The notes beneath the pieces are model-generated. The model did no database searches and had not been told where the DNA came from. It saw only the letters and a list, made by a program, of their open reading frames with translations. Source: Occultella glacieicola (GTDB lineage Bacteria; Actinomycetota; Actinomycetes; Actinomycetales; Beutenbergiaceae). Taken from it: 64,000 nt of DNA. The position numbers and the translations under genes are program-made. The stretch is taken from the NCBI RefSeq assembly GCF_004353825.1, contig NZ_SMNA01000006.1:248001-312000 (forward strand), written 5' to 3'. Shown here in pieces: positions 1-64,000 of the stretch. How positions within the stretch are numbered: the stretch's first letter is position 1; each line of letters starts with the position of its first letter.

Positions 1-2810
1 AGCCGCACCGGCGACGGCTGGACCTGCTTGAGCAGGGCCGCCACGAAGTAGCCACGGACCATCGCCGCGAGTGTGGTCGGGTGCATCGGCACCGCCTCGC
101 CGAGCGGTCGGGACCGACGCCAGCGCCAGAACTCCTCACGGTCGGTCGTGGTCGCCTTCTTGCTCCCCCAGTCACTCGCGATCGGACGCATCAGGCTGTC
201 GAACACGACCGGTTCGTACGGCTCGGCGAGCACCGTGAACACGTCGATGAACGCGGCCTCGGTGTCCGAGAGCGCCTGCTCGACGGCGGGACCGTACTGC
301 TTGCGTGCCTCGAGGACGCCGATCAGGCGCTGCCGGGCGGCGGACTTCTCCGGCAGCGGGATCTCGCTGAACTGCCGCGAGTACTGGATCTCGCGGTTGT
401 GCACCCGGGTGAGCACGGCCGTGTTCACCCGGACCAGCGGTGAGCCCGCGTTCAGTGCTGCGACGAACTGACCCTCGAACCTGGTCAGCCGGTCGGCGTG
501 CTCCCGCGGGGAGACCCCGTCCTCGGACAGGTAGGACCGCAGACCCTCCTGCATATAGCCCCCGATGGGGGTGCCCGGCTCCCGGATCCAGGCCGTCGCC
601 CGGCCCAGCACGTCCTCGGCCGAGACCGCCATCGAGACCGCGGCCCGGGCCGGCGCCGCGGACGAGGTCCGCTGGAACTGGGCGTCCGACGGCACCCATC
701 GCTGGGTCAGCCGCAGCACGCTCTGCCGGGTGCCCTCCTTCGCACCGGTGAGGATCTGACGCTCCGCCACGCCGCGTGCCTCGTTCTCGAGGTCCAGCCC
801 GACGGTCCGGGTGATCAACGCGCGCAGGGTGGCCGGGAACGTCTCGACGTCCTCGAGGAGGAACTCGTTCGGACCCGGCTTCAGCCGCGCCGGGATCACG
901 TCCGCGTCCGGCCAGGTGGACACCACCGAGCCGCGGCCGTCGAGCCCGCTGGCCACGGCGGTGCCCAGGGCCTCGACGCCGTGGTCGACCGCGTCGGTGA
1001 GCGGCTGCAGCAGACCCTTGGCGAGGTCGGCCACCAGACCGTGCGCCATCTCGCGGACCTCCGCCTCCTGCTCCCACTCCAGGGTCTGCACGGCCCGGTC
1101 GACCGCGGACTCGACCTCCTGCTCGGTCACGTTGCGGTTCGAGCCGAGGACGCGGCTGATCTCCGAGTCGAGGTCGGCGGCCCAGCGGCGCCGGTGGTCG
1201 GCCTCGCTGCGTAGCTCCCGGCCGACCTCCTCGAGTTCGGCGACGAGTCGCTTGAGCATCGCGGCGGCCACCGGACCGCCGTGCTTGGCCACGGCGTCCG
1301 CGGTCACGTCAACCACCTGGACCTGGATCGCGTCGACCCATTCGCGGGAGCGCTGGGTGCGCAGGCTGCGCATCCGGGCGGCGAACTGGCCGCGCCGGTC
1401 CACGACCGCCTGCCGGATCCGGATCCGCACGTCGTCGGTCGCGAACCCCTTGCCACCGGCCCCGACCCGGACCACCTCCATGACCTCGGCGGTGAGTTGG
1501 TTGCCGGCCGCCTTGACGTCGTCGCCGCGCTGCAGCGCCTCGATGATGTCGTTGCGTTCCTCCCCACGCTCGTCCAGGCCGGACGCGGCGAGGAACGCGC
1601 CGAACGCGTTCGTGGCCTGCTCCTGGATCAGGTGCCGCGGCGGGCGCTCGTCCTCGCGGCTGCGGAGCAGCTCGTGCCGCTCGAGCACGAGGTGGACGAC
1701 GGACCGGGCCAGGTGCTCGGAGGCATAGTCGCGGAACCGGTCGCGGCCCAGGCCGACCCGCGCCGAGCCGAGCGCGGTGAACGGGGTCTCGGTGCCACCG
1801 GGGTGCAGGCGCAGGTGATCGGTGACGGCCTGGGCGGTGGACGCCCACTGGGCCTGGGTGTACGCGGAGAGCCGGTCCTGCAGGCTGGAACTGGCCACCC
1901 AGGAGGCGATGGACCGCCCCATCGCCCGGTAGACGTCGTTCTGGGTCCGGTAGGTGACGTGCTCGTTCCGGGCACCGACCAGGAAGGGGAACCGGGGTCC
2001 GAGCCGACGGCTCGACCCGGTCGAGACTCCGGCGGCCTGGAACAGTTCGCTGGTGCTCTCGCTCGGCCCGTCGGCACTCCAGTAGCCGGCCATCAGCTCG
2101 GCGAGCGCGCCGAGCGAGTTCGGCCGTACGCCGCGTCGCAGGCCCTCGTCGAGGTCGTCGAAGACGTCCGGGCAGTACAGGATCCCGACGGACTCGTTCG
2201 CCCACTTGTCACCGAGGGACCGGATCACATCACACACGTCCAGGACCGCACCCGAGCCGCTGCCGCCGGCGATCGACGCGATGACGATGACCTGCGGCTC
2301 GTCCGCGACGCTGCGCGCCGGGGACCCGAGCGCCTCGCTGAGCCGCTGCAGTTCCCCGGTCACCTCCGCACCGGTGAGCTGCCGGCGGGCCTCCCGGACC
2401 GCCGTCGCGATCCGCTTGAGCTGCGACAGCGCGATCGTGCGCCCGAGCGCGCGGTACTGACCGGCGCCCTTGCTGGCGGGCACGTGGACCTTGTCCGGGT
2501 CCGGCCGCCACCCACCGAGGGCGTCCCGGGCGTGGGTCCCGGCGGACTGGATCAGGGAGTCGTCCAGGGTGCGGTAGTCGATACCGGAGCCGACGAGGCC
2601 CTGGTAGGACCGCTCGGGCAACTGCTCCGGGAGGTCGCGTTCGTTGCCGTCCGCGGTGGTGGGCACGTCGATGTGGAGGAACTGCCAGGCGCTCGGCAGG
2701 CCCTCGGTCCACCCGGCCTGCAGCAGCCGCCGGCTGAGGTCCTCACGCACCACGCGCAGGGTCTTGCCTCCGGAGCCGCCGACGCCGACGAGCAGAAACG
2801 GTCGAAGCAT
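1..2810 (-). CDS. Tubulin/FtsZ-superfamily (tubulin-like) protein, C-terminus outside window
   Basis: The frame is open from an ATG at 2810 to the window edge, at least 936 residues. The start is set by GAGGAA about 6 bases upstream. Residues 6-15 (LLVGVGGSGG) resemble the first nucleotide-binding loop of FtsZ/tubulin. Residues 178-187 (ASIAGGSGSG) match the tubulin signature loop that contacts GTP phosphates. The rest is long, helical and charged, far larger than FtsZ. This fits the large bacterial tubulin-like (Tubulin_2-type) proteins. It is the last visible gene of an operon with a VWA protein (72 bases upstream) and a small membrane protein, so a GTP-dependent role at the membrane is inferred. 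The family call is good; the function is unknown. Confidence 0.8.
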   Translation of the reverse strand, partial: MLRPFLLVGVGGSGGKTLRVVREDLSRRLLQAGWTEGLPSAWQFLHIDVPTTADGNERDLPEQLPERSYQGLVGSGIDYRTLDDSLIQSAGTHARDALGGWRPDPDKVHVPASKGAGQYRALGRTIALSQLKRIATAVREARRQLTGAEVTGELQRLSEALGSPARSVADEPQVIVIASIAGGSGSGAVLDVCDVIRSLGDKWANESVGILYCPDVFDDLDEGLRRGVRPNSLGALAELMAGYWSADGPSESTSELFQAAGVSTGSSRRLGPRFPFLVGARNEHVTYRTQNDVYRAMGRSIASWVASSSLQDRLSAYTQAQWASTAQAVTDHLRLHPGGTETPFTALGSARVGLGRDRFRDYASEHLARSVVHLVLERHELLRSREDERPPRHLIQEQATNAFGAFLAASGLDERGEERNDIIEALQRGDDVKAAGNQLTAEVMEVVRVGAGGKGFATDDVRIRIRQAVVDRRGQFAARMRSLRTQRSREWVDAIQVQVVDVTADAVAKHGGPVAAAMLKRLVAELEEVGRELRSEADHRRRWAADLDSEISRVLGSNRNVTEQEVESAVDRAVQTLEWEQEAEVREMAHGLVADLAKGLLQPLTDAVDHGVEALGTAVASGLDGRGSVVSTWPDADVIPARLKPGPNEFLLEDVETFPATLRALITRTVGLDLENEARGVAERQILTGAKEGTRQSVLRLTQRWVPSDAQFQRTSSAAPARAAVSMAVSAEDVLGRATAWIREPGTPIGGYMQEGLRSYLSEDGVSPREHADRLTRFEGQFVAALNAGSPLVRVNTAVLTRVHNREIQYSRQFSEIPLPEKSAARQRLIGVLEARKQYGPAVEQALSDTEAAFIDVFTVLAEPYEPVVFDSLMRPIASDWGSKKATTTDREEFWRWRRSRPLGEAVPMHPTTLAAMVRGYFVAALLKQVQPSPVR

Positions 2811-2882
2811 GTGAGTTCCTCACTGTGGTGCGGGTGGATGTCCGGGCCGGTGGGTCACCGCCGGATCGTCACGGTCGGAGCG

Positions 2883-5645
2883 TCACCTGCGTGGTGGCGG
2901 CGGTGGTGGGAGCCCACCCTCGGTCGGGCCGGGCGGCCCACCGGGTCGCGAGGGTGTGGCGGGCGACGGCGGCACTCCGGTCCGGCCCGCAGGACGCACC
3001 TCGCGCCGGTCCGGGGGTGGTGGGTTGTCCGGTCCGCGGCGCGGGGGTGGGGGCCCGCCCGCGACGGCGCCCGTGGCCGGCCCCGGACCGCCCGCAGATG
3101 GTGGCCCGGCCGCACCGACCGGCGCCGCGGCGCGCGGCTGGCCGCCCGGGGATCCCGTCGACACCCCGGGCACGTTCGGCGCAGCCGTGGTCAGGTCCGC
3201 CCAGGCCCGGTGCGCACGCTCGATCTCCTTGCTCCAGGTGACCCGATCGAGTTCGGCGAGCCGGTCGGGCAGGAGTTGGGCGACGCTCGCGGTCTTGCCC
3301 GGGTCCACCACCATCACCAGCGTGCCGCGGATCGTGTCGGTGTCGGCGCCGGGCTCGGGCCGCTCGGTGACGATCACGAACCCGGTGGAGCCCGGGAAGT
3401 CGGTGAGCCGGATGCTCGGATCCGGATGGCCGACCGTCCGCTGGGTCATCGGTACCTCCGAGCCGGTCCCGCTCACCAGTGCCCGCGCCTCCGCGAACGG
3501 GTTCCACGGGCGGTGCGCCCAGTAGCGCGCGGTGCCGGCCGTGAAGGTCGTGGGGCGCCCGCTGGTGCCGAGTCCCCGGAACTCCTCCGGTCCGAGCAGC
3601 CTGGTGGCGCCGTCGCGGCGTTGGGGTCCCCGCGCGGTGACCACGACCGGAGCGGTGACGTAGCGGGTGAACGGGCTGAGGTCGAACCGGCCGGCGATCC
3701 TGCGGGTCACGACCAGGGCACCATAGGCGAACGCGAGCGCAGCGCCGACGAGAACGGCGACGAGCCAGTTGCGGGTGGCGGCATCCACGGGCCGCAGCAT
3801 GGTCCCGGTGACCGGTACCTCGAGGACGATCGGGTCCCCGGGGTCGACGCCGTGCAGCTCCACCGGCAGGAGCCCGTCCACCCGGCCGTCCGCCTGTTCG
3901 GCGGTGGTGAGCGTGACCGGCACCTCGACCGTGGCCCCGGCCGCCACGTCGAGGCACTCGGCACCGGCGGCGAGGGAGGCCGCTCCGGCCCGTTCGGGTG
4001 CGGCCACGGTGCCCTCGCTGAAGCAGACCTCGGTCGGCCCACGATCGGCGCCGGTGAGGGTGAGGGTCGCCTCCGCCGTGGTGGTGCCGTCCAGTCGGCC
4101 GAGCTCCAGGCGGGCGGGGCTGATCGTCGGGAACGACGGCGGGTAGGAGGTGGTGAGCGCTCGCTCGACCGCGACCGGGCCGAGCGCGATCGCGTTCGGG
4201 GTGGTCTCGGCGGTCGCCCGGGCGGCGACCACGAGCGAGGAGACGGCCGCGTCCGCGGGCACGGTGATCTCGCCGGACCAGCCGTCGGCGTCCGCCGCGA
4301 ACGGGGCCGGTGCGCCGTCGACGGTGACGGTGAGGTCGACGGCGCCGTACACGTCGGGAGCCACGAGCCCGCCGGCGGCGTCCCGGGCGGCGATCCGCAC
4401 GTCGCTCGGCTCGCCGATCACCACGCCGTCAGGGGCCTCGACGGTGAGGGTCACGCCCCAGAAGTAGTAGAGGTCGACGACTGTGACCAGATCCGCGTCG
4501 GTGACCATGGTCCAGGTCCCGACGGCCGGCTCGGGGTCGGTGACGGCGACGTCGATGGTGGTCAGCGTTTCGTTCTTGGTCACGCTCACCGCGGCTCCGC
4601 TCGCCTCGGCCGTGGCCGCGTCGAGGACCACGGTGGTGCCGTCCGGCGCCACCAGCTGCGGTGCGGGTGCGCCATCGGCGGCCTCGACGACGAGCCGGAA
4701 GCCGCCGACCCCGGCATCCACCGGCACCGCGAGCCGCCCGTCGACGCAGGCGTCCGAGGGACAGTCGAAGGAGTCCGCGGGCGTGCCGCCCTCCAGCAGC
4801 GCGCCCATCTGCGCGAAGAGCCGGTTCAGCAGGCTCGCGTCGTCGGCCGTCAGGAAGGCGCCGTTCGTCACGTTCCCCGGCACGGGTGCGGTCCCGCAGA
4901 CCTCGGACCCGGCGGCGCCCTCCGCGATCGCCTGGAACCGGTCCCGGTCGATCTGGTCGACGGCGCCCTGCCCCTGCGCGGTCATCAGGCCCATCGCGAC
5001 GACCGCGACCCCGTCGGCCCGGACCCCGTCGATGATGCCGCCGGGAGCGCAGATCTCCTCGCGGGCCGCGTCCGTGGCCGGCCGGTCCCCCCGCCCGTCG
5101 ACGTCGAGACGACCGTCGGTGAGCCAGAGCATCATCTTGCAGGTATCCCCGCCCACCTCGGCGCTGCGCGCCGCGAGTGAGGTCTGGGCACCCGAGAGGG
5201 CCTGGCGGTAGTCGGTCAGGTTGGCGCCGTCGCGCTCCGGCAGCTCCTGCTGGGCGGCCGTCCGGAGCTGCGCGCCGTGGGCCCCACCCGGCTCGAGGCT
5301 GCCCCAGCCGACCAGCTCGGTGTACTCGCTGCCGAAGACCGCCAGGTTCGCCTCCACGGCCAGTTCGGTGTCGCCCCCGAGCCGTTCCAGGGAGTCCAGT
5401 GCGGTGAGCACCGCACCGACGCGCTGGTCCTCGGGATCGGTCCACTGCAGGCTCTGCGACTCGTCCACGACGATCGAGACCAGGAGCGTGCCCGCCTCGG
5501 CGGTGCAGGCGGCGATGTCGGAGAAGCTCGCCGAACCGGTCGGGCTGAGGTCGCCCGCCGCATCGCCGCGCGCCGAGGTCCCCGCCAGCGCGAGCGCCAG
5601 GCCGAGCCCAGCCGCGATCCCGGCGCGGAGCGCCCGCCTCACCAC
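2883..5645 (-). CDS. Secreted, membrane-anchored VWA-domain protein
   Basis: 920 residues from a GTG at 5645, with GGAGG 7 bases upstream. A second GTG at 5642 overlaps the preceding stop and is an alternative. Residues 1-28 are a signal peptide. A VWA domain follows: the MIDAS DxSxS is at 61-65 (DESQS), with NLTDY near 142 and LTDGR near 175 as the other metal-site loops. Beta-rich repeats with paired cysteines fill about 300-615. One helix at 627-647 spans the membrane, leaving a tail of about 270 residues in the cytoplasm that ends in a polyproline/glycine-rich segment. The domain outside would bind a ligand; the tail could contact the tubulin-like protein encoded next. That partnership is inferred from the operon only. 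Confidence 0.85.
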   Translation of the reverse strand: MVRRALRAGIAAGLGLALALAGTSARGDAAGDLSPTGSASFSDIAACTAEAGTLLVSIVVDESQSLQWTDPEDQRVGAVLTALDSLERLGGDTELAVEANLAVFGSEYTELVGWGSLEPGGAHGAQLRTAAQQELPERDGANLTDYRQALSGAQTSLAARSAEVGGDTCKMMLWLTDGRLDVDGRGDRPATDAAREEICAPGGIIDGVRADGVAVVAMGLMTAQGQGAVDQIDRDRFQAIAEGAAGSEVCGTAPVPGNVTNGAFLTADDASLLNRLFAQMGALLEGGTPADSFDCPSDACVDGRLAVPVDAGVGGFRLVVEAADGAPAPQLVAPDGTTVVLDAATAEASGAAVSVTKNETLTTIDVAVTDPEPAVGTWTMVTDADLVTVVDLYYFWGVTLTVEAPDGVVIGEPSDVRIAARDAAGGLVAPDVYGAVDLTVTVDGAPAPFAADADGWSGEITVPADAAVSSLVVAARATAETTPNAIALGPVAVERALTTSYPPSFPTISPARLELGRLDGTTTAEATLTLTGADRGPTEVCFSEGTVAAPERAGAASLAAGAECLDVAAGATVEVPVTLTTAEQADGRVDGLLPVELHGVDPGDPIVLEVPVTGTMLRPVDAATRNWLVAVLVGAALAFAYGALVVTRRIAGRFDLSPFTRYVTAPVVVTARGPQRRDGATRLLGPEEFRGLGTSGRPTTFTAGTARYWAHRPWNPFAEARALVSGTGSEVPMTQRTVGHPDPSIRLTDFPGSTGFVIVTERPEPGADTDTIRGTLVMVVDPGKTASVAQLLPDRLAELDRVTWSKEIERAHRAWADLTTAAPNVPGVSTGSPGGQPRAAAPVGAAGPPSAGGPGPATGAVAGGPPPPRRGPDNPPPPDRREVRPAGRTGVPPSPATPSRPGGPPGPTEGGLPPPPPPRR

Positions 5646-6034
5646 TTCGCAACCTCCGTCGCGAGCAGGTACGCACACGCGATCCCGGCGGCGACGCCGA
5701 CCACCATGACCACCGTGACGACCCGGTCGAGACCCGGGCTCGGTCGGAAGATCTTGCTGCGGCGCGCGGCCCGGATGCTCCGGTAGAGGGCCGCGAAGAC
5801 GACCGTCACCACGGCGCCGAGCACGTAGCCGACCAGGCAGATCCACCAGGTGGTCACCGTCAGGTTCAGCGCGACGACGGTGAGCGCGCCGAGCACCGCG
5901 AGGAGTTCGAGCGCGACCGGCCAGCGCGCGGCCTGCACCGAACTCGCTGTCGTGGTCACATCCACTCCTTCGGCCTGCGCTGCTGCACCCGCCGCCCGCA
6001 CGCTGGACGTGGGGTCTGCCGGCACGCTTGTCAT
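5639..6034 (-). CDS. Small three-helix membrane protein of the tubulin-like/VWA operon
   Basis: 131 residues. The ATG at 6034 is preferred because AGGA lies about 10 bases upstream; an in-frame ATG at 6055 is possible. A polar N-terminus of about 35 residues is followed by two closely spaced hydrophobic helices and a third at the C-terminus, joined by a short Arg/Lys-rich cytoplasmic loop. The stop overlaps the start of the VWA gene by a few bases, which indicates translational coupling. No family is recognised. It may be the membrane partner of the VWA and tubulin-like proteins. Confidence 0.75.
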   Translation of the reverse strand: MTSVPADPTSSVRAAGAAAQAEGVDVTTTASSVQAARWPVALELLAVLGALTVVALNLTVTTWWICLVGYVLGAVVTVVFAALYRSIRAARRSKIFRPSPGLDRVVTVVMVVGVAAGIACAYLLATEVAKW

Positions 6035-6148
6035 CGTAACTAGCGGTCCTGACATACCGGGCCCAGAATCGGGTCCGTCGCTGCGGACGACCCGTGCCGT
6101 CAGATCCGCCCGAGGTGTCCGCCGAGGGCGTGGCAGCATGAGGACGCC

Positions 6149-7072
6149 ATGCCTGTCCCCGCCTCCCCGACCGACGGGGCGCCGCCGCCTCCGCCGCCGC
6201 GGCTCCCGGTCCCCCGCGACGCCACCAGCGCCGATGCCCGGCGGCGCTCGCGCGGCACCCGATGGACGATCCTCGGCATCGCCGCGGCGCTGATCGTGCT
6301 GCTCACGGTCGCGGTGGTCGCGCTCGGGCGAGGCGGCCGGGAGGCGACGTCGACGCCGACCGCGCCACCGCCGTCGAGCAGCAGCCCGAGCGCGCCACCT
6401 CAGGAGGTCACGGCCGGGCCGAGCCCGCCCGGCACGGCCCCGTCACCCGAGGCGCCCACCGCGGACCCGCCGCTGCCCGGGACGGCCCTGGCCGCCCTCG
6501 AACGGCTCGCCGTGACCGCGAACGAGACGTTCGAGGGTTACGACCGGGACCTGTTCGGGTACCGGTCCGTGGACCTGGACCGCAACGGCTGCGACGTCCG
6601 CAACGACGTGCTCCGCCGCGACCTGGCGGACGTGGTGGTCCGACCCGGGACGAACGGCTGCGTCGTCGAGACCGGCATCCTGGTGGACCCGTACACCGGC
6701 GCGGTCATGGCGTTCCAGCGCGGCGCCGAGACCTCCGGACAGGTGCAGATCGACCATGTGGTGGCGCTGGCGAACGCCTGGGTCACCGGCGCCCAGAGCT
6801 GGGACGAGGCCACCCTCGAGCGGTTCGGGAACGACCCGCTGAACCTGCTCGCGGTGGACGGGCCCACGAACCAGGGCAAGGGTGCCGACGACGCCTCCGA
6901 GTGGCTGCCCGCGAACACGGGGTTCCGGTGCGAGTACGTGGCGCTGCAGGTCGCCGTGAAGGGCGCCTACGCGCTCACCGTCACGGCGGCGGAGCGGGAT
7001 GCGATGGTGGAGGTGCTCGAGACCTGCCCGGCGCAGCCGCTCCCGACCGCGGCGGACACGGCGACGCCGTAG
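6149..7072 (+). CDS. Membrane-anchored HNH endonuclease (DUF1524/GmrSD C-terminal type)
   Basis: 307 residues. A proline-rich cytoplasmic N-terminus (1-37) leads into one transmembrane helix at 39-59 and a Ser/Pro/Thr-rich linker to about 110. The C-terminal domain carries the HNH core: DHVVAL at 202-207, then NDPLNLLAV near 228 and a second Asn in TNQGKG near 240. These are the hallmarks of the DUF1524 HNH family. The nuclease domain is predicted to lie outside the membrane, as in actinobacterial exported HNH proteins often linked to DNA degradation or uptake. It diverges from the tubulin-like operon across 114 bases. Specificity is unknown. Confidence 0.85.
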   Translation: MPVPASPTDGAPPPPPPRLPVPRDATSADARRRSRGTRWTILGIAAALIVLLTVAVVALGRGGREATSTPTAPPPSSSSPSAPPQEVTAGPSPPGTAPSPEAPTADPPLPGTALAALERLAVTANETFEGYDRDLFGYRSVDLDRNGCDVRNDVLRRDLADVVVRPGTNGCVVETGILVDPYTGAVMAFQRGAETSGQVQIDHVVALANAWVTGAQSWDEATLERFGNDPLNLLAVDGPTNQGKGADDASEWLPANTGFRCEYVALQVAVKGAYALTVTAAERDAMVEVLETCPAQPLPTAADTATP

Positions 7073-7095
7073 GACGAGGGCAGAGGCTGCCGTGC

Positions 7096-7335
7096 GCCCG
7101 CCAGTTGCGACGCCTGCTGCTGCGCGCTCACCTACTCGGTTGCGACCCGGTCGCGGATTTCGAGGCGGCGGCCGTGATCTACCGGCGGTGCCGCACGCAG
7201 GGCATCACGCGTCGTGGCATGGTCGACTGCCTGATCGCGGCGGTGGCACTGCGCACGGGTGCGAGCCTGCTGACCTGTGACTCCGATCTGGTCCGGGTCT
7301 GCGGCGTCCTCGGGATCGAGCTCGACGTTCGCTAG
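7096..7335 (+). pseudogene. Remnant of a VapC-type PIN-domain ribonuclease
   Basis: This frame ends at TAG 7333-7335 and reads as the C-terminal 75-80 residues of a VapC toxin. It has FEAAAVIYRRCR, then DCLIAAVALRTGA with the conserved acidic residue of the PIN active site, then LTCDSDL at the last acidic position. An intact VapC is about 130 residues. Here the N-terminal half with the first catalytic Asp is absent, there is no start codon or ribosome site at a plausible place, and no antitoxin gene is nearby. It is a truncated remnant, not a working toxin. Confidence 0.7.
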
Positions 7336-7375
7336 GCACGGCGCACCGACACGGCCACTCGGACCGTCGGACCCG

Positions 7376-7392
7376 TGCCGTGCCGCACGGCA
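7376..7392. terminator. GC-rich hairpin between convergent genes
   Basis: A perfect 7-base stem (TGCCGTG/CACGGCA) with a 3-base loop lies in the 67-base gap between the vapC remnant and the convergent GH127 gene. There is no T-run on either side, so terminator activity is only suggested by position and symmetry. Confidence 0.35.
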
Positions 7393-7402
7393 GCGGGCGG
7401 CC

Positions 7403-9358
7403 TCAGACCGAGCCGGAGTCGCAGGGCAGCCACACGCGCATGGTGGACGGTCCCCGGTTGGCCCAGTCGTGGTACGCGGTCAGGGGCACCTCGACCGCGA
7501 CCGGGTCCCCGGTGCCCGCGGGCTCCGACCGGTAGGGCCACGCGACGTCGGTCGGCGTGCCGAGCACGCCCCGCACCCAGACCCGGCCGTCCCGCTCGGT
7601 CGGGGGCGTGCCCGGATCCACCTGGAACCTCGAGACGTCCGCACCGCCGGGCAGGTCGACGGACTCCAGGCAGAAGACCTCCGGGCCGCGCTGTACCGCG
7701 ACGCAGCCGCGGACGGCGTCGATGCGCGGGTCGGGCCACACGAACCGCGGGATCACGGGCAGGTCGAGGACGAGTTCGGCGCCTGGCTCAAGGTCCACGG
7801 GAAGACGGGCCAGGCCGGGCGCGACATCCTGGCGGGTACCGCCGGAGATCACTGCGCCGCCCTGCACCCACGCCGGGATCCGGAGCGTCAGGTCCCATCG
7901 TTGGCGCTCCCGGCCCGCCGCCCGGATCCGCACGGTGCCACGGTGCGGGTAGTCGGTGTCGACGTCGACTGCCACCTCGCGGCCGTCCGCCAGCCTGGTC
8001 CGGATCCGCGCCGGTGCGTACTGGTGGAGCTGGAGGCCGTGGTCGTCGGCCGTGGCCAGATAGGCGCCGAGGCCGGCGAAGGTGCGGGCCACGTTCGTCG
8101 GGCAGCAGGACACCGTGAACCAGGGCGCGCGCAGGGACGAGGACGCCCGGGTGCTGACGACGTCGGGTTCCGGCACGCTCGCGAGCTCGCGCTGGTGCAG
8201 GGTGTTGGCGTAGTAGAAGGAGCGGCCGTCCGGGGCCGGTGAGGTCGCGACCACGTTGAACAGGGCCCGCTCGATGACGTCCGCCCAGGTGGGGTCGGCG
8301 TCGGACAGCAGCAACCGCCACGCCAGCTGCACCGACCCGACCGCCGCGCAGGTCTCCGAGTAGGCCCGGTCCGGCGGCAGGGCGAAGTCCTCCCCGAACC
8401 CCTCGTCCTGGTGCCGCGAGCCCATCCCGCCGGTGAGGTAGGTACGCCGGGCCAGGGTGGTGATGAACTGGCGGCGCACGGCGTCCCTGAGCCCCTCGTC
8501 GCCGGTCTCGGTGGCCACGTCCACGGCGCCCTCGGCGAAGTACATGGCCCGCACCGCGTGCCCCCGCAGCACGTCGGCCTCCCGGACCGGCACGTCGTCC
8601 TGGAAGTAGGCCCGCCCGAACTCGATGTCGTCGAGCACGTGGTGTCCGCGACGCTCGACGAAGAGCCTCGCCTGCTCGAGGTAGCGGCGCTCCCCGGTCG
8701 CACGGGCGAACTCGACGAGCGCCGGCTCCACCTCGGCGTGCCCGCAGACGGACTCGATGCCGCCGGGGCCGAACACCTCGCACACCTGGTCGGCCACCCG
8801 CCGGGCCACCTGGACCAGGAGATGGTCGCCGCGGGTGCGCAACCGCGCGACCGCCGCCTGGATGAGGTGACCGAAGCAGTACAGCTCGTGGCCCCACTCC
8901 AGGTCGGAGTACCGCGGGTCCTGCCCGGGGCGCCCGAAGTTGGTGTGCAGGTATCCGTCGGGCTCCTGGGCTGCCGCCACCCGCGCGACGATCGCGTCGT
9001 AGCGGCCCTGCACGACCTCGTCACCGGTGCGCCCGATCTCCCAGGCCATCGCCTCGAGGAGCTTGTACACCTCGGAGTCGGCGAACTCGCGGCCCCGACG
9101 GGCACCGGGGAGACGGCCGTCCGCGGCGGCGTCGAAGTTGCCCAGCCAGCCCTCCCGCTCGAGCCAGTGCTCGATGTGCACGATCGTCGCCGAGCCGTTG
9201 ACGTGCTGCCGCCGGCCCCAGAACCCACCGACGATCCGGACCTCCGCCAGGCCGAGCGGGCGCAGTACCCCGGCCGAGGGCGACACCGGCAGGCCGCCTG
9301 ATGCTCCGCCGTCGGGCCCCTTGGGGCCGGCCCCGGCCGTGGTGGTGTCGACGGACAC
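7403..9358 (-). CDS. GH127 beta-L-arabinofuranosidase
   Basis: 651 residues from a GTG at 9358, preceded by AGGGG and lying just after the upstream permease stop. There is no signal peptide, so it is cytoplasmic. All residues known to matter in the GH127 model enzyme HypBA1 are visible near the same positions: the acid/base Glu at 323 (GFGED), metal-binding Glu335 and Cys337 (YSETC), and the Cys pair 418-419 (SCCPTN) that gives the nucleophile and last metal ligand. It would release L-arabinofuranose from short beta-arabinosides imported by the upstream ABC transporter. Related GH146 enzymes are an alternative subclass. Confidence 0.88.
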   Translation of the reverse strand: MSVDTTTAGAGPKGPDGGASGGLPVSPSAGVLRPLGLAEVRIVGGFWGRRQHVNGSATIVHIEHWLEREGWLGNFDAAADGRLPGARRGREFADSEVYKLLEAMAWEIGRTGDEVVQGRYDAIVARVAAAQEPDGYLHTNFGRPGQDPRYSDLEWGHELYCFGHLIQAAVARLRTRGDHLLVQVARRVADQVCEVFGPGGIESVCGHAEVEPALVEFARATGERRYLEQARLFVERRGHHVLDDIEFGRAYFQDDVPVREADVLRGHAVRAMYFAEGAVDVATETGDEGLRDAVRRQFITTLARRTYLTGGMGSRHQDEGFGEDFALPPDRAYSETCAAVGSVQLAWRLLLSDADPTWADVIERALFNVVATSPAPDGRSFYYANTLHQRELASVPEPDVVSTRASSSLRAPWFTVSCCPTNVARTFAGLGAYLATADDHGLQLHQYAPARIRTRLADGREVAVDVDTDYPHRGTVRIRAAGRERQRWDLTLRIPAWVQGGAVISGGTRQDVAPGLARLPVDLEPGAELVLDLPVIPRFVWPDPRIDAVRGCVAVQRGPEVFCLESVDLPGGADVSRFQVDPGTPPTERDGRVWVRGVLGTPTDVAWPYRSEPAGTGDPVAVEVPLTAYHDWANRGPSTMRVWLPCDSGSV

Positions 9359-9362
9359 GCGA

Positions 9363-10217
9363 TCACCCCTTGAGTGCGCCGGACATGAAGCCCCGCACAT
9401 AGTGCCGTTGGAGGATGAGGAAGAGCAGCACGCACGGTACGGCCAGCACCACCACCCCGGCCTGGGTGGCGCCGTAGTCGACGATGCCCATGACCTGTTG
9501 GCGCATGTTCGCGATCGCGAGCGGCAGCGGCACCTTGTCCGAGCTGCTGATCAGGATGAGCGGGGCGATGAAGTCGTTCCAGGCCGCCAGGAACGCGAAC
9601 AGGCCGACCGTGATCAGCCCCGGCTTGACCGCGGGCACGAGCACCCGGGTCAGGGCCCCGAACGTCCCGCAGCCGTCCACCAGGGCGGCCTCCTCCAGTT
9701 CGGCGGGCACGGACTCGAACGAGATCCGCATCATGAACGTCGCGAACGGCAGTTGGAACAGCGTGAGCACCAGGGCGAGACCGACCAGGGAGTTCTGCAG
9801 GCCGATGCCGTTCAGCAGCACGTACAGCGGGATCAGCAGGGTCGCGTACGGCACCATCAGGATCGCCAGGGTCAGCATGAACAGCACGTTCCGTCCCGGG
9901 AACCGGAACCGCGCGAAGGCGTAGCCGCCCAACAGGGACACGCCCAGGGTGAACAGCACCGTCAGCCCCGACGTGATGCTCGAGTTGAGGACGTACCGCC
10001 AGACCCCGGCCTGGTAGTTCGCCAGCGTGACGTAGTTGCCGAAGCCCCAGCCCTGGGTCTGGGCGGTGCCGCCCTGCGGGGACACCGAGGCGACGGCGGC
10101 CCACACCAGGGGCGCGAGGAACAGCACCGCGAGCCCTCCGGTGAGCACGTAGGAGGGGGTCCGCGCGAGCGGGTGCGCGCCCCGCCGGCGGTCGGTCGTG
10201 GTCGTGGTCGTGGACAC
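9363..10217 (-). CDS. CUT1 sugar ABC transporter permease, second subunit (MalG type)
   Basis: 284 residues from a GTG at 10217 with AGGGAGGA upstream, 2 bases after the stop of the preceding permease. It has six hydrophobic helices. The cytoplasmic EAA loop that docks the ATPase is visible as ELEEAALVDGCG. It lies between the partner permease and the GH127 gene, so it probably imports arabinofuranose-containing oligosaccharides. No ATPase gene is in the operon. Confidence 0.9.
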   Translation of the reverse strand: MSTTTTTTDRRRGAHPLARTPSYVLTGGLAVLFLAPLVWAAVASVSPQGGTAQTQGWGFGNYVTLANYQAGVWRYVLNSSITSGLTVLFTLGVSLLGGYAFARFRFPGRNVLFMLTLAILMVPYATLLIPLYVLLNGIGLQNSLVGLALVLTLFQLPFATFMMRISFESVPAELEEAALVDGCGTFGALTRVLVPAVKPGLITVGLFAFLAAWNDFIAPLILISSSDKVPLPLAIANMRQQVMGIVDYGATQAGVVVLAVPCVLLFLILQRHYVRGFMSGALKG

Positions 10218-10219
10218 GG

Positions 10220-11155
10220 TCAGTCCTCCCTCCCGCGCAGCACCCGGAACTGGACCGCGTTCAGCGCGAGCAGGACGAGCAGCACGAGCACCGACAGGGC
10301 CGCGGCCCGGCCGAGGTCGTTCTGCCCGGCGAACGCCATGTTGTAGATCAGCTGCACCACCGTGAGCGTGCTGTTGTCCGGACCGCCCTTGGTGAGGATG
10401 TAGAACTGGTCGAACGCGAGCAGCGAGCCGGTCACGCACAGGATCGTGCACAGGGCCAGCGAGGGCCGCAGCAGCGGCAGCGTGATCCGAGCGAAGATCT
10501 GGCGCCGGTTCGCGCCGTCGATCCGGGCCGCCTCGTACACCTCGTGGCCGATGCCCTGCAGGCCCACCATCAGCAGGAGCATGTAGAACCCGGCGAACCG
10601 CCACACGATCAGGAACACCGTGGACCACAGCGCGGACGTCGGCGTGCCGAGGAAGGAGACCGGCTCCTCGATCACGCCCAGGGCCAGCAGCATCGGGTTC
10701 AGCGGGCCGCTCTGCTGGGAGTAGAGGGCGTAGAACAGCAACGACGCGGACGCGAGCCCGAGCGCGCTCGGCACCAGGATCGAGGTGCGCAGCACGTTCT
10801 TCCACCGCGAGGACTCCTGCACGATCAGGGCCAGGCCGAGGGCGACCGCGAGCAGGATCACGGTCGTGAGGACCGTGTACTTCACCGTGAACGCCACGGC
10901 CGGCCAGAGCAGCCGGTCGTCGAGGACCCGGGTGAAGTTCTCGGGCGCGTTCAGGCCCCGGTTGCCTGCGAACAGACCCCAGTCGGAGACCGACATGCGC
11001 AGCACCAACAGCACCGGCAGCACGAAGAACACGGTGACCATCACCGCCGTCGGGGCGGCGTACAGCCAGCCCTGCCGGGCGCGGGCGACCCGCCGCCGAC
11101 GGCGTGGGGCCGGGGCGGGCCGTCGGGTCGCCGGGGCGAGGTCGGGTGTGCCCAC
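10220..11155 (-). CDS. CUT1 sugar ABC transporter permease, first subunit (MalF type)
   Basis: 311 residues from a GTG at 11155, chosen because GGAGG sits 4 bases upstream; an in-frame ATG at 11191 is possible. A basic cytoplasmic N-terminus precedes six membrane helices. The EAA docking loop is seen as EVYEAARIDGANRRQ, and YILTKGGPDNST is typical of the family. It works with the permease at 9363 and the binding protein at 11227. Confidence 0.9.
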   Translation of the reverse strand: MGTPDLAPATRRPAPAPRRRRRVARARQGWLYAAPTAVMVTVFFVLPVLLVLRMSVSDWGLFAGNRGLNAPENFTRVLDDRLLWPAVAFTVKYTVLTTVILLAVALGLALIVQESSRWKNVLRTSILVPSALGLASASLLFYALYSQQSGPLNPMLLALGVIEEPVSFLGTPTSALWSTVFLIVWRFAGFYMLLLMVGLQGIGHEVYEAARIDGANRRQIFARITLPLLRPSLALCTILCVTGSLLAFDQFYILTKGGPDNSTLTVVQLIYNMAFAGQNDLGRAAALSVLVLLVLLALNAVQFRVLRGRED

Positions 11156-11226
11156 GTCACCTCCTCTGCTGGGCGGGTACGCCCGGGACATGGCCGGCCC
11201 TGCCGACAAGCCCCGGGCGGACGGGT

Positions 11227-12540
11227 CTACTGGGCCAGGGCCTCCGTGATGAGTGCGTTGTCCTCCTCGACGGTTCCGGCCCCCTCGAAGATCTGGTTCC
11301 GGAAGAGCGACACCCATGGGCTGCCGGCGGCGTTGAACGCCTGCTGGAAGTTCACCGCGACCGGGGTGCGGCTCGACTCGGCACCGGCCACCTCGTTGAT
11401 GATCTCCAGCCGCGGGTCGTCGGCGGTGTACGCGTTCGCGGCGAGGTCGGTGCGCGACGGAGTGGTCCCGTTCGCCGCGAGGACCTCCACCTGCGCGTCC
11501 TCGCTCATCAGCCAGGAGAGGAAGTGCCAGGCGGCCTCGGCGTGCTCGGAGTCCTTCGAGATACCGATGCCGTCGCCACCGATGAAGGTGGCGGTGCCGC
11601 CGTCGACCCCCGGGATCGGGACGACGCCGACGTCGACCGTCTCGTCCGCCGTCGCCAGCAGCGTCGCCGGATAGGGCATCACGCCGATCGTGCCCTCCTG
11701 GAACGGACCCACCCAGGTGGCGCCGGTCTCGTCCCGCGATGCGGGCGCCACCGCGCCGGCCTCCCAGAGATCGCCCCACATGCCGTAGACCTCCTGCGCG
11801 GTATCGCTCGCGAGCAGTGCCTCGGTGCCCTCGGCGTCCATGACCTCCTCGCCGGAGGCCCAGATCATCGGGAACCAGGTGAACACCCCGCAACCGCCGC
11901 AGTTGCCGCCGAAGTACGTCCCGTACACCCCGGGCTGGTTCAGCGCCTGGATCGCGAGGGCGTGCTCGGTGAACTCCGCGAGCGTGGTCGGGCCCTGCTC
12001 CGGGTCGAGGCCGGCCTGCCGGTACAGGTCCTTGTTGTAGAAGATCACCGACAGGTCCAGCACGAACGGGAGCACGTACTGGGCGTCCTCATACGTGCCA
12101 GCGTCGAGGTGTCCGGCGTTGATGGTGTCGGCGTACTCGAGAGAGGCGATCGAGTCCGTGAGGTCCATGAACAGGCCGGCCTCGGTCCAGTTCGGCACGT
12201 ACACGATGTCCGCGGCGAACAGGTCCGGCAGGTCGCCGCTGCCCGCGGCCGCGCCGACCCGGGCGACGTAGTCGTCGTTGGGGGTGATGGTGAGCTCGAC
12301 CGTATTCTCGAACTGGGCGTTGTAGGCGTCCACGAGCAGGTTCGCCTGGAACTCCAGCGGTGCCCGGGTCCACAGGGTCAGGGTGGTGCCGTCATCCGCC
12401 CCCTCGAGAGCCGCACCGGTGCCGTTGCCGGCGCCGGAGTCCTCGCCGCCGTCTCCACAGGCCGCCAGGCCGGCGAGGAGCAGGCTCCCCGCGGCGAGGC
12501 CGGCGAGGGTTCGCGACCCTCTGCTGCGCGCAGTTCTCAT
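11227..12540 (-). CDS. Sugar-binding lipoprotein of the GH127 ABC transporter
   Basis: 437 residues from an ATG at 12540 with GAGGAG 7 bases upstream. A twin-Arg-poor basic N-terminus and hydrophobic core end in the lipobox LAGLAAC, so the mature protein is anchored by a lipidated Cys. The rest is an extracellular-solute-binding family 1 fold. A CGGC-type cysteine cluster (GGNCGGCG) near the middle is unusual and may form a disulfide. It is the first gene of the operon and would capture the oligosaccharide for the permeases downstream. Substrate is inferred from the GH127 gene. Confidence 0.9.
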   Translation of the reverse strand: MRTARSRGSRTLAGLAAGSLLLAGLAACGDGGEDSGAGNGTGAALEGADDGTTLTLWTRAPLEFQANLLVDAYNAQFENTVELTITPNDDYVARVGAAAGSGDLPDLFAADIVYVPNWTEAGLFMDLTDSIASLEYADTINAGHLDAGTYEDAQYVLPFVLDLSVIFYNKDLYRQAGLDPEQGPTTLAEFTEHALAIQALNQPGVYGTYFGGNCGGCGVFTWFPMIWASGEEVMDAEGTEALLASDTAQEVYGMWGDLWEAGAVAPASRDETGATWVGPFQEGTIGVMPYPATLLATADETVDVGVVPIPGVDGGTATFIGGDGIGISKDSEHAEAAWHFLSWLMSEDAQVEVLAANGTTPSRTDLAANAYTADDPRLEIINEVAGAESSRTPVAVNFQQAFNAAGSPWVSLFRNQIFEGAGTVEEDNALITEALAQ

Positions 12541-12752
12541 GGTGGTTCTCCTCGACCTCGTCATTGAGCGCCGCGGTGGCGACAACCGCGGGGACCGGGC
12601 GGCGACCGGAGCCCGCGCATTCGATGAAATCTGGCTTTCTGTCGTACCCACGAGCCGACCTGTCGACTCGGACCACATGCGACCCAGCGGCCAGTTCCCA
12701 CACCGTTTTACGCGATCCCGACCACCGTCGTCGAGGTTCCCGAAATCTGACC

Positions 12753-12764
12753 GAAAAGGTTTTC
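12753..12764. promoter_or_regulatory. Candidate LacI operator of the GH127 operon
   Basis: GAAAAGGTTTTC is an inverted repeat (GAAAA/TTTTC around GG), flanked on both sides by CTGACC-type direct repeats. It lies 3 bases downstream of the -10 box of the minus-strand promoter, so a bound repressor would cover the start point. The divergent LacI gene at 12859 is the obvious candidate regulator. Confidence 0.5.
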
Positions 12765-12766
12765 TG

Positions 12767-12795
12767 ACCGTAGGCCCGTCGAGCCTGCACGTCAA
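12767..12795 (-). promoter_or_regulatory. Sigma-70-like promoter for the GH127 operon
   Basis: Read on the minus strand: a TTGACG -35 box, a 17-base spacer and a TACGGT -10 box, directed at the binding-protein gene. Transcription would start near 12760, leaving a leader of about 220 bases. Confidence 0.5.
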
Positions 12796-12858
12796 GGGTC
12801 GCAGCGGTTACAGTTCGATGACACGGGCGACCCGGCCCGACCTGGCGGAAGGGACACC

Positions 12859-13893
12859 GTGGCGGCTCACCCTCCCCCGGCCCGCGGGCACCGGGCGGTG
12901 ACGCTCTCGGACGTCGCACGCCTCGCCGGGGTGTCCGTCGCGACCGCGTCGAAGGCGCTGAACGGACGCCGGCAGGTCAAGGCGGAGACGCGGGCGCGGG
13001 TGGTCGATGCCGCGGAGCGGCTGTCGTTCTCCCCGAACGCGCTCGCCCGTGGGCTGCTGGCCGGGCGCACCGGCACGGTCGGGCTGCTCACGTCGGACCT
13101 GGAGGGCCGCTTCTCGATCCCGATCCTGATGGGGGCCGAGGACGCGTTCGGCTCGGGGCGGACCTCGGTGTTCCTGTGTGATGCGCGTGGTGACGCGATC
13201 CGTGAGCAGCACCACGTGCGGGCGCTGCTGTCCCGACGGGTGGATGGCCTGATCGTGGTCGGCGCACGGCCGGACCCGCGGGCCTCGCTCGGGCCCGACC
13301 TGCCGGTGCCGGTGGTCTACGCGTACGCGCCGTCGGAGTCGGCGGACGACCTCTCCCTGGTCAGCGACAACGTCGGTGGTGGTCGGATGGCCGTGGAGCA
13401 TCTGATCGGCTGCGGTCGTCGGCGGATCGCCCACATCGGCGGTGACCCGACCTACGGCGCGGCCCGTGACCGCACGGTCGGGGTCCTGGAAGCCCTCGCC
13501 GTGGCCGGCCTGGAACTCGCCGGCGGTCAGCCGTTCTACGGCACCTGGTCCGAGGCCTGGGGCCGGGGCGCGACGCGCATGCTCCTCGACCGGACGCCGG
13601 ACGTCGACGCGATCTTCGCCGGGTCGGACCAGGTCGCCCGCGGTGTGCTCGACGCGCTGCACGAACTGGGCCGGGACGTACCGCGCGACGTCGCCGTGGT
13701 CGGTTTCGACAACTGGGAGGCGATGGCGGCCAACGCCCGCCCACCCCTGACCAGCATCGACATCAACCTCGAGCACCTCGGCCGGGTCGCCGCCCAACGC
13801 CTGTCCGCGGCGATCGACGGCGAACCCACGTCAGGCATCGAGGCGTTGCCGTGCCGGCTCGTCACCCGCGGGTCCACGGCACCGCTGACCTGA
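12859..13893 (+). CDS. LacI-family repressor of the GH127 operon
   Basis: 344 residues from a GTG at 12859 with GGAAGGGA upstream. The N-terminal helix-turn-helix is clear (TLSDVARLAGVSVATASKAL), followed by the LacI hinge and a periplasmic-binding-like sensor domain ending in the usual PLTSIDIN segment. It is divergent from the transporter/GH127 operon and probably represses it until the sugar, or its hydrolysis product, binds. The same intergenic region may also autoregulate it. Confidence 0.9.
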   Translation: MAAHPPPARGHRAVTLSDVARLAGVSVATASKALNGRRQVKAETRARVVDAAERLSFSPNALARGLLAGRTGTVGLLTSDLEGRFSIPILMGAEDAFGSGRTSVFLCDARGDAIREQHHVRALLSRRVDGLIVVGARPDPRASLGPDLPVPVVYAYAPSESADDLSLVSDNVGGGRMAVEHLIGCGRRRIAHIGGDPTYGAARDRTVGVLEALAVAGLELAGGQPFYGTWSEAWGRGATRMLLDRTPDVDAIFAGSDQVARGVLDALHELGRDVPRDVAVVGFDNWEAMAANARPPLTSIDINLEHLGRVAAQRLSAAIDGEPTSGIEALPCRLVTRGSTAPLT

Positions 13894-13930
13894 CCGGGTT
13901 CGACCGCGCCGGAGTGAGACCGGGAGCGTG

Positions 13931-14419
13931 TCAGGGCCGCTCGGCCATCGGGTCCGGTTCGAGCACCCGCCGCATGTCGAAGTTCGTGAGTCGCACGCCC
14001 CCGCGCACCGGGAACCGTTGCGCCTCGACGACGAAGCCGTGCCGCGCGAAGAACGGTTTCGCCGTCAGGCTCGCGTGCACGGTCAGCTGCGTCAGTCCGC
14101 GCCCGACGGCGGCGCTCACCACGTGCTCAAGGAGTGTGGTCGCGATGCCTCGCCGCGCGTAGGCGGGGTCGACGAACATCATGTCGATGTAGCCGTCCTC
14201 GCCGAGGTCGGTGAAGCCGGCGACCGCGCCGTCCACGACGGCGACGACCGTCCCGGCTCCCGCGCGACGAACGGCCCAGCGGTCGGTGTCCACCTCCTCC
14301 GGCGCCCAGACGGCGATCTGCTCGGGCGTGTAGTCGCGGCTGGCCGTCTCGCGGATCGCCCGCTGGAACACACCAAGGGTGGCCGCGGCGTCATCGTCGG
14401 TGTAGGCACGCAGTTCCAC
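13931..14419 (-). CDS. GNAT-family N-acetyltransferase
   Basis: 162 residues from GTG at 14419 (another GTG at 14428 is possible). It has the GNAT core: a beta strand DGYIDMMFVDPAYA leading into the acetyl-CoA loop RRGIATTLL, then the C-terminal FFARHGFVV segment. It is convergent with the LacI gene and separated from melA by 128 bases. The acceptor substrate cannot be read from the sequence. Confidence 0.85.
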   Translation of the reverse strand: MELRAYTDDDAAATLGVFQRAIRETASRDYTPEQIAVWAPEEVDTDRWAVRRAGAGTVVAVVDGAVAGFTDLGEDGYIDMMFVDPAYARRGIATTLLEHVVSAAVGRGLTQLTVHASLTAKPFFARHGFVVEAQRFPVRGGVRLTNFDMRRVLEPDPMAERP

Positions 14420-14459
14420 GCCCGCCACACTACCGGCGCCGTCCGCCCCGTTGTGGTGC

Positions 14460-14488
14460 GATTCCGTCGTGCCGGGCGCGTCGGAATC
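14460..14488 (-). terminator. Hairpin downstream of the GH4 gene
   Basis: A 7-base inverted repeat, GATTCCG and CGGAATC, is separated by 15 bases and lies 60 bases beyond the alpha-galactosidase stop on the minus strand. There is no T-run. It could end the melA-like transcript before the GNAT gene. Confidence 0.3.
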
Positions 14489-14547
14489 ACCCCCTTCACG
14501 CTGAGGTGCGCAGCGGGTTGCAGGACCTGGACGCTGCGAGCCCTTCG

Positions 14548-15936
14548 CTAGTTCGCCTGCCGCAGTTCGTCGGGCAACAGCTCCGCGTGCGCCTCGAGCA
14601 GTTCCTCCGTCATGTCCCGGATCTGGGTCAGGGTGCACTGCGCGCTGGTCAGCGGGTCGAGCGCGACGGCGTGGTGCACGTGCTCGACGTCACCTGTCAG
14701 CGCGGCCCGGACCGCGAGGGTCTGGGTGTTGATGTTGGTGCGGTTCAGGGCGGCGAGCTGCGGCGGAAGCTCGCCCTGCGCGGTCGGTTGCACGCCACTG
14801 GCGTCGACCAGGCAGGGCACCTCCACGCAGGCGTCCGCGGGCAGGTTCGCGATCAGCGCGCCGGCGTTGGGCACGTTGCCGTGGACCACGGTGGGGACGC
14901 CCGTCACGATCGCGTTCACGATGGAGGCGCCGTACTCGACCGAGGGGGCCAGTTCCGCCTTCAGCGCGGTCAGCTGGTCGTCGATGTCGCCCGGTTCGTC
15001 GTGGGCGGCGCAGATCTCGTAGTAGTCCCAGCGCTGCGGGATGTACTCCAGCACCAGGTCCGGGTTCTTGCGGAAGTAGGGCAGGTACTCCGAGGCGTGA
15101 TGGCTGGACTCGGTCTGGAAGTAGCCGAAGGAGTCCATGATCGTGGTGCGGACCTGCTCGTTGCCGCCCTCGTACGTGCTCGCCTGCTCGGCGGCGCCGG
15201 AGTGATCACCGTCGTCGACGGCCAGGCCCTCCGCGGCGCGGCCGGGCAGGTGCTTGGCCAGCATCGTCTCGCGCAGCCGCGGATACAGGTCCTCGGTTCC
15301 GCGCCGGTACTCCAGGATCCAGGCCTGGTGGTTGATGCCGGCGCACCGGTAGGAGACCTCCTCGTACGGGACCCCGAGGGTGCGGGCGAGCATCCGGGTG
15401 GTGCCCTGCACGCTGTGGCAGAGCCCGACGGTCCGCAGGCCCTGTGCGTTCAGGTACGCCGTTGCCATCGCCATCGGGTTGGCGTAGTTGATGAACTGGG
15501 CGTCCGGGCAGAGCTCGCGGGCGTCCGCGGCGATCGCCGCGTACGCGGGCACCGACCGCAGGAACCTGAACACCCCGCCGGGCCCGACCGTGTCCCCCAC
15601 GGTCTGGTCCACCCCGTACCTGCGCGGGATCTCGACGTCACGGGCGTAGGCCTCCACCCCGCCGACCTGGAACGTGATGATCACGAAGTCGGCACCGTCC
15701 AGGGCCTCCCGGCGGTCCGTCGTGTCCGTCACGTCCACGTCGAAGCCGTGGTGGGCGACGAGTTCGCGGGCGGCGCCGGCCACCCGCTGGAGCCGGCCGG
15801 CGTCGATGTCCATCAGACACAGCCGGGCGCCGCGAAGGGCCGGGAAGCTGATCAGGTCACCGATGAGCCGGAACGGGAACACGAAGCCCCCGGCGCCGAT
15901 GATGGTGATCTTGGGATTCGCCGTCGAGGTCGTCAT
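14548..15936 (-). CDS. melA: GH4 alpha-galactosidase (MelA type)
   Basis: 462 residues from an ATG at 15936; a second ATG two codons upstream is possible. The N-terminus is the NAD-binding strand-loop ITIIGAGGF of GH4 enzymes, which use NAD and a divalent metal in an oxidation-elimination mechanism. The metal site is visible as GLCHSVQG and GINHQAW; NYANPMAMAT is also family-typical. The Cys/His pair and overall pattern fit MelA alpha-galactosidases rather than 6-phospho-glycosidases. It is cytoplasmic. The divergent AraC regulator suggests control by a galactoside such as melibiose or raffinose. No transporter gene is adjacent. Confidence 0.85.
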   Translation of the reverse strand: MTTSTANPKITIIGAGGFVFPFRLIGDLISFPALRGARLCLMDIDAGRLQRVAGAARELVAHHGFDVDVTDTTDRREALDGADFVIITFQVGGVEAYARDVEIPRRYGVDQTVGDTVGPGGVFRFLRSVPAYAAIAADARELCPDAQFINYANPMAMATAYLNAQGLRTVGLCHSVQGTTRMLARTLGVPYEEVSYRCAGINHQAWILEYRRGTEDLYPRLRETMLAKHLPGRAAEGLAVDDGDHSGAAEQASTYEGGNEQVRTTIMDSFGYFQTESSHHASEYLPYFRKNPDLVLEYIPQRWDYYEICAAHDEPGDIDDQLTALKAELAPSVEYGASIVNAIVTGVPTVVHGNVPNAGALIANLPADACVEVPCLVDASGVQPTAQGELPPQLAALNRTNINTQTLAVRAALTGDVEHVHHAVALDPLTSAQCTLTQIRDMTEELLEAHAELLPDELRQAN

Positions 15937-16021
15937 GGACATCCACCGTAGGACCGAGCCATCCGGCAACGCTTCCGCCTGAGGCGCCTATCCTTCCGGG
16001 ATCCTTGGCTACGCTTCCCGG

Positions 16022-16855
16022 GTGGAGGATGCCGTGGTCGAGACGATGCCATCCGGGATCTGGACGCATCACGGCCCCGCCCCGGTGATGGACCGCGCGC
16101 ACCGCCATGACGACGTCGAACTGAACCTCGTCCTGCGGGGTCATCTCGACTACCTCTTCGGCGGCGCCCCGGTCCGGGTGCGCGCGGGGGAGATCGCGTT
16201 GTTCTGGGCCGCGACCCCGCACCACCTGATCCCCTCACCGACCCGCTCGCTCGGCGCCTGGGTGCACCTGCCGCTCGGGACGGCGCTCGCCTGGACCCTG
16301 CCCGCGCCGGATCTCGCGACCCTCCTGAGCCCTCGGCCGGTGATCGTGGACGCCGCCGTGGTCTGCCCCGACCCCGCCGCGGTGTTCACCTCCTGGCAGG
16401 CGGAACTCCTGGAGGAGGACCCCACGATCGCCCTCCTCGAGGTGCAGGCCCTGGTGCGCCGCCTGCTGCGCGCGGGGCGCGACGGCCCCGAGCACCCCGA
16501 CGGCGGCCCGCATCCCGGGCAGGCTCACTCCGCCGTCGAGATGGCGCGGTTCATCGGCGCGCACTTCCGCGAGCCGATCACCCCCGCCGACGTGGCCGGC
16601 GCCGTGCACCTGAACCCGACCTATGCGATGACCCTGTTCCGCAGGTCGGTGGGGACCACGATCGGGACGTACCTGAGCCGGTGCCGGGTCGCCGAGGCGC
16701 AACGGCTGCTGATCGGCACCTCGATGACGACGGCGGAGGTCGCCCACGCGTCCGGGTTCAGTTCGCAGAGCGCGTTCTACGAGCAGTTCAGCCGGATCTG
16801 CGGGCTGCCTCCGGGCCGATATCGGCAGGTGAGGCGATCCGGTTCGCCCGCGTAG
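16022..16855 (+). CDS. AraC-family regulator of the alpha-galactosidase gene
   Basis: 277 residues from a GTG at 16022. An N-terminal cupin sensor (HRHDDVELNLVLRGHLDY) precedes two helix-turn-helix motifs at the C-terminus: ITPADVAGAVHLNPTYAMTL and TTAEVAHASGFSSQSAFY, then PPGRYR. This is the MelR-like arrangement. It diverges from melA across 85 bases. Its C-terminal DNA-binding half is closely matched by a gene fragment at 22962-23183. Confidence 0.9.
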   Translation: MEDAVVETMPSGIWTHHGPAPVMDRAHRHDDVELNLVLRGHLDYLFGGAPVRVRAGEIALFWAATPHHLIPSPTRSLGAWVHLPLGTALAWTLPAPDLATLLSPRPVIVDAAVVCPDPAAVFTSWQAELLEEDPTIALLEVQALVRRLLRAGRDGPEHPDGGPHPGQAHSAVEMARFIGAHFREPITPADVAGAVHLNPTYAMTLFRRSVGTTIGTYLSRCRVAEAQRLLIGTSMTTAEVAHASGFSSQSAFYEQFSRICGLPPGRYRQVRRSGSPA

Positions 16856-17049
16856 CGGGCGCGCCGGCGCGGAGCCGGGGGCCGGCGGTCACGTCACCCG
16901 AGGTCGGCGGGTCCCCGGGTAAGGCTCGCGATGCCGGCGAGTGGGCGCGGGAGGCAGAGGTCGGCCGCTGCTCACGCGTGCCGCACGGCCGCATCCCGGG
17001 TCGTGCGGCGATCCGAGTGCATACGCGCACACGGCTGCCCGGCCGCCGG

Positions 17050-17889
17050 TCAGAACGGCGCCGGGATCAGGTACGGCGTCAGGTCCGGCTCGACGTATCC
17101 GTCGGCGGTCGGGCGCTGCGGCAGGGTGGTCGAGCGGGCCGGCAGCGGTGTGTACGGAACCTGGCCGAGCAGGTGCGTGATCAGGTTCAGTCGTCCGCGC
17201 TTCTTGTCGTCGGTACGAACGACGTGCCAAGGTGCCCACGCGCTGCTGGTCATCGCGAGCATGTCGTCGCGGGCGGCGCCGAACTCGTACCACTTCGTGT
17301 ACGACCTGAGGTCCATGTCGGACAGCTTCCAGACCTTGCGGGGATCGTCGATCCTCGACTGGAGGCGCTTGGTCTGCTCCTGCTCGCCCACCTCGAGCCA
17401 GTACTTGACCAGGACGATCCCGGACTCGACCATGGCGCGCTCGACGTCGGGCGTCATCGCGAGGAAGCGTTGCGCCTGTTCCTCGGTGCAGAAACCCATG
17501 ACCCGCTCGACCCCGGCCCGGTTGTACCAGCTGCGGTCGAAGATCACGACCTCTCCGGCCGCGGGCAGGTGCGAGATGTAGCGCTGGATGTACATCTGCG
17601 ACCGCTCGCGCTCGGTCGGTGCCGGCAGCGCCACCACCCGGAACACGCGCGGGCTCACCTTGGCGGTGATCGCCTTGATCGTGCCGCCCTTGCCGGCCGA
17701 GTCACGGCCCTCGAAGACCACGCAGATCTTCGCTCCCGAGGCCTTGACCCACTGCTGCAACGCGACCAGTTCGGCGTGCAGGCGGGCGAGTTCCTTCTCG
17801 TAGACCGGCCGGGACATCCGCCCCGGCCCGGCGTGCTGGTTCTTCTCCACGCCCCCACGGTGACCGGGTCCGGGGTGGCGCGACATCAC
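17050..17889 (-). CDS. ppk2: Polyphosphate kinase 2
   Basis: 279 residues as drawn; the start is uncertain (GTG 17889, ATG 17886, or an internal ATG at MSRPVYEKEL) because no strong ribosome site is seen. The P-loop is GRDSAGKGGTIKA and the Walker B/lid region is FDRSWYNRAGVERVMGFC, followed by DKKRGRLN. This is a single-domain PPK2, cytoplasmic, which transfers phosphate between polyphosphate and nucleotides. The motif set resembles class I, which mainly makes NTP from NDP. It sits 40 bases after a CYTH-domain gene on the same strand, a link that also points to polyphosphate. Confidence 0.92.
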   Translation of the reverse strand: MMSRHPGPGHRGGVEKNQHAGPGRMSRPVYEKELARLHAELVALQQWVKASGAKICVVFEGRDSAGKGGTIKAITAKVSPRVFRVVALPAPTERERSQMYIQRYISHLPAAGEVVIFDRSWYNRAGVERVMGFCTEEQAQRFLAMTPDVERAMVESGIVLVKYWLEVGEQEQTKRLQSRIDDPRKVWKLSDMDLRSYTKWYEFGAARDDMLAMTSSAWAPWHVVRTDDKKRGRLNLITHLLGQVPYTPLPARSTTLPQRPTADGYVEPDLTPYLIPAPF

Positions 17890-17929
17890 CCGGACCCGGG
17901 TGGGACCCCGACGGGGAGGTCCCGCACGC

Positions 17930-18754
17930 TCAGCGAGGCTCGACCGTCGCGGTCGCGGTCTCCGAGCCGGCCGCCAGCTCCGCCGCGTAGAAGTCGAGCG
18001 CGGTGCGCGTCTTGGTCTGCTGTTCGGCGAGCAGGTCGACCCCGTGGGCCGCGAGGAACACCTTCACCTCGGCCGCGACCTCGAACGCCTCGTGGGGCAA
18101 GCACTTGGTCGAGAGTTCCAGGAGCCGGGTCCCGTCCGGGTAGAGCCAGAGCTCCGCGACGAGCCGTCGGCCGAGGCCCTCCGGGGTGAACTTGAGCTTC
18201 AGGACGTTGATGGGTCCGAGCCGCGTCAGCGCGTCCGGCGCGAGCCCGTCGGGGGCGTGGTCGGCGAAGAAGGCTCGCTGCTCCTTCGAGAGCAGTTTGC
18301 GGACCGACCCGGTGCCGGCGAACACGGCCTTCACGGCGCCGTCGTCACGCTTGGCCTTCACGCTCGCGGAGCAGACGAAACCTCCCGGCATCGCATCGAC
18401 CTCGACGCCGACGGAGGTCGACTCACGCCACACCGGGGGCAGTTCCTGCGGAACGACCGGCCGCAACTTGACCACGGTGTCCCCGTCGCGGCCCTGCACC
18501 CGGCGGGCCCGCACCACGACCCCGCTGCGATTCAGCGCGAGATCCGGCGTGTCGAAGAACATGACCTGGCGGATCTGGCTGTCCAGCGGGTCCATGCGCA
18601 ACGCCGCCACGGTCGAACGTCGGTTGTCGTCGGGAACGCTCAACTTGAGTTCGACCGTGTCCGCCCCCTTCATGAGTGGGAGCAGTTCGCCCAACTGCTC
18701 CGGCGACAGCGGCTTCGCCCGTCGGCTCTCCTTCGCCTGCATCGTGTCCGACAC
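17930..18754 (-). CDS. CYTH-like (triphosphate-tunnel) domain protein
   Basis: 274 residues from a GTG at 18754 with GAGGAGG 7 bases upstream; ATG 18742 is an alternative. The segment VELKLSVP near 35 is a variant of the CYTH ExExK signature, followed by basic strands typical of the tunnel fold (VVVRARRVQ, VVKLRPV, LKLKF). CYTH proteins bind or cleave triphosphate and polyphosphate groups. No C-terminal CHAD domain is present. Co-transcription with ppk2 suggests that it binds or senses polyphosphate; catalytic activity is not assured since the first Glu of the motif is atypical. Confidence 0.75.
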   Translation of the reverse strand: MSDTMQAKESRRAKPLSPEQLGELLPLMKGADTVELKLSVPDDNRRSTVAALRMDPLDSQIRQVMFFDTPDLALNRSGVVVRARRVQGRDGDTVVKLRPVVPQELPPVWRESTSVGVEVDAMPGGFVCSASVKAKRDDGAVKAVFAGTGSVRKLLSKEQRAFFADHAPDGLAPDALTRLGPINVLKLKFTPEGLGRRLVAELWLYPDGTRLLELSTKCLPHEAFEVAAEVKVFLAAHGVDLLAEQQTKTRTALDFYAAELAAGSETATATVEPR

Positions 18755-18908
18755 GGCGGAACCTCCTCGTCCTCGTTTCCCCGAACCCTCCCTCTCGACA
18801 AGGTGGTCGGGCACCACCCTGGCCGGGGTGGGGCTGTCCCACCCGATCCGGCGCCACCCTGGGTCAGCGACGCGACCACGTGCCGCGGGATCCGGACGAG
18901 GAGTCCCC

Positions 18909-20480
18909 ATGTCCGAGGCTCGCAAGGGCAACCGGCTCGCCATCCTGCTCGCGATGGCAATGTTCGTCCTCGTCGTGGACACCTCGCTCATGAACGTGTC
19001 GATCTCCCAGGTCGTCGTCGACCTGGACACGACGGTCAGCGGCGTCCAGTCCGCGATCGCGCTCGAAGCCCTCGTCTCCGCCGCGTTCATCCTGATCGGG
19101 AGCAAGGTGGCGGACCTGATCGGCCGCAAGCGCGCCTACGCGATCGGGCTGATCTGCTACGCGATCGGCGCCATCGCCATGACCCTCTCGCGCGACCTGA
19201 CGGCGATCATTGTCTTCTGGGCGATCGTCGGCGGACTCGGCGCATCGTTGCTCCTGCCGTCGATGCAGGCGCTCATCCACGGCAACTTCCGCGACGACGA
19301 ACAGCGCCGGGTCTACGCGCTCGTCGGTGCCGCGGCCGCGATCGCCGCCGCGGTGGGTCCCCTCCTCGGTGGGGCGATCACGACCTTCCTCTCCTGGCGC
19401 GTGGGCTTCCTGCTCGAGGCGGTCATGATCGCCGTGGTCCTCGCCGGCCTCGGCCTGGTCCGGGATGCGAAGTACACCGGCCCCCGCGGGATCGACCTCG
19501 TCGGCGCGATCCTCTCGGTCGTCGGCATGGGCGGCACCGTCCTGGGCATCCTGGTCTGGCAGGAGGGCGGCGACTCGGTCGCGATCCTGATGGGCATCGG
19601 CGTCGCGTCCCTGCTCGGACTGGGCGTCTGGCTCTTCCGGGCCAAGGCTGCCGGCCGCCTCACCCTCATCGACCCGGAGGTGTTGCGCTCGGCCGGGTTC
19701 CGGCTCGGCATCAGCGGTCAGCTGCTCCAGCAGATCGCGCTCGGCGGCTCCATGATCGTCCTGCCGATCTACTTCCAGATCGTGCTCGAGTACGACGCGC
19801 TGCGGGCCGGCCTGTCCCTGGCGCCCCTGTCGCTGAGCATGTTCGGTGCCTCCCTGCTGATGTCCAAGCGTGGCGGCAGTCGGCGGCCTAGCTCGATCAT
19901 CGGAGCCGGCTACCTCCTGATGCTGGTCGGGATGGCGGTGCTCATTCCCTTCGTGCCCCGCGCCGGTTCCGGCTGGGCGTTCGTGATCCCGCTCGTCATC
20001 ACCGGCACGGGCCTCGGGCTGCTGGTGTCCCAGCTGAACAACTACACCCTCTCCCCGGTCGACGAGCAACGGGTCAGCGAGGCGGCGGGCGTGAACTCGG
20101 CCGGTGGGTCGTTCGGCCTATCGTTCGGTCTGGCACTGGCCGGTGCCCTCATGCTCGCCACGCTCTCGGTGACGTTCACCTCCATGGCCAACGACAGCCA
20201 CGTGCTGCCACCCGAGGTCCAGGGACAGGTCGCCGATGCGCTCGAGACCGACGCCGAACTCGTCACGAACACCAACCTCGACGCGCTCCTCGAGGACGAG
20301 CCGCCCGAGATCCAGGCCGAGATCATCCGGATCAACACCGAGGCGCGTCCGCTCGCTCTCCAGATCGCCCTGGTGGTCCCGCTCCTCTCGGCGGCGCTCG
20401 GGCTCGTCGTGGCCGCCCGGATGCGACGGCTGCCCGATCCGGTGGCCTCCGGTGCGGCCGACAGCGTCCTCGGCGGCTGA
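18909..20480 (+). CDS. MFS transporter, DHA2-type 14-helix drug exporter
   Basis: 523 residues from an ATG at 18909 with GAGGAG upstream. About 14 hydrophobic helices are seen. Motif A appears as GSKVADLIGRKRAYAIG between helices 2 and 3, and the antiporter motif C as VGPLLGGAI. A large extracytoplasmic loop rich in Glu/Asp lies before the last helix. The family exports drugs or metabolites using the proton gradient. It diverges from the CYTH/ppk2 operon across 154 bases. The substrate is unknown. Confidence 0.88.
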   Translation: MSEARKGNRLAILLAMAMFVLVVDTSLMNVSISQVVVDLDTTVSGVQSAIALEALVSAAFILIGSKVADLIGRKRAYAIGLICYAIGAIAMTLSRDLTAIIVFWAIVGGLGASLLLPSMQALIHGNFRDDEQRRVYALVGAAAAIAAAVGPLLGGAITTFLSWRVGFLLEAVMIAVVLAGLGLVRDAKYTGPRGIDLVGAILSVVGMGGTVLGILVWQEGGDSVAILMGIGVASLLGLGVWLFRAKAAGRLTLIDPEVLRSAGFRLGISGQLLQQIALGGSMIVLPIYFQIVLEYDALRAGLSLAPLSLSMFGASLLMSKRGGSRRPSSIIGAGYLLMLVGMAVLIPFVPRAGSGWAFVIPLVITGTGLGLLVSQLNNYTLSPVDEQRVSEAAGVNSAGGSFGLSFGLALAGALMLATLSVTFTSMANDSHVLPPEVQGQVADALETDAELVTNTNLDALLEDEPPEIQAEIIRINTEARPLALQIALVVPLLSAALGLVVAARMRRLPDPVASGAADSVLGG

Positions 20481-20495
20481 CGAACGCGAGGCCGC

Positions 20496-20513
20496 GGGGC
20501 CCGGGGTGGCCCC
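20496..20513 (+). terminator. Hairpin after the MFS gene
   Basis: GGGGCC and GGCCCC form a 6-base stem around a 6-base loop, 16 bases after the transporter stop. There is no T-run; weak evidence. Confidence 0.3.
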
Positions 20514-20530
20514 GACCCGGCACCGACCTG

Positions 20531-20641
20531 CGGCACCGGTATCAGAATTGCATGGACCCACCTCCTTCGAGCACGTAGAACTGACTCTCCCCGAACTCGA
20601 CCGGCGATCGGGGATCACGGCACGTACCGGAAGGCTTCCCG
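20531..20641 (+). repeat. Upstream part of duplicated PIG-L segment, copy 1
   Basis: This leader closely matches 24148-24267. Both begin CGGCACCGG, keep a TATCA(A)GATT-like segment and GTGGACC/ATGGACC, and share the ACCGGCGATCGGGG and ACCGGAAGG blocks just before the PIG-L start codon. The duplication therefore includes the control region as well as the gene. Confidence 0.75.
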
Positions 20642-21433
20642 ATGCTCGACGTACGCTCCCTCGGGACGATCCTGGGCGTCTGGGCGCATCCGGACGACGA
20701 GGCGTTCCTCACGGCCGGTCTGATGGCCGCGGCCCGCGACGCCGGGCAACGCGTCGTGGTCGTCACCGCGACCCACGGCGAACACGGCACGACCGACCCC
20801 GCCGGTTGGCCGCCCGACCGGCTCGGCCGGATCCGTGCACTTGAGCTGGCCGCTTCCCTTGCGGCGCTCGAAGTGAGGGAGCACAGGCACCTGGGTCACC
20901 CCGACGGCAGCCTGGCCCGCCAGCACCAGCTGCAGGCGATCGACGAGCTCGCGGCAATCGTCGAGGACGTGCAGCCGGACACCATCGTGACTTTCGGGCC
21001 GGACGGGCTCACCGGACACGAGGATCATCAGACCGTGTCCGCGTGGGCAGGCACGGCGCGCGCGGCGTCGGCCCCGCAGGCCCGGCTGCTGTTCGCGACC
21101 ACCACGGAATCCTTCGTGCGCCGCTGGGCACACGTGCACGACCGGCTCAACGTGTTCCTCGCCGACGGGCTGCCGCTGCGCACCCCCGACGCCGACGTGG
21201 CGCTGACCCTCGACCTGAGCGGCGCGGACGCCGACCGTAAGCTCGTCGCCCTGCGGGCACATGCCTCCCAGACGGCCGGCATGCTCGCCACGATCGGCGC
21301 GGACACACTGCGCGAGTGGTGGTCGGTCGAGACGTTCCTGGACGCCGACCGCACGCCGCTCCCCCAACGCCGGGGCGCGGATGCGGGCGCTGCCGCGGTT
21401 CCGGGCTGGGGCACCTGGCAACTCGTGGGCTGA
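20642..21433 (+). CDS. PIG-L family deacetylase
   Basis: 263 residues from an ATG at 20642 with GGAAGG upstream. The metal-binding AHPDDE is at 15-20 and the second histidine motif GHEDH near 123, both as in zinc-dependent N-deacetylases of the PIG-L/MshB/LmbE family. It is a cytoplasmic, soluble protein of normal length. Mycothiol pathway enzymes (MshB, Mca) belong here, but the sequence does not show the specific substrate. A frameshifted paralogue lies at 24268. The next gene downstream is a nucleotidyltransferase broken by a stop codon. Confidence 0.88.
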   Translation: MLDVRSLGTILGVWAHPDDEAFLTAGLMAAARDAGQRVVVVTATHGEHGTTDPAGWPPDRLGRIRALELAASLAALEVREHRHLGHPDGSLARQHQLQAIDELAAIVEDVQPDTIVTFGPDGLTGHEDHQTVSAWAGTARAASAPQARLLFATTTESFVRRWAHVHDRLNVFLADGLPLRTPDADVALTLDLSGADADRKLVALRAHASQTAGMLATIGADTLREWWSVETFLDADRTPLPQRRGADAGAAAVPGWGTWQLVG

Positions 21434-21466
21434 ACCGCTGAGGAGTGCGTCGGTAGCATCCCGGGC

Positions 21467-22240
21467 ATGCTGCGCCACGACCGCGATCCCCTGACCGAAG
21501 CCGAGCAGGTCCGGGTCGACGCGGTCCTCACCGGTGCCGTGGATGCCGACGGCGAACTGATCGGGGTCTAGGGCCAGGGCTCGCGGTTCACGGGCCTCGC
21601 CACGGGTTCGGACCTCGACCTCGTGCTCGTCTGGGACGCCACACTTCCGACCACGCCACTGCAGACCGACGCGACGCGGCACGTCGTCGACCCCGAGCAC
21701 CACCTGGAGGTCCGGCGCGACGCCGCGGACGGCATCGACGTCGACCTCGTGCACACCACCCTGGGTCGGCTCGAGGAGACGGCCGACCGGGTCGGGTGCG
21801 GGGAGGGCTGGAACACCTCGGAATGGCCCGATCCGCTCTACACGGTGGCCGGACTCGCACAGTCCACCCTGCTCCTCGACCGCTCGGGAACGGTCGCGGA
21901 ACTACGTCACCGTGTCCAGGTACCGACCGATACGTTCCGCAGCGCGGTCGACACGACGTTCCGCAGCGCCGCCCCCGCGTTCCTCGCGGAGCTCGGGAAC
22001 GCGGACCGGAGCGGTCATCACTGGCTGTCTCACAAGCTTCAGACCGACCTCATGCGGCTCGCGTACGTTCAACTCTTCGCACGGTCGGGCCACTACGCAC
22101 CTTTCCCGAAGCACCTGCCCGCCTGGTTCCGACGCCTCGAGATCGACCGGGACGTTCGGGAGGCGGAGCGAGCCGCCTGGGAGAGCGGCGAACGACTGAT
22201 CGCCATGACGCGACTCGTCGAACTCCTCGGCGTCCGGTGA
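21467..22240 (+). pseudogene. Nucleotidyltransferase-like gene interrupted by an in-frame amber codon
   Basis: From ATG 21467 the frame reads a plausible N-terminus, meets TAG at 21569-21571 (codon 35), and then continues unbroken to TGA at 2238-2240 of the 22 kb block (22240). Directly after the stop comes GQGSRFTGLATGSDLDLVL, the GS-x9-DxD signature of minimal nucleotidyltransferases. The residue replaced is just where homologues commonly carry Tyr, so one base change (TAC to TAG) explains it. The C-terminal half is otherwise well preserved. Without readthrough the product is 34 residues. A recent nonsense mutation, readthrough or a sequencing error are all possible. Confidence 0.7.
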
Positions 22241-22276
22241 CTGCGTGTCCTTGACGCACGTCGACCTGCGCATCAT

Positions 22277-22297
22277 CCCCGGGCGCCGTAGCCGGGG
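22277..22297. terminator. Hairpin between convergent genes
   Basis: CCCCGG and CCGGGG form a 6-base stem around a 9-base loop in the gap between the nucleotidyltransferase remnant and a convergent membrane-protein gene. TGCGT/ACGCA just upstream is a second small dyad. No T-run. Confidence 0.3.
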
Positions 22298-22304
22298 CGC
22301 GGGG

Positions 22305-22625
22305 TCAGCACATGATGCGCTGGAGTCCCGGGATCAGCGAGAGCACCACCGGCACGAGGAAGATCGACGCGAGGAACGCCCATCCTCCGGTCAGCCGGCG
22401 GTCGCGTTGCATGGCGCTCTCACGGCGCCACCAGGGCACCGGCTCGAGTACCAGGAACACCAGCCAGAGCGGTCCGGCGCAGCCGAGCCAGAACCACGCC
22501 CACTTGGTCGCGAGCCGGGGTTGGGGACCGGCCACGAGCAGGATCAGGGCGACAAGCACGCCGAGCGCACCGACGTTGATGTGAACGGAGGGCTCGAGCG
22601 GGTCGTGCGTGATCGTCACGTTCAC
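22305..22625 (-). CDS. Small three-helix membrane protein
   Basis: 106 residues from a GTG at 22625. Three hydrophobic segments (near 19-33, 44-60 and 83-100) alternate with charged loops, and codon use looks like a real gene. The second helix is Trp-rich (KWAWFWLGC) and followed by PVPWWRRES. No family is recognised and the function is unknown. Confidence 0.55.
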   Translation of the reverse strand: MNVTITHDPLEPSVHINVGALGVLVALILLVAGPQPRLATKWAWFWLGCAGPLWLVFLVLEPVPWWRRESAMQRDRRLTGGWAFLASIFLVPVVLSLIPGLQRIMC

Positions 22626-22627
22626 CG

Positions 22628-22960
22628 TTGCCCCACCCCCGCGCCCGGGTCGGCGCCGTCGCGGAGGCCGCCGGCACCAGCGCGCCTACCGTCTCCCTGT
22701 GTCTGGCCACCCTCCTCGGGCCGGTCGTGCGAGTGATCGGCGTCCTCGATCAACAGCGGGCGCATGCCGGGTTCGCCGTCTTCCTCCGGCTGCGGTGGGT
22801 GCCGGGCGCGAGCGCCGACGTGGCCCGCGCCGTCTCCGATTGGCCCGATTCCGGCTACGTCTGCGTGATCGGCGGCGAACTCGACTGCGCCGCACAGCTG
22901 CATGTGCGCTCGACCCGGCACCCGCTCGAGACCACCAGCGACCAGCTGAAGTCGGTCCGA
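22628..22960 (+). pseudogene. Truncated Lrp/AsnC regulator fragment
   Basis: The translation parallels residues about 21-130 of the intact Lrp gene at 25180 (HPRARVGA-AEAAGTSAPTVS, then the RAM-type segment up to LHVRSTRH). About 20 N-terminal residues and the whole second half are missing. The recognition helix is damaged (SLCLATLLG against SRRLASLLG). It then runs abruptly into an AraC fragment. It is a non-functional remnant of the duplicated segment. Confidence 0.75.
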
Positions 22961-22961
22961 C

Positions 22962-23183
22962 GCGATGACGTTGTTCCGTCGCTCGGTGGGCGCCACGATC
23001 GGCTCCTATCTCACCCGGTACCGCGTCGCCGCGGCGCAGCGGCTGCTCATCAGCACCGTAATGACGACGGCGGAGATCGCCCACGCAGCCGGGTTCGGCT
23101 CCCGGAGCACCTTCTACACCCGGTTCACCCGAATCTGTGGGCTGGCGCCGGGGGCGTATCGGACCGCCGTGCGGGCCGGGTGA
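22962..23183 (+). pseudogene. C-terminal fragment of an AraC-family regulator
   Basis: About 72 residues match the last HTH region of the AraC protein at 16022: MTLFRRSVGATIGSYL, then TTAEIAHAAGFGSRSTFY and GAYR. No sensor domain or first HTH is present. It begins exactly where the Lrp fragment ends, in another frame. An ATG at 22965 could start a small DNA-binding peptide, but no ribosome site is seen. Confidence 0.7.
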
Positions 23184-23195
23184 CTGTGAGTGCGC

Positions 23196-23975
23196 TCAGG
23201 CGGCCGGCGCAGTGACCGCTGCGATGATCGCGGCACCGATGCCGACCAGGACTCCGGGCACGCCGGCGGCGAGCGCCATCACCACGCCGAACTTCTGGGT
23301 GGCCGGCATCACGTCGTCGAAGCCGACCGCCTCGATCGCAGCCTTGAGCGGCTTGGCGATCTCTGCCGAGGAGAAGGTGTAGTCGACCTTCTTGCCGATA
23401 CCTTTCGCGTCGGCGCCGACCTCCACCTGCTTCTGGATGGTGTAGACGCGTCCACCCACCGTTCGGCCCTTGCCCGTGAACCGTGGCCTCGCCGTCCCGT
23501 CGACCCACACCGTCCACTCCAGGTCCTGGAGCGTATCCTGCCGGGCGACGGCGCCCTGGCGCACGGGGATCACGGCGGTGGTGAAGAGGGTCGCGACGCG
23601 GCGCGCGCCGCCGATGGTCAGGAAGCGCGCATCGGCGAGGTCCGCGCTGACCCTGATGCTGCCCGGGGTCGCCCGAACCGCGTACGGCGAGCCCGCGAAC
23701 GCCCGCTCGATCTCGGCGTGCAGGCGATCCCATCCCTGCATCGCCGCAGCGTCAGGCGTCGCCGTACCTTCGATGAGTCGCTCCTGCGCCCGGATGCGGG
23801 GCGCGAAGGTGAACGCCACGATCGCGACGACGGCGAAGATGGCACCGACCACGAACAAGACGATCGGCGCGACCGCTACGTCGTCGACCGTCAGCACTGC
23901 GCCGATCACGAGCAGGACCAGGGACAGGACGCCGAAGATGGACCCGAGCAGCCAGGCCAACGTTGAGAGTTTCAT
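23196..23975 (-). CDS. Membrane protein of unknown function
   Basis: 259 residues from an ATG at 23975. Two N-terminal helices (about 5-27 and 36-56) precede a soluble domain of about 170 residues, which includes a strand-rich stretch (EWTVWVDGTARPRFTGKGRT). A third helix sits at the C-terminus (about 230-255). The soluble part would be cytoplasmic if both ends are paired helices. No catalytic motif is visible. It lies between pseudogenes but looks intact itself. Confidence 0.7.
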   Translation of the reverse strand: MKLSTLAWLLGSIFGVLSLVLLVIGAVLTVDDVAVAPIVLFVVGAIFAVVAIVAFTFAPRIRAQERLIEGTATPDAAAMQGWDRLHAEIERAFAGSPYAVRATPGSIRVSADLADARFLTIGGARRVATLFTTAVIPVRQGAVARQDTLQDLEWTVWVDGTARPRFTGKGRTVGGRVYTIQKQVEVGADAKGIGKKVDYTFSSAEIAKPLKAAIEAVGFDDVMPATQKFGVVMALAAGVPGVLVGIGAAIIAAVTAPAA

Positions 23976-24147
23976 GCCGCCATGAAATCAGAACTCGGAA
24001 CGCATCAAGCGGCATCGTTCGACGACGAGCAGCCCGCAGGTCTCACCCAGGAGGCAGTCCGACCCGCAGCGCGATCTGGGCGTCGCGCAGCCCGGTGCCG
24101 GCTCAAGCGAGCCCCCACAACCGCTCCACGACTGTGTCGGGCGGTCA

Positions 24148-24267
24148 CGGCACCGGGTATCAAGATTCCGTGGACCGTCTCCGCCACGAGCAAGTACGGA
24201 CTGGGCCCGATCTCTCAAGGACGACCGGCGATCGGGGGATCACCGCACGGACCGGAAGGGTTGCCCG
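24148..24267 (+). repeat. Upstream part of duplicated PIG-L segment, copy 2
   Basis: This is the counterpart of 20531-20641, with the same order of conserved blocks and small indels. The sequence from 23976 to about 24147 holds nothing I can assign. Confidence 0.7.
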
Positions 24268-25056
24268 ATGCACGACGCAGGCTCCCTCGGCACGATCCTC
24301 GGTATCTGGGCGCACCCGGACGACGAGGTGTTCCTGTCCGCCGGCCTGGTGGCCGCCGCCCGTGATGCCGGCCGGCGGGTCGTGGTGGTCACCGCCACGC
24401 TCGGCAAGCACGGCACCACGGACGCGACGCAATGGGCGCCCGATCGCCTCGGCCGGGTCCGCGGACTCGAGCTCGCCGCCTCACTCGCCGCGGTCGGGGT
24501 CACAGAGCACAGGCAGCTGGGTCACCCGGACGGCAGTCTGGCCCGCCAGCAGCAGCTGCAGGCGATCGATGAGCTCGCGGATCGTGGAGCAGGTGCGGCC
24601 GGACACCCATCGTCACGTTCGGACCGGACGTGCTCACCGGACACGAGGACCATCAGACCGTGGCCGCCTGGGCGAGCACGGCGCGCGCGGCTGCGGCCCC
24701 GCACGCCCGCCAGCTGATCGCGACCACCACGGAGTCGTTCGTACGCCGCTGGGCACACGTGCACGACCGGCTTGAGGTCTTCCTCGCCGACGGGCTGCCG
24801 CTGCGCACCCCCGACGCCGACGTCGCCCTGACCCTCGAACTGAGCGGGCCGGGCGCCGACCGCAAGCTCGTCGCCCTGCGGGCGCACGCCTCCCAGACGG
24901 CCGGCATGCTCGCCGCGATCGGCGAGGACGCGCTGCGCGAGTGGTGGTCGGTCGAGACGTTCCTAAACGCCGACCGCCCCGCTGCGCCAGCGCCGCAGCG
25001 CGGATCCGGGCAGCGCCGCGGTTGCAACCTGGGGCACCTGGCAGCTCGTCGGCTGA
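24268..25056 (+). pseudogene. Frameshifted PIG-L deacetylase paralogue
   Basis: It is highly similar to the intact gene at 20642 along its full length, and AHPDDE and TGHEDH are both present. Near 24580 it has lost 2 bases relative to the paralogue, and near 24608 it has gained 1 (GACACCCATC for GACACCATC). This leaves the reading frame shifted through the middle. A further shift near 25000-25028 restores the frame for the final WGTWQLVG and TGA at 25054-25056. No single frame gives a full enzyme. Either it is a decayed duplicate, or several sequencing errors fall in one gene. Confidence 0.75.
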
Positions 25057-25179
25057 GCCGCGCTCTCCCGAGGTGGTCCGAGGGCCCTCTGCAGCGTGTG
25101 GACCTCAGCGCTCACGTGAGGACTGCGCATGTGACAATCGACCACCTGATGAGCACATCCACTCCGTGCAGGAACCCCG

Positions 25180-26193
25180 ATGACTGATCCGGTCGACGTC
25201 CAGGACGTCGACGTCCGTATCGTCGCCGCCCTGCTCGCGCATCCGCGCGCTCGCGTGGGCGCCCTCGCCGAGGCCGCGGGCACCAGCGCGCCCACCGTCT
25301 CCCGACGCCTCGCGTCCCTGCTCGGACCGGTCGTGCGGGTGGTCGCCGTGATCGATCAGCAGCGCTCCGACGCCGGGTTCGCCGTCTTCCTGCGGCTTCG
25401 GTGCGTGCCCGGCGCGAGCGCCGACGTCGCCAGGGCCGTCTCCGAGTGGCCCGAGTCCGGGTATGTCTCGGTGATCGGCGGCGAGCTCGACTGCGCGGCA
25501 CAGCTCCACGTGCGCTCGACCCGGCACCTGCTCGAGATCACCGGCGACCGGCTCAGGTGCGTGCGCGGCGTGATCGGAAGCTCGACGTCGAAGATCATCC
25601 GCCGGTTCTCCACGCCGCACGGCTGGACCGGTGCGGTCCTGTCCGAACGCGCCATGACGGTGCTGCGGTCGGGTCGCCTGGACCACTGGACCGAGGACCG
25701 CCGCCAGGTGAGCCACCGGATGGACGACCTGGACCACGCGGTCGCGGCCGAACTCGCCGAGCACGGGCGCCGCAGCTGGCGGGAGGTGGCGGACCCGCTC
25801 GGGATCCAGCCGGCGACGGCGCGGCGGCGCGCCGAGGCGATGATGGCGGCGGGTCTGCTCCGCCTGCGCACCGTCGTCCAGCCCGCCGCGCTCGGCCAGC
25901 CGGTCGTCGCATTCATCTGGCTGCGGGTGGCCCCGTCGCGGCTGGAGTCCGTGGGCCGAGCCCTGGCGGCACACCCGAACGTGCTCAACATCGCCGCCAC
26001 CACCGGTCATACCAACCTGTGCGGCGAGGTCGCGCTCGCCTCGGACGAGGCCCTGTACCGGTTCATCACCGAGGACGTCGGCCAGCTCCCGGGCGTGGCA
26101 GGCGTGGACGTGTCCGACGGTCTCGACGTCATCAAACGCGCCTCGCACGTGTTCGAGCCGGTCGCTGCCGGGAGCGCGGACCCCGCTCGCTGA
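25180..26193 (+). CDS. Double-unit Lrp/AsnC-family regulator
   Basis: 337 residues from an ATG at 25180, about twice the usual Lrp length. There are two copies of the family plan: HTH at about 15-60 (AEAAGTSAPTVSRRLASLLG) with a ligand-binding-like strand region, then a second HTH at about 180-230 (WREVADPLGIQPATARRRAEAMM) and second strand region. It lies 165 bases upstream of the GH89 operon on the same strand and may control it. A truncated sister copy is at 22628. Confidence 0.85.
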   Translation: MTDPVDVQDVDVRIVAALLAHPRARVGALAEAAGTSAPTVSRRLASLLGPVVRVVAVIDQQRSDAGFAVFLRLRCVPGASADVARAVSEWPESGYVSVIGGELDCAAQLHVRSTRHLLEITGDRLRCVRGVIGSSTSKIIRRFSTPHGWTGAVLSERAMTVLRSGRLDHWTEDRRQVSHRMDDLDHAVAAELAEHGRRSWREVADPLGIQPATARRRAEAMMAAGLLRLRTVVQPAALGQPVVAFIWLRVAPSRLESVGRALAAHPNVLNIAATTGHTNLCGEVALASDEALYRFITEDVGQLPGVAGVDVSDGLDVIKRASHVFEPVAAGSADPAR

Positions 26194-26358
26194 CGCCGGC
26201 TCCGAGCGGCGGGATCGCACCGACATCCACTCGGCGCGACGATTTCGTTCAGATGATGCACCTGCATCGGCTGGAATCCTCAATCCCGGACCGGTTCGAG
26301 CCCATCCGCGCTCGTGTGGGTATGTTCTCGCGCAACCCATCCACGAAGCGGAGCACGC

Positions 26359-27978
26359 GTGACGACCACCCTGATCGCCGGCGGTCTCCTCATCGACGGC
26401 ACCGGCGCCCCGGGCCGACTCGCCGACGTCCGCGTCGCGGACGGACGGATCGCGTCGATCGAGCCCGTCACCGGGCCCGACCGCGTGGCCGGACCCAGCG
26501 GCGCCGCCACGATCGGCGCCGACCGGTTGATCGAGGCGACGGGTCTGGTGGTCTGTCCCGGCTTCATCGACATGCACGCCCACTCGGATCTCGCCCTGAT
26601 CCGTGAGCCGGACCGGCTCGGCGCCGTCAGTCAGGGCGTCACCACGGAGGTGATCGGTCAGGACGGGCTCTCCTACGCGCCGGTCACCGCGCAGGTGGTG
26701 GGGGAACTGCACGATCGCATCCGTGGCTGGAACGGGGACCTTCCCGACGGCGGCATCACCTGGCGCACCGTCCCCGAGTTCCTCGACCATGTCAGTGGCG
26801 CGGCGGTGAACGTGGCCTATCTGGTCCCACACGGCACCCTCCGGTTGCTCGTCATGGGCACCGAGCACCGCCCCGCGACGCCCACCGAACTGGACCGGAT
26901 GGCCGGCCTGCTCGCCGATGCCCTGGCGGGCGGCGCCGTCGGGCTCTCGACCGGACTGACGTACGTGCCGGCCATGTTCGCCGACGACGACGAGCTGGCC
27001 CGGCTGTGCGAGGTGGTCACCGCCCACGGCGGCTACTACGCGCCGCACCACCGCAGTTACGGCGCCGGGGCACTGGCGGCGTATGCGCAGTGCCTGGACC
27101 TCGGCCGACACACCGGTGTGGCCGTGCACCTGACCCACGCGCACCTCAGCTACCCGGTGAACCGCGGCCGCGCCGCGGAACTGCTCGCCCTCGTGGACGC
27201 CGCCCTGGCCGACGGTGTCGACGTCACCCTCGACTCCTACCCGTACATCGTCGGGTCCAGCTACCTGCACGCGCCGTTGCCCGGGTTCCTCCAGCAGCGG
27301 GGCGTGGACGAGATCGTCGAACTCCTGGACCGCCCCGATGTGCGCGAGGACCTCCTCGTACGTCTCGAACGGCGTGGCACCACCGGTTCGAACGGCGTGC
27401 CCGTGGACTGGACCAGGGTGGTCATCGGTTCGGCCGGGGACCCGGCACTGCCCGGGCTCTCCGTCGCCGACGTCGCGCAGCGCCGGGGCGTCCGGTCGAT
27501 CGACGCCTACTGCGACATCCTGATCTCCGAACGGCTGAGTGCCCTGGCACTGTTCCACGACGGTGACGAGACCAACGTGCGCACCGTCCTGTCCCATCCG
27601 CGCCACTGCGCCGGCAGCGACGGTCTGCTCGTCGGGCAGCGGCCGCACCCGCGCGCATTCGGGACGTTCGCCCGCTACCTCGGCCGGTACTCCCGGGACC
27701 TCGACCTGGTGCCGCTGGAGCGGATGATCCACAAGATGACCGCACTGCCGGCCGGCCGGATCGGGCTGGCCGACCGCGGCGTCCTCGCCGCGGGCGCCGC
27801 CGCCGACGTCGTCTGCTTCGACCCGGCCACGGTGGCCGACCGCGCCACCTTCGACGAACCCCGCCGGAGGGCCGTCGGCCTCCACCACGTGCTCGTGAAC
27901 GGCGAACCGGTCCTGACCCACACCCGCCCCACCGGCGCCCGACCCGGACACGCCGTGACCAACCGAGAGGCAGCCTGA
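26359..27978 (+). CDS. N-acyl-D-amino-acid deacylase family amidohydrolase
   Basis: 539 residues from a GTG at 26359 with GGAG upstream. The amidohydrolase metal motif is at DMHAHSD (near 72), followed by QDGLSYAP typical of the D-aminoacylase group. Further metal-ligand His are seen in HLTHAHLSYP and PHHRSYG. The C-terminus has the small beta-domain ending in VLVNGEPV. It is cytoplasmic and removes acyl groups from N-acyl-D-amino acids or related amides. It heads an operon with RidA and GH89, so an N-acetylated sugar-amino-acid conjugate is a possible substrate (inference). Confidence 0.85.
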   Translation: MTTTLIAGGLLIDGTGAPGRLADVRVADGRIASIEPVTGPDRVAGPSGAATIGADRLIEATGLVVCPGFIDMHAHSDLALIREPDRLGAVSQGVTTEVIGQDGLSYAPVTAQVVGELHDRIRGWNGDLPDGGITWRTVPEFLDHVSGAAVNVAYLVPHGTLRLLVMGTEHRPATPTELDRMAGLLADALAGGAVGLSTGLTYVPAMFADDDELARLCEVVTAHGGYYAPHHRSYGAGALAAYAQCLDLGRHTGVAVHLTHAHLSYPVNRGRAAELLALVDAALADGVDVTLDSYPYIVGSSYLHAPLPGFLQQRGVDEIVELLDRPDVREDLLVRLERRGTTGSNGVPVDWTRVVIGSAGDPALPGLSVADVAQRRGVRSIDAYCDILISERLSALALFHDGDETNVRTVLSHPRHCAGSDGLLVGQRPHPRAFGTFARYLGRYSRDLDLVPLERMIHKMTALPAGRIGLADRGVLAAGAAADVVCFDPATVADRATFDEPRRRAVGLHHVLVNGEPVLTHTRPTGARPGHAVTNREAA

Positions 27979-27981
27979 GGC

Positions 27982-28383
27982 ATGAACCAGCAGTCGATCA
28001 CCAAGCGCACGCTCACCGAGGGGCTGCCGCAGCCCGCGGGCCCGTACAGCCACGTCGCCACCATCGGCGACCTGGTGCTCACCGCCGGCTTCGGGCCGCA
28101 GGACCCGCTCACCGGCGCCGTCCCGGACGGCGTCGCGGCCCAGACCGACGCGGTCCTGGCGAACGTGGCCACCGCCCTCGGCGCCGTGGGAGCGGACCTC
28201 GACGACGTGCTGAAGGTGACCGTGCACCTGGCCGACGTCCGCCGCGACTTCGCGGAGTTCAACACCGCCTACGCCACCCACTTCGACGCGCCGTACCCGG
28301 TGCGAACCACCGTGGGTAGCGACCTGCCCGGCATCCTCGTCGAGATCGACGTGGTCGCCCGGCGCGGACCGGAGGCGCGATGA
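27982..28383 (+). CDS. ridA: RidA/YjgF-family enamine/imine deaminase
   Basis: 133 residues from an ATG 3 bases after the deacylase stop, with CTGAGG upstream. The family core is visible: PAGPYSHVATIGDLVLTAG, the active-site Arg in PVRTTVG, and the terminal Glu in VEIDVVA. RidA hydrolyses reactive enamines or imines formed by PLP enzymes and other deaminations. Its stop overlaps the GH89 start (ATGA), so it is translationally coupled. A pathway-specific role in this operon is more likely than the housekeeping one. Confidence 0.88.
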   Translation: MNQQSITKRTLTEGLPQPAGPYSHVATIGDLVLTAGFGPQDPLTGAVPDGVAAQTDAVLANVATALGAVGADLDDVLKVTVHLADVRRDFAEFNTAYATHFDAPYPVRTTVGSDLPGILVEIDVVARRGPEAR

Positions 28384-30698
28384 GGGGGCACCCGGGAGAC
28401 CCCGACCCGCCCGACCCGGCCCGCGTCCCCTCCGCCCTCGCCGGCACCACGGCGCTGCTGCACCGTCTGCTCGGCGACGCCGCGGTCGCCGTCGACCTCG
28501 GCCTCTGCGGTCGCGACGGCGACCGGCAGGTGTTCTCCTACGAGGCCGACGCCGGCCGGCTGCGCCTGCGCGGCAGCGACCCGAGCGCCCTGGCCAGCGG
28601 CTTCTACCACTACGCGAAGTCGCACGGCGGCGCCCAGTTCACCTGGGACGACGCCGCCCTCGACCTCCCCACGCCCCTCCCGGACGCGCCGGCGACCCGC
28701 CGTAGCACCGAACTGACCACCCGCTACTACCTGAACTTCGTGACGTTCTCCTACTCCGCCGCCTACTGGGACTGGGACCGGTGGGAACGCGAGATCGACT
28801 GGATGGCGCTGCACGGCGTCACCCTGCCGCTGATGGTCCTCGGCCACGAGGCCGTCCTGCTGCGTGCCTTCACCGACCTCGGCCTGGCAGCCGCGGACGC
28901 GCTGGCCTGGATCGGTGGCTCCGCGCACTTCGCCTGGACCTGGATGGGTGGCACGAACACGTGGGGCGGGCCGTTGCCGCGGGACTGGGTGACCCGACAC
29001 CTCGACCTGGCCCGCCGGGTGCTGGCCCGCCAGCGGGAACTCGGGATGACCCCGGTGCTGCCCGCGTTCGCGGGGCACGTGCCTGCGGCACTCGCCCCCG
29101 ACGGCACACCGACGATCGAGTGGCAGGGCTGGCGCACCCACCTGCTGCCCGCCGACTCCCCCGAGTTCGCCCGGGTCGCCGGCGCGGTGATGGCCGCCCA
29201 GCGTGACCTGCTCGGCACCGATCACCACTACGCCGTGGACCCGTTCATCGAGTCCGTGCCACCGTCCGGTGCGCCGGACTACCTGCGCGGGATGGCCCGC
29301 GGCATCTACGCCGCACTCGCCGAGTCCGACCCGGAGGCGGTGTGGGTGCTGCAGGGCTGGCCGATGCACTACCACCGCGACTTCTGGACCTCCGAACGGG
29401 CCCGCGCGTTCCTGGAGGCGGTGCCCGCGGATCGGCTGCTCCTGCTCGACCTGTGGGCCGAACACGCACCCATGTGGCAGCGCACCGACGCCATGTTCGG
29501 GCGACGCTGGCTGTGGTGCGCCGTGCACAACTTCGGCGGCCGGTTCGCACTGTTCGGGGATCTCGACGGGCTGCGGACCGGCCTCGAGGAGGCGCGCCGC
29601 TCCCCCGGCCGTGGCCGCCTCGAGGGCACCGGTCTGACCATGGAGGCGATCGAGAACAACGCCGTCTTCTACGAGTTCTGGTCGGACCTGGTCTGGGAAC
29701 CGGGACCGGGCACGGACGGGCAGGACTGGCTGGACGGGTTCGCCCGCGCACGCTACCGGACCGATGACCCCACCGCCGCGCGAGCCTGGGAGATCCTCGC
29801 CCGCACCCTGTACGGTCCCGGTCGCACGCGGTCCATCCCATCGCCTGTCATCGCCCGGCCGTGGGGGCCGGACGCGCCGTTCGCGACCCAGCGACTGGCC
29901 GGCGAGTTCGTCGACCCGGGGGCCCCCGAACGGCAGTCCGCGAACATCGACGCCGAGAACGACCCGCGGGTGCTCGGGGATCTCACCGACCTCACCGAGG
30001 CCGCGCACCTGTTGATCGGCCTGCACCCGGACGCGCCGGCCACGGGGCCGCTCGGTCGGGACATCGTGGACCTCGTCGGACACATCGTCGCCCAGCGCGC
30101 GCGCCTGCCGATCCGGTCGATCCTGGCCGCCTCGGCCCGGCGTGACGCCGACGGCGTCCGGCGCGCCATGGCCGATCTGCGCGCGCACATCCTCACCCTC
30201 GACGAACTCGCCGACCAGATGCCGGCCTCCCGCCTGGCCACGTGGATCGATGCCGCCCGCTCCTGGGGCACCGACGGTGCCGAGTCCGACGTGCTCGAGC
30301 GCGACGCCCGTACCCTGCTCACCGTCTGGGGCCGCCAGGACAGCGGCCTGCACGACTACTCGGGCCGGCACTGGTCGGGGCTGCTCGCCGGGTTCCATCT
30401 GCCTCGCTGGCAACTCTGGGCGGACTGGCTCGCCCAGGCGACAGCCCGGCCCGACGGCGTCACCGGCGCCGACGTCTCGGTCCTGCGGGAGGCGATCGTC
30501 GCCCACGAGGAGGCCTGGCGCACCACGGTCACGCGCGCCGCCACCACCGCGACCGAACGGCCCGAGGGGCCGGTCCTGCCGGGCCTCGCCCTCGCCGCCC
30601 TGACCAGGTTCCCTCCCCCACCCGCGGCGACCTCCGCCGTCGTGCCCGCGTCCGATCCACTCGGAAACACCACCGCAGTCCCCGACACAAAGGAGTAA
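28380..30698 (+). CDS. GH89 alpha-N-acetylglucosaminidase
   Basis: 772 residues from an ATG at 28380. The three GH89 regions are seen: an N-terminal alpha/beta domain to about 100, the TIM barrel starting at TTRYYLNFVTFSYSAAYWDW, and a helical C-terminal domain. The two catalytic Glu candidates are in DPFIESVPP and in LTMEAIENNAVFYE, matching the human NAGLU and CpGH89 pattern. There is no signal peptide, so it would act on imported alpha-GlcNAc oligosaccharides in the cytoplasm. It is followed by a CUT1 binding protein 3 bases later. Confidence 0.92.
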   Translation: MRGHPGDPDPPDPARVPSALAGTTALLHRLLGDAAVAVDLGLCGRDGDRQVFSYEADAGRLRLRGSDPSALASGFYHYAKSHGGAQFTWDDAALDLPTPLPDAPATRRSTELTTRYYLNFVTFSYSAAYWDWDRWEREIDWMALHGVTLPLMVLGHEAVLLRAFTDLGLAAADALAWIGGSAHFAWTWMGGTNTWGGPLPRDWVTRHLDLARRVLARQRELGMTPVLPAFAGHVPAALAPDGTPTIEWQGWRTHLLPADSPEFARVAGAVMAAQRDLLGTDHHYAVDPFIESVPPSGAPDYLRGMARGIYAALAESDPEAVWVLQGWPMHYHRDFWTSERARAFLEAVPADRLLLLDLWAEHAPMWQRTDAMFGRRWLWCAVHNFGGRFALFGDLDGLRTGLEEARRSPGRGRLEGTGLTMEAIENNAVFYEFWSDLVWEPGPGTDGQDWLDGFARARYRTDDPTAARAWEILARTLYGPGRTRSIPSPVIARPWGPDAPFATQRLAGEFVDPGAPERQSANIDAENDPRVLGDLTDLTEAAHLLIGLHPDAPATGPLGRDIVDLVGHIVAQRARLPIRSILAASARRDADGVRRAMADLRAHILTLDELADQMPASRLATWIDAARSWGTDGAESDVLERDARTLLTVWGRQDSGLHDYSGRHWSGLLAGFHLPRWQLWADWLAQATARPDGVTGADVSVLREAIVAHEEAWRTTVTRAATTATERPEGPVLPGLALAALTRFPPPPAATSAVVPASDPLGNTTAVPDTKE

Positions 30699-30701
30699 CC
30701 G

Positions 30702-32108
30702 ATGTCCATCAGGAGAAGGTCATCAGCGATCACGATCGCAGCCACCGCCGCGTTCGCCGTCCTGCTCGCGGGTTGCTCCGGCGACCCCGACGACGGCGGC
30801 AACGACGGCGACGGCGGCGAGGGCGAGTACAGCGACATCGTGTTCTGGACGCCGCAGGTCACGCCGTCCCGGCTGGCCGCACAGGAACAGATCGCCGCCG
30901 ACTTCGAGGCCGAGACCGGCATCGGCGTGGAGGTTGTGCCGCTCGGTGGCGCCGATCAGAACCAGGCCCTCGTGACCGGGGCGGCCTCCGGTGACGTGCC
31001 GGACGTCATCCTGCACGGCGCGGACCAGACCGCCGCCTGGATGGCCCAGGGGCTCCTCGACGCCGAGGTCACGGCCGCCGCCGTCGAGTCCCTCGACCCG
31101 TCGACGTTCAACGAGAACGCCCTCAACCAGGTCACCCTCGACGGCGAGATCGCCTCGGTGCCGTCCGACGGCTGGGTCCACCTGATCGTCTATCGCCAGG
31201 ACCTCCTCGAGGCGGCCGGCCTCGAGGTGCCCACGAACCTGACCGAGCTCGCCGAGGCGGCCACCGCGCTCAGCGAGACCGGGGTCACCGGGATCGCGCT
31301 CGGCACCCAGTCCGGGACTCCGTCGTCGACGGAGGCGGTCAACTCGATCCTGCCCACGAACGGCTGCGAACTGGTCGTCGACGGTGAGGTCACCATCGAC
31401 TCCCCGGAGTGCGTCGAGGGCCTCGAACGCTTCCTCGAGCTGCGCGACTCCAGCGTCTCCGGTGACCTCGACGTCCCGGCCGCTCAGGCCGCCTACCTCG
31501 CCGGCGACGCCGCCATGCTGCTGTTCTCCACGCACATCTTCGACGAGCTCGCCGGCCTGTCCCCGGACGTGCCGGTGACCTGCGCGGAGTGCGTCGACAA
31601 CCCGAACTTCCTCGCCGAGAACTCCGGGTTCATCACCGTCCTCGACGAAGCGAACCCGAACCAGTACGGCACCGTGCTCGGCTACGGCGTGCCGGTCGGC
31701 GCGCACACCACCGAGGCGCAGATGTTCATCGAGTACGTGATGAGCACCGGTTACGTCGACACCCTGGCCACCGCCACCGAGGGCCGGCTTCCGCTGCGCC
31801 TGGGCACCCCGGACAACCCCACCGAGTACATCGACGCCTGGGGCGGGCTGCCGATCGGGCCGGCGCCGGAGGAGGGCGTCTCGATCGCGTCGATCTATGG
31901 CGAGGAGATCGTCACGGACATCAACGCCGGCATGGAGTCGGTGTACCGGTGGGGCTTCGGCACCGAGGACGCCGAACTGGCCGGTGCCGCGTTCACCCAG
32001 GGCACCCTCGCCTCGAACCTGGATGCGCTGTACAGCGGCACCCCGGCCGCCGACGTCGCCGCCACCATGGCGGAGCAGGTGACCGCACTCCAGGCCGAGC
32101 TCGGCTGA
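30702..32108 (+). CDS. Sugar-binding lipoprotein of the GH89 operon
   Basis: 468 residues from an ATG at 30702 with AAGGAG upstream. The signal sequence ends in the lipobox LLAGCSG, followed by an acidic Gly-rich linker and a family 1 solute-binding fold. Two cysteine pairs (NGCELV/SPECVE and VTCAECVD) suggest disulfides outside the cell. It presumably captures alpha-GlcNAc-capped glycans for the permeases that follow. Confidence 0.9.
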   Translation: MSIRRRSSAITIAATAAFAVLLAGCSGDPDDGGNDGDGGEGEYSDIVFWTPQVTPSRLAAQEQIAADFEAETGIGVEVVPLGGADQNQALVTGAASGDVPDVILHGADQTAAWMAQGLLDAEVTAAAVESLDPSTFNENALNQVTLDGEIASVPSDGWVHLIVYRQDLLEAAGLEVPTNLTELAEAATALSETGVTGIALGTQSGTPSSTEAVNSILPTNGCELVVDGEVTIDSPECVEGLERFLELRDSSVSGDLDVPAAQAAYLAGDAAMLLFSTHIFDELAGLSPDVPVTCAECVDNPNFLAENSGFITVLDEANPNQYGTVLGYGVPVGAHTTEAQMFIEYVMSTGYVDTLATATEGRLPLRLGTPDNPTEYIDAWGGLPIGPAPEEGVSIASIYGEEIVTDINAGMESVYRWGFGTEDAELAGAAFTQGTLASNLDALYSGTPAADVAATMAEQVTALQAELG

Positions 32109-32112
32109 CGTC

Positions 32113-33069
32113 TTGACCTCGACGACCCGACGGTTCTCCCCCTGGGCGCGGCTGACCCGCGCCCAGCGGGAGAACCTCAACGGCCAGCTGCTCACCGCAC
32201 CGACCCTGCTCGTGATCCTCGCGATCGTGATCGTGCCGTTCCTCGCGGTGATCGTGTTCGCCTTCGCCGACCTGCGGCTCGTGGACATCCCGTACATGAG
32301 CCTGGGCACCATCGACTGGACCCTGGACAACATCCGCGACGCCATGGGGTCGCAGGCGTTCTGGGGCGCCCTGGGCACCACGATCGCGTATGCCACCCTG
32401 ACCACCCTCGGGGCGATCGCCTGCGGCCTCGTCACCGCGCTCGCCATCCGGCGTCCGTTCCGCGGGCGCGGCGTGATCCGGGCACTGCTGCTGGTGCCGT
32501 ACGTACTGCCGGTGATCGCGGCGGCGACGATCTGGCGGACCCTGCTGAACCCGCAGTACGGGCTGATCAACGCGTTCGGGCTCGAGTTCCTGGGCTGGGA
32601 CCGGCCGATCGGCTTCCTGAACACGACCACCTATGACGTGTTCGGCATCGGTATCCCGCTGACCCTGCTGACCGTGGTGGCGTTCGAGGTCTGGAAGACC
32701 ACGCCCCTGACGTTCCTGTTCATCACGGCGCGGCTGCAGTCCATCCCGGGCGACATCGAGGAGGCGGCCGCGCTCGACGGTGCCTCCAACCGCAAGATCC
32801 TCACCCAGATCATCGCGCCGCAGCTGCGCGCGGTGGTGCTGCTGCTGATCCTGTTGAGGTTCATCTGGTCCTTCCAGAGCTTCAACGACATCTACCTGCT
32901 CACCGGCGGTGCCGGGGGCACCCAGGTGATGGCCGTGAAGGTCTACACCGAGCTGATCACGCGCGCCGACATCGGGAGCGCCGCGTCCTACGGGCTGCTG
33001 ATGTCCGTGATCCTCGCGGTGCTCCTGGCGTTCTACGTCCTGCTGACCCGGAGGAAGGAGGCCCTGTGA
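32113..33069 (+). CDS. CUT1 permease, first subunit, GH89 operon
   Basis: 318 residues from a TTG start at 32113, 4 bases after the binding-protein stop. Six helices are seen with the ATPase-docking EAA loop DIEEAAALDGASNRK. YLLTGGAGGTQ is the usual MalF-type segment. Its stop overlaps the next permease. Confidence 0.88.
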   Translation: MTSTTRRFSPWARLTRAQRENLNGQLLTAPTLLVILAIVIVPFLAVIVFAFADLRLVDIPYMSLGTIDWTLDNIRDAMGSQAFWGALGTTIAYATLTTLGAIACGLVTALAIRRPFRGRGVIRALLLVPYVLPVIAAATIWRTLLNPQYGLINAFGLEFLGWDRPIGFLNTTTYDVFGIGIPLTLLTVVAFEVWKTTPLTFLFITARLQSIPGDIEEAAALDGASNRKILTQIIAPQLRAVVLLLILLRFIWSFQSFNDIYLLTGGAGGTQVMAVKVYTELITRADIGSAASYGLLMSVILAVLLAFYVLLTRRKEAL

Positions 33070-33926
33070 GCAAGGCGATGAGGGCGCCCCTGCCCGAACG
33101 GATCCTGCGTGTGGTCGTGATCGTGGTCGCACTGGTGCTCGCCGTCGGCCCGGTCCTCTATGGCGTGGTGCTGTCCATCCGGCCGTTCTCGGCCGTGCTG
33201 AACGCCCCGTTGGACCTCTTCCCGAGCCCGAGCGAGTGGGACTTCTCGAGCTTCGGAACCGCGCTCGCGGACGAGGCGGACGGCGGGTTCGGCCTCGGCC
33301 GGTTCATCCGCAACTCGTTGCTCCTCGCGCTCGGCACCGTGGTGGCCTCGCTCCTGGTCAGCGTCCTCGGTGCCTACGCCGCCGCCCGGCTGCGGTACAA
33401 GGGCCGGGGCGTGGTCAACGGGATCATCCTGTCCGTCTACCTGCTGCCCGGCATCGTGCTGGCGGTCCCGCTGTTCGTCATGCTCAGCCGGGTCGGTCTG
33501 ACCGGCAACCTCGTCGGCCTGCTGATCGTGTACGTCTCGACCACGGTCCCGGTGGCGATCTACATGGTCCGCAACTACTTCATCGCGCTTCCGGAGAGCG
33601 TCGAGGAGGCCGCCATCATCGACGGGTGCTCGCTGCCCGTGATGCTCTGGCGGGTGGTGCTGCCGATCGCCGCGCCCGGGGTCGCGGCCACCGCGATCTA
33701 CGTGTTCATGATCGCCTGGAACGAGTACCTGTTCGCGCTGCTGTTCCTGGTCCAGAAGCGCGAGCTGTGGACGGCGCCGCTCGGCCTGTCACAGCTGACC
33801 GAGATCAGCGTCCCGGTCACGGTGCTGCTCGCCGGATCCATCATCGTCACCGTGCCCGTGGTGGTGCTGTTCTTCATCTTCCAGCGGTTCCTCGTCTCGG
33901 GCCTGACCACCGGGGCCGAGAAGTGA
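33066..33926 (+). CDS. CUT1 permease, second subunit, GH89 operon
   Basis: 286 residues from a GTG at 33066 that overlaps the preceding stop (GTGA). Six helices are seen, with the EAA loop SVEEAAIIDGCS. AWNEYLFALLF is characteristic of MalG-type subunits. No ATPase gene follows; a shared MsiK-type ATPase is expected. Confidence 0.9.
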   Translation: MSKAMRAPLPERILRVVVIVVALVLAVGPVLYGVVLSIRPFSAVLNAPLDLFPSPSEWDFSSFGTALADEADGGFGLGRFIRNSLLLALGTVVASLLVSVLGAYAAARLRYKGRGVVNGIILSVYLLPGIVLAVPLFVMLSRVGLTGNLVGLLIVYVSTTVPVAIYMVRNYFIALPESVEEAAIIDGCSLPVMLWRVVLPIAAPGVAATAIYVFMIAWNEYLFALLFLVQKRELWTAPLGLSQLTEISVPVTVLLAGSIIVTVPVVVLFFIFQRFLVSGLTTGAEK

Positions 33927-35308
33927 GCCGGCCGCTGCGCCTGGGGGTGCTCGGCGCCGGGGCCCGGGGGCAGGAGGCGTACGGGAGCTGGATCCTCGCG
34001 CACCCGGACCGGGTGGAACTCGCCGCGGTCGCGGACGTCCGTGAGGAGCGAGCGCTGCGGTTCGCGCGGGCGGCGGGCACGAACGCGGCGGTCTTCACGG
34101 ACTGGCGTGACCTCGTGTGCCGTCTGCGCGACCTCGACCTGGACGCCGCCGTGGTGGCCCTGCCGGACCAGCTGCACGTGGACCCGGCGATCGCCCTGGC
34201 GGACGCCGGGGTCCCGATGCTCCTGGAGAAGCCGGCGGCACCCACCTCGTCCGAGCTGGAACGGCTGGCGGCGCACTGCGAGCGGACCGGCGCCAGGGTG
34301 GCCGTCGGCCACGTACTGCGGTTCACCCCGTTCTGGCGCACGGTCTCCGAGCTGATCGGCTCCCCCGCGTTCGGGCGGATGCTCACCCTCGAGCTGAGGG
34401 AGAACATCGGGTTCTGGCACTTCGCGCACTCCTACGTACGGGGGAACTGGCGCCGGGTCGCGACCTCAAGCCCGATGGTGCTGGCGAAGACGTGCCACGA
34501 CCTCGACCTGATCCGGTGGCTGGCCGGCCGTGCCCCGAGCACCGTCTACAGCATCGGCTCGCTCACCCACTTCCGTGCCGAGAACGCCCCCGACGGCGCA
34601 CCGGAGTTCTGCATCGACGGCTGCCCGGCCGCGGCCCAGTGCCCGTTCTACGCCCCGCGCTACTACGAGGACGCGCTGGCGCAGACGCACGGCGTGCCCG
34701 TCACCCTGCTGAGCGAGGACACCTCACCGCAGGGACGCCGTCGGGCCCTGGCCGTCAGCGACTACGGCCGGTGCGTGTACCGGTCCGGCAACGACGTCGT
34801 CGACCACCAGCAGACCACGTTGTCATTCGCCGGCGGGCTGACCGCGAACCTCACCGCGTCCGCGTTCACCGGCCGCAACACCCGGGACATCGCGATCACC
34901 GGCACCCGCGGCCAGCTCGTCGGGAACATGGAGACCGGCCGGATCGAGCTCGACCTGTTCGCCCCGGACGCCGAGGCCCCGGCGCTGACCGCCGGGACGG
35001 TCGACGGCCATCACGTGCGGGCGCCGATGGGCCACCGGGTGTGGACCATCGAGGCCCGCCCGGAGGGGGCGGATGCCGACGACCACCGAGGCCATGCCGG
35101 TGGCGACGACGGCCTGATGGAGGCGTTCGTGGCCGCCCTCGAGCGGGGTGACCTCGGCCGTGACCCGGTGCTCTCCCTGGACGCCGCGATGGACAGCCAC
35201 CGGATGGCGTTCGCGGCGGAGTCCTCGCGCCTGCTCGGCAAGCCGGTCGAGTTCACCGGTGCCGCGGCAGCGGCGGAGGTGGCCGCCCGAACGGGCGGTG
35301 CGGCGTGA
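33923..35308 (+). CDS. Gfo/Idh/MocA-family oxidoreductase with cysteine-rich insert
   Basis: 461 residues from a GTG at 33923 overlapping the permease stop. The Rossmann motif is GVLGAGARG, and the family EKP signature (LLEKPAAP) follows near 105. The C-terminal alpha/beta domain carries HDLDL (TCHDLDLIRWL) as catalytic His/Asp. A Cys-containing insert (FCIDGCPAAAQCPFYAP) is unusual for the family and could bind a metal. It probably oxidises or epimerises a sugar released by GH89, using NAD(P). Confidence 0.88.
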   Translation: MSRPLRLGVLGAGARGQEAYGSWILAHPDRVELAAVADVREERALRFARAAGTNAAVFTDWRDLVCRLRDLDLDAAVVALPDQLHVDPAIALADAGVPMLLEKPAAPTSSELERLAAHCERTGARVAVGHVLRFTPFWRTVSELIGSPAFGRMLTLELRENIGFWHFAHSYVRGNWRRVATSSPMVLAKTCHDLDLIRWLAGRAPSTVYSIGSLTHFRAENAPDGAPEFCIDGCPAAAQCPFYAPRYYEDALAQTHGVPVTLLSEDTSPQGRRRALAVSDYGRCVYRSGNDVVDHQQTTLSFAGGLTANLTASAFTGRNTRDIAITGTRGQLVGNMETGRIELDLFAPDAEAPALTAGTVDGHHVRAPMGHRVWTIEARPEGADADDHRGHAGGDDGLMEAFVAALERGDLGRDPVLSLDAAMDSHRMAFAAESSRLLGKPVEFTGAAAAAEVAARTGGAA

Positions 35309-35362
35309 GGTCCACCGAGCGGGTGGGCGTGGGCACCGACGATGGCTCGAGCTCCCTTGCGG

Positions 35363-36220
35363 TCAGGGCCGGGCGTCCGGATCTGCCAGGAACGGCTCGA
35401 CGGCGGTGCGCATGACGTCGGTGGGATCGGCGGCACCGGTCCAGCGGACGAACGCCGTCGCGGCCTGGGCGATCAGCATCCCCTCGCCGTTCGCGGCCGG
35501 TCGCCCGGAGGCGCGGGCCTGCCGGACCAGTTCGGTGGTGCGCGGCAGGTAGACCACGTCGAACACGGCGCACTCCGGTGCCAGCGACTCGACCGCGACG
35601 ACCGGCCCCGGGCTCAGCATGCCCACGGAGGTGGCGTTCACGAAGAGGTCCGCCGCGGCCAGGGTCTCGCCGAGTCCGGGATCGTCGAAGGTAGTCGCGT
35701 CGATCTCGGCTGTGTCCACGATATCGGCGAACTCGGTCGCGAGGCGTTCCGAGTCCGCGAGCCTGAGGTCGGCGACGGTCATGGCGGCGGGGTGCTGGGT
35801 CGCCAGACCGTAGGCGACGGCGTGGGCCACGCCGCCGGCGCCCGCGACCACCACGCGGGCGCCCTCGACGGGCCGCTCGAGGACCGTCGCGAGGCCGGCC
35901 AGGAAGCCCAGGACGTCGGTGTTGAAGCCCACCAGACGTCCGTCCGGCGTCACCTCGACGCTGTTGACGGCCCCGATCGCCGCCGCCGCGGGCTCGACCT
36001 CATCCAGGAGCGGCACGATCGCCTGCTTGTGCGGGGCGGTGATCTGGAACCCGTACCAGCCCTCCTCCCGGGCCCGCGCCACCTGGCCGGGCAGCTCCGC
36101 GGCGGTGACCTCCTCCAGCTGATACCGGCCGTCGATCCCGGCCGCCTCGAAGGCGGCGTTGTGCATGACGGCCGAGTGCACCCGGTTGAGCGGCAGGCCG
36201 AAGAGCGCTGCTGTGCGCAT
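35363..36220 (-). CDS. Shikimate/quinate dehydrogenase-like protein with altered substrate motif
   Basis: 285 residues from an ATG at 36220 with AAGGAG upstream. It has the AroE fold: catalytic Lys65 in TAPHKQ, GAVNSV at 83-88, GFNTD with Asp102, and the NADP-type GAGGVAHAV loop. The shikimate-binding motif usually reads HSxSP; here it is RVHSAVMHN, so the first serine is Val and the Pro is Ala. That suggests a related hydroxy acid rather than shikimate itself. It is the last gene of the SDR/CoA-transferase operon, which is not an aromatic biosynthesis context. Confidence 0.8.
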   Translation of the reverse strand: MRTAALFGLPLNRVHSAVMHNAAFEAAGIDGRYQLEEVTAAELPGQVARAREEGWYGFQITAPHKQAIVPLLDEVEPAAAAIGAVNSVEVTPDGRLVGFNTDVLGFLAGLATVLERPVEGARVVVAGAGGVAHAVAYGLATQHPAAMTVADLRLADSERLATEFADIVDTAEIDATTFDDPGLGETLAAADLFVNATSVGMLSPGPVVAVESLAPECAVFDVVYLPRTTELVRQARASGRPAANGEGMLIAQAATAFVRWTGAADPTDVMRTAVEPFLADPDARP

Positions 36221-36233
36221 CGATGTCTCCTTG

Positions 36234-37007
36234 TCAGCGATCGGTGAAGATGGGGTCGCGCTTCTGCGCGAACGCACGGGCTCCCTCGAGCATGTCCTCC
36301 GTGCCGAACACCGCCTCGGACGCGTCGAGCTCCAGGGCCATGCCCTCCTCGAGGGTCCGGTCGACCGACTCGTCGAGCAGTCGCTTCGCGAGCCGGGTCG
36401 CCAGCGGTCCGCGGGTGGCGACGATGTCCGCCAATCCGCGCGCCGCGTCGAGTGCGCCACCCTTCGGCGCGACCCGGGTAAGGAGTCCGATCTCGAGGGC
36501 CCGGTGGGCGGTCACCGGTTCGCCGAGGAGCACGAACTCCTTGGCGCGGGCCAGCCCGACGAGCCGGGCGAGCCGCTGCGTGCCGCCGCTGCCGGGCAGC
36601 ACGCCGAGCCGCAGCTCGGGCAGGCCGAGCTTGGACTGTTCGCTCGCCACCCGCAGGTCGCAGCACAGTGCCAGTTCCAGGCCACCGCCGAGCGCGTGCC
36701 CCTCGATGGCCGCGATGGTCGGCACGGCCACCTTGGCGAGCTGCCGGTAGACGAGCTTCTCCAGCAGCAGCTTGTCCTCGGCCACCCGGCCGCGCAGCCC
36801 TTCGAACTCGGCGATGTCCGAGCCCGCGCAGAAGGCCCGCCCGCCGGCTCCGGTCACGATCAGGACCCTGGCCCCGCGGTGGTTCGACACCCGGGCCAGG
36901 GCGTCCCGCAGCTGTGCCGTGAACTCCCGGCTGACCACGTTCATCGGTGGGTTGTCCCAGACGATCTCGCACCGTTCGCCCAGCTCCACCCGCATCAGGT
37001 CACTCAC
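36234..37007 (-). CDS. Enoyl-CoA hydratase/isomerase family protein
   Basis: 257 residues from an ATG at 37007 that overlaps the CoA-transferase stop. The crotonase oxyanion-hole segments are seen in FCAGSDIAEF and EGHALGGGLELAL. Both catalytic Glu positions of true hydratases are filled: the one in GGGLELAL and the one in LPELRLGVLPGSGG. It probably hydrates an unsaturated acyl-CoA made from the operon's substrate after CoA transfer. Confidence 0.88.
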   Translation of the reverse strand: MSDLMRVELGERCEIVWDNPPMNVVSREFTAQLRDALARVSNHRGARVLIVTGAGGRAFCAGSDIAEFEGLRGRVAEDKLLLEKLVYRQLAKVAVPTIAAIEGHALGGGLELALCCDLRVASEQSKLGLPELRLGVLPGSGGTQRLARLVGLARAKEFVLLGEPVTAHRALEIGLLTRVAPKGGALDAARGLADIVATRGPLATRLAKRLLDESVDRTLEEGMALELDASEAVFGTEDMLEGARAFAQKRDPIFTDR

Positions 37008-38578
37008 GTCGCTCCGCCCCGGTTGAAGTCGTCGGCCAGGCCCATCGGGCCGGCCCGGAAGATCCGCGGATCCATGGTTCGCAGCTCGGGTGCCACCGCA
37101 GGTCGGAACCCGAGGTGCGCCACCACGTCGCGCTCGGCGTTCAGTCCGTCCGCGATCTCGGTGAGCGTCGGGCCGTCCGCCGTGAGCTCGAACACGGCCC
37201 GTTCGGTGATGTAGCGCACCTGCTGGCCCTTCGCGAGGGCCCGTTCGGCGCTGAAGCTGATCTGGCGGACCTTCGGGACGAACTTGCGGTACTGCCCCTC
37301 CGAGGAGATCGTGAGCCGTCCGGCGTCGACCCCCACCCGCAGGCCCCCGGTCGTCAGGGTGCCGACGAAGCAGACCCGGCCGGTGCGGTTCGCGATGTTG
37401 AGGAAGCCACCCGGCCCCCGCGGCCGCTCGTCGAACTCGTGGACGTTGACGTTGCCCTCGGCATCGACCTCGGCGAAGGACAGGCTCGCGATGTCGAGGC
37501 CGCCGCCGTCGTAGAAGTCGAACATCGAGGGCTGCTCGAGCATGGCCTGGAAGTTCACCCCCGCACCGCCATCGGCGCCGGCGGCGGGCGCACCACCGAA
37601 GATGCCCTGCTCGACGGTCAGGGTCAGGGCGTCAGTGATGCCCTCGGCGGCCGCGATGGCGCCGATCTGCTGGCTGATGCCGAAGCCGAGGTTGCAGATG
37701 TCACCGGGCGCGAACTCCAGCAGGGACCGGCGCGCGATCACCTGGCGCACATCCGGTGCCGCGGGCGCCGCGTCGGGGGCGAGGGGCCGCGGTTGTCTCA
37801 GCTGCCCCGCGAAGTACGGCGAGAACGCGGTGCGGTAGGTCTGCCGCTGGTCCGGGTCGACGTAGACGTGGTCGACCAGGGCCCCGGGGATGCGGACGTC
37901 CCGGGGTCGCAGGCTCCCGCGCTGGACCAGCCGCTTCACCTGCACGATCACCCGGCCGCCGCGGTTGTGGGCGGCCATCGCGAGCGCGAGGGAGTCGCCG
38001 TGCACGGCCTCCTCCTCCATGGACAGGTTCCCGTCCTCGTCGGCGGTGCTGGCACGAATGACGGCGACGTCGATCGGCAGGGCCGGATAGAACAGCCATT
38101 CCCGGCCCGCGAGCTGCACGACCTCGACGAGTTCCTCGGTTGTCACGTCGTTCTGTCGGCCGCCGCCCTGCCGAGGGTCGACGTAGGTACCGAGGCCGAC
38201 GTCGGTGACGAGCCCCGGACGCCCGGCCGCCATCTCCCGGCAGAGAGCGGACAAGACACCCTGCGGGAACGAGTACGCCTCGATCTCGTTCGCTCGGACC
38301 TGTGCGCCGAGCGCAGGCTCGTTGCCGATGTTGCTCCCGATCGTGCGTGCGTGCAGGCCCGGCAGCGCGAGCTGGGACATCCCCCGGTCGGCGAAGTCAC
38401 CGATGCCGACCACGCGCACGGTGGTCAGCCCGCGGGGCACCCCACCGGTGGCGAACCGTTCGGCGAGACTGTCGATGAACAGCTGCGGCACGGCGTGGCC
38501 GGCGCCGGATCCGCCGATCCAGACCGCGTCCCCGTCGCGGACCAGACCGACGGCCTCGGTGACGTCCAGGAGCCTCAT
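37004..38578 (-). CDS. Single-chain acyl-CoA:carboxylate CoA-transferase (family I)
   Basis: 524 residues from an ATG at 38578. The alpha and beta halves are fused, as in YdiF/acetate CoA-transferases. The catalytic Glu is at 323 in LTVEQGIFGGAP, which forms the gamma-glutamyl-CoA thioester; the oxyanion loop GSGAGHAV is at 23-30. The enzyme would activate a free carboxylic acid to its CoA thioester. It sits between an SDR and a hydratase, consistent with a short beta-oxidation-like route. Confidence 0.88.
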   Translation of the reverse strand: MRLLDVTEAVGLVRDGDAVWIGGSGAGHAVPQLFIDSLAERFATGGVPRGLTTVRVVGIGDFADRGMSQLALPGLHARTIGSNIGNEPALGAQVRANEIEAYSFPQGVLSALCREMAAGRPGLVTDVGLGTYVDPRQGGGRQNDVTTEELVEVVQLAGREWLFYPALPIDVAVIRASTADEDGNLSMEEEAVHGDSLALAMAAHNRGGRVIVQVKRLVQRGSLRPRDVRIPGALVDHVYVDPDQRQTYRTAFSPYFAGQLRQPRPLAPDAAPAAPDVRQVIARRSLLEFAPGDICNLGFGISQQIGAIAAAEGITDALTLTVEQGIFGGAPAAGADGGAGVNFQAMLEQPSMFDFYDGGGLDIASLSFAEVDAEGNVNVHEFDERPRGPGGFLNIANRTGRVCFVGTLTTGGLRVGVDAGRLTISSEGQYRKFVPKVRQISFSAERALAKGQQVRYITERAVFELTADGPTLTEIADGLNAERDVVAHLGFRPAVAPELRTMDPRIFRAGPMGLADDFNRGGAT

Positions 38579-38594
38579 GACCGTGGCGCCGTGC

Positions 38595-39401
38595 TCATGG
38601 CATCAGCCCGCCGGAGTTCGGGCCGAGGGTCTGGCCGAGGAACAGTGCGGAGGCGTCCGAGAGCAGGAAGATCACGGCGTCGGCGACCTCCTCGGGCTCG
38701 GCGAACCGTCCGAGCGGGAGTTCGGCCATGCGCTTGCGCCCGACCTCCCCGTCCATCACCGTCCGGCCCATGTCCGTGTTGATCACGCCGGGCGCGACGG
38801 CGTTGGCTCGCACGCCCCGCTGCCCGAACTCCCGGGAGATCGACTTCGCCAGGGCCATCACGCCCGCCTTGGCCGCCGCGTAGTGCGCGACGCCCGGCCA
38901 GCCGACCTGCCCCAGCCGTGAGGCCACGTTCACGATCGACCCGCTGCCCTGTTCCAGCATGATCGGGAGCACCGCCTGACTGGTCAGGAACATCGACGTC
39001 AGGTCCGTCCGGATCACCGTGTCCCACTGCTCCTCGGTGATCTCGAGGAACGCGTTCTCGGGCATGATCCCGGCGTTGTTCACCAGCCCGTCGATGCGCC
39101 CGAACGCCTCGTGGGTCGCGGCCACGACCCGGGCGATCTGCTCGCGATCGCGCACGTCGCAGCGTCGGACGAGCGACCGTCGGCCCAGGGCCTGGATCTC
39201 GGTCGACGTCTTCTCCGCTCGTTCGTCACTCGTGTGGAACGTGAACGCCACGTCGGCGCCCGCTGCCGCGGCGGCCAGCGCCACGCTCCGTCCCAGCCCC
39301 TTCGCTGCTCCGGTGACCAGGACGACGCGGCCCGCCAGGGGGCCGCTGCTGGGACCGGTCCGTGCCGGCCGTGGGTCGGAGATCGCTGTCGGTGTCGCCA
39401 T
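38595..39401 (-). CDS. SDR-family oxidoreductase
   Basis: 268 residues from an ATG at 39401 with GGAGGG upstream; an upstream ATG at 39413 is possible. The cofactor loop is TGAAKGLG, NNAG is present, and the catalytic set is Ser in NVASRLG and YAAAK. It is close to 3-oxoacyl-ACP reductase-like SDRs and would reduce or oxidise a hydroxyl/keto group with NAD(P). It is the first gene of the four-gene operon; a LacI-type operator lies 16 bases upstream of its start. Confidence 0.88.
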   Translation of the reverse strand: MATPTAISDPRPARTGPSSGPLAGRVVLVTGAAKGLGRSVALAAAAAGADVAFTFHTSDERAEKTSTEIQALGRRSLVRRCDVRDREQIARVVAATHEAFGRIDGLVNNAGIMPENAFLEITEEQWDTVIRTDLTSMFLTSQAVLPIMLEQGSGSIVNVASRLGQVGWPGVAHYAAAKAGVMALAKSISREFGQRGVRANAVAPGVINTDMGRTVMDGEVGRKRMAELPLGRFAEPEEVADAVIFLLSDASALFLGQTLGPNSGGLMP

Positions 39402-39416
39402 TGAACCCTCCAAATC

Positions 39417-39428
39417 GGAAGCGCTTTC
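39417..39428. promoter_or_regulatory. LacI-type operator 1 (divergent SDR/amidohydrolase)
   Basis: GGAAGCGCTTTC differs by one base from the perfect palindrome GAAAGCGCTTTC found at 43958. It lies in the 45-base gap between divergent start codons. TAGACT at 39433-39438, and its mirror on the other strand, could be overlapping -10 boxes, making the plus transcript nearly leaderless. Confidence 0.65.
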
Positions 39429-39446
39429 AGTCTAGACTTCCACGAC

Positions 39447-40511
39447 ATGACCTCAAAAGCAACCAGCCCGACGGCGCCCGGCGGCGACCCGGTCATCGAC
39501 CTGCACGCGCACATCCTGCCGCCCGCACTCCTGCACGCACGTGCGTGGTCCGGCGTGCCCGACCCGTGGCGCCCGGCAGCCGTCGGGCCGGACCGGGCGG
39601 CCGCCGCGGACGAACCCTGGTTGCAGGTCACGATCGGCGATCGACCCACCTCCCCGATCCCACCGGCCCTGGTGTCCCTACCGCAGCGCCTCGCGACGAT
39701 GGACCACCTCGGGGTCGACGTCCAGGTGGTCTCGCCATGGATGGAGCTGTACCCGCGTGGGCTCGCCGCGGATGGCGTGGAGGCGCACGTCCGGGTCATC
39801 AACGACGCGGTGGTGCAGGAGGTCCACGCGGCTCCGGGCCGCCTCCTCGGCCTGGGCATGGTCCCGCTGACGAGCGGCGCCGCCGCCGCACACGAGGCCC
39901 GACGCGCCGTCGCCGAACTCGGCCTGGCCGGCGTCATCGTCGCCACCTCCGGTGTCGGTCTCCCGTTGGAGGACGCCGACCTCCGCCAATTCTGGGCCAC
40001 AACCGCCGAACTGGGCGCCGTGGTCCTGATCCACCCCGTGCTGCCCCTCGCCGCGGAACGGATGCGGGTCCCCCCGCTCGGCGATCTGATCGGGCATCCA
40101 CTGGAGACCACCACGGCGGTCGCCACCCTGCTGCGCACCGGGATCCTCGACCGCCATCCGGACCTGCGCCTGGTGGTGCCGCACGGTGGCGGCGCCATCC
40201 CCGCGCTGGCCGATCGCATCGGCGCACTCTGGGAACACTCCGGCGGCCCGGTGACGGCCACCGCGCCGGCCGCGACCCTCGGGCGGATCCACTACGACGT
40301 GCTCACCCACTCCGACCGTGCGCTGCGCTGGCTCGAGGAGTTCACCGAGCCCGGCCGACTCGTCCTCGGCACGGACTACCCGTTCGCCACCGGAGACGTC
40401 GATGCGCTCGCCCGGGCCCGCCGGGTGCTGACCTCTGCGTCCCTTCCCGGGGCGCTCGGGCGGAACGCCGCGGCCCTCCTGCCCCACGGCCTCCGGACAC
40501 CCCGTGCTTGA
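39447..40511 (+). CDS. ACMSD-type amidohydrolase (amidohydrolase_2 family)
   Basis: 354 residues from an ATG at 39447. The metal site is DLHAHI (HxH), LIHP, PHGGG and the terminal Asp in GTDYPF, the set found in the aminocarboxymuconate-semialdehyde decarboxylase family. Members decarboxylate ring or muconate acids or hydrolyse lactones without redox chemistry. It diverges from the SDR/CoA-transferase operon and shares its operator, so both probably act on one substrate. Confidence 0.85.
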   Translation: MTSKATSPTAPGGDPVIDLHAHILPPALLHARAWSGVPDPWRPAAVGPDRAAAADEPWLQVTIGDRPTSPIPPALVSLPQRLATMDHLGVDVQVVSPWMELYPRGLAADGVEAHVRVINDAVVQEVHAAPGRLLGLGMVPLTSGAAAAHEARRAVAELGLAGVIVATSGVGLPLEDADLRQFWATTAELGAVVLIHPVLPLAAERMRVPPLGDLIGHPLETTTAVATLLRTGILDRHPDLRLVVPHGGGAIPALADRIGALWEHSGGPVTATAPAATLGRIHYDVLTHSDRALRWLEEFTEPGRLVLGTDYPFATGDVDALARARRVLTSASLPGALGRNAAALLPHGLRTPRA

Positions 40512-40534
40512 CAGGCTGACCGCTTCGATATAGA
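40508..40534 (+). promoter_or_regulatory. Promoter overlapped by operator 2
   Basis: A perfect TTGACA -35 box (40508-40513) overlaps the amidohydrolase stop. TATAGA at 40529-40534 is the likely -10 box, with a short 15-base spacer. The operator begins at 40533, so repressor binding would block the promoter. Confidence 0.5.
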
Positions 40535-40544
40535 AAGCGCTTAC
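40533..40544. promoter_or_regulatory. LacI-type operator 2
   Basis: GAAAGCGCTTAC, one mismatch from the perfect palindrome at 43958. It overlaps the -10 region and lies 41 bases before the start of the oxidoreductase gene at 40586. Confidence 0.65.
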
Positions 40545-40585
40545 AGCTTCGTCCTCGAACCTCACCCCAACGGCGGGAGCGCACA

Positions 40586-41749
40586 GTGGAAGACATCCGG
40601 CTCGGCATCATCATGAACGGCGTCACCGGGAGGATGGGCACCCGGCAGCATCTCGACCGTTCGATCATCGCGATCCGCGATCAGGGCGGCCTCGAGCTCG
40701 GGGACGGGCGGCGCATCGTCGTCGACCCGATCCTGGTCGGCCGCAATGCCGCGAAGGTGGAGCATCTCGCGAAGCAGTACGGCGTGGAGCGGTGGACCAC
40801 GAACCTCTCCGAGGCCCTCGCAGGTGACGAGGACACGATCTACTTCGACGCACAGACCACGAACCGGCGTTTCGACGCCATCGCGGAGGCCATCGGGGCC
40901 GGGAAGCACATCTTCTGCGAGAAGCCGACCGCGACCAGCCTCGCCGACGCCCTCGAGCTCGCCCGGCTCGCCAAGGAGGCGGGCGTCGTCTCGGGGGTCG
41001 TGCAGGACAAGCTGTTCCTGCCCGGGGTCCGCAAGCTCAAGCGTCTGATCGACGGCGGGTTCTTCGGCGAGCTCATCAGCCTTCGCCTCAACTTCGGCTA
41101 CTGGGTGTTCGAGGGCGACTGGCAGCACCTCAACCGGCCGTCCTGGAACTATCGCGCCGAGGACGGCGGCGGCATCATCCTCGACATGTACCCGCACTGG
41201 CGGTACGTGCTGGACCACCTGCTCGGACCGGTGCGGTCCGTCCTGTGCCACTCCCAGGTCCACATCCCCGGCCGGTGGGACGAGAACGGGCAGCCGTACA
41301 CGGCCACGGCCGAGGACGCCTCCTACGGCATGTTCTCCTTCGACTCGGACGTCGTCGCCCAGTTCACCACGTCCTGGGTGACCCGTCCCTACCGGGACGA
41401 GATCGCCGAGTGGCAGCTGGACGGGACCCTGGGCAGTGCGATCGCCGGCCTGCGGAACTGCCGAGTCCAGTCGCGGGCGAACACCCCGATGCCAGTCTGG
41501 AACCCGGACATCCCGAACCCGATCGACTTCCGGGCCGGCTGGCTGGAGGTGCCGGACAACGGCGAGCACGAGAACGCCTTCAAGGTCCAGTGGGAGATGT
41601 TCCTCAAGCACCTCGTCGGATCCCACGAGCAGTTTCCCTGGGACTTGCTCGAAGGTGCCAAGGGCGTCCAGCTCGCCGAGTTGGCGCAGCAATCGGTCGA
41701 CGAACGCCGCTGGGTCGACGTTCCGGAACTCCGGATCCCCGCATCATGA
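40586..41749 (+). CDS. Gfo/Idh/MocA-family dehydrogenase
   Basis: 387 residues from a GTG at 40586 with GGGAG upstream. The N-terminal strand and loop read GIIMNGVTGRMG, unlike the usual GxGxxG but of the same fold. The EKP signature is CEKPTATS near 112. The catalytic region contains GGGIILDMYPHWRYV, where Asp and His would act. It would oxidise a hydroxyl group of a polyol or sugar acid. It forms an operon with the TIM-barrel gene 42 bases downstream. Confidence 0.85.
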   Translation: MEDIRLGIIMNGVTGRMGTRQHLDRSIIAIRDQGGLELGDGRRIVVDPILVGRNAAKVEHLAKQYGVERWTTNLSEALAGDEDTIYFDAQTTNRRFDAIAEAIGAGKHIFCEKPTATSLADALELARLAKEAGVVSGVVQDKLFLPGVRKLKRLIDGGFFGELISLRLNFGYWVFEGDWQHLNRPSWNYRAEDGGGIILDMYPHWRYVLDHLLGPVRSVLCHSQVHIPGRWDENGQPYTATAEDASYGMFSFDSDVVAQFTTSWVTRPYRDEIAEWQLDGTLGSAIAGLRNCRVQSRANTPMPVWNPDIPNPIDFRAGWLEVPDNGEHENAFKVQWEMFLKHLVGSHEQFPWDLLEGAKGVQLAELAQQSVDERRWVDVPELRIPAS

Positions 41750-41791
41750 CCGGTGTGGCCGCTCGCGTGGCGTCGGAACGGGGTCCGGACC

Positions 41792-42598
41792 ATGGCTGAT
41801 CCCAGCAGGCTCTCGCTCAACCAGATCACGGTCCTGTCCTGGGATCTCGCCCGGGCCGTCCGCGGGTGCGCCGAGCACGGGATCGGTTCCGTCGGGGTCT
41901 GGATCGACAAGGTGGAGGAGGCCGGACTCGCGCAAGCCGTCCGGTTGCTCCGCGACCACGACCTCGAGGTGTCGAGCGTGTGCCGGGCGGGCTTCTTCAC
42001 CGACGACCGCCCGGCGGCCACGATCCGGGCGGAGAACGCCCGCGCCGTCGAGATCGCCCACGAGGTCGGCGCCGCCTGCCTCTACATCGTCTGCGGTGGG
42101 CTGGGCCCCGACCGGGACCTGGCCGGTGCCCGCAGCAGGTCGCTCGAGGGGCTCCGCGACCTCGCCGACCTGGCGGGCGCGGCCGGGGTGCGGCTGGCCC
42201 TCGAGCCGCTCCACCCGATGATGTGCGCCGACCGGGGTGTCGTCGTCACGCTCGACCAGGCACTCGACCTGGTCGACGAGATCGGCGACGACACCGTCGG
42301 GGTCGCCGTCGACACCTACAACGTCTGGTGGGACCCACGGCTCGGCGGGGCCATCGAGCGGGCCGGCGACCGGGTGATCGGGTACCAGGTCTGCGACTGG
42401 CTCGTGCCGCAGCCCCATCCGACGTTCGGCCGCGGGATCCCGGGCGACGGCGTGATCGACCTCCGCTCCGTGACGACCGCCGTCGAGGCCACCGGCTTCA
42501 CCGGCGCCATCGAGGTCGAGATCTTCAACGAGGACGTCTGGGCCACCGATCCCGACGACGTCCTGACCGCCATCCGCTCCTCGTTCGAGCTGGTCTGA
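41792..42598 (+). CDS. Sugar phosphate isomerase/epimerase-like TIM barrel
   Basis: 268 residues from an ATG at 41792. The xylose-isomerase-like fold shows metal ligands: Glu in LALEPLHP, Asp in VAVDTYNVWW, His in PHPTFGRG and Glu in AIEVEIFNED. This family includes inosose isomerases, ketose epimerases and the 3-dehydroshikimate dehydratases of the AsbF/QuiC type. Because an AroE-like gene is in the same regulon, the dehydratase activity is worth considering, but the sequence does not decide it. Confidence 0.82.
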   Translation: MADPSRLSLNQITVLSWDLARAVRGCAEHGIGSVGVWIDKVEEAGLAQAVRLLRDHDLEVSSVCRAGFFTDDRPAATIRAENARAVEIAHEVGAACLYIVCGGLGPDRDLAGARSRSLEGLRDLADLAGAAGVRLALEPLHPMMCADRGVVVTLDQALDLVDEIGDDTVGVAVDTYNVWWDPRLGGAIERAGDRVIGYQVCDWLVPQPHPTFGRGIPGDGVIDLRSVTTAVEATGFTGAIEVEIFNEDVWATDPDDVLTAIRSSFELV

Positions 42599-42638
42599 GC
42601 GGTGCGTGGCGGATCGTCACCGGCCCGCCACGCACCGC
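42599..42638. terminator. Bidirectional terminator-like hairpin
   Basis: A perfect 14-base stem (GCGGTGCGTGGCGG and its complement at 42625-42638) surrounds a 12-base loop. It begins immediately after the TIM-barrel stop and ends 17 bases before the end of the convergent LacI gene, so it can serve both transcripts. No T-run is visible, which is common in such GC-rich genomes. Confidence 0.7.
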
Positions 42639-42655
42639 CGCCGGCCGGCGCCGGG

Positions 42656-43687
42656 TCAGGCGGGCGGCGGCGCCGTACTCTGCCGCATGATCACGTTGCC
42701 CTGATAGGACACCGTCCGCGGCACGGCCGACTCGGTGAGCGCGAGGTCGACGGCCTGCTGCCCCACGAGGTCGAGCGGAATGCTCACCGTGGTCAGCGCC
42801 GGAGTGATCTGCGCGGCCAAGGGCACGTCCGCGAACCCGGCGACGGACACCTCACCGGGCACGTCGACGCCGAGCCTCTGCAGCCCGGCCACCACGCCGG
42901 CCGCGACCACGTCGAAGACGCCGAACACGCAGGTGGGCCGATCGGGCGAGGACTTGATCGCCTCCGCGACCCGCATCCCGGCCTCCCGGGAGGTGTCGCC
43001 CGGATAGAGGTTGTCCTTCGCCACCTCGATGCCGTGATCGGCGAGCCCCTGGCGGAAGCCGTCGACGCGGTCCCGGACCGTCACCAACGCCGTCGGCCCG
43101 ACGGCGATCGCGAAGGTGCGGTGCCCGAGCTCCACGAGCGCATGGGCGAGACTGCGTGCGCCCTCCTTGTTCCCGACCACCATCCGGTGCCCGACCCCAC
43201 GTCCGCCGGCGAGGGAGACCACGACCCCGCCGGCGGCCTCGAACTTCGAGAGCTCGTCCATGATCGGGCCGTACTGGGCCTTCTGGGTGTACCCGCTCGC
43301 GGCCATGATGATCGCCCGCGGCCGCTGGGCCCTAAGCAGTTTGACGTACTTCAGTTCCGATGCCGGGTCGCGGTAGGTGCACACCATCGTGACCAGCAGG
43401 TCGTGCTTGTCCGCGGCGCGCACCACCGAGCTGGAGAGCAGCCCGAAATAGGCGTCACTGACATCGTGGACGACGAGCCCGATCGTGTTCGACGTGGCAC
43501 TCGCAAGCGCCCGAGCGTGCAGATTCGGTTCGTAGCCGAGTTCCGCCGCCGCGGCCAGGACCCGCTCCCGCAGGTCCCCCCGACCCCGATAGGTCGGCGA
43601 GTTCGCGTTCAGGACCCTCGACGCCGATGCCAACGACACCCCGGCCAGTTCGGCCACGTCCTGCAGGCGCACGGTCGTACGCTTCAC
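42656..43687 (-). CDS. LacI-family repressor of the CoA-transferase/Liv-type regulon
   Basis: 343 residues from a GTG at 43687, chosen because GGAGGG lies 8 bases upstream. The HTH is RLQDVAELAGVSLASASRVL, followed by the hinge helix YEPNLHARALAS, which inserts in the minor groove of operators with a central CG. The C-terminal domain is a periplasmic-binding-like sensor. Four GAAAGCGCTTTC-like sites at neighbouring promoters, one upstream of this gene, make it the likely regulator of the region and of itself. Confidence 0.9.
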   Translation of the reverse strand: MKRTTVRLQDVAELAGVSLASASRVLNANSPTYRGRGDLRERVLAAAAELGYEPNLHARALASATSNTIGLVVHDVSDAYFGLLSSSVVRAADKHDLLVTMVCTYRDPASELKYVKLLRAQRPRAIIMAASGYTQKAQYGPIMDELSKFEAAGGVVVSLAGGRGVGHRMVVGNKEGARSLAHALVELGHRTFAIAVGPTALVTVRDRVDGFRQGLADHGIEVAKDNLYPGDTSREAGMRVAEAIKSSPDRPTCVFGVFDVVAAGVVAGLQRLGVDVPGEVSVAGFADVPLAAQITPALTTVSIPLDLVGQQAVDLALTESAVPRTVSYQGNVIMRQSTAPPPA

Positions 43688-43789
43688 GGCATCCACCCTC
43701 CCGATCTGCCGGCCCGTCACAGGCGACGCGGTGCCCGAGGTGCGCTATCCCCGGCGGTCGCTTGTCTCGGGCGCAGTCTATCCCTATCC

Positions 43790-43801
43790 GAAAGCGCTTA
43801 C
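43790..43801. promoter_or_regulatory. LacI-type operator 3
   Basis: GAAAGCGCTTAC, identical to operator 2, lies 102 bases upstream of the lacI start. It suggests autoregulation, or looping with operator 4, which is 168 bases away (about 16 helical turns). Confidence 0.65.
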
Positions 43802-43925
43802 GTCATTGAGATCGATCGGCGCGTCGCCGGTTCGCACCGTGAACGACGCGTCCAATCTGAACCGTTGGCGATAGATTCTCTCCAAGCGAAGGCCTCAGAG
43901 TCGCACAAGGAGGAAACCCGAAGAC

Positions 43926-43954
43926 CTTGCGCAACAGCAGGGTCGGTTCTATCG
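43926..43954 (+). promoter_or_regulatory. Promoter of the Liv-type operon
   Basis: A TTGCGC -35 box, a 17-base spacer and a TATCGT -10 box. The perfect operator at 43958-43969 begins 3 bases after the -10 box and covers the expected start point. Confidence 0.5.
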
Positions 43955-43957
43955 TAC

Positions 43958-43969
43958 TGAAAGCGCTTT
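43958..43969. promoter_or_regulatory. LacI-type operator 4 (perfect palindrome)
   Basis: GAAAGCGCTTTC, a perfect 12-base palindrome with a central CG as preferred by LacI-family repressors, placed at the start point of the transporter operon. Confidence 0.75.
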
Positions 43970-44000
43970 CGATGCGCTGTTCATACTCCAAGGAGGCAGC

Positions 44001-45233
44001 ATGACTACGAAGACGTGGGCGGCAACCGCCGCAACGACTGCCGCGATCGCTCTGGCCGTGGCCGGTTGCGCCGGCCAGTCCGGCGGTGGCAGCGACGGCG
44101 AGGAGAACCCTGACGATCCGATCGTCATCGGTGTCTCCCTCCCCCTGACCGGTGACTTCGCCGAGCCCGGCAAGGGTGTGCAGCGCGGGTACGAGGTCTG
44201 GGTCGACGAGATCAACGCGAACGGTGGCCTGCTCGGCCGTCAGGTCGAGCTCATCGTGCTGGACGACGGCTCCGACGCGGCGCGGATCGTGTCCGACTAC
44301 GAGTCCCTGATCGCGCAGGAGGGGGTCGACCTCCTGTTCGGTCCGTTCTCCACCCGACTCGTCGTGCCATCGGCTCGGGTCGCCCAGGAGTACGGCATGC
44401 TCTTCGTCGAACCCGCCGGCGCCGCCGCCGAGGTGTTCGAGTCCGGCTTCGACAATCTGTTCTACGCGGCGCCGGCCATCGCCGACGACCACTACAACCA
44501 CCTCGCGGAGTACATCCTGTCGATGCCGGAGGACATCCGGCCGCAGACCGCTGCCTACGCCGCCCAGGACGACCCGTTCGCCCAGGGCACCGCCTACGGG
44601 TTGCGGGACCAGTTGGAGGCGGCCGGGATCGAGACCGTCGTCGACGAGGTGTATCCACCGAACGCCACCGACTTCAACCAGATCGCCGCACAGATCGCGG
44701 CCGCGGATGCGGACATCGTCGTCGGCGGCACCCTCTACCAGGACGCTGTCAACCTCATCATCGCGATGCAGCAGCTCGGCTACCAGCCGCGGATGGCCGC
44801 GTTCTCCACGGCGCCGACGAACCCGGAGTTCCCGGAGGCGCTCGGCTCCGCCGTCGAGGGGATCCTGTCCCCCACCGGCTATGCGCTCGAGGCGAGCTAT
44901 CCCTCGAACGTCGAGTTCGTCGAGGCCTACAACGAGATGTTCGGCACCGACCCCCAGGAGGACGAGGCGAACGCCTACACCACCGGCCAGGTGGTCGCGG
45001 CGGCCGTGGAAGCCGTCGGGTGCGCCGAACAGGGCGAGTGCCAGCAGCAGCTGATCGACTGGCTCCGCACCAACTCGGTGGAGACGGTGGTCGGTGAGCT
45101 CAGCTGGGACGAGGCCGGCCGACCCCAGGGCGCCCACATGATCCTCCAGTACGTCGGCGGCGAGATCCAGATCGTGCTCCCCGAGGGCGAGGCGCAGATG
45201 ACCGAACTCGTCTACCCGAAGCCCGAGTGGTGA
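44001..45233 (+). CDS. Branched-chain-amino-acid-type (HAAT) binding lipoprotein
   Basis: 410 residues from an ATG at 44001 with AAGGAGG upstream. The lipobox is LAVAGCAG after a hydrophobic signal. The mature part is the LivJ/AmiC-type fold (IGVSLPLTGDFAEPG near 48, then GLLGRQVELIVLDDGSD). The family binds amino acids but also amides, urea, aromatic and hydroxy acids. Here the operon is under a sugar-type LacI repressor and next to CoA-ester catabolism, so the ligand is probably not a branched-chain amino acid. Confidence 0.88.
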   Translation: MTTKTWAATAATTAAIALAVAGCAGQSGGGSDGEENPDDPIVIGVSLPLTGDFAEPGKGVQRGYEVWVDEINANGGLLGRQVELIVLDDGSDAARIVSDYESLIAQEGVDLLFGPFSTRLVVPSARVAQEYGMLFVEPAGAAAEVFESGFDNLFYAAPAIADDHYNHLAEYILSMPEDIRPQTAAYAAQDDPFAQGTAYGLRDQLEAAGIETVVDEVYPPNATDFNQIAAQIAAADADIVVGGTLYQDAVNLIIAMQQLGYQPRMAAFSTAPTNPEFPEALGSAVEGILSPTGYALEASYPSNVEFVEAYNEMFGTDPQEDEANAYTTGQVVAAAVEAVGCAEQGECQQQLIDWLRTNSVETVVGELSWDEAGRPQGAHMILQYVGGEIQIVLPEGEAQMTELVYPKPEW

Positions 45234-45240
45234 TCGACGA

Positions 45241-46128
45241 GTGGTCTCCGGCGCTCTGATCTTCCAGAGTCTGATCCTGGGCCTGATGCTGGGAGGGCTG
45301 TACGCCCTCCTGGCATCAGGGCTCACGATGTACTTCGGGATCATGCGGGTGGTGATGTTGGCGCACTCGGCGGCGATCATCCTGTCCGCCTACATCGCCT
45401 GGCGGTTCGCGACCCTGACCGGCCTCGACCCGATGCTGTCCCTGCTCGGGACCGTGCCCGTGTTCTTCCTGATGGGGTTCCTCACCCAGCGGCTGCTCGT
45501 GTCCCGGCTGAGGCCGGCGACGATGTCGATGATGTCGGTGCTGCTGACCTTCGCGATCGCCCTGATCATCGAAGGACTGCTCGGGTATTTCTTCACCGGT
45601 ACCCAGCGTCGGATCAACCTCCCCTACGGCACCGCGAGCGTGAACGTGCTGGGGGCCTCGCTTCCCGTGGTGCAGATCATCTCGTTCCTGCTGGCCACGG
45701 TCAGCATGGCCGCGCTGTACGTGGTCCTCAAGAAGACCCGCTTCGGCTGGGCGCTGCGAGCAACCATCCAGCACAAGGAGGCCGCCCAGCTCGTCGGCAT
45801 CAACACCGAGCGGCTGTCCGGCTACGGCTTCGGGCTGGGCCTGGCCACCGCGGCGGTCGGGGGTGCGGCCCTCTCGCTCCAGGTCACCATCTACCCATCG
45901 CTGCACTGGCACTGGATCGGGCCGCTGATGGCAATCATCGTCGTCGGTGGGCTGGGGAGCATCCCTGGCGCCGCCATCGCGGCCCTCGTCCTCGGCACCA
46001 TGCGGGTGATGCTCGAGATCCCGTTCGGGCCGACGTGGGCCCAGACGATCTTCTTCGTCGCCCTCTTCGTCACCCTGATGGTCCGTCCCCAAGGATTCTT
46101 CGGAGGTCGTCTTGCCCAGCGCTTCTGA
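45241..46128 (+). CDS. LivH-type ABC transporter permease
   Basis: 295 residues from a GTG at 45241. About eight hydrophobic helices are seen; the N-terminus GGLYALLASGLTMYFGIMRV is typical of LivH, and RATIQHKEAAQLVGIN is the cytoplasmic ATPase-contact loop. It pairs with the LivM-type subunit, whose TTG start lies inside its 3' end. Confidence 0.9.
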   Translation: MVSGALIFQSLILGLMLGGLYALLASGLTMYFGIMRVVMLAHSAAIILSAYIAWRFATLTGLDPMLSLLGTVPVFFLMGFLTQRLLVSRLRPATMSMMSVLLTFAIALIIEGLLGYFFTGTQRRINLPYGTASVNVLGASLPVVQIISFLLATVSMAALYVVLKKTRFGWALRATIQHKEAAQLVGINTERLSGYGFGLGLATAAVGGAALSLQVTIYPSLHWHWIGPLMAIIVVGGLGSIPGAAIAALVLGTMRVMLEIPFGPTWAQTIFFVALFVTLMVRPQGFFGGRLAQRF

Positions 46129-47269
46129 CCACATCGTCGGCACCGGCGTCGCCCGGACCCGCGACCGTGGCGTCGTCCGGATCATCAAGGGCGTCGTCCT
46201 GCTCGCCGGAGCTGCCCTGCTCGTGAGCTGGCCGTCGCTCGCGGCGAACCCCTACCTGGTCTCGGCCGGCGTCGTCGTCCTCAACTACGCGGTGTTCGCG
46301 AGCTCCTGGAACATCATGGGCGGCCTCACCGGGTACATCTCGCTGGGACATGCGGCCTACTTCGGACTGGGCGCCTACGGCACCGCGCTGCTGATCCAGA
46401 ACTTCGACATACCGTCGTTCGGCGCCTGGTTCCTGGCCGGACTGCTCACCCTGGTCATCGCGATCCCGGTCGGCTGGGCGGCCCTGCGGGTGCGTGGCGC
46501 GTCGTTCGTCATCGTGACGATCGCCCTGGTCCTCGTGCTCGCCCTGATCTTCCAGAGTCTGCGCGGGATCACCGGCGGTTCGGACGGGCTGATCGTGCCG
46601 CGTCCGTTTCCCGACCTCCTCCGGCCCGAGCACCACGCCACGTTCTACTACATCTACGCCGGTCTGCTCGCGGTGGTCCTCGCGGTCTGGTTCGTGATCG
46701 CCCGGTCCCGGTTCGGAGCCGGCCTCAAGGCCATCCGGGAGGACGAGGACAAGGCCGAGTCGCTCGGGATCCCCACCACCCGGTACAAGGGCATCGCCCA
46801 CGCGCTGTCGGCCTACTTCGTGGCGCTCGGCGGTGGCCTGTACGCCCTGTGGTTCGGCGACCTCGACCCGATCATGCAGTTCTCCGTCCTGCTCAGCGCC
46901 GAGGTCGTGCTGATGGCCCTGCTCGGCGGCGTGCGGTTCCTGCTCGGCCCGCTCGTCGGGGCCATCATCGTCGGCACCGCACTGGAGTACTTCGTCCTCA
47001 ACTTCGGGGAGACCCAGCTGCACCTGGTCGCGACCGGCATCCTGCTCGCCGTCGTCGTGCTGTTCCTGCCCGACGGCGTGCTGGCCGGCCTGAGTGAACT
47101 GGTCGCCAGGTTCCGCCCGCAGGCCACCTCGATCCGGGAGATGACCGCGGAGGAGCTGCAGAACCAGCGCGTCTCCGAGGTCCGCCCCGGGTCCGGCGTC
47201 GACGCGGACCCCACGTCGTCCGAACGCAGCGAGCAGGAGCTCGCACCCGTGGAACGGAGTCCGTCATGA
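46112..47269 (+). CDS. LivM-type ABC transporter permease
   Basis: 385 residues from a TTG at 46112 with CGGAGG upstream, overlapping the LivH-type gene by 17 bases. Membrane helices and the segment GLTGYISLGHAAYFGLGAY are family-typical; KAIREDEDKAESLGI is the ATPase-contact loop. A hydrophilic tail of about 50 residues at the C-terminus is longer than usual. Confidence 0.9.
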   Translation: MPSASDHIVGTGVARTRDRGVVRIIKGVVLLAGAALLVSWPSLAANPYLVSAGVVVLNYAVFASSWNIMGGLTGYISLGHAAYFGLGAYGTALLIQNFDIPSFGAWFLAGLLTLVIAIPVGWAALRVRGASFVIVTIALVLVLALIFQSLRGITGGSDGLIVPRPFPDLLRPEHHATFYYIYAGLLAVVLAVWFVIARSRFGAGLKAIREDEDKAESLGIPTTRYKGIAHALSAYFVALGGGLYALWFGDLDPIMQFSVLLSAEVVLMALLGGVRFLLGPLVGAIIVGTALEYFVLNFGETQLHLVATGILLAVVVLFLPDGVLAGLSELVARFRPQATSIREMTAEELQNQRVSEVRPGSGVDADPTSSERSEQELAPVERSPS

Positions 47270-48039
47270 CCGCCACCGTCGAGCCGACCTCACCCGCGCC
47301 GGCGACGCCGAGTGTGCTCAGCACCCGTGGCCTGACGAAGTCCTTCGGTGGCGTGCACGCCGTCCGGGACGTCTCGGTCGGCTTCCTCGAGGGCAAAGTC
47401 AACGGGCTGATCGGGCCGAACGGGTCCGGCAAGACCACCTTCTTCAACATGGTCACGGGCATGATCAAGCCCGACTCGGGCGAGGTCATGCAGGGCGAGC
47501 GCTCCATCACCCGCTGGGCCCCGCACCGGATCGCCCGGCTGGGCATCGGCCGCAGCTTCCAGCTGTGCCGGGTGTTCCCCCGCCTGACCGTGCTGGAGAA
47601 CCTGCTGGTGGCGGTGCGCCCCACCTCGCTCGCCTCGGCCCTGCTCGGCGCGCACCATGCCCCGACCGTCGCGCGGGCCCGGGAGATCCTGGCGCGGGTC
47701 GGCATCGAGCACCTCGAACACGCCGAGGCGCGGGACATCTCCTACGGGCAGCAGAAACTCCTGGAACTCGGTGGCGTGCTGATGGCGGACCCCCGCATCA
47801 TCATGCTCGACGAGCCGGCCGGAGGCGTGAACCCCGCCCTCATCGAACGGATCGCCACCCTCATCCGGGAGCTCAACGCCGAGGGCCGCACGTTCATCGT
47901 CGTCGAGCACAACATGGATCTGGTGATGAACCTCTGCGACCACATCGTGGTCTTCGACCGCGGGCGGCCGATCGCGGCCGGGGTGCCCGCCGAGATCCAG
48001 TCCGACCCAGCCGTATTGGAGGCCTACCTTGGAGTCTGA
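47266..48039 (+). CDS. LivG-type ABC transporter ATP-binding protein
   Basis: 257 residues from an ATG overlapping the previous stop (ATGA). Walker A is GPNGSGKTT, the signature is ISYGQQKLLELG, Walker B is IIMLDEPAGG and the switch His is in VEHNMD. It powers uptake with the LivF-type subunit. The LivG-specific RSFQLCRVFP Q-loop region is present. Confidence 0.92.
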   Translation: MTATVEPTSPAPATPSVLSTRGLTKSFGGVHAVRDVSVGFLEGKVNGLIGPNGSGKTTFFNMVTGMIKPDSGEVMQGERSITRWAPHRIARLGIGRSFQLCRVFPRLTVLENLLVAVRPTSLASALLGAHHAPTVARAREILARVGIEHLEHAEARDISYGQQKLLELGGVLMADPRIIMLDEPAGGVNPALIERIATLIRELNAEGRTFIVVEHNMDLVMNLCDHIVVFDRGRPIAAGVPAEIQSDPAVLEAYLGV

Positions 48040-48760
48040 CCTGCTCCTCGAGCTGAAGGATGTCGAAGCCGGCTACGGGAAAGCCGCGCTGGTGCTGCGC
48101 GGCCTGTCGATCGAGGTGGCGCGGAGCTCCATCGTCTGCCTGGTCGGGCCGAACGGCGCCGGCAAGTCGACGGTGCTGAAGGTGGCCAGCGGCCTGCTCA
48201 GGCCGCGCTCCGGGCAGGTCCTCCTGAACGGCGAGGACATCACCGGCCGCAGCCCGCAGGACCTCCTGCGCCAGGGGTTGGCGCACGTGCTCCAGGGGCA
48301 CAGCGTGTTCCGCGAGATGACGGTCGCGGAGAACGTCCGCCTCGGCGGGTACACGGTGCGGGACCAGGCGACCATCAGCGAGCGGATCGGCCTGGTCCAG
48401 GACCTGTTCCCGGTGGTGGGCGAACGCTGGGATGCCATGGCCGGACTGCTCTCCGGCGGTCAGCAGAAGCAGGTCGAGTTCGCCCGGGCCCTCATCGCGA
48501 GTCCGCAGGTGATCCTGCTCGACGAACCCTCGATGGGTCTGGACCCGAAGACGACCGCCACGGTGTTCGAGCAGATCGTCCGGATGCGCGATGCCGGGGT
48601 GGCCGTCCTGCTCGTCGAGCAGAACGCCCGCCGGGCGCTGGAGACGGCGGACGTCGGGTGCGTCCTCGACCTCGGCCGGGTCCACATCTCGGGCCCGGCG
48701 ACCGACCTGCTGGGTGACTCCCGACTCGGCGACCTCTATCTCGGCGGCCGCGCCCGCTGA
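48029..48760 (+). CDS. LivF-type ABC transporter ATP-binding protein
   Basis: 243 residues from a TTG at 48029 with GGAGG upstream, overlapping the LivG-type gene by 11 bases. Walker A is GPNGAGKST, the signature LSGGQQKQVEFAR, Walker B VILLDEPSMG and the switch His position is occupied by Gln in VEQNAR, as is normal in LivF. It completes a full HAAT transporter. Confidence 0.92.
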   Translation: MESDLLLELKDVEAGYGKAALVLRGLSIEVARSSIVCLVGPNGAGKSTVLKVASGLLRPRSGQVLLNGEDITGRSPQDLLRQGLAHVLQGHSVFREMTVAENVRLGGYTVRDQATISERIGLVQDLFPVVGERWDAMAGLLSGGQQKQVEFARALIASPQVILLDEPSMGLDPKTTATVFEQIVRMRDAGVAVLLVEQNARRALETADVGCVLDLGRVHISGPATDLLGDSRLGDLYLGGRAR

Positions 48761-48768
48761 CCCGAGGC

Positions 48769-51099
48769 TCAGCCGCGCGGCTCCCGGCCCACCGGCTGGC
48801 TGGGCTCCGCACGCAGCGGACCGGGGGCACGCAGGGGCACGAGCACGGCCTCGGCGCCCACCTCGACCCGTGAGCCGTCCACGACGACGACGATCGGGTC
48901 CCGACCCTCCAGCACGGTCAGGGTCGTGCCCGCCGCCGTCGTCTCCACGCGCAGGAGCGCGCCACGCCAGGTGAGGTGAAATCGAGTGCGGCTGAGCGCG
49001 GCCGGGAGCACCGGGGAGAGCTCGAGCTCGTCGTGCTCCTCGCGCAACCCACCCAGCCCGGCGGCGAGCCCGAGCCAGGAGCCGGCCAGCGACGCCATGT
49101 GCAGACCCTGCGCGGTGTCCTGTTGGATGTCGCAGAGGTCCACGAGGGCCGCCTCGCGCAGGTAGCGCAGTGCGAGCTCGGGATGCTGCGCCCGCGCGGT
49201 GACGACCGCCTGTGCAGCGGCGGACAGGGATGAGTCCCGCACGGTGCGGGCCTCGTAGTACTCGAGGTCCGCGGCCAGCTCCTCGTCCGTGAAGTCGTCA
49301 CGGCACCACCACAGGGCCAGGACCAGGTCGGCCTGCTTGACCACCTGGCGTCGGTAGAACTTCGCGTAGTGCTGGTGCTCCTCCACGGGATAGGACTCGC
49401 GCTTGTCCGCGAAGCGCCACTCCCGGTAGGTCGTGAAGTTCTCGTTCGCCGGGTGCACGCCCAGGTGCTGGTCCCACGGCACGTGCACCGCCCCCGCGGC
49501 CCTGCGCCACCCATCGATCTCGCGGGTCGTCACCTCCAGCGCGCGGGCGCGCTCGGGCGCCGACTCACAGGCGTCGGCGGCGCGCAGAAGGTTGTCTCTG
49601 GCCATCAGGTTGGTGAACACGTTGTCATCGACCACGCCGGTGTACTCGTCCGGACCGGTCACTCCGAACAGGTGCCAGCCGCCGTCGGCATCCTCATGCC
49701 CGAGGGAGGACCACAGCCGAGCGGTCTCGATGAGCACCTCGACGCCACCGATCTCCCCCAGGTCACGCCCGGTGGCGTTGGCGTACAGCCAGAAGGCCCG
49801 GGAGATCGCGGCGTTGACATGGACCGCAGCGGTGCTCGCCGGCCAGTACGCGGAGGTCTCCTGACCGTCGATCGTGCGCCACGCGAATGTGGCGCCGGCC
49901 CACTCCAGAACCTCGGCGCGCCGGCGGGCGGCGTCGAGCGTCGAGGCGCGCCAACGCAGCAGGCGCTCGGCCGCGTCCGGGACCACCAGCGCCAACACGG
50001 GCAGCACGAAGCCCTCGATGTCCCAGAAGGTGTGGCCGTTGTATCCGGCCCCGGTCAGGCCCTTCGCACCGATCGGCGCGTCATCGATGTGGGCCGAGGC
50101 GCAGTGGAGCTGGAAGAGGTTGTAGCGCACCGCCTGCTGGAGCTGGTCGTCGCCGTCGATCTCGACGTCCGCGCGCGCCCAGAACTCGGCGAGCCGGTCA
50201 CGCTGATCGGCGACCAGGCCCGTCCAGCCCCGGTCCCGTCCCGAGCGGACCGCCGCCGCCGCCCGTTCGAGCATCGACACCACCGCGGAGCCACGGGACC
50301 AGACGTAGCCGAGCGTCTTGGTGAGGGTCAGCCGATCACCCGCGGTCAGCGCCGCCACGGCCGTGGTGACCACGTGGTCCTCGCCGGCCTCGGACTCCAC
50401 CCGCGCCGCGCCCTCGATGTCGTGCTCGACGGCAGCTGCGACGATCATCCCCGTTCGCCTCGTCCTCAGCACGAGCGCGCCCCCGGCGTCGCCGGCGTGC
50501 CGGTCGACCACCGAGAACGGGCTGTCCAGTGCCTCCGACACGCGCGGGTCGTCGCTCTCCACCTCGGGCGGGCAGATGCCGATCGCGAGTTCGGAACGGA
50601 CGACGACGTGTGCCGGACCGTCCAACGCCCGGAGCTCGTACCGGATCGCGCAGACCGAGGCTTCGGTGAGCGAGACGAGACGGCTGGACCGCAGTTCCAG
50701 CGTGGTGCCCGACGGGGAGCGCCACCGCATCCGGCGGTCGAGAGTGCCGGACCGCAGGTCGAGCCCGCGTTCGTGCACCTCCGGCGAGATCTCCCGGATG
50801 TCGACGGGGATGCCATCGATCACCAGGCGTACCGGAGTGCCGTCAGCCACCGCGACGATCGACTGGCCCTCCTCCGGGTGACCGTAGCCACCCTCCGGGT
50901 AGGCCAGCGGATGCGTCTCGAACACCCCCGAGAGGAACGTGCCCCGCTCGACGGAGGGGTCGACCTCGTCGAGCGACCCGCGAACACCGAGGTAGCCGTT
51001 GGACACGCTGAAGATGGCCTCCGCGGCGCCGAGGGAGTCGGTCTCGACGCGCGGTTCACGCACCACCCATGGGTCGATCTGCAGACGTGGTGCGTTCAT
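48769..51099 (-). CDS. GH65 family glycoside phosphorylase/hydrolase
   Basis: 776 residues from an ATG at 51099 with AAGGAG upstream. The N-terminal beta-sandwich (to about 270) begins with SVSNGYLGVRGSLDE. The (alpha/alpha)6 domain carries NGHTFWDIEGFVLP and the catalytic Glu in VTGPDEYTGVVDDN. The phosphate-site region follows in AYWPAS/QDTAQGLHMASLAG-like segments. It is cytoplasmic. Members phosphorolyse trehalose, maltose, kojibiose or nigerose; the exact one is not readable. No beta-phosphoglucomutase gene, the usual partner, is adjacent. Confidence 0.88.
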   Translation of the reverse strand: MNAPRLQIDPWVVREPRVETDSLGAAEAIFSVSNGYLGVRGSLDEVDPSVERGTFLSGVFETHPLAYPEGGYGHPEEGQSIVAVADGTPVRLVIDGIPVDIREISPEVHERGLDLRSGTLDRRMRWRSPSGTTLELRSSRLVSLTEASVCAIRYELRALDGPAHVVVRSELAIGICPPEVESDDPRVSEALDSPFSVVDRHAGDAGGALVLRTRRTGMIVAAAVEHDIEGAARVESEAGEDHVVTTAVAALTAGDRLTLTKTLGYVWSRGSAVVSMLERAAAAVRSGRDRGWTGLVADQRDRLAEFWARADVEIDGDDQLQQAVRYNLFQLHCASAHIDDAPIGAKGLTGAGYNGHTFWDIEGFVLPVLALVVPDAAERLLRWRASTLDAARRRAEVLEWAGATFAWRTIDGQETSAYWPASTAAVHVNAAISRAFWLYANATGRDLGEIGGVEVLIETARLWSSLGHEDADGGWHLFGVTGPDEYTGVVDDNVFTNLMARDNLLRAADACESAPERARALEVTTREIDGWRRAAGAVHVPWDQHLGVHPANENFTTYREWRFADKRESYPVEEHQHYAKFYRRQVVKQADLVLALWWCRDDFTDEELAADLEYYEARTVRDSSLSAAAQAVVTARAQHPELALRYLREAALVDLCDIQQDTAQGLHMASLAGSWLGLAAGLGGLREEHDELELSPVLPAALSRTRFHLTWRGALLRVETTAAGTTLTVLEGRDPIVVVVDGSRVEVGAEAVLVPLRAPGPLRAEPSQPVGREPRG

Positions 51100-51211
51100 C
51101 GGGCTCCTTGTGGTCATGGACGGTGCGGTTCAGTCTGCTCAGGGATCGGTCCCGTGGCATCCGGACGCACCGCGGCGTGGACCCCGGTGGGTTCACGCCC
51201 CCGTCACGCGG

Positions 51212-51778
51212 TCACGGGCTCGACCCGACAGCGCCGAGAACGTACGCGCACACCGAGCGGAAGTTGCTGTCTGGGGATCCCACGGCGTCCAGGGTGAGCC
51301 GCTCACCGGTCAGCGTGGGGAACTCCCCCCGCATCCGCTCCACGTGGGACCAGTCGATCTCGTGCCAGCCAGGGATGCCGCGGACGCGTCCCTCCACCCG
51401 TGACCGGTGCAGGTCCACGTCGCTGCAGACGCACTCGACGACTTTGAGCGCGGCGCCGTGCGCGATCGCGGTGGAGCGCCAGTGGTCGGCGACGTCGTCG
51501 GTGACCAGGCAGTCGAGAACGGCGCTCTGCCCGAGCAGCAGCTGGCGGGTCAACAGGCCGCCGAGCACGCTGTGGTACAGCCGCGAGTACGCCTCGCGAC
51601 CGAGCTGCGCCAACTGGGCCGCGGCCGGCTTGAGCGACCCCATGAGCCAGTCGCCGGAGAACGCCGGCGCACCGAGGTGCATCGCGGTCCGGTCGGCCAT
51701 CGTCGACTTGCCCGTTCCCGGCAGGCCGGTGAAGACGACCACGACCGGCTGCGCCGGCGGGCCGGGCTCTGGTTCCAT
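51212..51778 (-). CDS. Small P-loop NTPase, kinase-like
   Basis: 188 residues from an ATG at 51778. Walker A is FTGLPGTGKST at about 16-26; a later DCLVTDD may be the Walker B acidic pair. The arrangement resembles the AAA_33/zeta-toxin and small-molecule kinase group, which phosphorylate sugars, nucleosides or antibiotics. It is monocistronic or co-transcribed with GH65 112 bases downstream. The substrate is not identifiable. Confidence 0.78.
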   Translation of the reverse strand: MEPEPGPPAQPVVVVFTGLPGTGKSTMADRTAMHLGAPAFSGDWLMGSLKPAAAQLAQLGREAYSRLYHSVLGGLLTRQLLLGQSAVLDCLVTDDVADHWRSTAIAHGAALKVVECVCSDVDLHRSRVEGRVRGIPGWHEIDWSHVERMRGEFPTLTGERLTLDAVGSPDSNFRSVCAYVLGAVGSSP

Positions 51779-51851
51779 GATCCGACCGTAGTCGGAGGAG
51801 TTCACCGAGGCCCGTCCCCGCACTCGGGCACGGCGACGTTCCCCGCAGCGG

Positions 51852-52949
51852 CTACCGCCGCAGTTCGGCGATCTCGGACTCGAACCTGGCCCGCACCCGC
51901 GCCTTCTCGTCCTCGGGCAGCCAGCACGCGTCGACACCCGCCAGTGCCATCGCGGTCAGCTCCTCCCGCGACACCCCCACCTGGTCGGCGAGGATCCGGT
52001 ACTCGCGCCCGAGGGTGGTCGGGAACAGGCCCGGATCGTCCGAGGCGGGCACCAGGTTCAGCCCGGCGTCGAGCATGGCGCGGATCGAGGCCCGCCGCCA
52101 CGGCCGCCAGGACCGGCGCGAGGTGGTCGAGGCCACCGTGAACGCGATGCCCTCGTCCCGCATCCGGGCCACCACCGCGTCGTCCTCGAGCACGAAGTAC
52201 CCGTGGTCGAGCCGGTCGCACCCGAGCACGTCCAGGCAGGTGATGGCGTTCTGCGCGGCCGGCACGTGCTCGGAGGTGTGGGCGGTGCGCTTCAGCCCGG
52301 CCTGCCCGGCCAGCGCGTAGGCCTCGGCGAACCGCTCCGGCGGCCCGGCGGTCTCCAGGTTGTCCAGGCCGATGCCGGCCACGTACGGGTGCGGGTTCGC
52401 CACGACGGTGCGGATCCACTCCAGGGCCTGCTCCCCCGTGCCGGACCGGTCGATCGCCGCGAGCATCCGCCCGGTCATCCCGAAGTCCCGCTCGGCCATC
52501 CGGATGCCCTCGGCGTACGCCTCGACGGTCCCGGTGTAGCCCAGCGACGCCAGGTGCCCCGGCACCATGTCGAACGAGAACTCCAGGTGCCGGGTGTTGC
52601 TGAGCCGGTGCGCGTCCTCGAACGCCTCGTACACGATCCTGGTCAGGTCGTCGCCGTCGCGGAGCACCTCCCGGATCCAGTTCGACACCTGGAACAACGA
52701 GTAGGACACCTCCGGCTCGTCGTCGCTGCGTCCCTGCGGCATCGGGATCCGGGTGTGCCGGTACAGCTCCGGGTCCGGCGGACGGGAGTTGATGCCGGCG
52801 AACACCTCCTGCGCAGGGGCCGGCAGGTCGAGACGCTCCCGGCGGGCCAGCTCCGCGAACGTGGCGGGCCGGACGGTGCCGAGCAGGTGACAGTGCAGGT
52901 CGACCTTGGGCAGGGCGTCGAGATAGTCGTGCAGCGCGACGTCAGCCAC
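51852..52949 (-). CDS. Adenosine/adenine deaminase family protein
   Basis: 365 residues from a GTG at 52949, overlapping the binding-protein stop by 8 bases. The zinc site is VDLHCHL (His19, His21), with HTSEH and LDHGY as later ligand/catalytic His and Glu, and the Asp pair in ASDDPGLFP. The usual PTSN substrate motif before the Asp pair is replaced by a Ser/Thr/Arg-rich STTSRRSWRPW, so the substrate may not be adenosine itself. It is the last gene of the polyamine-type transporter operon and would deaminate the imported compound. Confidence 0.85.
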   Translation of the reverse strand: MADVALHDYLDALPKVDLHCHLLGTVRPATFAELARRERLDLPAPAQEVFAGINSRPPDPELYRHTRIPMPQGRSDDEPEVSYSLFQVSNWIREVLRDGDDLTRIVYEAFEDAHRLSNTRHLEFSFDMVPGHLASLGYTGTVEAYAEGIRMAERDFGMTGRMLAAIDRSGTGEQALEWIRTVVANPHPYVAGIGLDNLETAGPPERFAEAYALAGQAGLKRTAHTSEHVPAAQNAITCLDVLGCDRLDHGYFVLEDDAVVARMRDEGIAFTVASTTSRRSWRPWRRASIRAMLDAGLNLVPASDDPGLFPTTLGREYRILADQVGVSREELTAMALAGVDACWLPEDEKARVRARFESEIAELRR

Positions 52950-54021
52950 CGACGACCTCGCGCGCGAACCGCTCGACCCACTCGTTGCGGTTCGGGACGA
53001 TCTCGTTCGGGTCCAGGGTCTCGTAACCGGCCGCCGTCGGGTCCAGCGCGACGTCGCCGACCACGGCGGTGAGCTCGGCGGGGATCTCCACGGACAGGTT
53101 GACCGGCAGGTCACCGACCAGCGCCGCCGAGGCGGCCTGCGCCTCGGCGGAGAGCAGGTAGTCGATGAACTGGTGCGCACCGTCCAGGTTGGGTGCCCCG
53201 GTGGGGATCATCGCCCGGTTGGTGGCCATGTACCGACCCTGCGCCGGCGGCGTCCAACCGACCGGCTCGCCGGCCGCGATCAGGTCGGTGGCGAACCCGT
53301 TCAGGGCACCGCCGGCCACGATCTCGCCCTGGGTGAGCAGGTTCGTCATCTCGGTGGTGGAGCTGTAGAACTGCAGGACGTTCGGGGCCCAGCCGGCCAT
53401 GGTGGCGAACGCCGTGTCCACGTCGAACGGTCCGTCACCGTAGGTCGACGCCACCCCGGACACCGTGAGCTGGCCGGCGGTGACCGCGATGTCCGGCAGT
53501 GCGAGCCGGCCGGCGTAGTCGTCGTTGGCGTACAGCTCCCAGTCCGCGGCCTCGGTGGCGTCGAGCTCGTCGGTGTTGTACATGGTCCCGTTCAGCTGGT
53601 AGCTGTAGGCCGGGCCGGTGTAGGCGTCCTCGACGGCGAACGGGGCGATCGCCTCCAGGTTCGGCACCGCCCCGGGGTCGACCTCCTGGAACAGGCCCTC
53701 GGAGTCGGCGATCGCGGCGTAGGTGTCCGAGATCAGCATGACGTCCACGCCGCCCTCGCCCTGCTCCAGCTGGAGCTGGGAGAGCCGGTCCGCGTTGGAG
53801 CCGGTGTCGATCTCCACCTCGATGCCGGTGGCCTCGGTGAACGGGTCCAACACCGCCTCGGTGAACTCCTCGACGCCGAACGGGAAGGTGCTCACCACGA
53901 TCGTGTCGGCATCGCCGTCATCGGAGCCGCCGGAGCAGCCGGCCAGCACCAGCGCGGCCGCGGTCAGGCCGGTGGTGGCGAGCAGGGTACGGCGCCGCAG
54001 CAGCGGGTACGTCGGGGACAT
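52942..54021 (-). CDS. PotD-type solute-binding lipoprotein
   Basis: 359 residues from an ATG at 54021. The signal has LRRRTLLATTGL, Tat-like, ending in the lipobox LVLAGCSG. The mature domain is a family 1/PotD-type fold (TFPFGVEEFTEAVLDPF at about 45-61). Related proteins bind polyamines, thiamine, iron or phosphonates. The coupled deaminase suggests a purine-like or amine ligand (inference). Confidence 0.85.
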   Translation of the reverse strand: MSPTYPLLRRRTLLATTGLTAAALVLAGCSGGSDDGDADTIVVSTFPFGVEEFTEAVLDPFTEATGIEVEIDTGSNADRLSQLQLEQGEGGVDVMLISDTYAAIADSEGLFQEVDPGAVPNLEAIAPFAVEDAYTGPAYSYQLNGTMYNTDELDATEAADWELYANDDYAGRLALPDIAVTAGQLTVSGVASTYGDGPFDVDTAFATMAGWAPNVLQFYSSTTEMTNLLTQGEIVAGGALNGFATDLIAAGEPVGWTPPAQGRYMATNRAMIPTGAPNLDGAHQFIDYLLSAEAQAASAALVGDLPVNLSVEIPAELTAVVGDVALDPTAAGYETLDPNEIVPNRNEWVERFAREVVGG

Positions 54022-54062
54022 GGGTTGCCTCTCGTGGTGGGGGGATGGACGACGGCGGAACG

Positions 54063-55073
54063 TCAGTCGGCGGCCAGGGGAACCAGGTGGGTGGCCGGCA
54101 CGTGCACCCAGACGTCCGCGCCCGGGGTCAGGTCCGGGGCGGACTCGGCGCGCAGGTCGGCGAGCAGTTCGACCCGTGCACCCGAGACGTCGGCCGAGGC
54201 GACGGTGACGAGCACGTCCACGCCCCGGTATGCCACGTCCAGGACGACGCCCGGGAGCACCGCGCCGGTCTCGGCGGCCGGCGTCCGCTCCGACACGCTC
54301 AGGGCGAGGTGCTCGGGCCGGATCGTCGTGGTCGCCCCGCCGGCGTCGGTGAGGAAGTTCTCGTAGCCGAGGAACTCGGCGACGAAACGGTTGGCGGGAG
54401 CCGGGAACACGGCCTGCGGGGTGCCCTGCTGCTGGATCCGGCCGTCCTTCATCAGGACCATCTCGTCGCTCATCTCGAGCGCCTCGTCCTGGTCGTGCGT
54501 CACCAGGACCACCGCGAGGCCGGTCTCGGCCTGGATCCGGCGGATCTCGGCACGCATCTGGATGCGCAGCCGGGCGTCGAGGTTGGACAGCGGCTCGTCC
54601 AGGAGCAGCAGCTTAGGCCGGATCGCGATCGCCCGGGCCAGCGCCACCCGCTGCTGCTGACCGCCGGAGAGCTTCTTCGGCTTGCTTGCGGACAGGTGCG
54701 CCAGGCCGACCAGCTCGAGTGACTCGGTGACCCGTCGGGCCCGGTCGGCGGCCGGCACCCGCCGCATCTTCAGGCCGAAGCCGACGTTGTCCGCGACGCT
54801 CATGTGCGGGAACAGCGCGTAGGACTGGAACACCATCCCGAGGTTCCGTCGCTCCGGCGGGGTCCGGGTGGAGTCGACGCCGGCGATGCTGATCGTGCCG
54901 CGGGTGGGCGCCAGGTACCCGGCCAGCATCCGCAGGCTCGTGGTCTTGCCGCAGCCGCTCGGTCCGAGCAGCGTGGTCAGTTTGCCGTCGGGGATGTCCA
55001 GATCGATGTTGTCGACGGCGGTGAAGTCGCCGAACACCTGGCTCACCCCGTGGAACCGTGCTGCATGGGTCAT
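54063..55073 (-). CDS. PotA-type ABC transporter ATP-binding protein
   Basis: 336 residues from an ATG overlapping the permease stop. Walker A is GPSGCGKTTS, signature LSGGQQQRVALAR, Walker B LLLLDEPLSN and switch His in THDQDEAL. A C-terminal TOBE domain follows from about 250 (IRPEHLALSV). It drives the PotB/PotC-type permeases in this operon. Confidence 0.92.
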   Translation of the reverse strand: MTHAARFHGVSQVFGDFTAVDNIDLDIPDGKLTTLLGPSGCGKTTSLRMLAGYLAPTRGTISIAGVDSTRTPPERRNLGMVFQSYALFPHMSVADNVGFGLKMRRVPAADRARRVTESLELVGLAHLSASKPKKLSGGQQQRVALARAIAIRPKLLLLDEPLSNLDARLRIQMRAEIRRIQAETGLAVVLVTHDQDEALEMSDEMVLMKDGRIQQQGTPQAVFPAPANRFVAEFLGYENFLTDAGGATTTIRPEHLALSVSERTPAAETGAVLPGVVLDVAYRGVDVLVTVASADVSGARVELLADLRAESAPDLTPGADVWVHVPATHLVPLAAD

Positions 55074-55867
55074 CGGTTGATGCCTCCAAAGACTCTGGCG
55101 AAGCCGACGGTGCGCTCGGCGATCACGGCCACCAGGACGGTTCCGGCCAGGATCAGCACCGAGATCGCGGCGACGATCGGGTCGTAGTTCTGCTGCACGT
55201 AGTCGAGCATCACCACGGGCAGGGTGCGGAAGTCGCGGCTCTGCAGGAGCAGGGACAGCGGTACGTTGTTGAACGAGGTGATGAAGCTGAGCAGCGCCGC
55301 CGAGAACAGGCCGGGGCGCAGCAGCGGCAGGGTGACCGACAGGAACGTCCGGCCGGGCGAGGCGCCCAGGCCGCGGGCGGCGTCCTCCACCGCGGGATCG
55401 ATCAGTGCCAGCGAGGCCCCGGTCACCCTCACCGCGTACGGGAACATCAGCACGGTGTGCCCGAGCAACAGCGTCTGGAAGTTGTCCAGCCCGAAGCCGA
55501 CCATCAGCTGTTGGTAGAGGGCCAGGCCGACCACGAGCTCGGGGACGATGAGGGGCGACAGGAACAGTCCCTCGACCACCGACCTCCCGGGCAGGGCGCC
55601 GCGGTGCACCGCGAGTGCCACCGGCACCCCGAGCGCGAGGGCGAGCACGGCGGAGATCGCGGCCAGCATCAGGCTGGAGAGCAGCGAGCTGGTGAAGGGC
55701 TCATAGGTGAGCGCCGCCTCGAACCACCGCAGCGAGAAGCCGTCGGGAGGGAACCGCAGCGTCGACCCGGCCGTGAAGGCGGTCACCACGACGAACAGGA
55801 TCGGCACGAGCATCACGACGTAGCCGCCCACGGCCAGGCTCGCGGCGATCGGGTGGCGGGTCCTCAT
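55070..55867 (-). CDS. PotC-type ABC transporter permease
   Basis: 265 residues from an ATG at 55867, overlapping the preceding stop. Six helices are seen; the EAA loop is AVEDAARGLGASPGRT. SFNNVPLSLLL near the end is typical of PotC-type subunits. Confidence 0.9.
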   Translation of the reverse strand: MRTRHPIAASLAVGGYVVMLVPILFVVVTAFTAGSTLRFPPDGFSLRWFEAALTYEPFTSSLLSSLMLAAISAVLALALGVPVALAVHRGALPGRSVVEGLFLSPLIVPELVVGLALYQQLMVGFGLDNFQTLLLGHTVLMFPYAVRVTGASLALIDPAVEDAARGLGASPGRTFLSVTLPLLRPGLFSAALLSFITSFNNVPLSLLLQSRDFRTLPVVMLDYVQQNYDPIVAAISVLILAGTVLVAVIAERTVGFARVFGGINR

Positions 55868-56682
55868 GAGGTCGCTCCTCGACGGGCGGCGAGACTGGAC
55901 AGGCCGGAGACGGCGAACACCAGGACGGTCATGATCAGCGCGGTCGCGCTCGCCGCGGCCCAGTCGATCGTGGTGGACGAGTACGTGTACAGCTGGGTCG
56001 AGAGCATCCGCTGCCGGGAGCCACCGAGCAGGTACGGCGTCGTGTAGGCAGTCACGGCCCCGGCGAACACCAGGGTCGCGGCCACCACCACACCCGGCCC
56101 CGACAACGGCACCACGACCGACCAGAACGTGCGGGTCCGGTTGGCGCCGAGTCCCCGGGCCGCCTCGTCGAGCCCGGCGTCCACCTGGGCGAGCGCGGAG
56201 TAGGAGGCCACCACGGCCAGCGGCAGGAAGATCTGGGTCAGACCGAGCACGATGGCCAGCGGTGTGTAGAGCAGCTGCGGGGCGGAATCGACCAGCCCGA
56301 GGGTCAGCAGCAGCTGTGGGATCGCACCCTGGGAGCCCAGCACCACGAGCCACCCGAAGGTGCGCACCACCGAGGACAGCAGCAGCGGGAAGATCGCCAG
56401 CGCGAGCAGGACGCCGGCCCAGCGGGACGTGGACCGGGACAGCAGGTAGGCGATCGGGTATCCGAGCCCGATGCAGACGACGGTGACGATCAGGCCGAGA
56501 CCGAGCGTGCGGACCACGATGGCCTGGTCGTAGGGGTCGGTCAGCATCCTGCCGAGCCGCGCGAACACCTCGCCGGGGCTGATCCCGGGCGGCGAGAACA
56601 GCATCGCTATCGACGGGATCAGGAAGGCGACCAGGAGGATGGCCAGCCCGGGCAGGACGAGGAGTGCAGTCCGGCCGCGCAT
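55864..56682 (-). CDS. PotB-type ABC transporter permease
   Basis: 272 residues from an ATG at 56682. Six helices, with the EAA loop GLDEAARGLGANRTRT. It is the first gene of the five-gene operon, 31 bases downstream of paired AACCGGTT operators. Confidence 0.9.
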   Translation of the reverse strand: MRGRTALLVLPGLAILLVAFLIPSIAMLFSPPGISPGEVFARLGRMLTDPYDQAIVVRTLGLGLIVTVVCIGLGYPIAYLLSRSTSRWAGVLLALAIFPLLLSSVVRTFGWLVVLGSQGAIPQLLLTLGLVDSAPQLLYTPLAIVLGLTQIFLPLAVVASYSALAQVDAGLDEAARGLGANRTRTFWSVVVPLSGPGVVVAATLVFAGAVTAYTTPYLLGGSRQRMLSTQLYTYSSTTIDWAAASATALIMTVLVFAVSGLSSLAARRGATS

Positions 56683-56713
56683 GGGTGCACCTTCCCGTGG
56701 TCAGAGTCGTCAC

Positions 56714-56733
56714 AACCGGTTCCACAACCGGTT
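56714..56733. promoter_or_regulatory. Paired AACCGGTT operators
   Basis: Two identical AACCGGTT palindromes (56714-56721 and 56726-56733) are preceded by CACAACC direct repeats and spaced one helical turn apart. A second dyad, TTACA/TGTAA, follows at 56732-56748. They lie between the divergent lacI gene (56814) and the transporter operon, and their central CG fits LacI-family binding. Confidence 0.7.
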
Positions 56734-56813
56734 ACATTGGGAGTGTAAACGGGACGACGCCCCCTCGGGCAACCTCGTCCGCGGAGTGAACCTGAGCGAA
56801 CGGGAGGCACGGC

Positions 56814-57791
56814 GTGGCCACGCTCTCCGACGTCGCCGCTGCGGCCCGGGTCTCCAAGGCCACGGCCTCACGGGCACTGAGCCGCCCGGAACTCGTCGCT
56901 CCGGACACGGTGGCACGGGTGCGGGCCGCGGCCGAGGAACTGGAGTTCGTGGCGAACCGGGCGGCACGGCACCTCGCGCGTGGTCGTACCGGCATCCTCG
57001 GGCTCCTGGTGCCCACGTTCTCCAACGCGTTCTTCGCGCCGATCATCGGCGGGGCGCAGGTCCGGGCCGAGGAGGAGGATCTGCAGCTGTCGGTCGCGGT
57101 GCACCCCCTGGAGGATCCGGCCGAGCTCACCCGGTTCGACCGGCTCGCGATCGGCGTGGACGGATTCCTCGTGGTGGCCCCGCGGGGGCCGGACCCGCTG
57201 CTCCTGGCGGCGGCCGCGCGCAAGCCGGTCGTGCTGGTCGACCGCGAGGTGGACGGTCTCGCCTCGGTCGTGGCCGACACCGCCGCCGCGTTCGCCGAAC
57301 TCCTGCGCGGGCTCGCCGAGGCCGGGCACCGACGGATCCTGTACATCGGCGGGCCCGACCGGTCCTGGCAGAACCTCCAACGCACCGGCTCCCTGCACAC
57401 GGCCGCGACCGCCGTCGGGGTCCACCTCGAGGTGCTCGGGCCGTGTCCGGCGACGTTCGACGCCGGGGCGGGCCTCGTCGACCGGGTCGCCGCCAGCGAC
57501 GCGGACGCCGTGCTCCCCTACGCCAGCGACCTCGGCCTCGGCCTGATGCTCGGCCTGATCGGCCGGGGCCTGGCCCGGGTGGACGGGGGTTCGCCGGCCG
57601 ATGCGACCGGTCGGCTGATCAGCGTGGTCGGGGTGCCCGGCACGCCCCGGGTGGACGTCGACGGCGAACGGCTCGGGGCGGCGGCGATCGATCAGCTGGT
57701 CGCAACGCTCGCGGGCGACGGCGAGCCGGTGCGGTCCCGGCTGCACGTGCCGATCTCATGGGCCGGGCGGACGGCTCCGACCGCCCGCTGA
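56814..57791 (+). CDS. LacI-family repressor of the deaminase/ABC operon
   Basis: 325 residues from a GTG at 56814 with GGGAGG upstream. The HTH is TLSDVAAAARVSKATASRAL at about 3-22, and the C-terminal sensor is a periplasmic-binding-like domain. Divergence from the PotB-type gene and the paired operators between them make it the likely local repressor. It is not adjacent in orientation to the mannan operon promoter but could also act there. Confidence 0.88.
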   Translation: MATLSDVAAAARVSKATASRALSRPELVAPDTVARVRAAAEELEFVANRAARHLARGRTGILGLLVPTFSNAFFAPIIGGAQVRAEEEDLQLSVAVHPLEDPAELTRFDRLAIGVDGFLVVAPRGPDPLLLAAAARKPVVLVDREVDGLASVVADTAAAFAELLRGLAEAGHRRILYIGGPDRSWQNLQRTGSLHTAATAVGVHLEVLGPCPATFDAGAGLVDRVAASDADAVLPYASDLGLGLMLGLIGRGLARVDGGSPADATGRLISVVGVPGTPRVDVDGERLGAAAIDQLVATLAGDGEPVRSRLHVPISWAGRTAPTAR

Positions 57792-57806
57792 CCCCGCCGG
57801 ACCAGG

Positions 57807-57834
57807 ACCCGCGCCCGACCCATGGGGCGCGGGT
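57807..57834 (+). terminator. Hairpin terminator of the lacI gene
   Basis: A perfect 10-base stem (ACCCGCGCCC/GGGCGCGGGT) with an 8-base loop starts 15 bases after the lacI stop. A weak T-containing tail follows. Confidence 0.6.
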
Positions 57835-57846
57835 GCTCGCGCGTGC

Positions 57847-57876
57847 TTGCACTTTGCCAGTGGATACGTTTAATGT
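57847..57876 (+). promoter_or_regulatory. Promoter of the alpha-mannan operon
   Basis: A TTGCAC -35 box, an 18-base spacer and TAATGT as -10, in a conspicuously AT-rich stretch for this genome. It is 45 bases upstream of the GTG of the GH125 gene, which has GAGGAG as ribosome site. Confidence 0.5.
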
Positions 57877-57886
57877 GACTCCCAGA

Positions 57887-57900
57887 CAACACTGATGTTG
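57887..57900. promoter_or_regulatory. Candidate operator of the alpha-mannan operon
   Basis: CAACACTGATGTTG is an inverted repeat (CAACA/TGTTG around CTGA) just downstream of the predicted start point. No regulator gene is identified for it inside the window. Confidence 0.4.
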
Positions 57901-57920
57901 AATATACTTAGAGGAGCATT

Positions 57921-59234
57921 GTGGCTCATTCCACCCTGAGCGACGTCACCGCCCGGGTCCAGGAGACGATCGGATCGGACGTGGTCACCCGGATCTTCGC
58001 CGACGCGATGTCCCGCACCCTCCGCGAGGCGTTCGTGCACGAGCCCGGCACGGACGTGTTCGTCCTCACCGGCGACATCCCGGCGATGTGGCTGCGCGAC
58101 TCCGCCGCCCAGGTCCGCCCGTACCTGCCGCTCGCGGCCGAGGACCCGGGCCTCGCGGACGTGCTGGTCTCACTCGTCCGGCGTCAGGTGCGGTCGATCC
58201 TCCTCGACCCGTACGCGAACGCGTTCAACGCCCGACCGGACGGCGCCGGCCACCGCGACGACGACACCGAGATGGACCGTGGCGTGTGGGAGCGCAAGTA
58301 CGAGGTCGACTCGCTCTGCTTCCCGCTGCAGCTGGCCCACCAGGTCTGGCGGTTCACGGGACGCACGGACCACCTGGACACGGAGTTCGCCCGCGCGGCC
58401 GACCTCATCATCGAGACCTGGCGGGTGGAGCAGGACCACGCCGGGCGTTCGCCGTACCGGTTCCAGCGGCACGACGGCCCGGCCTCGGACACCCTGACCC
58501 ACGACGGCCACGGCTCCCCGGTGGGTCGCACGGGGATGACCTGGAGCGCGTTCCGTCCGAGCGACGACGCATGCGAGCTGCACTACAACGTGCCGGGCAA
58601 CCTGTTCGCCGTCCAGGTCCTCGGTCACCTCGCCGAGTTGGCCGTCGCCGTCCTGGACGATCCCGGCCTGGCGGAGCGGGCCCGGGACCTGGCCGTCGAG
58701 CTCGACGCGGGCGTGCACTCGTGGGGCGTGGTCACCCACCCGGTGCACGGCCGGATCTACGCCTACGAGGTCGACGGCCTCGGCGCGACCGTGCTCATGG
58801 ACGACGCGAACATGCCGAGCCTGCTGTCGCTCCCGCTGACCGGCGGCGACGCCGTCGACCCCGACATCTACCGCAACACCCGGGCGTTCGTGCTCTCCCC
58901 CGACAACCCGACCTACATGGCGGGCGCCCACGCCGTCGGACTCGGCAGCCCGCACACCCCGCCTCGCCACATCTGGCCGATCGCCCTCGCCGTCCAGGGC
59001 CTGACCTCTGACGACGACACCGAGAAGCGCCGGATCATCGACCTGCTCACCCGGACCCACGCGGACACGTTCCGCATGCACGAGTCGTTCCACGTCGACG
59101 ACCCGGCGACCTTCACCCGCGAGTGGTTCTCCTGGGCCGACTCGATGTTCTGCGAGCTGGTGCTCGACGTGTGCGGCACCAGTGTCCGATCGGTCCGATC
59201 CACCCTCGACGAAGAGCAGGTGCGTGCCTCATGA
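57921..59234 (+). CDS. GH125 exo-alpha-1,6-mannosidase
   Basis: 437 residues from a GTG at 57921. GH125 motifs are clear: TGDIPAMWLRDSAAQV at about 49-64, and MDDANMPSLLSLPL in the C-terminal half; acidic catalytic residues sit in these segments. The fold is (alpha/alpha)6 and the enzyme needs no metal. With no signal peptide it is cytoplasmic, trimming alpha-1,6-linked mannose from imported oligosaccharides. Its stop overlaps the permease start (ATGA). Confidence 0.92.
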   Translation: MAHSTLSDVTARVQETIGSDVVTRIFADAMSRTLREAFVHEPGTDVFVLTGDIPAMWLRDSAAQVRPYLPLAAEDPGLADVLVSLVRRQVRSILLDPYANAFNARPDGAGHRDDDTEMDRGVWERKYEVDSLCFPLQLAHQVWRFTGRTDHLDTEFARAADLIIETWRVEQDHAGRSPYRFQRHDGPASDTLTHDGHGSPVGRTGMTWSAFRPSDDACELHYNVPGNLFAVQVLGHLAELAVAVLDDPGLAERARDLAVELDAGVHSWGVVTHPVHGRIYAYEVDGLGATVLMDDANMPSLLSLPLTGGDAVDPDIYRNTRAFVLSPDNPTYMAGAHAVGLGSPHTPPRHIWPIALAVQGLTSDDDTEKRRIIDLLTRTHADTFRMHESFHVDDPATFTREWFSWADSMFCELVLDVCGTSVRSVRSTLDEEQVRAS

Positions 59235-60202
59235 CAACCATTCAACCCACCGCCGTCAGCGCTGACGCGATCGACGTGGCCACCGACCGGGCCACCACCC
59301 CGACCCGGCGCCGTGACCGACACTCGCGCCCGTTCCGCAAGCCGGCGCCCCAGGAGATCTGGGGCTGGATCTTCGTCCTCGTGCCGATGCTCCTGTTCCT
59401 GACGTTCGTCATCATCCCGGTGGTGATGGCGGTCGTACTGAGCTTCACCGACTACGCCGTCATCGGGGACGCCGCCTGGGTCGGTCTGGAGAACTACCAG
59501 CGCATCTTCGCCGACCCGATCTTCCTGCTCGCCCTGCGCAACACCGCCATCTACACGCTGATGTTCGTCCCACTGGGCGTCGCGGTCTCCCTCGGCACGG
59601 CACTCCTGCTGAACCGCAACAGTCGCGCGGTCAACCTGTTCCGGACCTTCTTCTACATCCCGGTGGTCGCTTCCACGGTGGCGACCGCGACGATCTGGTA
59701 CTGGCTGCTGAACCCCCAGTCCGGACTGTTCAACATCGTGCTCGGCTGGTTCGGGATCAACGGCCCGGCCTGGCTGTACGACTCCAAATGGGCGATGACG
59801 GCGATCGTGCTGATGTCCGTCTGGTCCGGCTTCGGCACGAACATGCTGATCTACCTCGGCGGCCTGCAGGGCATCGCCCGCGAGCTCTACGAGGCGGCCC
59901 GGATCGACGGCGCGAACGCCTGGCAGGCGTTCCGCTACATCACCATCCCGGGGCTCTCGCGCACCACGTTCCTGATCTCGACCCTGCTGATCATCGGCGC
60001 GTTCCAGGTGTTCGACCAGGCCTACCTGCTCACGAAGGGCGGACCGGGCAACTCCACCCTGACGGTCGTCTACTACATCTACAACCAGGGCTTCGGCGGT
60101 CTGAAGATGGGCTACGCCTCGGCTCTGTCCTTCGTGCTCTTCCTGATCATCGCCGTGTTCTCCCTGATCAACTTCAAGCTCACGTCCAGGAGCCAGTCAT
60201 GA
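59231..60202 (+). CDS. CUT1 permease, first subunit, mannan operon
   Basis: 323 residues from an ATG at 59231. A long basic cytoplasmic N-terminus (about 45 residues) precedes six helices. The EAA loop is ELYEAARIDGANAWQ, and YLLTKGGPGNST is family-typical. It overlaps both neighbours by 4 bases. Confidence 0.92.
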   Translation: MTTIQPTAVSADAIDVATDRATTPTRRRDRHSRPFRKPAPQEIWGWIFVLVPMLLFLTFVIIPVVMAVVLSFTDYAVIGDAAWVGLENYQRIFADPIFLLALRNTAIYTLMFVPLGVAVSLGTALLLNRNSRAVNLFRTFFYIPVVASTVATATIWYWLLNPQSGLFNIVLGWFGINGPAWLYDSKWAMTAIVLMSVWSGFGTNMLIYLGGLQGIARELYEAARIDGANAWQAFRYITIPGLSRTTFLISTLLIIGAFQVFDQAYLLTKGGPGNSTLTVVYYIYNQGFGGLKMGYASALSFVLFLIIAVFSLINFKLTSRSQS

Positions 60203-61107
60203 CCGCCGCCGACCCCTACGTCCTGCGCCTCAAGCGCGCCAGCACCCCCCGCCAGAAGGTGGGCACCGGCGTCTGGTACCTCGCGGTGATCGTCATCTCG
60301 ATCACGACCGTCTTCCCACTGATCTGGACGATCGTCACCTCCCTCAAGCCCGAGGGCGAGATCCTGTCCTCGTCGCTACAGATCTGGCCGGACGCACCCA
60401 CGCTCGAGAACTACGTGAAGGCCTGGACCTCGGTGCCGTTCGGGCGGTACTTCTTCAACTCCACGTTCCTGGCCGTGGCCGGCGTCGTGCTGAACATCTT
60501 CTTCGGCTCCCTCGCGGGCTACGCCTTCGCCCGACTCCGGTTCCGGGGCAAGCGGGCGCTGTTCGGCACGCTGCTGTCCTCCCTGATGATCCCCGGGATC
60601 GTCACCATGGTGCCGACCTTCCTGGTGCTGCGCAGGTTCCCGTTCGCCGGTGGGAACGACCTGTTCGGCGAGGGCGGGATGGGGTTCATCAACTCCTACT
60701 GGGCGATCATCCTGCCCGGCGCGGCCGGTGCGTTCGCGGTGTTCTTCATGCGCCAGTTCTTCGCCTCGATGCCGGAGGAGCTGGCCGAGGCGGCCCGGAT
60801 CGACGGCGCCTCGGAGTTCCGGATCTTCGCCCAGATCTACATGCCGCTCGCGAAGGCGGGCGCCGCCGTGCTCGGCATCCTCACGTTCCAGGCGGGCTGG
60901 AACAGCTTCATGTGGCCGCTGATCGTGCTCAGCGACCGCGACATGCTGACCGTCCAGGTGGGCCTGGCCGCCTTCAAGACCGAACACACCACGGACTACG
61001 GCCCGTTGATGGCCGGCACGGTCATCGTGAGCCTGCCGGTCCTGCTGATCTTCGTGCTCGCCCAGCGCTACATCATCGAGGGCGTCGCGCACGTCGGCTC
61101 CAAGTAA
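60199..61107 (+). CDS. CUT1 permease, second subunit, mannan operon
   Basis: 302 residues from an ATG at 60199. Six helices are seen and the EAA loop is ELAEAARIDGASEFR. An unusual extracytoplasmic Gly-rich insert (FPFAGGNDLFGEGG) lies before the fourth helix. It forms the importer with the preceding permease and the binding protein 35 bases later. Confidence 0.92.
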   Translation: MTAADPYVLRLKRASTPRQKVGTGVWYLAVIVISITTVFPLIWTIVTSLKPEGEILSSSLQIWPDAPTLENYVKAWTSVPFGRYFFNSTFLAVAGVVLNIFFGSLAGYAFARLRFRGKRALFGTLLSSLMIPGIVTMVPTFLVLRRFPFAGGNDLFGEGGMGFINSYWAIILPGAAGAFAVFFMRQFFASMPEELAEAARIDGASEFRIFAQIYMPLAKAGAAVLGILTFQAGWNSFMWPLIVLSDRDMLTVQVGLAAFKTEHTTDYGPLMAGTVIVSLPVLLIFVLAQRYIIEGVAHVGSK

Positions 61108-61142
61108 CTCCCCCACCCACAACCAGAAGGAGACAGTTCGTC

Positions 61143-62414
61143 ATGTCAACGCAGACACGAACCTCAACGTTCATGAAGATCTCGGCGGGACTCGCGGTCG
61201 GGGCACTCGCCCTGGCCGCCTGCTCCGGCGGAGGCGCCTCCGGCGGCTCCGATGGCGGCGACGGCGGTCAGGAGGTGACCTTCTGGGGCAACTGGACCGG
61301 CGAGCAGGCCACCCAGATCGAGACCCAGGTCGAGGCGTTCAACGCCAGTCAGGACGACTACGTGGTCACGTATCAGCCCCAGGAGGAGGTCGAGGCCAAG
61401 CTCCTGACCGCGATCGCGGGCGGCGGTGTCCCGGACGTGGTGCTCTGGGACCGGTTCCAGACCAGCGTGTATGCCAGCAAGGGCGCCCTGATGTCGCTCG
61501 AGGATCTGATCGCCGAGGACTCGGTGGACACGTCCGTGTTCTACGAGGCCGCGCTGAACGAACTCACCTACGACGGCACCGTGTACGGGCTCCCGCTGAC
61601 CGTGGACAACCGGTCGCTGTTCTACAACGCCGACCTGCTCGCCGAGGTGGGCGTCGAGCCGCCCACGAACTGGGACGAGCTCGCCGACGCAGCCGAAGCG
61701 TTGACCGTGCGCGACGGCGGCGCCCTGGTCCGGTCCGGCTTCGCGCTCTCCGACGTCGGGCTGTTCAGCATGTGGCTCGGCCAGGCCGGCGGCCAGATGG
61801 TCTCCGACGACGGCCAGGCGGCCTTCAACACCCCCGAGGGTCTCGCGGTCCTCGAGGAGTGGGACGACCTCATGAACACCCGCGGCGTGTACGACCTCGG
61901 GTTCGCCGAAGGCACCGACGGCTTCGCGGAGGGCACCGTGGCGATGGCGTACAACGGCCCGTGGACCCTGGCGACCTATGACGCGATCGAGGACCTGAAC
62001 TACGGCATCGTCGCCGCGCCGGCCGGCCCGGACGGCGACCAGGCCTCCGGCCTCGGCGGGTTCGGCATGATCATCCCGGAGGGCGCGCCCAACGCCGAGG
62101 GTGCCTGGGAGTTCATCACCTGGTGGACCACGCAGCCCGAGAACGGCGTCGCCTTCGCCGAGCTCAGCGGGAACATGCCGGCCAATCTCGAGGCCGCAGA
62201 GGACCCGTTCTTCACCGAGAACGAGGCCTACTCCGCGCTCCTGGAGACCATGGCGTTCGCGACCGCACGGCCCACGATCCCCGGCTACTCCGACGCCGAG
62301 GGGCAGGGGCTCATCCCCGAACTGCAGCGCTTCATGGCCGGTGAGATCAGCGCCCAGGAGGCCCTCGACAACGCCGAGGAGTCCTTCAACCGGATCCTGG
62401 CCGAGAACGCCTGA
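61143..62414 (+). CDS. Sugar-binding lipoprotein, mannan operon
   Basis: 423 residues from an ATG at 61143 with AAGGAG upstream. The signal ends in the lipobox LALAACSG, followed by a Gly/Ser/Asp-rich linker and a family 1 solute-binding fold. Flanking GH125 and GH76 genes suggest an alpha-mannan oligosaccharide ligand. Confidence 0.92.
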   Translation: MSTQTRTSTFMKISAGLAVGALALAACSGGGASGGSDGGDGGQEVTFWGNWTGEQATQIETQVEAFNASQDDYVVTYQPQEEVEAKLLTAIAGGGVPDVVLWDRFQTSVYASKGALMSLEDLIAEDSVDTSVFYEAALNELTYDGTVYGLPLTVDNRSLFYNADLLAEVGVEPPTNWDELADAAEALTVRDGGALVRSGFALSDVGLFSMWLGQAGGQMVSDDGQAAFNTPEGLAVLEEWDDLMNTRGVYDLGFAEGTDGFAEGTVAMAYNGPWTLATYDAIEDLNYGIVAAPAGPDGDQASGLGGFGMIIPEGAPNAEGAWEFITWWTTQPENGVAFAELSGNMPANLEAAEDPFFTENEAYSALLETMAFATARPTIPGYSDAEGQGLIPELQRFMAGEISAQEALDNAEESFNRILAENA

Positions 62415-62417
62415 CCG

Positions 62418-63491
62418 ATGACGACCACGGAACGGCCCGACTGGGCCACGCGCGCCGACCTCGCCCACCGCAGCCTGGCGACGCTCTACGGCGCACCCGC
62501 GCCGCAACTGCTGAACAACGCCCATCCCGCGGACGAGAACGCCACGTTCAACTACTGGTGGCTCGCCCACGCGATCGACGTCGCGATCGACGGCTGGGAC
62601 CGCACCGGCGATCCGGCCCACCTGCGCACCGCCGTCGAGATCTTCGAGAACATCGTGGACCGGAACTCCGGGAACCTGTTCAACGACTACTTCGACGACA
62701 TGCTGTGGCTCGGGCTGGCCCTGGAGCGGCTGTCCCGGGCCCCGGGCCACGAGCGGTACCTCGAGCCGGCCGCCGAGATCTGGCAACACTGCCTCGACGA
62801 CGGCTGGAACGAGGTGATGGGCGGCGGGATCGCCTGGCGCAAGAGCCAGACGTACTACAAGAACACCCCGGCGAACGGGCCGTTCATCATCCTCGGTGCC
62901 CGGCTCGCGTCCCGGTTCGAGGGTGACGGCCCCTACCTTCCCTGGGCACGGCGGACCATGGACTGGCTCACCGAGCACCTGGTGCGCTCCGACGGAACCG
63001 TGGAGGACGGCGTCAACCGTACCGACGACGGTCGCATCGACACGGACTGGCGCTACACCTACAACTACGGCCTGTTCATCGGAGCGTGCGTCGAGCTCTT
63101 CGCCCATGACGAGGACCCGGCCCGGTTGGGCCTCGCCGAGCGCAGCGCGCGCCGAGCGGTCGAGCTCCTCGCCACCGACGGGGTGTTCCCCGAGACCGGC
63201 GGCGGTGACGTGGGCCTGTTCAAGGGCATCTTCTACCGCTACCTGGACCAGCTGCTCGTCGTGCGGCCGTCGGCGGACCTGATCGCGTTCGTGCGGTCGG
63301 GCACCGACCGGCTCTGGGACGTGAGCTGGGCCGACCGGGTGGACTCCTCCGACGGCGTCCTCTGGGCCGGCGACGACTGGCGGGTGCCGGCCACGGCTCC
63401 GACGTCGATGTCCACCCAGCTCTCGGCCGTCATGGCGACCGAGATGCGGGCCCGCACCGAAGCACGTGAACTCACCCACGCGCCGCGCTGA
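62418..63491 (+). CDS. GH76 endo-alpha-1,6-mannanase-like protein, cytoplasmic
   Basis: 357 residues from an ATG at 62418, 3 bases after the binding-protein stop. The catalytic Asp pair of GH76 is at 93-94 in FNDYFDDMLWLGL, within an (alpha/alpha)6 barrel. There is no signal peptide, which is unusual because most GH76 enzymes act outside the cell on mannan chains. Here it may cut short imported oligosaccharides. A secreted paralogue follows directly. Confidence 0.88.
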   Translation: MTTTERPDWATRADLAHRSLATLYGAPAPQLLNNAHPADENATFNYWWLAHAIDVAIDGWDRTGDPAHLRTAVEIFENIVDRNSGNLFNDYFDDMLWLGLALERLSRAPGHERYLEPAAEIWQHCLDDGWNEVMGGGIAWRKSQTYYKNTPANGPFIILGARLASRFEGDGPYLPWARRTMDWLTEHLVRSDGTVEDGVNRTDDGRIDTDWRYTYNYGLFIGACVELFAHDEDPARLGLAERSARRAVELLATDGVFPETGGGDVGLFKGIFYRYLDQLLVVRPSADLIAFVRSGTDRLWDVSWADRVDSSDGVLWAGDDWRVPATAPTSMSTQLSAVMATEMRARTEARELTHAPR

Positions 63492-63504
63492 GCAGCCCCG
63501 CCCG

Positions 63505-64000
63505 GTGCCACCGGCAGAGGCGGCGATCACCCGCCGTCGGGCCCTGGCACTGGGCGGTGCCAGCGCCCTCGGTGCCGCCCTGCTCACCGCCTGCGGACCC
63601 GCGCCGGAACCGCCACCTCGGACCATCAGCGCGATGCCACCGGCGGATCCACGACGTGCCGCACCGTGGCGTGCCGAGGTGGTGCAGGCGGGCCTGGACG
63701 CGTACTTCGGCGCTCCGTCCCCCCAGCTGTTGCACTACGCCCATCCGGTCGACCCGGCGGCGGACGCGCCCTTCCACTACTGGTGGAACGCGCACGCGAT
63801 CGACACCGCCCTGGATGCGGCCGAACGCACCGGGGACCCAGCGGACCTCGACCGGGCGCAGGAGCTGCGCCGGAACCTGACCCTGCGCAACGGCGACGAG
63901 CTGTTCAACGACTTCTTCGACGACATGGGCTGGTTCGCCCTCGCCCTGCTCCGGCTCGCGAACGCCACCGGCGCGGCCGGTGACGAGAGCGCACTCGAGG
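63505..64000 (+). CDS. GH76 family lipoprotein, exported, C-terminus outside window
   Basis: At least 165 residues from a GTG at 63505; a GTG at 63466, inside the preceding gene, is an alternative start. A Tat-like signal (TRRRALALGG) ends in the lipobox LLTACGP, so it is a membrane-anchored extracellular enzyme. The mature part parallels the preceding GH76, with the Asp pair in FNDFFDDMGWFAL. It would cleave alpha-1,6-mannan outside the cell to feed the transporter. The rest lies beyond 64000. Confidence 0.85.
   Translation, partial: MPPAEAAITRRRALALGGASALGAALLTACGPAPEPPPRTISAMPPADPRRAAPWRAEVVQAGLDAYFGAPSPQLLHYAHPVDPAADAPFHYWWNAHAIDTALDAAERTGDPADLDRAQELRRNLTLRNGDELFNDFFDDMGWFALALLRLANATGAAGDESALE

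What the first reader, a model, noticed from the sequence alone, without database searches (positions are those of the whole stretch)
35363..48760. Unassigned catabolic regulon: CoA-transferase, hydratase, SDR, AroE-like, ACMSD-like, Gfo/Idh, TIM barrel and a HAAT importer
At least thirteen genes in four transcripts appear to share one LacI repressor. The enzymes suggest import of an acid, redox and dehydration steps like those for quinate or shikimate, decarboxylation or lactone opening, CoA activation and a beta-oxidation step. No known pathway uses this set, and no ring-cleavage dioxygenase is present. A sugar-type repressor controlling a Liv-type transporter is also unusual.
Basis: inference. 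Interest (0 to 1): 0.78.

Follow-up and report, generated by a model that had tools for sequence, protein, structure and literature searches.

The report
LacI-controlled pathway for unknown acid
Thirteen neighbouring bacterial genes, switched by one repressor, form a conserved import-and-breakdown unit for a still unidentified small acid, probably a sugar-like one, using a combination of enzymes I could not match to a described pathway.

Summary
The 13 genes lie where stated (35363-48760). The LacI-type palindrome AAGCGCTT occurs four times in 64 kb (0.12 expected), all at this cluster's promoter regions. Gene order and all four sites recur in two Pseudactinotalea genomes. In 16 loci of cultured actinomycetes, SDR, CoA-transferase, hydratase, AroE-like, Gfo and LacI are present in 16 of 16, and all 50 exact sites lie before Gfo, SDR/amidohydrolase, LacI or the importer. 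So this is one real, patchily distributed LacI regulon of five transcription units. Importers differ between lineages (HAAT here, NMT1-type in 7 of the 16, sugar-type in one MAG). The HAAT binding protein lacks residues that hold an alpha-amino group (recalled). The AroE-like protein has an altered substrate motif; a second AroE with the usual motif exists. Recurrent partners elsewhere (DUF993/DapA-like lyases, diketoacid-hydrolase-like FAH proteins, aldehyde dehydrogenases, altronate dehydratases, glycerate kinases) favour a sugar-acid-like substrate over quinate/shikimate. The substrate is not identified, and its class is inference. New variant of a known kind.

The parts
35363..36220 (-). 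AroE-like dehydrogenase, presumed catabolic paralogue (RxHS motif)
   Evidence: Pfam PF08501/PF18317; below the NCBIfam AroE cut-offs; clade with the same motif; second AroE elsewhere in the genome
36234..37007 (-). enoyl-CoA hydratase, both catalytic Glu positions present (roles recalled)
   Evidence: PF00378 E=7.4e-53; alignment
37004..38578 (-). family I CoA-transferase, E. coli YdiF-like (524 aa)
   Evidence: PF01144; 2ahu (YdiF) E=6.8e-130
38595..39401 (-). FabG-like SDR, first gene of the minus-strand operon
   Evidence: PF13561; NF009466 226.9 bits, cut-off 222
39417..39428 (.). LacI operator GGAAGCGCTTTC, shared by the SDR operon and the amidohydrolase gene
   Evidence: exact core kept in 15 of 16 loci
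39447..40511 (+). ACMSD-like Amidohydro_2 enzyme, decarboxylase or hydrolase; metal-ligand positions present
   Evidence: PF04909; ACMSD 4ign E=4.4e-25
40507..40532 (+). promoter-like TTGACA...TATAGA abutting the operator before Gfo (read by eye)
   Evidence: sequence; the consensus scan listed 0 promoters
40533..40544 (.). LacI operator GAAAGCGCTTAC before Gfo
   Evidence: exact core kept in 16 of 16 loci, within 50 bases of the Gfo match
40586..41749 (+). Gfo/Idh/MocA dehydrogenase of the 3oqb type
   Evidence: PDB 3oqb E=1.3e-148
41753..42598 (+). AP_endonuc_2 TIM barrel isomerase/epimerase/dehydratase (7vpf, SMc04130 type)
   Evidence: PF01261; PDB 7vpf E=4.1e-70
42656..43720 (-). LacI-family repressor (likely start GTG near 43684, by alignment)
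   Evidence: NCBIfam LacI-family models; helix-turn-helix alignment
43790..43801 (.). LacI operator before lacI itself
   Evidence: exact core kept in 12 of 16 loci
43959..43970 (.). LacI operator GAAAGCGCTTTC (perfect palindrome) before the importer
   Evidence: kept in 3 of 3 HAAT-bearing relatives among the 16 loci
44001..45233 (+). HAAT (Liv-type) substrate-binding protein
   Evidence: PF13458 E=3e-58; 3ip5 (Atu2422, name recalled) E=3.2e-29
45241..46128 (+). HAAT permease
   Evidence: PF02653
46112..47269 (+). HAAT permease
   Evidence: PF02653
47266..48039 (+). HAAT ATPase
   Evidence: PF00005, PF12399
48029..48760 (+). HAAT ATPase
   Evidence: PF00005

Best explanation
This is a single LacI-repressed catabolic regulon for one hydroxylated, sugar-acid-like carboxylate. 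Shown by sequence: LacI-type operators lie before the SDR-CoAT-ECH-AroE operon, the divergent amidohydrolase gene, Gfo-TIM, lacI itself and the HAAT importer, and this arrangement is conserved. Inferred: the repressor sits on promoters until the substrate or an intermediate releases it. The HAAT importer brings in the acid. Gfo oxidises one hydroxyl to a ketone. The TIM barrel isomerises, epimerises or dehydrates the keto compound. The ACMSD-like enzyme removes CO2 or hydrolyses a bond; in other genomes DapA-like (DUF993/DHDPS) lyases or FAH-type diketoacid hydrolases are added or found instead. The AroE-like enzyme and the SDR interconvert keto and hydroxy groups. The CoA-transferase activates the resulting short acid. 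The hydratase, and probably the SDR as 3-hydroxyacyl-CoA dehydrogenase, carry it through a beta-oxidation-like end to central metabolism. The order of the middle steps and the substrate are not established.
For: Regulon: 4 of 4 AAGCGCTT sites of the window fall here, expected 0.12. The same four positions are kept in both Pseudactinotalea genomes, where all 13 genes are syntenic at about 49-81% identity. In 16 loci of cultured actinomycetes all 50 exact sites lie before Gfo (16 of 16 loci), SDR/AmiH (15 of 16), lacI or its divergent neighbour (12 of 16) and the HAAT SBP (3 of 3 with one), none farther than 181 bases from the gene match; 0.07-0.15 were expected per locus. One pathway: in these 16, SDR, CoAT, ECH, AroE, LacI and Gfo 16 of 16, TIM 15, AmiH 14, DUF993 9. 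In the 38 loci whose CoAT is only 38-47% identical, an AroE match at E 1e-6 was seen in 0 of 38 (14 of these loci are under 15 kb). CoAT-AroE-DUF993-TIM adjacency in Paraburkholderia caribensis and DUF993 near the core in MAG L057 link the Gfo/TIM side to the CoAT side. Sugar-acid flavour: FAH partner in Caballeronia at 399.9 bits to 2,4-didehydro-3-deoxy-L-rhamnonate hydrolase, cut-off 500; DHDPS plus aldehyde dehydrogenase in MAGs L054 and L056; glycerate kinase beside Gfo-DUF993-TIM in 3 of 6 records viewed that hold the trio (not in 58, 59, 73; DUF993 checked in all six); altronate dehydratase in 4 of 8 records viewed around AroE-like or EthD-like relatives (not in 95, 99, 100, 101). Non-amino-acid ligand: the acidic residue of LivJ and 3ip5 aligns to Ser/Thr in this SBP and the binding Thr to Ala (alignment; residue roles recalled).
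Against: The proteobacterial AroE-like proteins form a separate clade from the window's and are only about 28-35% identical to it where matched, so their sugar-acid partners are an analogy. Of 8 CoAT-centred plasmid records viewed, 4 have an AroE-like gene (L101, L102, L115, L116) and 4 have none (L117-L120). No acid-sugar dehydratase of the enolase or altronate type is among the 13 genes, and DUF993 was not found in the window's genome (that search rang in none of its 14 controls, so this absence is weak). Extra LacI-type sites exist elsewhere in the genome, one beside a paralogous LacI-Gfo-TIM set, so cross-regulation is possible. AmiH is missing beside the core in 2 and TIM in 1 of the 16 loci. 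The four MAG loci, two of them actinobacterial, lack Gfo and TIM beside the core and, like the proteobacterial loci, have no operator before these genes. MAG L057 has a sugar-type binding protein instead of an acid-type one. Importer type is weak evidence for ligand type. No expression or biochemical data were available.
Confidence: 0.5

Rival explanations
1. The substrate is a hydroaromatic acid (quinate- or shikimate-like) degraded without aromatisation: AroE-like and Gfo oxidise ring hydroxyls, CoAT activates the carboxylate, SDR and ECH open the ring in the manner of BadH/BadI.
For: An AroE fold, an AP_endonuc_2 TIM barrel, CoAT, SDR and crotonase are the families such a route would use; no ring-cleavage dioxygenase is among the 13 genes.
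Against: The AroE HSxSP motif is replaced in 20 of 20 clade members aligned. QuiC match only 35.5 bits of 1200. ECH keeps both hydratase Glu positions, whereas BadI-type hydrolases differ (recalled). DapA/FAH/aldehyde dehydrogenase/glycerate-kinase partners point to sugar acids.
Confidence: 0.2
2. Two separate modules under one repressor: Gfo-TIM handles a sugar or glycoside, while SDR-CoAT-ECH-AroE (with AmiH) handles a released acid, for example of an acylated or glycosylated acid.
For: Gfo-DUF993-TIM occurs without a CoAT or AroE match in 6 plasmid records and Gfo-TIM in own-genome L015; SDR-CoAT-ECH-AroE occurs without Gfo/TIM in four MAG loci.
Against: DUF993/TIM join CoAT-AroE directly in Paraburkholderia caribensis, and DUF993 lies near the core in MAG L057. 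Gfo stays beside the core in 16 of 16 cultured-actinomycete loci. I saw no glycosidase or esterase among the 13 genes; relatives were not searched for one systematically.
Confidence: 0.22
3. An aromatic or heteroaromatic acid pathway: the ACMSD-like enzyme decarboxylates the acid and ring cleavage happens elsewhere in the genome.
For: The amidohydrolase is closest to ACMSD and isoorotate (uracil-5-carboxylate) decarboxylase; HAAT importers often carry aromatic acids (recalled); one LigB-family protein is elsewhere in the genome; a Novosphingobium homologue at 37% sits with VOC and FAH genes.
Against: No ring-cleaving or ring-activating oxygenase is among the 13 genes, nor among the neighbour ORFs that I scanned with Pfam (a chosen part of the neighbourhoods; the LLM-class enzyme of the MAG loci scores as an F420-type oxidoreductase); the CoA steps and Gfo/TIM would be unexplained; the intradiol dioxygenase match in the genome is marginal (27.1 bits).
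Confidence: 0.06
4. Chance adjacency of unrelated genes.
For: All enzyme families are common.
Against: Conserved gene set and conserved operators in 16 loci of cultured actinomycetes.
Confidence: 0.02

Closest known systems
Non-phosphorylative L-rhamnose/L-fucose/pentonate pathways (dehydratase, 4-dehydrogenase, FAH-type diketoacid hydrolase or DapA-type aldolase; recalled)
   Same: Keto-acid dehydrogenases under sugar-type regulators; related clusters carry FAH at 399.9 bits to the diketo-rhamnonate hydrolase model or DHDPS plus aldehyde dehydrogenase
   Different: No acid-sugar dehydratase and no FAH among the 13 genes; an AroE-fold dehydrogenase; CoA-transferase, hydratase and SDR added; Liv-type importer
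Quinate/shikimate catabolism (QsuD/QuiC type)
   Same: AroE fold plus AP_endonuc_2 TIM barrel
   Different: Both below the curated models; altered AroE substrate motif; no ring-cleavage step; CoA steps added
myo-Inositol catabolism (iol)
   Same: Gfo dehydrogenase plus AP_endonuc_2 TIM barrel under a repressor
   Different: Gfo 54 bits to IolG, cut-off 355; no ThDP hydrolase IolD among the 13 genes
Tatumella 5-ketofructose reductase, a shikimate-dehydrogenase relative acting on a sugar (PMC7954740, passages read)
   Same: A shikimate-dehydrogenase-related protein that works on a polyhydroxy ketone; 7cok, named 5-ketofructose reductase, is the third-best PDB match of the AroE-like profile
   Different: Different motif residues; the same paper found another putative shikimate dehydrogenase inactive on 5-ketofructose, so function cannot be transferred
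Gfo-DUF993-TIM trios (function unknown to me) on proteobacterial plasmids
   Same: Gfo 57-60%, TIM 44-47% identity, DUF993 61-65% to the P. caribensis copy
   Different: Varied carriers (TRAP, tricarboxylate-type, MFS, ABC); glycerate kinase in 3 of 6; no CoAT or AroE match at E 1e-6 in the six stretches

Membership tests
LacI-repressed catabolic regulon | LacI-family gene with palindromic operators before itself and before the catabolic units | tested here: met
   4 sites in cluster, 0 elsewhere in window; conserved in relatives
LacI-repressed catabolic regulon | Genes co-derepressed by inducer or lacI deletion | not testable with these tools
   needs expression data
Shikimate/quinate dehydrogenase (AroE/QsuD) | Score above curated AroE or QsuD cut-off | tested here: not met
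   best 214.5 vs 252; TIGR00507 191.6 vs 200.2; quinate/shikimate dehydrogenase NF010631 144.8 vs 515
Shikimate/quinate dehydrogenase (AroE/QsuD) | HSxSP shikimate-carboxylate motif (residue roles recalled) | tested here: not met
   RxHS in 20 of 20 aligned clade members; the genome's other AroE has HSLSP
Shikimate/quinate dehydrogenase (AroE/QsuD) | Catalytic Lys and Asp of the fold (roles recalled) | tested here: met
   K65 and D102 kept
3-Dehydroshikimate dehydratase (QuiC) | Score above curated model | tested here: not met
   35.5 vs 1200 bits
ACMSD-type decarboxylase subgroup of Amidohydro_2 | Metal-ligand set HxH, H, H, D (roles recalled) | tested here: met
   H20, H22, H196, H246 and D310 invariant in three orthologues, aligned to ACMSD
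ACMSD-type decarboxylase subgroup of Amidohydro_2 | Decarboxylation of a named substrate | not testable with these tools
   needs assay; no NCBIfam model reached E 0.001
Enoyl-CoA hydratase | Both catalytic glutamates (roles recalled) | tested here: met
   GGGLELA and PELRLG motifs
HAAT importer for alpha-amino acids | Acidic residue and Thr holding the alpha-amino group (recalled) | tested here: not met
   Ser/Thr and Ala at those positions (sequence alignment only)
iol inositol pathway | IolG-level Gfo and IolD present | tested here: not met
   Gfo 54.2 vs 355 bits; no ThDP enzyme among the 13 genes

The most novel reading that the evidence does not exclude
A previously undescribed, CoA-dependent pathway for a polyhydroxylated acid, modular and scattered over Actinomycetota, a Chloroflexota MAG and (by analogous parts) Proteobacteria, in which shikimate-dehydrogenase-fold enzymes were apparently recruited more than once, beside related CoA-transferases, as catabolic keto-acid dehydrogenases with non-shikimate substrates.
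Probability: 0.4. Interest if true: 0.65.

Novelty: new variant of a known kind. Interest (0 to 1): 0.48.

Why it matters
It gives a testable unit (one repressor, one binding protein, seven enzymes) for three protein groups to which I found no assigned function: the 3oqb-type Gfo, the SMc04130/7vpf-type TIM barrel and, in relatives, DUF993. Identifying the ligand of one binding protein would give a function to the cluster in the 16 loci of cultured actinomycetes compared here, and would show what such shikimate-dehydrogenase homologues do. It also warns that the AroE-like gene here should not be annotated as shikimate dehydrogenase without a test.

Tried and rejected
Quinate/shikimate route: considered first; weakened by the AroE motif and cut-offs and by partner genes. 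Phloroglucinol-type route (reductase, cyclohydrolase, CoA-transferase): one paper search, one review listed and not opened; not pursued. C-glycoside or rhizopine readings of Gfo plus TIM: no Rieske oxygenase or further C-deglycosidase-type gene is among the 13 genes; not tested further. Sigma-70 promoter and terminator scans listed none. Plasmid search with the window's AroE gave no match at 1e-35. Paper searches for DUF993 and SMc04130 gave 0 papers. The PF06187 search of the own genome rang in none of its controls, so it does not prove absence. Structure prediction and fold search were not run: sequence matches already fixed the folds, and they would not name a substrate. The genome-contig scan used two peptide patterns of CoAT, so its 59 loci are a lower bound. 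In one search hits covering under half of the query or below identity floors set in the script were dropped, so a dash there means none above those limits; the weak AroE matches of L116 and the SDR and LacI matches of L101 fall away for that reason (compare). L094 was left out of the 16 loci because its contig begins inside CoAT; L055 was left out of the AroE tree because its contig ends inside the gene. In the amidohydrolase set the L044 and L049 rows are a different Amidohydro_2 gene, and they are not counted as AmiH.
Full report
What is there. The window is high-GC (0.667-0.746 in 2 kb steps) and lies on contig C20 of a 5.34 Mb genome. Gene spacing gives tight groups. SDR, CoAT, ECH and AroE run on the minus strand with small gaps or overlaps. 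Gfo and TIM are 3 bases apart. SBP, two permeases and two ATPases are 7 bases apart or overlapping. AmiH and lacI stand alone. The GH65 gene after the second ATPase is convergent.

The regulator. AAGCGCTT, a LacI-type palindrome, occurs four times in 64 kb, at 39419, 40535, 43792 and 43961 (expected 0.12; none of 100 shuffles had 4). A longer motif with two mismatches allowed was not informative (10 found, 8.35 expected). In the whole genome GAAAGCGCTT lies at 7 distinct sites, 4 of them here. The other three are at C20:426599, in a stretch with matches to sugar-type ABC permeases (29-33% identity), and at C21:245956 and C21:258638. The last stands before a paralogous LacI (38%), in a stretch that also has Gfo (52%) and TIM (43%). 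So a paralogous repressor with a similar site exists, and cross-talk is possible. Before Gfo a TTGACA / TATAGA pair abuts the operator (read by eye); the consensus scan listed no promoter.

Conservation near by. Two genomes of the same family (G012, G013) carry all 13 genes in order at about 49-81% identity, with the same four operators. Within the family, AmiH at E 1e-40 was found in 3 of 24 genomes including the window's own, and in none of the 3 other genomes of its genus. In 396 genomes of the order, CoAT at E 1e-60 was found in 21, but only the two Pseudactinotalea genomes reached 77-78% identity; the next best was 50-51%. In 396 genomes of the phylum, AroE at E 1e-45 was found in 5: the window's own and four of family f41 at 36-39%.

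Conservation far off. Scanning the GTDB genome collection with two CoAT peptide patterns gave 59 loci. Of these, 21 are 66-78% identical and 38 are 38-47% identical. Among the 38, AroE was matched in 0, DUF993 and TIM in 0, and Gfo in 1, weakly (25% over 216 residues) (14 of the 38 are under 15 kb). Among the 21, 16 are from cultured actinomycetes (Georgenia, Pseudactinotalea, Nonomuraea, Actinomadura, Pseudonocardia, Spongiactinospora, Streptosporangium), one more (L094) is cut by a contig end, and four are MAG loci (L054 Chloroflexi, L055 Acidimicrobiia, L056 Solirubrobacterales, L057 unclassified). In the 16: SDR, CoAT, ECH, AroE, LacI and Gfo 16 of 16; TIM 15; AmiH 14; DUF993 9; HAAT binding protein 3; NMT1-type binding protein like that of L045 7. 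AAGCGCTT totals 50 in these 16 loci. By nearest gene start, 16 are before Gfo, 15 before SDR/AmiH, 16 before lacI or in the gap it shares with its divergent neighbour (12 loci, four of them with two sites), and 3 before the HAAT protein; the largest distance is 181 bases. L045 lacks an exact site before SDR but has a one-mismatch site. The MAG and proteobacterial loci have no site before these genes.

Extra partners elsewhere. MAG loci carry an LLM-class enzyme between ECH and AroE in 4 of 4 (NCBIfam TIGR03619, 190.5 bits vs 166.9, scanned for L054 only). Around three of them (L055 is too short to tell) there are FAH-fold proteins, DHDPS or DUF993, and aldehyde dehydrogenases; L057 also has a sugar-type binding protein with ABC domains. 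Caballeronia NK8 has LacI, an NMT1-type importer, MaoC, ECH, an unassigned EthD-like protein, FAH, CoAT (53%), AroE-like, IclR, SDR and a second CoAT. Its FAH scores 399.9 bits against 2,4-didehydro-3-deoxy-L-rhamnonate hydrolase, cut-off 500. Paraburkholderia caribensis has CoAT, AroE-like, DUF993 and TIM in a row, followed by an MFS carrier nearest the sialate:H+ symport model (247 of 604 bits). Bosea has AroE-like, a polar-amino-acid-type importer, MaoC and a CoA-transferase 42% identical to the window's. Gfo-DUF993-TIM without CoAT or AroE occurs in Erwinia, Paracoccus, Qingshengfaniella, Chelatococcus, Paroceanicella and Pseudoroseomonas records, beside glycerate kinase in 3 of those 6; a seventh Gfo record (Haladaptatus) has no trio. 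In P. denitrificans and Azospirillum the AroE-like gene lies with DHDPS, aldehyde dehydrogenase and altronate dehydratase; in two Paraburkholderia records AroE-like, Gfo, FAH, MhpD-type and altronate dehydratase genes share a stretch. Against this reading: a Streptomyces homologue sits beside a polyketide synthase and a DAHP synthase, that is, in a biosynthetic setting; Caballeronia insecticola beside a keto-acid dehydrogenase complex; Aminobacter has the EthD-like gene with Gfo, TIM and ThDP enzymes but no altronate dehydratase; and of 8 CoAT-centred records viewed, 4 have no AroE-like match (L117-L120).

AroE-like protein. It keeps the fold's catalytic Lys65 and Asp102, Asn86 and the late Gln, but 20 of 20 clade members aligned have RxHS in place of HSxSP, and Gln (19) or Gly (L057) in place of Asn59 (residue roles recalled). 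The genome's other AroE, at C20:73021, next to an mltG-like gene (name recalled from the sequence), has HSLSP. In the tree the proteobacterial (and one Streptomyces) AroE-like proteins form a separate, well supported clade (100/100), so pairing with this CoA-transferase family arose more than once or was exchanged (rooted at the midpoint for drawing, and the other AroE of the genome is a long branch whose place is unsure). The third-best PDB profile match is 5-ketofructose reductase 7cok. PMC7954740 (passages read) states that such a reductase is related to shikimate dehydrogenases, and also that another putative shikimate dehydrogenase was inactive on 5-ketofructose.

Other enzymes. Gfo matches 3oqb (E 1.3e-148) and TIM matches 7vpf and SMc04130; the PDB names shown give no specific function, and I found no paper on SMc04130. 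Of the NCBIfam models shown for the enzymes, only the SDR passes a cut-off (FabG subfamily, 226.9 vs 222). ECH has both hydratase glutamates. AmiH keeps the metal ligands. The binding protein aligns to 3ip5 and LivJ, but the acidic residue and Thr that hold the alpha-amino group (recalled) are Ser/Thr and Ala.

Judgement. One conserved LacI regulon: confidence about 0.9. A hydroxylated, sugar-acid-like substrate ending in CoA chemistry: about 0.5. Substrate and step order are open. Paper searches that answered. Only PMC7954740 was opened (passages); the rest were seen as listings.

Noticed in passing
L015 (G000 C21:243000-262000), 12005-15645: A paralogous LacI-Gfo-TIM set (38/52/43% identity) with a LacI-type site before its lacI and an alpha-L-fucosidase-like gene beyond; a second, separate use of the Gfo-TIM pair in the same genome.
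   Followed up: partly
L042 1836-3305 (Georgenia subflava): A glucose-6-phosphate-dehydrogenase-like gene is inserted between the HAAT binding protein and lacI, with a LacI-type site at 3357 before it; perhaps NADPH supply or an extra oxidation step.
   Followed up: no
L102, L104, L105, L106, L107, L108, L121: DUF993 occurs beside or near the AP_endonuc_2 TIM gene in all seven and the 3oqb-type Gfo in six (61-65% identity to the L102 copy), three times with glycerate kinase; no paper in the library names DUF993.
   Followed up: partly
L101 7355-8095: A 246-aa protein without Pfam or NCBIfam match (two EthD-like halves by eye) has relatives in 29 plasmid records; in the six stretches viewed (L101, L115, L116, L126, L127, L128) it lies with FAH, AroE-like, Gfo or TIM genes.
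   Followed up: partly
window 28380-30698, 48769-51117, 57921-59234, 62418-63491: The cluster lies among glycan-degradation genes: alpha-N-acetylglucosaminidase (NAGLU), GH65, GH125 and GH76, with sugar-type ABC importers.
   Followed up: no
L047, L051, L059, L099 upstream of lacI: Paired operators 69-70 bases apart before lacI; in L047 the divergent neighbour is an importer permease gene next to an NMT1-type binding protein, suggesting importer control by the same LacI although the importer family differs.
   Followed up: partly
L054-L057: An LLM-class oxidoreductase (F420-type by model for L054) sits between ECH and AroE in all four MAG loci, where Gfo and TIM were not found beside the core; possibly a replacement dehydrogenase.
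   Followed up: no
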